A stretch of 23,609 nucleotides of DNA from Desulfobacteraceae bacterium. Its GTDB lineage: Bacteria; Desulfobacterota; Desulfobulbia; Desulfobulbales; Desulfobulbaceae. Both the position numbers and the translations under genes were made by a program. Below the pieces are notes generated by a model. It was not told the DNA's origin, searched no databases, and saw only the letters and a program-made list of their open reading frames with translations. The stretch's first letter is position 1, and every line of letters begins with the position of its first letter. Positions 1 to 23,609 of the stretch are shown in pieces. Where the stretch lies: assembly GCA_022837185.1 (NCBI GenBank), contig JALHJD010000013.1, positions 1 to 23,609 of the forward strand, read 5' to 3'.

Positions 1-636
1 TCTGAACCAGACGGAGCCCTGCTGAAACGAGGAGCTTGCCAGAAGTCCCCGCGCCGCGGCCGCCGAACTGCCGGCAAGCAAGATCGGCAGGCAATGGCCG
101 GCGGCAAAAAGCAGCAGCAGCAGAAGGCCGGTGGCGATTTTTTCCTGGACCGTAATGATCGCCAGGATGGGAGCGATGAAGCCGAAGGTGCATGATCCGG
201 ACAGGATGCCGAAGGCAAGCCCGAGGACAAAAGCGCCCCATAATCCCTTGATCCGCAGCCTGGACAGGGTATTGCCTGGCAGGCCGCATTTGGCGATCCC
301 CAGCATGTCAACGGCAACCCACAACAGAATGGCCCCGACCAGAATAGTCCAATAGGGGCCGATATCGCCCACCATTCTTCCCAGCCAAACGCAGGCCAGG
401 CCGACGACGGCGATGGTGACAAACAGGCCGGCGGTAAACAGGAAAGCATACGGGATGGCCTCCCGGCCTTTCAGGATGGTCTTCTGCCCCCCCACATAGC
501 CGATAATCAACGGGATGGAAGCCATATGGCAGGGGCTGAACAGGACGCTGACCATCCCCCAGGCAAAACAGCCGATGGCGGCAAGGATGAGGCCCCCGGA
601 CATCCATTCGTTAATCGCAAGAAAGACGGAATCCAT
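1..636 (-). CDS. ccdA: CcdA/DsbD-type thiol-disulfide transmembrane protein, 3' end cut by window edge
   Basis: Polytopic inner-membrane protein of the CcdA family, which moves electrons from cytoplasmic thioredoxin to periplasmic thiol proteins. The 212 visible residues show several hydrophobic helices. They also carry the two paired-half signatures of the family, each with a cysteine in a membrane-entry context: FSPCHMASIPLIIGY near residues 33-47 and a later GILSGSCTFGFIAPIL. The start is ATG at 636, two bases after the stop of the exported thioredoxin-like gene, so the two are almost certainly co-translated, and that protein is its likely periplasmic partner. The C-terminus lies beyond the left edge, so full length is unknown. 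Family assignment is firm. Whether it serves cytochrome c maturation or resistance is inferred only from its neighbours. Confidence 0.88.
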   Translation of the reverse strand, partial: MDSVFLAINEWMSGGLILAAIGCFAWGMVSVLFSPCHMASIPLIIGYVGGQKTILKGREAIPYAFLFTAGLFVTIAVVGLACVWLGRMVGDIGPYWTILVGAILLWVAVDMLGIAKCGLPGNTLSRLRIKGLWGAFVLGLAFGILSGSCTFGFIAPILAIITVQEKIATGLLLLLLFAAGHCLPILLAGSSAAAARGLLASSSFQQGSVWFR

Positions 637-638
637 GC

Positions 639-1019
639 TCAATTCTTTTCCAGGAGCAGATCGAGCAACTTCTTTATCTGCTTCTTGTCCATGAAACCGA
701 CGTGACGGTATGCTTCCTTGCCGTGTTTATCATAAAAAATCTGGGTGGGGATCGTATGGATACCGAAACGAGGACCCTGGCTCCGATCCTTCCAGACATC
801 GATGAATATCACCGCGGCCCTGCCCTCATACTCGGCCTTCAGTTCTTCCAGGATGGGCGCCATCATCTTGCATGGAATGCATGATTTCGCCCCGAGATCG
901 ACCATGGTGACGGTATCTTTGACCGGAACGACCGGCTCGTTCGCCGCCCGCAGATTTGCAGGGCAGTCTATGAGGAACAATGCGATCGCCAACAGAATGA
1001 ATCGAACCGTGGGTTTCAT
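639..1019 (-). CDS. Exported thioredoxin-family protein (CIPC active site)
   Basis: A 126-residue thioredoxin-fold protein. Residues 1-25 form a signal peptide (basic MKPTVR, hydrophobic core, cut near LRAANE). The redox motif is SCIPCKMMAPILEEL, with cysteines at 47 and 50. The cis-proline segment HTIPTQIFYDKHGKE is near residues 88-102. It is probably periplasmic, perhaps held by the uncleaved signal. An ATG further upstream gives a 247-residue frame, but the extra part lacks any domain. ATG 1019 has AAGGAAG a few bases ahead and starts the signal peptide, so I chose it. The stop is two bases from the ccdA start, which suggests CcdA reduces this protein. Role in the cell: thiol-disulfide reduction, with target unknown. 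Confidence 0.88.
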   Translation of the reverse strand: MKPTVRFILLAIALFLIDCPANLRAANEPVVPVKDTVTMVDLGAKSCIPCKMMAPILEELKAEYEGRAAVIFIDVWKDRSQGPRFGIHTIPTQIFYDKHGKEAYRHVGFMDKKQIKKLLDLLLEKN

Positions 1020-1156
1020 AGGTTCTTCCTTTATACACGGGACAAAAGGACTGGCAATGACCAGACCCCCGGTTTTCTGCTCTCCTGATCGAGACTGGAG
1101 CAGGCCCGGGCGCTCTTGAAGTGCTCTGAATTCATTGAACCAGCCTGATCTCCATT

Positions 1157-2026
1157 TCAGGACTGCTGGAAAGCCGGAATAAAAAGGACAGGCTGTACCG
1201 CATGGCGGGCGACATGACGCGCCACGCTGCCCAGCAGGATTTCCCGGGTGATTCCCTTGCCTCGGGTCCCCATCAGGATCAGCGAACAGCCCCGCTCTTT
1301 GGCCTTTCTGGCAATCTCTTCCCCCGGTGCGCCCTGGACGAGGTCCATGTTCATGACCGTCGCCCCCATATTTTCCAGCCATGCCTTGAGCCGCTGCAGC
1401 CGTTTGCGGTCAAGGTCCTGCAGTTCCGCAAGGCCCCGGCCGGGATGGGGAATGGCTTTGGAGCCTGACAGGACATGCAGCAGGGTTACCGGGCAGCGGA
1501 TGGTACGAATCACGGTTTCGAGATAGGCAAGGGCGACCTCCGCGGCATCGGAAAAATCGGTGGGAAAAAGGATATGGGCGAACAGATCGGGCGCTTCCGG
1601 GCCCGGCCCCATCGCAGGGGGAATAAGCAGCACCGGCCGCCGGGTGAGATGCAGCAGTTTGGCGGATATATTCCCCAGCGGGCTGCCGGCCAGGGTGATG
1701 GCTTCGAACAGTCCTCTGCCATGCGTTCCTGTGATAATGACGGAGACATCCCTGCTTTCGGCAAGATCGTTCAGGGCCCGGGCCGGATGGCCGACCGGCG
1801 TTTCAACGACGGCTTTGAATCCGGCCTCTTCGCATATTCTTTTCCGCCGCTCCAGCTCCGGCCATGCCTGCTTGCGCAGCATCCCCTCGAGGCCGGGGGA
1901 TTCGCAGACAATGACATGCGCCAGAACAACCTCCTCCGCCCCGACCTGTTTCAGCGAAACGGCACACGAAAGAAGATTGGGGTTGGCATGGGCCGGATCA
2001 ACGCAGACCAGAATTTTTCTGAACAT
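1157..2026 (-). CDS. Tandem universal stress protein (two UspA domains)
   Basis: A 289-residue cytoplasmic protein made of two UspA domains in tandem. Each starts with a beta strand ending in an acidic residue (KILVCVDPAH at residues 4-13, HILFPTDFSD near 154). Each ends with an ATP-binding-type glycine loop: GTHGRGLFEAITLAGSPLGN in domain 1 and GTRGKGITREILLGSVARHV in domain 2. The second loop fits the G-x2-G-x9-G-S pattern better than the first, so nucleotide binding may be limited to one domain. The start ATG 2026 is preceded by GAGGGAG. It lies 154 bases after the permease stop, in the same direction, and may be read with it. Its link to metalloid or redox stress is inferred from position only. 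Confidence 0.9.
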   Translation of the reverse strand: MFRKILVCVDPAHANPNLLSCAVSLKQVGAEEVVLAHVIVCESPGLEGMLRKQAWPELERRKRICEEAGFKAVVETPVGHPARALNDLAESRDVSVIITGTHGRGLFEAITLAGSPLGNISAKLLHLTRRPVLLIPPAMGPGPEAPDLFAHILFPTDFSDAAEVALAYLETVIRTIRCPVTLLHVLSGSKAIPHPGRGLAELQDLDRKRLQRLKAWLENMGATVMNMDLVQGAPGEEIARKAKERGCSLILMGTRGKGITREILLGSVARHVARHAVQPVLFIPAFQQS

Positions 2027-2180
2027 AACAATTCTCCCTCATGCAATATCGGTGCGATGGAAAATGAGTCTCCAGCCGTTGCCGGCCATAGTGCGGAAGC
2101 CGGCCGATCCCCTGGAATAAACGCCGGTTTCTCGGCCTCGGTCCCTGGAGGATTGGTGCCATCCCCGCTCTCTTCACGGT

Positions 2181-3479
2181 TTATGCAAACAATGCGCCGT
2201 ACAGGTAGCCGCTGGCGGTGGCCAGGATGACGACCAGGAGGACAAACACGGCTGTTTTCCTGTTGCCCAGGACACTGCGGATGACAAGCATGTTGGGCAG
2301 GCTCAGGGCCGGACCGGCCAGGAGCAGGGCCAGGGCCGGACCCTTGCCCATGCCGGCGCCCATCAGGCCCTGGAGAATAGGCACTTCGGTCAGGGTGGCG
2401 AAGTACATGAAGGCGCCGGCAAAGGAGGCAACGAAGTTGGCGGCGAGCGAATTGCCGCCGACGGCGCGCTCCACCCAGACGGACGGGATGAGCCCCTCCA
2501 TTCCCGGCCGCCCCAGGAAGAGGCCGGCAAACAGCACGCCGAAGAGGAGCAGCGGCAGGATCAGTTTGGCGAAATCCCACGAAGAGCGGAACCACTGCCC
2601 GGCCTGGTCCTCCCGGGTGGCGGTCAGGAGGGAGAGGGCGATCACTCCGACCACGAAGGCGGCAAGGGGCGCTTGGGGAAAGGCAAGGGCCGTTCCCAGG
2701 ACCGCCAGGCCCGAGGCTGCCAGTTTCCAGGCCGAAAGCGAAAACCAGGCCGCGAGCTGCACGGCCAGCAGAATCGCCAGGCCGCCTGTGAGCCACCACT
2801 TGGCGGCAAAAAACGAATACCACAGCCCGGAATCCTCCATGGGTCGGCCCCAGTTGGCAAAAACCAGGATGCCGACCATGGTGGCGAAATAGACCGCCGT
2901 CTGCCACAGGGGCCGGCCGCTGTCATCCTCCGGTACATGAATCTGACTGTCGGCCCCCGCTTTTTTTTCGCGGAAAAACAACTCCATCAGCAGGCCGATG
3001 ACTACGCTGAAGATGATGGCGCCCAGAGCTCTGGCTATACCCATCTCCGGACCGAGGATGCGGGCGGTCAGGATGACGGCCAGAACATTGATCGCCGGGC
3101 CGGAATAGAGAAAGGCGCAGGCCGGGCCGAGGCCGGCCCCCATCCGGTAAATGCCGGCGAACAAGGGCAGAATCGTGCAGGAGCAGACCGCCAGGATGGT
3201 GCCGGACACCGAGGCGACCCCGTAGGCCAGCACCTTGTTGGCTGCGGGACCCAGGTACTTCATCACCGCGCCCTGGCTGACAAAGACGGCAATGGCGCCG
3301 GCGATGAAAAAGGCGGGGATCAGGCAGAGCAGGACGTGCTCGCGGGCATACCATTTCACCAGATGAAACGCCTCCATCAGGGCGTTGTCGAACCGGGGCC
3401 AGCCCACCGGCAGGAAGTAGCAGCCGAGAAAAATTGCCACCATGGCCGCCAGGATCTTCCATTCCTTTTTCCAGTCCAT
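2181..3479 (-). CDS. ArsP/YraQ-type permease (PF03773-like)
   Basis: A 432-residue integral membrane protein with roughly ten hydrophobic segments in two halves. The first half carries the family signature VCSCTILPLFAGIYRMGAGL followed by a GPAINVLA segment. The second half repeats it loosely as TEVPILQGLMGAGMGKGPAL with LAGPALSLPN. A charged cytoplasmic loop (FFREKKAGADSQIHVPEDDS, near 170-190) separates them. The family includes ArsP organoarsenical exporters and Cu/Zn-related permeases. Position behind ArsR, a redox-active disulfide protein and DUF2703 fits metalloid or soft-metal efflux, but the substrate cannot be read from sequence. ATG 3479 is taken as start. A GTG directly before it (3482) is an equal alternative, as the Shine-Dalgarno sequence is weak for both. 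Confidence 0.85.
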   Translation of the reverse strand: MDWKKEWKILAAMVAIFLGCYFLPVGWPRFDNALMEAFHLVKWYAREHVLLCLIPAFFIAGAIAVFVSQGAVMKYLGPAANKVLAYGVASVSGTILAVCSCTILPLFAGIYRMGAGLGPACAFLYSGPAINVLAVILTARILGPEMGIARALGAIIFSVVIGLLMELFFREKKAGADSQIHVPEDDSGRPLWQTAVYFATMVGILVFANWGRPMEDSGLWYSFFAAKWWLTGGLAILLAVQLAAWFSLSAWKLAASGLAVLGTALAFPQAPLAAFVVGVIALSLLTATREDQAGQWFRSSWDFAKLILPLLLFGVLFAGLFLGRPGMEGLIPSVWVERAVGGNSLAANFVASFAGAFMYFATLTEVPILQGLMGAGMGKGPALALLLAGPALSLPNMLVIRSVLGNRKTAVFVLLVVILATASGYLYGALFA

Positions 3480-3551
3480 CACTGTTCACCCATTCCAGGG
3501 AATTGCCGCCCAAGAACCTTTTCCGACAATCCCTGACATTCGGCTGTTCAT

Positions 3552-3935
3552 TCAGCAGCACCCGCCGACCCGGCACACCGCCTCCCGGATCAGGTCCCGG
3601 GGAATGGTCTCGTAGGCCTGGCCCAGGTGAACCAGGGTGCGGCATTCTTCCTGCCGGCCGGTGAGATCGCCGCACGAAGGGCAGCAGCTTGTCGAGGCTT
3701 CGGCATGAGGCAGGACCTCTTCCAGGGGGACCCCGTTAATCAGTATGGTGTTGGATTTGGCGATCTGTCCGGGTGAGAGCAATGTTTCCCGGGCGACAAT
3801 TTCCACCCCTTTTGGCGCGCATTCTGCCTGCAGCCGCTCAACAGCCTGGGCAAGCTCCAGGCCGGTGTCACCGCAGCGCCGGCAGGTGGCCCCGCCGACC
3901 TCCAGATGGAGCCATTCAATAACAATGGTTTTCAT
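3552..3935 (-). CDS. DUF2703-type cysteine-rich protein
   Basis: A 127-residue cytoplasmic protein that looks like the DUF2703 family (PF10865). It opens with a short strand (KTIVIEWLHLEV) followed by ATCRRCGDTG with cysteines at 18 and 21. The middle contains ILINGVPLEEVL, a thioredoxin-like strand pattern. The C-terminal half has STSCCPSCGD near residues 82-90 and ends in CRVGGCC. The cysteine pairs suggest metal or metalloid binding or thiol chemistry. No catalytic activity is known to me. It is 16 bases downstream of the small disulfide protein and 72 bases upstream of the permease, in the same direction, a grouping common in arsenic-type clusters. Function is inferred from context. Confidence 0.75.
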   Translation of the reverse strand: MKTIVIEWLHLEVGGATCRRCGDTGLELAQAVERLQAECAPKGVEIVARETLLSPGQIAKSNTILINGVPLEEVLPHAEASTSCCPSCGDLTGRQEECRTLVHLGQAYETIPRDLIREAVCRVGGCC

Positions 3936-3951
3936 TTCCCTGTCCCTGTCT

Positions 3952-4185
3952 TTATTTTTTCAACCAGGCAACGGCCTCGGCCTTTGACGGCACCTTGCCG
4001 ACGCATTTGACCTGGCCGTCGATCACCACCGCCGGAGTGGCGAACACGCCATATCCGGCGATCTGCTGAAAATCGGTGACTTTTTCCACCTTGGCCGCGA
4101 CGCCGGCCTCCTCGACCGCGTCCTGCATGATCTTTTCCACTTCCTTGCACTTCGGGCATCCGGGGCCCAGTACCTTGATTTCCAT
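3952..4185 (-). CDS. Small redox-active disulfide protein (MTH895/TM0996-like thioredoxin)
   Basis: A 77-residue minimal thioredoxin-fold protein. The active site is GPGCPKCKEVEKIM, with cysteines at 10 and 13. The cis-proline segment FATPAVVIDGQVKCVGKVPS follows near residue 48. There is no signal peptide, so it is cytoplasmic. The longer frame from 4272 adds nothing family-like. ATG 4185 has AAGGAG seven bases ahead and begins the conserved strand MEIKVLGPG, so it is the true start. Such proteins often sit next to ArsR regulators and permeases of this type. Here the gene lies 105 bases after the arsR stop and 16 before DUF2703. A role in keeping a metal or metalloid thiol pool reduced is inference. 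Confidence 0.9.
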   Translation of the reverse strand: MEIKVLGPGCPKCKEVEKIMQDAVEEAGVAAKVEKVTDFQQIAGYGVFATPAVVIDGQVKCVGKVPSKAEAVAWLKK

Positions 4186-4290
4186 GTTGCAACTCCTTCT
4201 TGCTGTCAGGTTGTCTGCACAAATCATCCAAGTGTGCATGAACAACGCCTGCGAAATGCGGGGCCGGGTCAATTCCCGGCTTTCCGCTGA

Positions 4291-4689
4291 TTATGCCTCC
4301 TGCCCTGCCACGGGCGCCTTCCCCTTCCGCCGGGCCGGACGGCAGCTGCCGGATATCTCGCACCGGTCAAGTCCGCCGGCCAGCCGTACAATCCTTTTGA
4401 TCTCCGGATCATCGTTCAGCCAGCCGGCCAGAACCGACTGCATGTGAGCGGCGTACGGGGAATCCGCCTTGTCCGGCAGCCGGTAGTTCACCCACAGACC
4501 ATCCTTGCGGCTTTCCGCCAGACCCGCTTCCTCGAGAATTTTCAAATGCTTGGAAACCGAAGGCTGGGCCAGTTCCAGGGCGGTCTGGATTTCGCAGACG
4601 CACATCTCCCGTCTCTGCAGCATCTTGATAATCGTGACCCGGTTGCGGTCCGATAACGCCTTCATCACTTTCAGGTAGATTTTCAGCAT
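4291..4689 (-). CDS. arsR: ArsR/SmtB-family metalloregulator
   Basis: A 132-residue winged-helix repressor. The sensor motif EMCVCEIQ at residues 28-35 sits in the helix before the recognition helix (LAQPSVSKHLKILEEAGLAE), as in arsenic-type ArsR (ELCVCDL). The wing is ESRKDGLWVNYRL. A C-terminal tail has two more cysteines (DRCEISGSC) that could add a ligand. The start ATG 4689 follows TGAGGAG. Directly upstream are a strong sigma-70 promoter and an overlapping inverted repeat (see separate entries), so autorepression is likely. It heads the left-hand cluster of disulfide protein, DUF2703 and permease. The ligand is probably As(III) or Sb(III) by analogy with the Cys-Val-Cys site. This is not proven. 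Confidence 0.9.
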   Translation of the reverse strand: MLKIYLKVMKALSDRNRVTIIKMLQRREMCVCEIQTALELAQPSVSKHLKILEEAGLAESRKDGLWVNYRLPDKADSPYAAHMQSVLAGWLNDDPEIKRIVRLAGGLDRCEISGSCRPARRKGKAPVAGQEA

Positions 4690-4719
4690 ACAAAAAACTC
4701 CTCACATACATTTCAAATA

Positions 4720-4745
4720 ACTATATTCCTATTTAGCTATATAGT
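4720..4745. promoter_or_regulatory. Probable ArsR operator (inverted repeat over the promoter)
   Basis: ACTATAT at 4720-4726 is repeated inverted as ATATAGT at 4739-4745, with a 12-base AT-rich spacer. The repeat fills the space between and touches both the -35 and -10 boxes, so a bound dimer would block RNA polymerase. Layout and base composition match ArsR-family operators. Binding by this regulator is inferred from position. Confidence 0.75.
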
Positions 4746-4748
4746 CAA
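4720..4748 (-). promoter_or_regulatory. Sigma-70 promoter of the arsR cluster
   Basis: On the minus strand TTGACT (4748-4743) is followed by exactly 17 bases and then TATAGT (4725-4720). Both boxes are one mismatch or so from consensus. The -10 box lies 30 bases before the arsR start codon, leaving room for a short leader with the TGAGGAG ribosome site. Confidence 0.85.
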
Positions 4749-4879
4749 GATGCAAAATTGGTCCCGTGTATTGGGGGCGATGCTCCGTTCAAAACGCTCT
4801 TCCCTCCGGAACTGTCCCCCCGAAAGCCGGGAATGCCCTGCCGAAGCCGAAGAGCCGCGGTATGCCGGCGGGGCCGTCC

Positions 4880-6313
4880 TCAGGCCCGGAAGTCGGAAGA
4901 AAGAATGCCGTAGCGGCGCATGAGGCGCTGGAAAGCCTGCCGCTCCAGCCCGCACTGCCTGGCCGCGGCGGTGACGTTGCCCTGGTGGGCGGCGAGCAAT
5001 TGCCGCAGGTAGGCGACGGAGAATTGCCGCACCACTTCGGCCTTGGCCTCATTATAGGGGAGGCCGCCCAGTTTCCTGATTCGATCCTCCGGGCACCATC
5101 CCTCATCCTTTTCCTCCGGGCCGCGGAAGTCGTCCACCTCCAGGGTGCTGCCGCGGGCGAGCAGGACCGCCCGTTTGATGAGGTGCTGCAGTTCCCGGAC
5201 GTTGCCCGGCCAGTTCCGCTGGCAGAGATAATGCAGGGCTTCAGGGGCTATCCGCAGATCGGGCCGGTCATGCTGGCGTTTGTACCGTTCAAGGAAATGG
5301 CGGGCCAGCAATGGGATGTCCTCCCGCATTTCCCGCAGAGGCGGCATTTCCACGGTAACGACGTTGAGGCGGTAGAACAGGTCGGCCCGGAATTCCCCGG
5401 CCTGGATCCTGGCCTCGAGATCCTGGTTGGTGGAGGCCACCACCCGGACATCAACCTTGATGGTGGTGTTCTGCCCCAGGGGCTGGATTTCCTTTTCCTG
5501 GAGGACGCGCAGAAGCTTGGTCTGCACCGGGACGGGGATATCGGCGATTTCGTCGAGCAGGATGGTCGACCGGTCGGCGGCCAGGAACAGGCCCTTCTTG
5601 TCATGGGTTGCGCCGGTAAACGCGCCCCTGCTGTAGCCGAACAGCTCGCTTTCCAGGATATGTTCCGGCAGGGCCGGGCAGTTGACGGTGATCATCCGGT
5701 GCTGTTTTCTGCTGCTCAGTTCATGGAGGGCGCGGGCGGCCAGTTCCTTGCCGGTGCCGGACTCACCCCGGATGAGCACGGTGGCATCGGTGTCCGCCAC
5801 CCTGGCGATCAGATCCTGGACCCTGCGCAGTGCGGGAGAATGGCCGACAAAACCCGGTGCCAGGTCAAGGTCTTTCAGTTTTTCCTGAAGCTGGCGGTTA
5901 TGCTTGAGCAGGCGGGTCCGCTCCAGGCAGTGACGGATCACCCTGACGATGTGATCCTTGTCAAAGGGCTTTTCCAGAAAGTCATAGGCGCCGTCCTTCA
6001 ACGCCTGGACGGCCATCTCAATGGTGCCGTAGCCGGTCATGACGATCACCGAAATGGTGCTGTCCATCTCGACGATTTTTTTCAGCAGGTGGAGACCGTC
6101 CAGGTCGGGCATTTTTATATCGGTCACCACCACGTCGGGCCGGCTGTTCTCCAGCATTGTGAGCGCCTCGAGCCCCGTGGAGGCTGACACGACGCCGCAC
6201 TCGCACTGCCGGGCGACGACCCGCTCGAGCATTTGCAGCATGTCCGGTTCGTCATCAACGATCATCACAAGCTGTTCGGACCGGGAGACAGCCCCGGGGC
6301 CTGCTTTCTTCAT
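4880..6313 (-). CDS. NtrC-family sigma-54 response regulator (REC-AAA+-Fis HTH)
   Basis: A 477-residue bacterial enhancer-binding protein. The receiver domain (about 14-130) has the acidic pair DDE at 20-22, phospho-acceptor D65 in VVVTDIKMPD, MTGYG at 92-96 and K115. The AAA+ domain (about 153-385) has Walker A GESGTGKE at 183-190, the sigma-54 contact loop GAFTGA at 230-235, Walker B ILLDEI at 251-256 and the arginine-bearing FRADLFYRL. A Fis-type helix-turn-helix lies at about 440-470 (GNVTAAARQCGLERQAFQRL). All key residues are present. The start ATG 6313 overlaps the phosphatase stop as ATGA, so translation is coupled. It is the last gene of the central cluster and the only sigma-54 activator here, so it is the natural candidate to act at the sigma-54 promoter near 18500. 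Confidence 0.95.
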   Translation of the reverse strand: MKKAGPGAVSRSEQLVMIVDDEPDMLQMLERVVARQCECGVVSASTGLEALTMLENSRPDVVVTDIKMPDLDGLHLLKKIVEMDSTISVIVMTGYGTIEMAVQALKDGAYDFLEKPFDKDHIVRVIRHCLERTRLLKHNRQLQEKLKDLDLAPGFVGHSPALRRVQDLIARVADTDATVLIRGESGTGKELAARALHELSSRKQHRMITVNCPALPEHILESELFGYSRGAFTGATHDKKGLFLAADRSTILLDEIADIPVPVQTKLLRVLQEKEIQPLGQNTTIKVDVRVVASTNQDLEARIQAGEFRADLFYRLNVVTVEMPPLREMREDIPLLARHFLERYKRQHDRPDLRIAPEALHYLCQRNWPGNVRELQHLIKRAVLLARGSTLEVDDFRGPEEKDEGWCPEDRIRKLGGLPYNEAKAEVVRQFSVAYLRQLLAAHQGNVTAAARQCGLERQAFQRLMRRYGILSSDFRA

Positions 6314-7374
6314 TGCCTGCTGCTCAGTGACCCGAGATAGTGAAAATATGTCTGGATGAACCTGCCCGAAACGACATCGGCAAGACAGGGGCGAAACAGC
6401 GATTCGTCCGGGAGTGTGCCCGACAGGGCAAGAAAAACCGAACGGGAGAGAGAGGCAAGTATGGCCTCGGTTTCGGGGAGGCCGCCGACCTTGCCGTTTA
6501 ATCCGTACAGCCTGCAGCTCAGGGGGCGATACCGGGCCAGCAGGCACTTCCCGTCCCGGAGCAGGGGGCAGGGCTGATCCTCCTCCAGATATCGACGCTC
6601 CAGCTCCTCGATGGATGCAACCTGCCGGGACTGCGCCAGCCGGCGGATGATGCGGGAGTTGTGCACCGCACGTTCGATGATTTCCTCACGATCCCTGCTG
6701 GTCAGCGTCCTGTTCATCCTGTTGTTCAGATAAATGGCCTCGATCAACTGCAGTTCAAAATAGCGCCGGCAGCAGGCTGCCCCGTCGATGCCGCAGCGGG
6801 GGGGCGCCTGCCCGCCCGTGGATGCGGCGACCCGGTCCTCCACCTCCGCCACCAGCCCTTCATATTCGGTGAAAAACGCTCCGAGATCGACGATATTCCG
6901 ATGTTCAAGCTGGGGTTCCCTGATCGTCAGCCTTCCCGACTGTTTGCCATATTTCTTTAAAAACTTCCATTGGGAATAATTGGTCGGGGAGGCCTTGGAA
7001 TGCTGCAGCACCTTGTCCGCCATTTTCATGCCCAGGCCTCTGCGGAGCAGGTAGGCGGTGACGAACGTGCCGGTCCGCCCTATCCCGTGCCGGCAATGGA
7101 CCAGGACCTTTTTCCCGAGATAGATGGCCTCGTCAAGCCAGTGCAGCCCCTTTTCCATTTCCGCCATGTCCGGGGCGCTCTCGTCGGGTATGGGCAGAAA
7201 ATAGACCTCGAATCCCGATTCCTTCTCTATTTCATGCAGATCACAGAATTCCCCGCACAGGTTGACAATGGCATCGATCCCCTGCTCCCGGATATGGTCG
7301 AGTTCGGCATAGGACATGGGCGCATGACCGACCGCCAGGTTATCCGTTATCCAGGTAAGTTGATAGTTGCCCAT
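6310..7374 (-). CDS. Dual-specificity phosphatase fused to YkgJ-like cysteine-cluster domain
   Basis: A 354-residue two-domain protein. Residues 1-150 are a cysteine-dependent phosphatase: the P-loop VHCRHGIGRTG has nucleophile C94 and R100, and D64 in PIPDES is the likely general acid. Residues 190-345 resemble YkgJ-type zinc/iron-chelating proteins, with C194 and CC201-202 in CGIDGAACCRRYF, then C269, C277 and C287 in CPLLRDGKCLLARYRPLSCRLYG. There is no signal peptide, so it is cytoplasmic. It starts six bases after the stop of the dikinase-like gene and overlaps the sigma-54 regulator by ATGA. The tight spacing suggests the three act together, perhaps with a metal- or redox-sensitive phosphatase. 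Each domain is clear. The fusion and its role are uncharacterised as far as I know. Confidence 0.85.
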   Translation of the reverse strand: MGNYQLTWITDNLAVGHAPMSYAELDHIREQGIDAIVNLCGEFCDLHEIEKESGFEVYFLPIPDESAPDMAEMEKGLHWLDEAIYLGKKVLVHCRHGIGRTGTFVTAYLLRRGLGMKMADKVLQHSKASPTNYSQWKFLKKYGKQSGRLTIREPQLEHRNIVDLGAFFTEYEGLVAEVEDRVAASTGGQAPPRCGIDGAACCRRYFELQLIEAIYLNNRMNRTLTSRDREEIIERAVHNSRIIRRLAQSRQVASIEELERRYLEEDQPCPLLRDGKCLLARYRPLSCRLYGLNGKVGGLPETEAILASLSRSVFLALSGTLPDESLFRPCLADVVSGRFIQTYFHYLGSLSSRQ

Positions 7375-7380
7375 GAAAAT

Positions 7381-9906
7381 TCAATCGGAAAAATCGTATC
7401 TGCCGTTCATGAAGGCCTCAACCATTCTGCCGACCATGCCCTCGTCCCTAATCACCATGTCCATCAGCGTCGTTGCCGCCAGCAGGCGGCCCACCACGTC
7501 GAGTTTCTGCTGCACATCTTTTTGATTATACCGCATCAGCTGGGCATCAAGCAAATCACCGCTCCTCTGCACGGAAAAGCCAAGGCGCTGCAGAATTTCG
7601 GTAACGAACTGCAGCCGCAGGGTGATGCCGGCCGGGTCCCCTCCGCCTCCGGCAAAACGCAGCTTGATATAATTGTTTTCGGCAACTGCCCCGCACAGGG
7701 AGTCGAGGATGACGAAATGGTACCCGAACCGCAGGTTCAGGTTGAGATAATCTGCTGAAACAACCGCGTAACTGGCGTAGGCCGGATCGCTGCTGCTGAC
7801 GATCCCTCCGGCCATGGTGGCTTCGCTGAAACCTTTCCAGTCGAAATGATCATGATGCCGCCAGCGGATCCCGGGATGGGTCAACCCCCGCAGAAGGGCC
7901 TGGAGGGGAAAAGAGCGCGGGGCAGAGTCAGGGGGTTCGGCGCCGTTAGCCCTCGGCCCGGCGATATCGTCGTCCAGGTCAAGGAGATAGATCTGCAGGG
8001 GTATGGGAGCCTTCAGCAGGGTGGTAGCGGACCTTTTCGCGAACATCGAGGAGGTGTGGGAAAACATGGCCTGCACCCCCTTTTCATGGACAAAACGGAT
8101 TATGTCATGCAAGGAGCGGCAATTTTCCGGGGCAAACGAGGAGTCAGCCGGATCAATGAGCTGCAGGGGGAAAATAAAGGGGCTCGCCTGACTGAATGCC
8201 CGGTGCACCGGCGTGTCCCGCTGTTCGATTCTCCGGGTCGGATACCTCTTTACGATGCGTTCCGCGCAGCCGTCGAAGACCATGCCCAGGTCGGCGCAGA
8301 CAGTGACCACCCTGCCGGCGGGCAGGACCGCGGAAGCGTTGCCGGTCTTGACCAGCACCGGGACGCCCGCCTCGCGCGCGACCGAGGCAAAATGGCCGGC
8401 GGCGCTGCCCTGCTCCGCCACCACGGCGCAGACCCTGTCAAGCGCCACGACATAGGAGGGCGGAATCACGGAAGTGACCAGCACCGAACCGTCGGCCACC
8501 GCGGCCAACTGTCCCTCATGCTCGATGATATGCACCGGGCCGCAGGCCGCGCCCCGGGACGCCGTTTCCCCACCGGTGAGCAGGACCGGAATTCCGCTGA
8601 GATCGTCCTGCTCTTCCTCAATTGTTTCCTGGATGCGCATGGGTCTGGTCTGGAGCAGAAAAACATCACCCCAGCGGTCCAGGCTCCATTCAATCTCCTG
8701 GGGTGCCTGGAAAAATCCTTCAATCCGCCGCGCCCACGCGGCAAGCAGCACTGCCTGCCCTCTGCTCAGGTCCGCAGGAAAATGCTTCCTTCCTCCCGCC
8801 GGCTCGACCGCCTCGGCACCAGCGCCATCGCAAGCGGAACCGCCCGCAGCCGCGGACCGTTCGACGATGACTTCATCCTTCTCCGGGTTGACGACCACCG
8901 TTGCCGGGCTGCATTGCCCGCTGACCAGTTTGTCGCCGAGACCTTCGATATAATGGATGATCACCTTTTCTTCGGCGCCGCCGGCCGAACCCCTTGTCGT
9001 CACCACGCCGCTCAGCCCGGCGTCGATCATCCGCAGCACCAGAACCGCCATTGGGGTCTCTTCATCGAGAAACCCGGACTTGATGCGATAATAGATCGCC
9101 CTGGGTGAATATTTGGAGGCCAGGACTTTTTTGTAGGCAGCCAGGACCTCCCCCGCCCCCACTTCCAGAACCGATTCATACTGTCCGGCAAAGGAAATCT
9201 CCGAATCCTCACCGACAGCGCTGCTGCGGACGGCGAAAAATTCGGCGCCCGTGCGCTGACCCAGGTCGGCGACACTGTTCTGCATATCCCTGGCCAGCCG
9301 ATACGGGAGCTCCGCTCCGTTGATCAGCCCCATCAGTTGTCCCGCCGCCTGGGACAATGACTCTTCGGAATCGATGTCTACCCGGCTGAGCAGATCGTTG
9401 ATGAGGGGGCGGAGATTGTTTTCCTCCATGAAATTATGGAAGGCGGAGGTGGAAACAATGAACCCCTCGGGGACCGGCAGGTCGAGCTCATGTTTGAGGA
9501 TGCTGAGGTGCAGTCCTTTTCCCCCTGTCTGCCCATCGTCGGCATACGAGGTGTCCAGGGGGAGGATGAACGCTGAGATGACTGGTGCAGTGAGCGGCGT
9601 CAGGGCGATGCGCCCGTAAAATTCGATTTTCCTGGCATACGCCCGCAAAGTCAGGTAGGAGGCCGGCGCCATCCGGTTCAGGCAGCCGATCATGGCCAAC
9701 ACGCCGGTGGCCAGCTCACCGTGCCGCCGCCGGATCAGGTTGAGATCGACCTTATGATTCCGGTAGTACAGCTCCTCCAGCTCGGCGAGTCGCCTGTGGC
9801 TCAACCGGTCGTGGTGCAGCAGCTCCTTGAAGGCGTTGTATTTCGCCCGGACGACCGCCTTGGGGGAAATGAACTGCAGGACGATACGGTTGAGGATACC
9901 GAGCAT
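7381..9906 (-). CDS. PEP-synthase-like dikinase with non-canonical C-terminal domain
   Basis: An 841-residue protein related to PEP synthase/pyruvate phosphate dikinase. After a helical N-terminal part (1-110), the ATP-grasp PPDK_N region spans about 120-425: GGKGLHLSIL at 128-137, FAVRSSAVGEDSEISFAGQY at 224-243 and QEIEWSLD with LLQTRPM at 403-423. The phosphohistidine swivel domain is at about 440-545, with the predicted catalytic H505 in AGHFASVAREAGVP. The C-terminal 290 residues do not look like the PEP/pyruvate TIM barrel and lack its Cys-containing active-site segment. The true PEP synthase reaction is therefore unlikely, and another acceptor may be phosphorylated. The ribosome site at ATG 9906 is weak. 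The gene is followed six bases later by the phosphatase, which could oppose it. Confidence 0.82.
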   Translation of the reverse strand: MLGILNRIVLQFISPKAVVRAKYNAFKELLHHDRLSHRRLAELEELYYRNHKVDLNLIRRRHGELATGVLAMIGCLNRMAPASYLTLRAYARKIEFYGRIALTPLTAPVISAFILPLDTSYADDGQTGGKGLHLSILKHELDLPVPEGFIVSTSAFHNFMEENNLRPLINDLLSRVDIDSEESLSQAAGQLMGLINGAELPYRLARDMQNSVADLGQRTGAEFFAVRSSAVGEDSEISFAGQYESVLEVGAGEVLAAYKKVLASKYSPRAIYYRIKSGFLDEETPMAVLVLRMIDAGLSGVVTTRGSAGGAEEKVIIHYIEGLGDKLVSGQCSPATVVVNPEKDEVIVERSAAAGGSACDGAGAEAVEPAGGRKHFPADLSRGQAVLLAAWARRIEGFFQAPQEIEWSLDRWGDVFLLQTRPMRIQETIEEEQDDLSGIPVLLTGGETASRGAACGPVHIIEHEGQLAAVADGSVLVTSVIPPSYVVALDRVCAVVAEQGSAAGHFASVAREAGVPVLVKTGNASAVLPAGRVVTVCADLGMVFDGCAERIVKRYPTRRIEQRDTPVHRAFSQASPFIFPLQLIDPADSSFAPENCRSLHDIIRFVHEKGVQAMFSHTSSMFAKRSATTLLKAPIPLQIYLLDLDDDIAGPRANGAEPPDSAPRSFPLQALLRGLTHPGIRWRHHDHFDWKGFSEATMAGGIVSSSDPAYASYAVVSADYLNLNLRFGYHFVILDSLCGAVAENNYIKLRFAGGGGDPAGITLRLQFVTEILQRLGFSVQRSGDLLDAQLMRYNQKDVQQKLDVVGRLLAATTLMDMVIRDEGMVGRMVEAFMNGRYDFSD

Positions 9907-9941
9907 GGAGAATCACGGTCTTGAGGTTCAGGCGTTCAGGC

Positions 9942-10031
9942 GAAGGCCGAAGGCTTCAGGGTGTACAGGTACTGATGCATATTATGGCAACAGAACCGGT
10001 TTTTCCCTTTCAGCCTTCAGCCTTCAGCCTT
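9942..10031. repeat. Intergenic CAGCCTT triplet repeat forming an imperfect inverted repeat
   Basis: CAGCCTT occurs three times in tandem at 10011-10031. GAAGGCCGAAGGC at 9942-9954 is complementary to GCCTTCAGCCTTC at 10013-10025 with one mismatch, which could fold into a 13-base-pair stem with a loop of about 58 bases. It lies in the 138-base gap between the second TauE half and the dikinase gene. No T-run follows on either strand, so it does not look like a simple terminator. Confidence 0.7.
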
Positions 10032-10044
10032 GTTCCCTGTGCAA

Positions 10045-10434
10045 TTAATACAGACCCAACAATTTCAGTCCGAGCAGGATCAGGCCGACACAGGCAACCC
10101 TTTTCACAACGATCGGACTGACCCGTTTGGCGATCTGCGGACCGATATAGCCTCCCAGCAGAGCTGCGGGGAACATGGCGAGAAAAAACAGCAGATCAAA
10201 GTTGCCGAACTGGTAATGGCGAAGCGTCCCCATGGCGGTGTTGAAAAAGATCGCCAGGAGCGAACTCCCCACCACGATATACATGGGCAGGCGCATGGCA
10301 ACGGTCATCAAGGGTACCATGAAGGGCCCTCCGCCGAAACCGAACATGGAGGACATGACCGCAATCAGAAAACCGCCGATGCAGCCGACAATCATATTCG
10401 CATGAAATTCCTGACCCCAGAATTCAACTTTCAT
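10045..10434 (-). CDS. TauE/SafE-type permease, C-terminal half as a separate protein
   Basis: A 129-residue membrane protein with about four hydrophobic segments. It carries one TauE/SafE half-repeat: an early MSSMFGFGGGPFMVPLM glycine-rich loop at about 27-43, then VVGSSLLAIFFNTAMGTLRH and a final ALLGGYIGPQIAKRV. Normal family members are about 250-300 residues with two such halves, so this is half a transporter. The other half is the preceding gene, 12 bases upstream. AAGGAGGA overlaps that gene's stop codon and drives this start, so the two are made together and probably form a heterodimer. Family members move anions such as sulfite, sulfonates or sulfoacetate. The substrate here is unknown. 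Confidence 0.85.
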   Translation of the reverse strand: MKVEFWGQEFHANMIVGCIGGFLIAVMSSMFGFGGGPFMVPLMTVAMRLPMYIVVGSSLLAIFFNTAMGTLRHYQFGNFDLLFFLAMFPAALLGGYIGPQIAKRVSPIVVKRVACVGLILLGLKLLGLY

Positions 10435-10446
10435 TGTTATTCCTCC

Positions 10447-11652
10447 TTATTTCTTGGCCTTGGCGGCTTCTTCAGCCCGTTTCTTGAATTCCTTCAGAAT
10501 GGCCTGCTCTTTCTTGTTCTTGGCCAGATAACCGGCCGTCGTCTGCCAGAACATCAATCCGGCCAGCACCAGCAGAATCCAGCCGAAGGCGAACTTGAAC
10601 TGGGCGAGGGTGATCATTTCAGTGAGCTTGGGGCCGATGAAACCACCGAGCAGCATGGCGCAGCCGATCCCGATGCCGAGTTTCCAGTTGATGAACTTGA
10701 TCTTCGAATAGTTGTAGATGCCGCTGCCCTGAGAAAAAAGCACCGTCGGCATGACCGTGCCGGCCACCACCGTATGGGGCAGCATCGGAAAGATGGAAAC
10801 AAGCAGCGGATTGAGAATGAAACCGCCCCCGGCGCCCATGAGTACGCCGAAGATGGCGACGACCAGAGTGAGCAGGAAGGGCCACAGCAGGTTCATGCTG
10901 GTGCCGGCGTTTTTCAGATACATGGTCGGGAAGCTGATCTTGTTTTCAAACTCGGCCGGCTGGCTGCGGAGATTCCTGTCCACCACCGCGGCGATCCTGT
11001 ACTTGCCCGGCGCCAGACCGGAACGGATATTGATGTCCGCTGAAAAGGTGCCGTCCGGTGCTACGTTGACGTCCGCGCCAAGCACTTTGTCGTAGCTCCT
11101 GAAGCGGGACTTGATGAGCTGCATGGAGCGCTTTTTGTTCTCGTCGGCATCCAGCGCGGGCAGCAGGGTACCGCGGCTGCCGATGACGCTCGCCATGAGG
11201 GTCGCCTGATAGTGGTCAACCTTGATACCCGCCGGCACATTGTAGGCCACGTCGGCGCCGGTCTCCTTCAGCGCCTTGGAAAAACTCCATTTGCCGCCTT
11301 CGGCCTTGATCGCATCGAGCTTGGGCTGCAGCTCGCTGGGCATGAAAATTTTGTAGTACGCCGGCATATCGTGGGTAATGTAGAAGATATACGGAATCTT
11401 GCCGGTCTCCTCGTCCCTCTTATTGTCGAACTGGTTGGCACGCACGGTCTTGTCCACGGCCCACACCTCCAGAAAAACCGGCTGGCCGGGCGGAGCCTTG
11501 CCCGTTACCTTGATAACCCCGCCGTTCTTTAATTCAGTTCTGTCAATCTGCAGGGTCGGGGCCCCCTGATCCTGTGCAAAGGCTGCCGAAACCGGCAACA
11601 GGCAGGCCAGTACAACAAATACCATTTTGAGCAACTTCAACTTTTCCTTCAT
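10447..11652 (-). CDS. Exported-domain TauE/SafE permease, N-terminal half
   Basis: A 401-residue protein. Residues 1-26 are a signal peptide (KEKLKLLK, hydrophobic core, cut after AAFA). About 27-260 form a periplasmic region with beta-rich segments (LQIDRTELKNGGVIKVTGKA; later FSADINIRSGLAPGKYRIAA), suggesting immunoglobulin-like folds. About 265-380 hold four membrane helices with the TauE/SafE loop GAGGGFILNPLLVSIF and GTVMPTVLFSQGSG. A lysine-rich cytoplasmic tail ends the chain. ATG 11652 has GAGGAGG six bases ahead and starts the signal peptide, so it is preferred to an ATG 45 bases upstream. The second transporter half follows after 12 bases. The periplasmic domain may bind substrate or a partner. 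It has no match I can name. Confidence 0.85.
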   Translation of the reverse strand: MKEKLKLLKMVFVVLACLLPVSAAFAQDQGAPTLQIDRTELKNGGVIKVTGKAPPGQPVFLEVWAVDKTVRANQFDNKRDEETGKIPYIFYITHDMPAYYKIFMPSELQPKLDAIKAEGGKWSFSKALKETGADVAYNVPAGIKVDHYQATLMASVIGSRGTLLPALDADENKKRSMQLIKSRFRSYDKVLGADVNVAPDGTFSADINIRSGLAPGKYRIAAVVDRNLRSQPAEFENKISFPTMYLKNAGTSMNLLWPFLLTLVVAIFGVLMGAGGGFILNPLLVSIFPMLPHTVVAGTVMPTVLFSQGSGIYNYSKIKFINWKLGIGIGCAMLLGGFIGPKLTEMITLAQFKFAFGWILLVLAGLMFWQTTAGYLAKNKKEQAILKEFKKRAEEAAKAKK

Positions 11653-11707
11653 TTTTTCCTCCTCATTGTGAGACGGACCATTGGTTACACTGATCACGCA
11701 TTGCAGT

Positions 11708-11734
11708 TTATTGCCCGCAGGCTGGTCTATTCAT
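11708..11734 (-). CDS. Possible 8-codon leader peptide before the split permease
   Basis: A very strong ribosome site (GGGAGGAGGTG on the minus strand) stands a few bases before ATG 11734, followed by MNRPACGQ and TAA. It lies in the 107-base gap between the GAF protein and the permease. It may be a short leader or a chance match. Nothing else supports it. Confidence 0.25.
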   Translation of the reverse strand: MNRPACGQ

Positions 11735-11759
11735 GGCACCTCCTCCCATGTTGAAACGA

Positions 11760-13427
11760 TTAATGAAATTCAATGATTCTGGCATCGCCGACATACTCCT
11801 TGCTGGCAAAACCGGTCATTGCCGTCATTTTTTTGGTCAAGTCGGCCATTGCCCGCATATTGCGCAGGATGATGTCCATTTCCCGCCGCTGCTCCGCATT
11901 CTCCATCTCGTCCCGCAGGAGCTGGGCCGTGCCCAGGGCCGCAAACAGCGGGGAATTGAGTTCGTGGGCGACCGTACCGGCCGTTTCCAGGACCCCGGCC
12001 AGCTTTTCCCGGGCGATCTTTTCCTGTTCCAGCGATTTCTGCGAGGTGACGTCGCGCACCGTCTCGACAGCGTACTCAACCCGCCCCGTACTGTCGAATA
12101 CGGGGAATATGCTCCGTTCCAGCCATTGCGCGTGATCGTTCACCGGGACACGGTCCGTGCGGGTCCGCGTCTCGCCTGTTTCCAGGACCTTTTGGACCGG
12201 ACACTGCCCCTCTTCGCTTTTCCAGGGGATGACAAGGTCATACGGCCGGCCGAGCAGGGCATTTTCGGAGAGGTTTTCCTGTTCCAGGAAACTTCTGTTG
12301 ACCATGACCACGTGCTTTCGACCATCCACGACGATGATCCTGTCCTGCAGGGCATCCATTATGGCCTGCAGAAACCGTTCGTTTTCCTCGATCTGGTTGA
12401 ACAGCAGGTTGATTTTCCTGAAGGTCAGGGCGTTGAGGATGGCGCTGCCGCTCTCTTCGGCCACCGCCGCGGCAAAGGTGACCTCGCTGGCGGTGAAGCA
12501 GTGATGTTCAGTGGTCAGCAGCCGCAGGACCCCGATGATTTCCTCCCCCTTTTTTATGGGGACGGCCAGGATGCTTTTGATGCCCTCGCTGCGGATGGCG
12601 TCGTGATACTGCACCCGCGGATCGTTGGGCGCATCGTACACCGCCACCGGCTCCCCCTTCAGGGCCTGGAAAATGGAATCCTCCCTCCTGATGCTGCCCC
12701 GCTTGAGGTACTCGGGCGACAGGCCCGATGCGGCTGCCAGCTCCAACTGGTTGGTTTCCGGCTGGAGGAGACGGATTGTGCAGGCCTTCATTCCCATGAT
12801 TTTCGGGAGCTTGTCGACAATGGTCTGCAGAATGGCATTGAGATCGAGGGTCGAGTTGACCAGCCGCGAAATTTCGTGCACTTCCTTGAGAAAATCGACC
12901 TGGTTTTCCATTTCCTTGAATACCCGGCCGTTGGAAATGGCCACCCCGATCTGTTCGGCAAGGGTCATGGAAAACGATATTTCCATGGGGGTAAACGTCC
13001 GGGTCTTCCTGGTCAGCAGCCGCATGATGCCGATGATGTGCTCCTGAAAGATGATGGGCAGGGAGAGGACGCTTTTTATCCCCTCCCTGGCCGCCTCGGC
13101 GCTGTGCTGATACTGCGGATCGGCGTCCACGCCTGTTTTCGCCACCGGGCGGCCCTTCATGAGCATGTCCATGGTCTCCCGGGTGTCAATTCCCCCCCTG
13201 GACAGGTACTCATCGGAAAGGCCATGGGCCGCCCCCAGGACAAAGGTGTTGGTGCCTGCATCCAGCAGCCGGATGGTGGCGGCGTCCACCTCCAGAAGCT
13301 CAGGCAGGCGCCGCACCACCAGGTCCATGACCTGCTGCGGGTCAAGCACCATGCTGATGAGCCGGGCGACCTCCTGGAAGATTTCCAGGTATCCTCTTTC
13401 CCTGTTTTTCCCGTTCTCTGCTGTCAT
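11760..13427 (-). CDS. GAF-GAF-PAS signalling protein with histidine-kinase dimerisation helix but no ATPase domain
   Basis: A 555-residue soluble sensor-like protein. Two GAF domains lie at about 20-165 and 190-340, each with the same internal pattern (ATIRLLDAGTN / CTIRLLQPETN; GIKSVLSLPI / GIKSILAVPI), so they look like a duplication. A PAS domain follows at about 345-460 (DALQDRIIVVDGRKHVVMVN), with a PAC-like ending VRDVTSQKSLEQEK. An H-box GTVAHELNSPLFAALGTAQL has H488. The chain stops 67 residues later with SKEYVGDARIIEFH, and there is no N-box or glycine-rich ATP lid. The 107 bases after the stop do not encode one. The same short ending occurs in related proteins, so this is probably a real architecture. 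It could be a phosphotransfer partner of the nearby kinase. It sits 16 bases after the ferredoxin-subunit gene, with a weak ribosome site. Confidence 0.85.
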   Translation of the reverse strand: MTAENGKNRERGYLEIFQEVARLISMVLDPQQVMDLVVRRLPELLEVDAATIRLLDAGTNTFVLGAAHGLSDEYLSRGGIDTRETMDMLMKGRPVAKTGVDADPQYQHSAEAAREGIKSVLSLPIIFQEHIIGIMRLLTRKTRTFTPMEISFSMTLAEQIGVAISNGRVFKEMENQVDFLKEVHEISRLVNSTLDLNAILQTIVDKLPKIMGMKACTIRLLQPETNQLELAAASGLSPEYLKRGSIRREDSIFQALKGEPVAVYDAPNDPRVQYHDAIRSEGIKSILAVPIKKGEEIIGVLRLLTTEHHCFTASEVTFAAAVAEESGSAILNALTFRKINLLFNQIEENERFLQAIMDALQDRIIVVDGRKHVVMVNRSFLEQENLSENALLGRPYDLVIPWKSEEGQCPVQKVLETGETRTRTDRVPVNDHAQWLERSIFPVFDSTGRVEYAVETVRDVTSQKSLEQEKIAREKLAGVLETAGTVAHELNSPLFAALGTAQLLRDEMENAEQRREMDIILRNMRAMADLTKKMTAMTGFASKEYVGDARIIEFH

Positions 13428-13443
13428 GGCCGCGACCGGTCTG

Positions 13444-13902
13444 CTACAGGTCAGCTTCCTTCAGGGTAACGAACTTCAGGGCGTGGGTCGTGCACTTGGT
13501 GACGCAGGCCGGTTTGAGCCCCTGATCGACCCGGTCCATGCAGTAATCGCATTTGACCGCCTTGTTGGTTTCCGGATTGTGCTGGGGGATCTGCCACGGA
13601 CAGGCGCCCTGGCAGGCCATGCAGCCGATGCACTTGTCAAAATCCACATAGACGATGCCGTCCGCCCTCTTGGTCATGGCCCCGGTCGGACAGACCGGCA
13701 CACAGAACGGATCATCGCAGTGGTAGCAGGCCTTGAAGGAAAATTCCGTCTTGGGCACGCCCTTTATGGATTTGAGCGGCTTGTGGTCAATCTCGCAGAG
13801 AATGGGGCCGACCGGCAGCCTCTTGTTGGTCTTGCAATGGACCTCGCAGCCATGACAGCCGATGCACCTTCTGGTATTGAGATGGATCATGTATTTGTTC
13901 AT
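13444..13902 (-). CDS. Four-cluster 4Fe-4S ferredoxin subunit of molybdopterin oxidoreductase (DmsB/PhsB-like)
   Basis: A 152-residue electron-transfer subunit with four cysteine groups typical of the DmsB/PhsB/PsrB fold: CIGCHGCEVHC at 13-23, CYHCDDPFCVPVCPTGA at 59-75, CIGCMACQGACPW at 91-103, and CDYCMD plus CVTKC at 118-137. These should bind four [4Fe-4S] clusters. There is no signal or membrane anchor. It is a little shorter than most family members. ATG 13902 follows GGAGGG, and the stop of the catalytic subunit overlaps it as ATGA, so the two are coupled and form an AB complex. The usual NrfD/PsrC-type membrane subunit is not encoded next to it. It should pass electrons between the molybdenum subunit and an unknown partner. 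Confidence 0.93.
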   Translation of the reverse strand: MNKYMIHLNTRRCIGCHGCEVHCKTNKRLPVGPILCEIDHKPLKSIKGVPKTEFSFKACYHCDDPFCVPVCPTGAMTKRADGIVYVDFDKCIGCMACQGACPWQIPQHNPETNKAVKCDYCMDRVDQGLKPACVTKCTTHALKFVTLKEADL

Positions 13903-16013
13903 AACTCTACCCTCCTTTTCGGGTTCCTGACACTCCGGCGCACAACGACGAAGGCCTCGCAAAGGTTGACTGCCCCTCCGGCCTGGTCCCAGTCGTCAAG
14001 CTTGCCGACCATCAGCTTCTGGTCGCTCAGGCCCGCATGATAGGCCCGGGTCTGCAGGGGAATCTGGCGGCCGAAGCCATGGACCGTGTACACTGATTCC
14101 GGGTGGATGAAATCGGTGACGTTGGCATGGATTGTGCCGGAATAACTGCTGTCCTCGGAGATGACGTCCACCAGGTCGCCGTTGCTGATGCCCAGCTTGC
14201 TGGCCGCCCTGGTGTTGATCCACAGCGTGTTTTCCGGCATCAGCTCGGAGAGCAGCGGGTTGTTGATGGTATGCCCGTGGGTATGGACGGCGGCGCGGCC
14301 GTAGACCAAACGGAACATGCCCTTGGGGGGCTTGATCGGCGACTCGTACGGCTTCAGGGAAGGAAGCCCGGCTTCCGTCAGCTTGGTGCTGATGATTTCA
14401 ATCTTCCCGGTCGGGGTCTTGAAATATCCCTCCAGTTTGTCCCGGTCAAACATGACCGGCTTGTCGGTCAGGGTGACAAACCCTTTTGCCTCGAAGTCCT
14501 TCATGGTATAGCCGGTGGGCTCCAGCTGCCAGGCCCACAGGTCTTCGATGGTGTTGTAGGGGAAGTAGTCCCCGATATCCAGCCGGTCGGCGAGCTGCTT
14601 GAAAATCTCCCAGCCGGGCTTGGTGTCGAACCTGGGCTCCACCGCCTTGCGGCGCACCGCCAGCCTCGGCTTCAGCCCCTTCTGCTGGCAGATGGGGTTG
14701 TCGCGTTCAAGATAGGTCGATTCCGGCAGAATGACGTCCGCATACCAGCCGAATTCGCTGTAATGGGTGTCGATGGAGACCAGCAGGTCGCATTTATCGA
14801 ACGCCCTCTTCTGAAACTGGGGATCGGGCATGGCGTTGAAGGGATCATGGCGCATGGCGATCCAGGCCTTGATGGGATAGGGGTCTTCGCTCAGCATGGT
14901 GTTGAAGAAGAGATGGGCAAGACCCGGTCCCTTGTCAAAGTGCTTGTACTTCCACCCGACGCCGTCGCCCCTTTTGATGTCCGGCTTGGGGCAGTCGAGA
15001 TTGCGGATTCCCTTGACCCCGCAGTCTCCCGCGCCCTTGGGGATGACGAGGCCGCCCTCGGTCTCGATGTTGCCCATCAGGACGTTGAGAATATGCAGGG
15101 CCCGGCTGGCATAAAAGGAATCCTTGTAGCGCGACAGGTTCCAGCCCGGATGAAAGATGACCTTGGGACGGTCTTCGGCCACTTCCTCGATGAAACCCTT
15201 GATGGCGTTTTCCTTGACCCCGCATTCCTTTGCCGCCCATTCGGGCGTATACTGCTCGATGAAGGAGCACAGCTCATCAAAACCGCTGACATAGCGCTGG
15301 ATGAAGTCCGCGTCGAACAGCTCTTTTCTGATGACCTCGTGAATCATGGCCAGGGCCAGGGCATAATCCGTGCCGGGCCGGACCTGGAAAAACCGGGTGG
15401 CCTTGAGGCCGGTCATCGACTGGCGCACGTCCACGTAGGTGAGCCTGCCGCCCCGGTCCAGCATGTCCATGGTCTGGAGGTTTTCTCCGATGCGCAGCGA
15501 GGCGAACATGTTGCGGCCGAAGAGCACCAGGTGGTTGGCGTTCTTGATATCGTAGACGAAATCCTTTCTGCCCACGCCGTTGATGGAAAGGCTGGCGTGA
15601 TGCGTATTGCGGCCGCAGGTGCAGTCATGGTTCGTGTAATTGGGGGAGCCGTAGGCATGGATGAAGGTCTTGTACATATTCTGCCAGGGTCCGCCCCGGG
15701 AGGAGAGAACCACCGATTCCGGCCCGTATTCCTGTTTGATTTTTTTCAGCTTGTCGGCGATATAATCGTAGGCGGTCGTCCAGCTGACCTTCCGCCAGCG
15801 CCCCGCTCCCCGCCCCCCTTCACGGATCAGGGGCTGCTGGGGCCGCTCCGCATCATCGATCAGGGCCACCCCGGCGGAACCTTTCGCGCACAGGGCGCAG
15901 TCCAGCAGGTGCGGATTGCCCTCGATCCATGTCACTCGGTTGTCTTCAGTCTCCACCCGTATGGGGCAGCGCACGGTGCACATGCCGCAAATGGAGTACA
16001 CTGATTTTTTCAT
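13899..16013 (-). CDS. Molybdopterin oxidoreductase catalytic subunit (PhsA/PsrA-like, no signal peptide)
   Basis: A 704-residue DMSO-reductase-superfamily enzyme binding bis-MGD and one [4Fe-4S] cluster. Cluster cysteines are C9, C12, C16 and C42, with the electron-relay lysine K44 in CAKG. The Mo-ligand region is GSPNYTNHDCTCGRNTHH (122-139). C133, or less likely C131, should bind the metal. Cofactor-binding segments include GWNLSRYKDSF and, near the end, RLVYGRAAVHTHGHTINNPL and GISNGDLVDV. No Tat signal precedes C9, so it should stay in the cytoplasm, unlike exported PhsA or PsrA. It follows a kinase/regulator pair and overlaps the ferredoxin gene. Thiosulfate, polysulfide, tetrathionate or another oxyanion are possible substrates, as is a hydratase-like reaction. 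Sequence alone does not decide. Confidence 0.92.
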   Translation of the reverse strand: MKKSVYSICGMCTVRCPIRVETEDNRVTWIEGNPHLLDCALCAKGSAGVALIDDAERPQQPLIREGGRGAGRWRKVSWTTAYDYIADKLKKIKQEYGPESVVLSSRGGPWQNMYKTFIHAYGSPNYTNHDCTCGRNTHHASLSINGVGRKDFVYDIKNANHLVLFGRNMFASLRIGENLQTMDMLDRGGRLTYVDVRQSMTGLKATRFFQVRPGTDYALALAMIHEVIRKELFDADFIQRYVSGFDELCSFIEQYTPEWAAKECGVKENAIKGFIEEVAEDRPKVIFHPGWNLSRYKDSFYASRALHILNVLMGNIETEGGLVIPKGAGDCGVKGIRNLDCPKPDIKRGDGVGWKYKHFDKGPGLAHLFFNTMLSEDPYPIKAWIAMRHDPFNAMPDPQFQKRAFDKCDLLVSIDTHYSEFGWYADVILPESTYLERDNPICQQKGLKPRLAVRRKAVEPRFDTKPGWEIFKQLADRLDIGDYFPYNTIEDLWAWQLEPTGYTMKDFEAKGFVTLTDKPVMFDRDKLEGYFKTPTGKIEIISTKLTEAGLPSLKPYESPIKPPKGMFRLVYGRAAVHTHGHTINNPLLSELMPENTLWINTRAASKLGISNGDLVDVISEDSSYSGTIHANVTDFIHPESVYTVHGFGRQIPLQTRAYHAGLSDQKLMVGKLDDWDQAGGAVNLCEAFVVVRRSVRNPKRRVEL

Positions 16014-16065
16014 ATCATCCTCCCTTGTCGTATTGGTTCCATGATCGGTCGGGTACGTGTTTCAG

Positions 16066-16434
16066 TCAGGCTTTGTCGCCCCCGAGAACCTTGCTGACCT
16101 TTTCCTCCAGTTCTTCCTTGTCGATGGGCTTGACGCAGTATTCATTGGCCCCGAGGCTGATGGCCTCACGGGCCGTTTCCACCGTCGGGTAGCCGGTGAG
16201 CATGATGGCCCGCATCTCCGGCACGATCTTTTTCATCTGCGCCAGGACCTCTATGCCGCTCATTTTCTTGAGTTTTATGTCCAGAATGGCGAGATCGACC
16301 GGATGTGCCCTGACATAGTCGACCGCCTCCTCTTCCTCGGTGAAGGTGTGGACGTTGTGTCCCTGTTTGCTCAGGATTTTCCTGATCAGTATCACCGCGT
16401 CATACACGTCATCCAGTGCGATAATCTCTGCCAT
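16066..16434 (-). CDS. Single-domain response regulator (CheY-like receiver)
   Basis: A 122-residue receiver domain with no output domain. The acidic pair D8-D9 (ALDD), phospho-acceptor D52 in LAILDIKLKKMSG, T80 in MLTGYP and K102 in CVKPID are all present, so it should be phosphorylated. The ATG is three bases after the stop of the membrane histidine kinase, so the kinase is its obvious donor. With no DNA-binding part it must act by contact or by passing phosphate on, for example to the ATPase-less GAF protein and then the sigma-54 regulator. That relay is inference. The molybdoenzyme gene starts 52 bases further on, with AGGGAGG ahead of it. Confidence 0.95.
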   Translation of the reverse strand: MAEIIALDDVYDAVILIRKILSKQGHNVHTFTEEEEAVDYVRAHPVDLAILDIKLKKMSGIEVLAQMKKIVPEMRAIMLTGYPTVETAREAISLGANEYCVKPIDKEELEEKVSKVLGGDKA

Positions 16435-16437
16435 ATC

Positions 16438-18000
16438 CTATTTCTCCTCGTTGACGGCTCTGTGTTCCACGGCGGCGGGAAGCCGAACGTAAAACGCCGT
16501 TCCCTGAATTTTCCGTCCGGTTTCCGGATCCCGCACCGGGCTTTCCACGGATATGACGCCGCCGTGGTCCCGAATTATTCCATAGGTGACGGATAACCCC
16601 AGCCCCGTACCCTTGCCTATCTCCTTGGTGGTGAAAAAGGGATCAAAAATCTTCGGTTTGATATCCTCGGCAATGCCTGTGCCGGTGTCCCGAACCGTGA
16701 CGACGATTTCGCCCGATGATGGATCATGCCCGGTGATGATGCATATCTCGCCCCCGCCGGCCATGGCATGGTGGGAATTATTCAGCAGGTTGATGAAAAC
16801 CTGGCGCAGTTTCTCCGCGTCGCCGATGATCATCGGCAATCGGGGGGCAAAACGGCGAATGACTTTGATATGACTGATGTTGAGATTATGCTCGCTGACC
16901 GTCAGCACTTCCTCGATCAATTCGTTCAGGTCCACCTCACCCTTGGCGCTGTCGGTCTGGCGGGAAAACTTGAGCAGATCCGCGACGATCTTGCGGCAGG
17001 CCTTGGTCTGCCTTTCAATGATCAGCAGATTCTCATACACCTCGCTGTCTTTGCTGAAATCATCCATCATCAACTGGGTATAGCCGAGAATGACCCCCAG
17101 GGGCGTATTGATCTCATGGGCCACTCCCGCCGCCATCTGGCCGACCGAGGCCATTTTTTCCTGCCTGATCAGTTGATCGGTCATATTGCGCAGACGGGTC
17201 ATGTCCTTGGCCACCCCTTCACAACCGGCCATGAAGCCGTTTTCGTCAAAAATCGCATTGGCCGACAGCAGGATGTGGTGGACCGACCCGTCCCGGCTTT
17301 CCAGCTCCATTTCAAAGTCATTGACAAACCCGTTGTCGCTGAGGGCGGAGAGATACCGGTCGAGATCGGCGTCATTTTTAAAAAATGCAAGCAGGTTGAG
17401 CTGCCCGGACGGCCTGTCCATCCCGAGCATGTTCAGGCCGCTCTTGTTGATATCCGTAATGTTGCCGTCGATATCGCAGAAATAGACCATGTCCTTGGAG
17501 TTTTCGAAAAAATGGCGGAATTTCTTTTCGGATTTGGATAATTCGCGAGTCCGCTCCTCAACCATATCCTCCAGGTACGTATTGACTTTTTGCAGTTCAT
17601 CGGCGGTCTCCGCCAGCTTCCGATTGGCCTCGGCCAGCTTTTCCGCTTCGGACCGGACCGCCTTGTAGGCCTCCAGTCCCTTGTGGTAATAGATGATGGC
17701 CGAGGACACCGAGATCATGAACAGGGTGTTGAACCCTCCCGACCAGGGCGAGACCCGCTGCCAGAGTCCTTCTTCTCCGCCCAGCACCAGGAATATCCTG
17801 AGAATATGCCCGACGCCCCGGGAAATGGAAAAAGCGGCCATGGCAATGCAGAAATAAAAGAGAAACCCCCAGATAAAATTCCTGGGCTGCAGCCTGACCA
17901 GGAAATTGGCGTAGACCAGGGCCATGAAGGAAAGAAAGATCACCAGGCCCGAGCCGGCAAGATCAACCACATTGGTCGGTGCCAGAGGAAGGCCTTTCAT
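16438..18000 (-). CDS. Membrane histidine kinase with PAS domain
   Basis: A 520-residue sensor kinase. Three hydrophobic segments lie at about 12-35, 43-72 and 88-105, with little between them outside the membrane, so sensing may occur within the bilayer or through a partner. A coiled coil (about 110-160) leads to a PAS domain (160-275). The H-box is [18 protein letters not shown] with H295. The ATPase domain has the N-box [13 protein letters not shown] (401-413), VRDTGTGI (436-443) and GKGTGLGLS (462-470). All catalytic parts are intact. The start ATG 18000 overlaps the stop of the small membrane protein as ATGA, and the receiver gene follows after three bases. The three form a tight sensory unit at the head of the operon. 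Confidence 0.95.
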
Positions 18001-18464
18001 TTTGCCGCCTCCTCCCTGGCTTCGCGGTAAAAGCTGCGCATGCTGAAAAAGAGGGCCGCCAGGGCCGGAACCGTGAGAAAGTGATCCATTTTGGAGACAA
18101 AATAGACGATTTTCCGGGTACTCAGGGGTGGAGCCAGCCGTTCGCCCCAGGTTCCGGGGTTGATGAAATATTCACTGGGGAGATGCAGGGCGGTTGCATG
18201 GCCGATTATCGCCATCAGGTTCCAGAAGAAAAACAGCACGCAGAAGAGCCGCAGGTACCGCCACCCCCTGCTCACCGGATCCTGGGTGCGGCGGGTGTGC
18301 AGGTACAGATACGTAAGGGTCCCCATGAAGAAGACATGGGCCATCTGATGAATATAGAGCCCCTCCCCACCCCCATGGGGCTGCAGCGCCCAGGCCTGGC
18401 CGGACTGCAACAGCAGCAGCATCGTGAGCAATGGAATGGTGATGGATCGGAAAAAGCGGTGCAT
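17997..18464 (-). CDS. Small polytopic membrane protein, first gene of the sigma-54 operon
   Basis: I do not recognise this 155-residue protein. Residues 1-26 look like a signal peptide or first helix (HRFFRSITIPLLTMLLLL, possible cut after AWA). Three more hydrophobic segments follow at about 38-56, 69-92 and 116-142. Histidines are frequent near the helices (H30, H39, H43, H56, H89, H94, H128) and could bind heme or a metal. The C-terminus is basic and acidic, probably cytoplasmic. ATG 18464 has AGGGGGA six bases ahead, and the sigma-54 promoter ends about 31 bases upstream. It overlaps the kinase gene by ATGA, so a role as the sensing partner or membrane input for that kinase is plausible. 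It could alternatively be a quinone- or heme-linked redox protein. Confidence 0.82.
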   Translation of the reverse strand: MHRFFRSITIPLLTMLLLLQSGQAWALQPHGGGEGLYIHQMAHVFFMGTLTYLYLHTRRTQDPVSRGWRYLRLFCVLFFFWNLMAIIGHATALHLPSEYFINPGTWGERLAPPLSTRKIVYFVSKMDHFLTVPALAALFFSMRSFYREAREEAAK

Positions 18465-18494
18465 ATGTATTCCCCCTGGATATTGCCTATAAAT

Positions 18495-18510
18495 AGCATT
18501 TTCCGTACCA
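18495..18510 (-). promoter_or_regulatory. Sigma-54 (-24/-12) promoter of the central cluster
   Basis: Minus-strand TGGTACGGAAAATGCT matches the TGGCACG-N4-TTGCW consensus with two substitutions. The invariant GG and GC are present with exactly ten bases between them. Transcription would begin near 18484, giving a leader of about 20 bases before ATG 18464 that includes its AGGGGGA ribosome site. A sigma-54 activator is encoded at the far end of the same gene run. Confidence 0.85.
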
Positions 18511-18516
18511 TCATGG

Positions 18517-18536
18517 GCTGAATGACGAAATTCAGC
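18517..18536. promoter_or_regulatory. Inverted repeat just upstream of the sigma-54 promoter
   Basis: GCTGAAT (18517-18523) and ATTCAGC (18530-18536) form a perfect seven-base inverted repeat with a six-base spacer, ending seven bases upstream of the -24 element. It may be a regulator site or only a local hairpin. No known factor is assigned. Confidence 0.4.
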
Positions 18537-18710
18537 TGTTTCCGTTTCCTCCGCCTCCCCCCGACAAACCCGTCTCCTCTGCCGCCCGGCCTGATGGCTG
18601 CAGGCTGGACGTATTGTTGCGGGGAATGCTCAACAAGCCGTTTCATCAACCGTCGACAGCCTGTTCCGGTCTTCCGGGGAGACGTCTTCAGCGGGCGAAA
18701 AACCGTTTAT

Positions 18711-18726
18711 GCAACATAATTGTTGC
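18711..18726. promoter_or_regulatory. Dyad GCAACA-N4-TGTTGC, copy 1 (possible activator site)
   Basis: GCAACATAATTGTTGC, centred about 209 bases upstream of the -24 element. Arms are perfect six-base inverted repeats. An identical 16-base copy lies at 18884-18899. Confidence 0.7.
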
Positions 18727-18801
18727 GTGCCTGAACGGGAACAAACCGCTGAACAGGGTCATTGGGCTGTATTGGGAGAAATTTTCCCTGCGCGAGGGAC
18801 T

Positions 18802-18817
18802 GCAACATCAGTGATGC
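18802..18817. promoter_or_regulatory. Degenerate middle copy of the GCAACA dyad
   Basis: GCAACATCAGTGATGC matches the perfect copies at 13 of 16 positions and is spaced 91 and 82 bases (centre to centre) from its neighbours. A further half site, ATTGTTGC, is at 18613-18620. Confidence 0.45.
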
Positions 18818-18883
18818 AGCTGAGGCAAAAGCCCGGAGCCACGTGGAGGAAGACGAGGGACAACGTTGGAACAAAGAGAAACA

Positions 18884-18899
18884 GCAACATAATTGTTGC
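18884..18899. promoter_or_regulatory. Dyad GCAACA-N4-TGTTGC, copy 2 (possible activator site)
   Basis: GCAACATAATTGTTGC again, including the same four-base spacer TAAT, centred about 382 bases upstream of the -24 element. Exact repetition of spacer as well as arms argues against chance. Confidence 0.7.
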
Positions 18900-18943
18900 A
18901 GTAGGGAGCACCGCCCAAAAGCATCATGGGGACGAGGCCTGTC

Positions 18944-18973
18944 CCGCTTCCTCCCCGCCGGAGAAGGAAGCGG
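18944..18973 (-). other. Hairpin after the MOSC gene (possible 3' end structure)
   Basis: CCGCTTCCT at 18944-18952 pairs perfectly with AGGAAGCGG at 18965-18973 around a 12-base loop. It lies about 105 bases downstream of the MOSC stop. There is no T-run on the minus strand, so intrinsic termination is uncertain. Confidence 0.35.
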
Positions 18974-19076
18974 TCACTGGACCTGAAGGAAGGGAAGAGG
19001 AACGAACGGCAAGGCCGCTGAAAAACGGGATCAATATCCGGGAAGGAGTTGAAGTGCCTTCAGCAGCAATGCCTCC

Positions 19077-19511
19077 TCAGCAGACGACAATGGGGTCCCC
19101 CGGCCTGGCCGCTCCACCCCGGATGACCCGGGCAAACAGTCCCTCGCGGGGCATGATGCAGTCACCGGTGGCCTTTTTGATGGCGCAGCCGCTGTTGTGG
19201 CACTCCTTGCCTATCTGGGTGATTTCAAGGATGATTTCTTCTCCCAGCCGCAACCGGTCCCCGACCTGCAGACAGGAGAGGTCGATCCCCCGGGTGATGA
19301 TGTTTTCGGCAAAGGCGCCGTTTTTGAGGGTGGGCAGCACCTTTTTCACCGTATCAATGGATTCGCCGGCGAGGAGCGACACCTGCCTGTGCCAGTTCCC
19401 TGCATGGGCGTCATTTTCGACTCCCCAATCGGTTTTCAGGACAACTTCCCGCTGCTCCCGCTTGACTATCCCTTTTTTTTCACTGATGCAGACAGCTTCC
19501 ATGTACGCCAT
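19077..19511 (-). CDS. MOSC-domain protein
   Basis: A 144-residue single MOSC domain, the family named after the molybdenum cofactor sulfurase C-terminus. Key segments are GVENDAHAGNWHRQVSLLAG near residues 30-50, GAFAENIITRGIDL, then GKECHNSGCAIKKATGDCIM and PREGLFARVIRGG near the end. The conserved cysteine stretch (ECHNSGCAI) is present. Such stand-alone MOSC proteins are found with molybdenum cofactor genes and are thought to carry sulfur or finish the cofactor. The exact reaction is not settled. ATG 19511 has GGAGGAGG a few bases ahead. It lies inside the end of moeA, overlapping by about 32 bases, so both belong to one transcript. Confidence 0.92.
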   Translation of the reverse strand: MAYMEAVCISEKKGIVKREQREVVLKTDWGVENDAHAGNWHRQVSLLAGESIDTVKKVLPTLKNGAFAENIITRGIDLSCLQVGDRLRLGEEIILEITQIGKECHNSGCAIKKATGDCIMPREGLFARVIRGGAARPGDPIVVC

Positions 19512-20823
19512 TGGTTTCCTCCTCCAGTCCTGCACTCTGCGGCTTGAACCGCAGACCTTGAACCTCAAACATTGACCCCTCAACCGGGTCTCTCCTGAAA
19601 TCATACCGATAGACATCGGCCCGCTCGCCTTTTTTCAAGGTCTGCCCGGGTTCCACGATCACGTAGCCGTCCGCCCCGGACAATGAAGTCAGCATGTGCG
19701 ACCCCTGCTTTTCCACGTGGGTGATGCAGTAGCCTCCGTTATGCAGCCAGGCGAGCTGGACGCGGATCATATTGGTCCGTGACCCCCTGTTGGTTATGGC
19801 CTCACCGGCTTCACCCGAAACGGTGGGCCAGCCGAACGGCAGGCCGTTCATCACGGTGATCACCGGCCTGACATAATGGGCGAAGCACATGAATGCCGAG
19901 ACAGGATTGCCGGGCAGCCCGAACAGGAGGGTTGTGCCTTTCCTGGCCAGGTAGAGGGGTTTCCCCGGCTTCTGTCGTATTTTCCAGAAAAGAGGTGCAA
20001 AACCGTTGGCTTCGGCCCCATTCTTGACATGATCATGCCGACCGACCGATACTCCCCCCGTGCAGACGATGATATCGGCCCGGGTCTGCCCGATCGCCTC
20101 GATCGTGGCCGGCTCTTCGTCGGCAACGCGAACGCAGCGGGTTATCCTTCCTCCTGATTCCTCGATGGCCGCCTTCAGCATGATCATGTTGGAATCCCGT
20201 ATCTGGTGTTCGGCGATTGTCTCGCCGGCGGCGACCAGTTCGGAGCCGGTGACCAGAACAGCCACCTCGCACTGCCTGTACGCCTTCACTCTCGTGATGC
20301 CCACGGCAGCCAGCAGTGCCGCCTGGGGCGCCGCTATTTTTGTTCCCCGCGGGAGGAGCAGGTCGCCCTCACGAAATTCTTCTCCCTCGCAGCGAACATG
20401 CTGCCCCTGTTTCTTCGCAGCCAGAATACGTACACGGTCACTCAGTTCCTCGGTATCCTCGACCGGGATCACCGTATCGCACCACGTCGCCAGCATCGCC
20501 CCGGTACTGATGCGGACGGCCTCCCCCTTACCGACCGTTCCATGAAATGGAGTTCCGGCCCGGCTTTCTCCCACGATATCCAGGGTGACCGGCATGTCCG
20601 GTTCCGCCCCGTGCACATCCTCCCAGCGCACACCATAGCCGTCCATGGCCGAGTTGGTAAAGCGCGGGGATGATTCAGGGGCATGAATGTCCTCGGCCAG
20701 AATTTTGCCGAAAGCCTCTTCAACGGCGTACTCCTGCTCCACAGGGGCCGGAATGCCGGTTTTGATGATGGCCAGGGCTTCCTCGATGGAGATCATTTCC
20801 CGTTTCTCTGTATCGGCTGCCAT
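19480..20823 (-). CDS. moeA: Molybdopterin molybdenumtransferase MoeA
   Basis: A 447-residue enzyme that inserts molybdate (or tungstate) into adenylated molybdopterin. Motifs in order: FTNSAMDGYGVR near residue 60, RISTGAMLATWCDTVIPVED, the central GSELVAAGETIAEHQIRDSN, CTGGVSVGRHDHVKNG, QKPGKPLYLARKG and FGLPGNPVSAFMCF, then the C-terminal beta domain. ATG 20823 follows AGGAGG and starts the normal N-terminus. A longer frame from 20964 adds a hydrophobic stretch foreign to MoeA. The usual end falls near GERADVYRYDF. About 35 further residues are unlike MoeA and appear to be read from a TTGAGGTTCA-type intergenic sequence into the MOSC gene. It sits in a row with moaA and MOSC. Confidence 0.93.
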   Translation of the reverse strand: MAADTEKREMISIEEALAIIKTGIPAPVEQEYAVEEAFGKILAEDIHAPESSPRFTNSAMDGYGVRWEDVHGAEPDMPVTLDIVGESRAGTPFHGTVGKGEAVRISTGAMLATWCDTVIPVEDTEELSDRVRILAAKKQGQHVRCEGEEFREGDLLLPRGTKIAAPQAALLAAVGITRVKAYRQCEVAVLVTGSELVAAGETIAEHQIRDSNMIMLKAAIEESGGRITRCVRVADEEPATIEAIGQTRADIIVCTGGVSVGRHDHVKNGAEANGFAPLFWKIRQKPGKPLYLARKGTTLLFGLPGNPVSAFMCFAHYVRPVITVMNGLPFGWPTVSGEAGEAITNRGSRTNMIRVQLAWLHNGGYCITHVEKQGSHMLTSLSGADGYVIVEPGQTLKKGERADVYRYDFRRDPVEGSMFEVQGLRFKPQSAGLEEETNGVHGSCLHQ

Positions 20824-21032
20824 GTATTTTTCCCTCCTGTTCATTGTCTTGTCCTCTCTACGGCCCATTGTTCGGTTTTCGTCGAGAGGCTTCATAGCTG
20901 ATGCAATTTTTCTGCCAAGAAAGATGACGGCGACAACAAGTATTGAGCCGAGGATCCTCTGCATCGTCCGCGGTTCGAAACGACCGGCTCCCGGCCCGGA
21001 AAATGGATATCGATCAGCAGATTATCCATCTG
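20824..21032 (-). other. Gap between moaA and moeA with two weak small frames
   Basis: 209 bases with no firm gene. One frame begins at an ATG three bases after the moaA stop (MDNLLIDIHFPGREPVV..., about 45 codons). Another, in frame with moeA from ATG 20964, encodes a hydrophobic stretch MQRILGSILVVAVIFLGRKI. Neither has a convincing ribosome site or known family. A frameshifted or decayed small gene is possible. Confidence 0.35.
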
Positions 21033-22067
21033 TCACCCCCCGATCCGAGACATGGAGGGTTCGGCCGAGCGGCGGCAGGCGTGTTCGGCCTCCCGGCCGT
21101 CGGCAAAGCGGTGCCCGACGCAGGCGGCAATCGCCGCCGCGATTTCCTGATCGCCCGCTCCCTGCCGCAGCAGCATCCTCAGGTCCAGGACGCCGTTGTC
21201 GTAGAGACAGGTTTTCAGCCTGCCGGGAGGCGTTATCCGCACCTTGTTGCACGTCGCGCAGAACCGGCGGGAATGTCCCTGGATGACGCCCAGCCTGCCC
21301 GCGTACCCCGGCAGGGAAAAGAGCCGGGCAGTGGACGGCGATGTTTCGGCATACTCCTCCAGCCCGGGAAAAATGTCGCGCAGCCGCCCGACAAGATCGC
21401 CGTTGTCGATCATGCCGGCACGCACCGTGCCGGAAAAAGGCATCCGCTCGATAAACCGGAGGGTGATGGGGTAGTCCCGGGCCAGGCCGGCGAGCTTCAC
21501 CATTTCCGCATCACTGGTATCCTCGAGGACGACGCTGTTGACCTTGACAGGGATATCCCGCGCCAGGGCGCCGTGGAGAGTCTGCAGGACACTGTCCAGA
21601 AAGTTGCGCCGGGTGATTGTCCAGAACCTGTGCGGGTCCAGGGTGTCCAGGCTCAGATTCAGCCCGTCGATGCCGATATCCCGCAGTTCGTCCAGAAATT
21701 GAGCCGTTTTCACCCCGTTGGTCGTGATATGCAGGGACCGCACTCCTTCAAGGCGCCGCAGCCGCGATAAAAACGGCAGGCAGCCCCGCCGGGAAAAGGG
21801 TTCACCCCCGGTCACGCGCACCTTGGAAACGCCCAGGGAAGAGAAAATCCGCACCAGCCGTTCGCACTCCTCCAGGGAGAGAATTTCATCGTGGGGAATG
21901 AAGGGCACGCCGGATTCGGACCGGCAGTATCGGCAGCGGAGGTTGCAGCGATCGGTGATGGCTAAGCGAAGGTAGGTTATCCGGCGCCCCTGCCTGTCGG
22001 TCAGGACACCAGGTTGGGTTGTCTGTGAGGGAGAGGGGGCGTTACCCGCCCCATGGCGTTTAATCAT
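21033..22067 (-). CDS. moaA: GTP 3',8-cyclase MoaA (radical SAM)
   Basis: A 344-residue radical SAM enzyme that starts molybdenum cofactor synthesis from GTP. The SAM cluster is CNLRCRYC with C41, C45 and C48. GGEP is at 87-90. The second cluster in the C-terminal domain uses C270, C273 and C287 (FCATCNKVRITPPGRLKTCL), as in MoaA. The chain ends in SRIGG, and the final double glycine is needed in this family, so the protein is complete. The N-terminal 20 residues are an unconserved tail. The start ATG 22067 has AAAGGAG ahead. MoaC, MoaD, MoaE and MogA are not in the window and must be encoded elsewhere. Confidence 0.96.
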   Translation of the reverse strand: MIKRHGAGNAPSPSQTTQPGVLTDRQGRRITYLRLAITDRCNLRCRYCRSESGVPFIPHDEILSLEECERLVRIFSSLGVSKVRVTGGEPFSRRGCLPFLSRLRRLEGVRSLHITTNGVKTAQFLDELRDIGIDGLNLSLDTLDPHRFWTITRRNFLDSVLQTLHGALARDIPVKVNSVVLEDTSDAEMVKLAGLARDYPITLRFIERMPFSGTVRAGMIDNGDLVGRLRDIFPGLEEYAETSPSTARLFSLPGYAGRLGVIQGHSRRFCATCNKVRITPPGRLKTCLYDNGVLDLRMLLRQGAGDQEIAAAIAACVGHRFADGREAEHACRRSAEPSMSRIGG

Positions 22068-22177
22068 GGTTTCTCCTTTCCAAGCACGGGAGGCGCGACC
22101 GTTTCCAGCCGCACCCTGTCGGCCGCGGGCCCTATCAATGACGTAGGCCCTTTGGCTCGGAGTTGTCGAGCGTAATT
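22068..22177 (-). promoter_or_regulatory. Structured leader of moaA (unassigned)
   Basis: The 110 bases between tatA and moaA can fold. GGGCCTA pairs with TAGGGCCC (one bulge) around a nine-base loop at about 22126-22149, followed by a GCCG...CGGC stem and the ribosome site. A molybdenum-cofactor riboswitch is conceivable before moaA, but I cannot match its conserved core with confidence. Confidence 0.25.
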
Positions 22178-22354
22178 TTACCGAGTTATTTCAGGTTTGT
22201 CATCATTCTGTTGCGCATCACCACGCAGACCCTTTTTAAAGGAGGTGATTCCCTTGCCGAGACCGGCTCCCAGTTCCGGCAGTTTTTTCCCGCCGAAAAC
22301 CAGAAAGGCAATGGTCAGGATGATGAGCAGTTCAGGTGTTCCCAGTCCAAACAT
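22178..22354 (-). CDS. tatA: Twin-arginine translocase subunit TatA
   Basis: A 58-residue protein, easily missed because of its length. It starts [20 protein letters not shown], a short N-terminal membrane helix with the polar residue E8, then the hinge [17 protein letters not shown] and the amphipathic helix with SFKKGLRG, and a polar tail. This is the full TatA/TatE layout. ATG 22354 follows GAGGAAA and lies 11 bases after the stop of the ferredoxin-like gene. No tatB or tatC is present. A dedicated TatA beside TorD and cofactor genes suggests export of a folded molybdoenzyme encoded to the right. It is not needed by the signal-less molybdoenzyme at 13899-16013. Confidence 0.93.
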
Positions 22355-22365
22355 GGTGGATTTCC

Positions 22366-23367
22366 TCAGGCAATGATTAATGGATTATCAGGATCGGACG
22401 CAATGCCCGGTCGGACAGTCAATGCCCTTTTCCGGCAGAATGCCGCGCAGAGGCCGCAACCGCTGCATGCGGAGCCGGTAAAGGTAAGAACGTTTTCGCT
22501 TCCCTCCGCCCGGCGCTTCAAGGCCCCTGTCGGGCAAATGCCGGTGCACAGGGGGCAGAGATCACACCTGCTGTCAGCCCTGACGGTGTAGAAATATGAA
22601 TACAGCAGGTCCTTCTCCTGAACTCCCGGTTGGGCCAAGGCCTGTCGAAGCAGGCGGTTGGTTGCGGGCGCTCCCTTTTGCACTTCCTTTTTCTCTGCCC
22701 CCCGATCTTCCCTGACTTGCTGCGGCACGAATGCCAGGGAGGTCTCCCAGCCCAACTCCTTCAGCGACCGCGCCGCGTTGCGCAGAAAACCTCTTCTTTC
22801 CAGGCTGGAAGAGCCCGGCTGAAAATCCCTGTCGGTTGCATAGCGAATCTTCAGGCCGGCAACCTTTCCCCTTTTGGCGATGACACCCCGGATCCTCTCA
22901 TGGAGAAGATCGAGCACATGCCCGTTGCGGCAGTCGGCGCATCGGTGCAGGTCCAGATAGAACTCCCGGGTGGCCGTGCAATGCAAGGCGGCCAGGACCG
23001 GCTCGGAAAGGAGGCCGACGCAGGGAATATTCACCTGGTTTCCGTGCGCCGGCGCCTTGCTGCAGGAAATGATGACCGGTGTGCTACCGTCTTCGCTCCG
23101 GACGGCGTCCAGAAGAACGGAGAGATCAAAACCGCTGGCAAAGGCATCGTTCGGGCATCCCGGGACACAGGCCATGCAGTCGGTGCAGTTCTCCGCGGAG
23201 AAGATGATTTTTCTGCCGTTCAGGGTCAGCGCCTGTTTCTTGCAGAGTGCAAGGCAGGCGTCACAGGCATTGGTGTTCAGGCGGGCCCGCAGGCATTGCT
23301 TCGGATGGAAGGAGACGACGGGCGCCGCCTGCTCGACGATGCGGTTAAGCAGTAATCCGGCAAACAT
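22366..23367 (-). CDS. Multi-cluster ferredoxin-like protein of a molybdoenzyme locus
   Basis: A 333-residue cytoplasmic-looking protein with two ferredoxin parts. The N-terminal part has [14 protein letters not shown] (31-46) and [16 protein letters not shown] (60-75). The C-terminal part has [16 protein letters not shown] (268-282) and [16 protein letters not shown] (300-315). Between them, about 95-150, [27 protein letters not shown] and [11 protein letters not shown] supply more cysteines. This resembles a thiol/cluster-binding electron-transfer module, which I cannot name. [10 protein letters not shown] at 191-200 resembles a Tat motif but is internal, without a following hydrophobic stretch. 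ATG 23367 has GGAAGGAAG ahead and overlaps the TorD gene end by 23 bases. It probably supports electron supply or assembly of the linked molybdoenzyme. Confidence 0.75.
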
Positions 23368-23609
23368 GACTTCCTTCCGAATGTCCCTTGGGAAAATCGC
23401 TTTCGCGGAGGGAGGCCGCCCTGGCGATAAACTCTTCAAGGCAGTCGGCAAGATGCAGGTAAAAAGAATTGTCGGTCCCTTTGCGGACAGCCCCGCAGAA
23501 ATCGGCAATCCACGGGCCGAGGAACCTGCCCATGAAAAAGGCCTGCGCCTTGGCCAATCTCCCGGCCTCTTCGCAATCATTTTTTGCCGCGGCATCCCCC
23601 TCTCGGAGG
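23345..23609 (-). CDS. TorD-family molybdoenzyme chaperone, 5' end cut by window edge
   Basis: The last 87 codons of a gene whose start lies beyond the right edge. The visible part contains AFFMGRFLGPWIADFCGAV and TDNSFYLHLADCLEEFI, the pattern of the C-terminal helices of TorD/DmsD chaperones (a H/F-LGPW segment, then an FY-x2-LA helix). Such proteins bind the Tat signal or apo-form of a molybdoenzyme and help load its cofactor. The stop lies 23 bases inside the ferredoxin-like gene, so they are coupled. The client should be encoded nearby to the right. Assignment rests on the C-terminus only. Confidence 0.72.
   Translation of the reverse strand, partial: LREGDAAAKNDCEEAGRLAKAQAFFMGRFLGPWIADFCGAVRKGTDNSFYLHLADCLEEFIARAASLRESDFPKGHSEGSHVCRITA

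Follow-up and report, generated by a model that had tools for sequence, protein, structure and literature searches.

A predicted sigma-54 promoter and a three-palindrome array before a signalling and redox gene run that probably helps to switch itself on in Desulfobulbales

Is the sigma-54 promoter element that precedes a long run of signalling and redox genes in a Desulfobulbaceae genome a real switch, and does the run, whose last gene encodes a sigma-54 activator, help to operate it? The window analysed here is a stretch of 23,609 nucleotides (contig JALHJD010000013.1, positions 1 to 23,609). As the original prediction had described, it contains a 13.6-kb run of same-strand genes, which extends on the minus strand from 18464 to 4880. 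Loci of relatives are designated below by L and a number.

The element, TGGTACGGAAAATGCT, is located on the minus strand at 18510-18495 with a predicted transcription start at 18484. Its GG (18509-18508) and GC (18497-18496) are separated by exactly 10 bases, and it departs from the consensus TGGCACGN4TTGCW at two positions, both as originally read. It lies in the 612-bp intergenic region before the first gene, O1; 31 positions separate the end of the element from the ATG at 18464, and AGGGGGA between them is a plausible ribosome site. The genome encodes rpoN (PF04552, 4.4e-63). Plain consensus statistics were discarded as support for the promoter, because they are uninformative and at chance level: Four matches with at most two mismatches were found in the window compared to 4.22 expected, and 64 of 100 shuffles reach four. 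Matrices for promoter and palindromes were built from the promoters of 21 relatives and from 51 palindromes, with the window excluded. The 21 training loci were chosen because the element is present, which makes their own scores circular; the window, the second promoter of L055 and L104 are outside the training set. In the window, the element scores 19.5 bits and ranks first among 47,188 positions (runner-up 15.7), and none of 5,000 dinucleotide-shuffled versions of the 612-bp region before O1 matches its score. The explanation that the -24/-12 match arose by chance, to which the number of consensus matches would fit, is refuted to the extent that sequence allows and highly improbable in view of the first rank with a matrix made without the window, the 5,000 shuffles and the retention of the element ahead of O1 in the closest relatives. 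The predicted sigma-54 switch before the 13.6-kb run is very probably real. What makes the element convincing are the palindromes upstream of it and the fact that the closest relatives keep it before the same operon.

These palindromes, GCAAC-N6-GTTGC, had been missed by the original prediction. Three copies without strand are found upstream of the element, each a putative activator site. The proximal one, GCAACATAATTGTTGC (18711..18726), lies 216 bp farther upstream than the -24 start. The middle one, GCAACATCAGTGATGC (18802..18817), has one mismatch and is 91 bp away from the proximal one, and the distal one (18884..18899), identical to the proximal palindrome, follows at 82 bp from the middle one. 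Their centres are about 235, 325 and 408 bp upstream of the predicted start site. With the palindrome matrix, from which the window was excluded, they are the top three of the window (24.6, 24.6 and 17.4 bits; next 8.0), and among 5,000 shuffles of the intergenic region none reaches the score of the best or even of the third palindrome. In the whole window, three palindromes with at most two mismatches were found compared to 0.90 expected, a number reached by 5 of 100 shuffles. Exact GCAACA-N4-TGTTGC occurs in the assembly (a draft of 3.32 Mb, 88.9% complete, 7.5% contamination) only in the two window copies (control 0). When one mismatch is allowed, 14 copies are present in the own genome and 4 to 40 in 15 other genomes (controls 0-15). 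GCAAC-N6-GTTGC is found nine times exactly in the own genome and 121 times with at most one mismatch versus 34 for the control. Since looser single palindromes are common, it is the array and not the single site that is telling. The palindromes of the window are repeated, conserved and situated upstream of a sigma-54 promoter, and most likely they serve as landing sites for the run's own activator.

Among 193 genomes of the order, 132 contain a match to O1. The 80 relative loci carry mostly the names Desulfobulbaceae, Desulfocapsa, Desulfopila and Desulforhopalus; a few are named Desulfobacula, Nitrospirae or Anaerolineaceae, and there the matches are partial or weak. The closest relatives, members of the Desulfobulbales, have the -24/-12 element and nearly always the palindrome array before the same operon. 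According to the original prediction, loss of the GG and GC bases in close relatives that keep the operon would refute the promoter; the comparison did not bear this out. A GG-N10-GC was found 20-70 bp before O1 in 21 of the 23 relatives with the best-scoring O1, a set drawn after the fact from 69 distinct O1 upstream regions and cut at L041. The two exceptions are L057, where GG-N10-GC is located 312 bp upstream of the assigned start, and L066, which has none. More distant relatives often have a different GG-N10-GC or none, and few palindromes. L095, L085, L122 and similar loci carry such a different element resembling TGGCGCTYAATGTGCA at about -90 to -110 before O1; these are mostly Desulfocapsa-type loci without clear palindrome arrays. 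A clear array before O1 is also absent from L088 and L097, the latter on the same contig as L068. L061, whose genome (G032) belongs to the same family as that of the window, shares its contig with L103, Desulfogranum mediterraneum (Desulfobulbales).

A scan for promoter plus palindrome over 1.76 Mb of loci, overlapping records included, yielded 29 matches. For four of them (L078, L084, one in L055 and one in L104), the search distance contains no member of the gene set; those of L055, which appears as L080, and L084 are O1 promoters by upstream-region comparison. The geometry was measured for 23 matches including the window, and all 23 promoters have at least two palindromes of at least 9 bits. 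Left out were L056, L057, L078, L098, L130 and L104 at 9547, each with one palindrome of at least 13 bits (L057 with two). The nearest palindrome is located 125-137 bp from the -24 start at 16 of the 23 promoters, ten of which have three sites at 125-137, 226-249 and 312-339 bp. With sites at 216, 307 and 389 bp, the array of the window is displaced by about 80 bp farther upstream, and its inner spacings of 91 and 82 bp recur in L052 (278, 369 and 451 bp). The distance between array and promoter varies from 112 to 278 bp and the inner spacings are mostly kept: 78-86 bp between distal and middle site in 15 of 23 cases, and 91-113 bp between middle and proximal site, likewise in 15 of 23. Two sites or other spacings were found in L035, L037, L041, L053, L054, L058, L059, L061, L064 and L104. 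In L104 (Desulfopila aestuarii), a weaker element of 14.4 bits and three palindromes precede the gene for the iron-sulfur subunit (FeS, see below). Helical phasing of the middle-proximal spacings in steps of about 10 bases was not significant (P 0.12, six collapsed values). IHF-like sites between array and promoter are weak and scattered in the relatives, and none was found in the window.

Which genes would this promoter control? All are encoded on the minus strand. O1 (17997..18464) is a 155 aa protein without a Pfam or NCBIfam match. In an alignment of 58 sequences with at least 38% identity, H30, E34, H39, Q40, H43, C75, W81, N82 and H89 are invariant, and H128 is conserved in 98%. In the AlphaFold model (pLDDT 84.9), a helix at the N-terminus is accompanied by three long ones and one short one. 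The residues to about 26 may represent a signal-peptide-like start; if so, most invariant histidines would be exposed on the outer face. HK1 (16438..18000), whose gene overlaps O1 by 4 bp, is a PAS histidine kinase with HisKA and HATPase domains and an N-terminal part that appears hydrophobic. It is followed by a stand-alone receiver domain, RR (16066..16434), the molybdopterin oxidoreductase MOP (13899..16013), which resembles PsrA/PhsA, and its 4Fe-4S partner subunit FeS (13444..13908), for which DmsB is the best NCBIfam match, below the cut-off. The next gene (11760..13427) encodes a GAF-GAF-PAS-HisKA protein, in which H488 is invariant in 15 of 15 aligned sequences. HATPase_c was not found in this GAF protein, so it does not count as a histidine kinase, and PF02518 is absent from the precomputed domains of its C-terminal relatives among the 120 matches listed of 263. 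Proteins of this GAF-GAF-PAS-HisKA type, which terminate behind the HisKA hairpin and have no ATPase, constitute a family. A TauE/SafE permease is split into two genes, as in several relatives: TauA (10447..11697) comprises an N-terminal part without family match and the first half of the permease, TauB (10045..10434) the second half. The PPDK-like protein (7381..9906) shares an ATP-binding and a phosphohistidine swivel domain with PEP synthase and rifampin phosphotransferase, and its C-terminal part has no assignment; only PF01326 and PF00391 were found at E 0.001, a PEP/pyruvate-binding domain was not detected, and the NCBIfam scores for PEP synthase and pyruvate phosphate dikinase are under the cut-off. 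DSP (6310..7374) combines a dual-specificity-type phosphatase domain with a C-terminal extension; in the phylum, 22 of 247 genomes encode DSP-like proteins. The last gene (4880..6313) encodes an NtrC-type protein, the putative activator for the 18510 promoter. In agreement with the original prediction, it is a complete sigma-54 activator with receiver, AAA+ domain with GAFTGA and Fis-type HTH.

The closest solved structure for MOP is 2vpw, which aligns with residues 3-688 at 372 bits; a Cys of MOP coincides with that of the CTAPR stretch. We take 2vpw to be Thermus PsrA; the title of the entry reads thiosulfate reductase. With the PhsA model NF012032, MOP scores 556 bits, below the cut-off of 694. 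In contrast to PsrABC and PhsABC, no membrane subunit is encoded in the run, and reading of the MOP sequence revealed no twin-arginine signal. As far as the available text of one report describes it, the MOLY cluster of Desulfobacterota comprises a molybdopterin enzyme pair proposed for sulfur disproportionation, which is likely extracellular and accompanied by a TorD/DmsD chaperone (PMC12998232). Compared to this description, the run shares a molybdopterin pair and the phylum but has no TorD/DmsD gene.

The gene order was mapped with genes homologous to those of the window. From 23 mapped rows, 17 complete loci remained: L051, L052, L053, L054 and L057 are cut by contig ends, and L082 is the genome of L059. 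The 17 loci have no sequence in common with one another, and all had been preselected for promoter and array. The order is O1-HK1-RR-(MOP-FeS)-GAF-TauE-PPDK-DSP-NtrC. MOP-FeS is located inside the run in 13 of the 17, and the molybdenum enzyme is an optional cargo of the run. In L059, MOP and FeS are divergent, as L082 shows. The GAF protein is present in 16 of the 17 loci; L041 lacks its gene and has a TauE-like gene before RR. In L035 and L068, the slot between RR and GAF is occupied by a different molybdopterin protein of 949 aa (27% identical), and in L072 RR directly adjoins GAF and no enzyme is encoded in between.

The palindrome array provides the activator with a place to act. NtrC is the only protein of the run with a match to a DNA-binding domain, and in 16 of the 17 complete loci its gene is the last one, on the same strand and with no inverted member of the set in between. 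The exception is L055, where an inverted block is inserted between the genes of the first promoter and the activator gene. This TauB-PPDK-DSP block, separate from the other genes, carries an element of its own (22.0 bits) beside the NtrC gene, and its palindromes at 137, 249 and 332 bp have nearly the same geometry as those of the O1 promoter of L055 (134, 247 and 327 bp). Upstream of the NtrC gene of L055 itself, no element of at least 13 bits with a palindrome was found. Furthermore, the activator gene is located upstream of O1 in L047, L050, L067, L068, L069, L070 and L088. Due to the order in L055 and to these seven loci, autoregulation is not an invariable feature of the system. Promoter and palindromes might also be real and used by a different sigma-54 activator, with the run's own NtrC acting elsewhere. 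The genome contains 26 matches to PF00158, some of them partial, so another activator could use the sites, and whether or not a locus has a clear array, the recognition-helix stretch of its activator is almost unchanged; the comparison does not discriminate between the two kinds of loci and hence yields no proof of pairing. In view of the 16 loci that end with NtrC, chosen as they were for promoter and array, and of L055, where NtrC adjoins the second array despite the different order, we consider use by another activator improbable.

Self-activation further presupposes that the activator is co-transcribed with the run, which is likely. The gaps within the run measure -10 to 62 bp except for one of 138 bp (9907..10044, minus strand) between TauB and PPDK. 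The gap originally given as 11653-11759 shrinks to 62 bp (11698-11759) when TauA is taken to start with the GTG at 11697. The 138-bp gap can form a strong RNA hairpin (-62.9 kcal/mol, z -6.2). Folds of this junction from the window and five relatives were below the lowest of eight shuffles in five of the six cases, L044 being the exception. The hairpins of the relatives differ in sequence and consist partly of GRCTGAA heptads. At this gap, the transcript may be processed or partly terminated, or a new one may start. Two transcription units would accommodate the hairpin folds, the greater width of this junction in L037, L042 and L060 (637 to 964 bp), and a weak sigma-70-like site with 9 of 12 bases inside TauB (minus strand, 10301-10274), although the scan that detected the latter is at chance level with five sites found versus 5.2 expected. 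The 18510 promoter would then serve O1 to TauB, and PPDK-DSP-NtrC would be transcribed mainly from another promoter, with weak autoregulation or none. However, neither a sigma-54 element nor a palindrome, a sigma-70-like site or a U-run was found in the 138-bp gap, and in L055 TauB, PPDK and DSP are located together behind one array. Such a division is in our opinion unlikely.

We prefer the reading that the run probably contributes to its own activation. The element at 18510-18495 would be the functional promoter of the operon O1-HK1-RR-MOP-FeS-GAF-TauE-PPDK-DSP-NtrC. O1 and HK1 would sense a membrane or periplasmic stimulus, and the phosphate would reach the NtrC-type activator either directly or via RR and the HisKA-only protein. 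The phosphorylated activator would bind the three GCAAC-N6-GTTGC palindromes, loop to the sigma-54 polymerase and open the promoter. This would raise the whole gene set including the activator and result in a positive loop. The promoter element, the array, their joint conservation, the gene order and the array copy at the split half of L055 are evident from the sequence; sensing, the phosphate path, activator binding, a single transcript and the positive sign of the loop are inferred. That a functional sigma-54 promoter, the run's NtrC-type activator on three palindromes and a self-raising operon are all in place together appears to us quite likely. The original prediction of an autoregulated redox module thus holds for the promoter and the activator in the same run; the redox pair is optional and autoregulation is not fixed.

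Autoregulated sigma-54 response-regulator operons are already known. According to the available text of two reports, the sigma-54 regulator gene DVU0946 of Desulfovibrio vulgaris Hildenborough is situated within its own target operon DVU0943-0946, the regulator appears to autoregulate, palindromic sites are the rule there and the operon is linked to lactate use (PMC3333781, PMC4641369). By this description, it resembles the operon of the window in the activator within its own operon and in the palindromic sites. Autoregulation of ZraSR is mentioned in the available part of a further report (PMC12316311); as putatively here, the activator raises its own operon, but the genes differ. A literature search over mostly openly accessible papers, with partly incomplete listings, found no description of the gene set, the palindrome or the array, and the available parts of PMC12998232, PMC3739170, PMC12316311, PMC3333781, PMC5840216 and PMC4641369 do not describe the operon. 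The combination of gene set and widely spaced array is apparently undescribed.

Kinase, receiver, His-bearing transfer protein and receiver-effector are encoded together in the run. A Spo0-type relay is composed of a kinase, a single receiver, a HisKA-like protein without ATPase and a receiver-effector, and the same part list is found here. In contrast to Spo0, a sigma-54 activator would act as the effector, and GAF and PAS domains are present in the HisKA protein, whose phosphotransfer is putative. HK1, RR, the HisKA-only protein and the activator could constitute a phosphorelay encoded by one operon. HK1, with O1 and its cluster of invariant histidines as membrane co-sensor, would phosphorylate RR. 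From RR, the phosphate would move on to the HisKA-only GAF protein, acting as a conserved phosphotransferase under the control of its own GAF and PAS domains, and from there to the NtrC-type activator, which would drive sigma-54 transcription from the three-site array. The redox enzyme would be an exchangeable cargo of this signalling cassette. A complete Spo0-like relay with O1 as membrane co-sensor, a three-site array and redox cargo in a Gram-negative sulfur bacterium is a tentative proposal, possible and still doubtful. If true, it would be more than another autoregulated sigma-54 operon.

The promoter motif, the palindrome motif and the gene set define a regulon that can be tested in cultured Desulfobulbales, e.g. 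Desulfogranum or Desulforhopalus. Through it, a PsrA/PhsA-like molybdenum enzyme, a TauE-type permease and a phosphotransfer pair would be linked to a single sensory input, in bacteria for which the assignment of the genes of intermediate sulfur metabolism is still in progress. In addition, it offers a natural test case both for widely spaced enhancer sites that drive sigma-54 and for the passage of phosphate by a HisKA domain without ATPase in a relay.

Directly upstream of the operon, at 19077-22067, genes for MOSC, MoeA and MoaA (molybdenum cofactor) are located, and in L072 the operon is flanked by MOSC and MoaA genes, too. Behind the activator gene follows a separate cluster (1157-4748) that encodes an ArsR regulator, a thioredoxin, a DUF2703 protein, an ArsP-type permease and Usp. 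A sigma-70-like site is found at this ArsR-thioredoxin cluster at 4748-4720.
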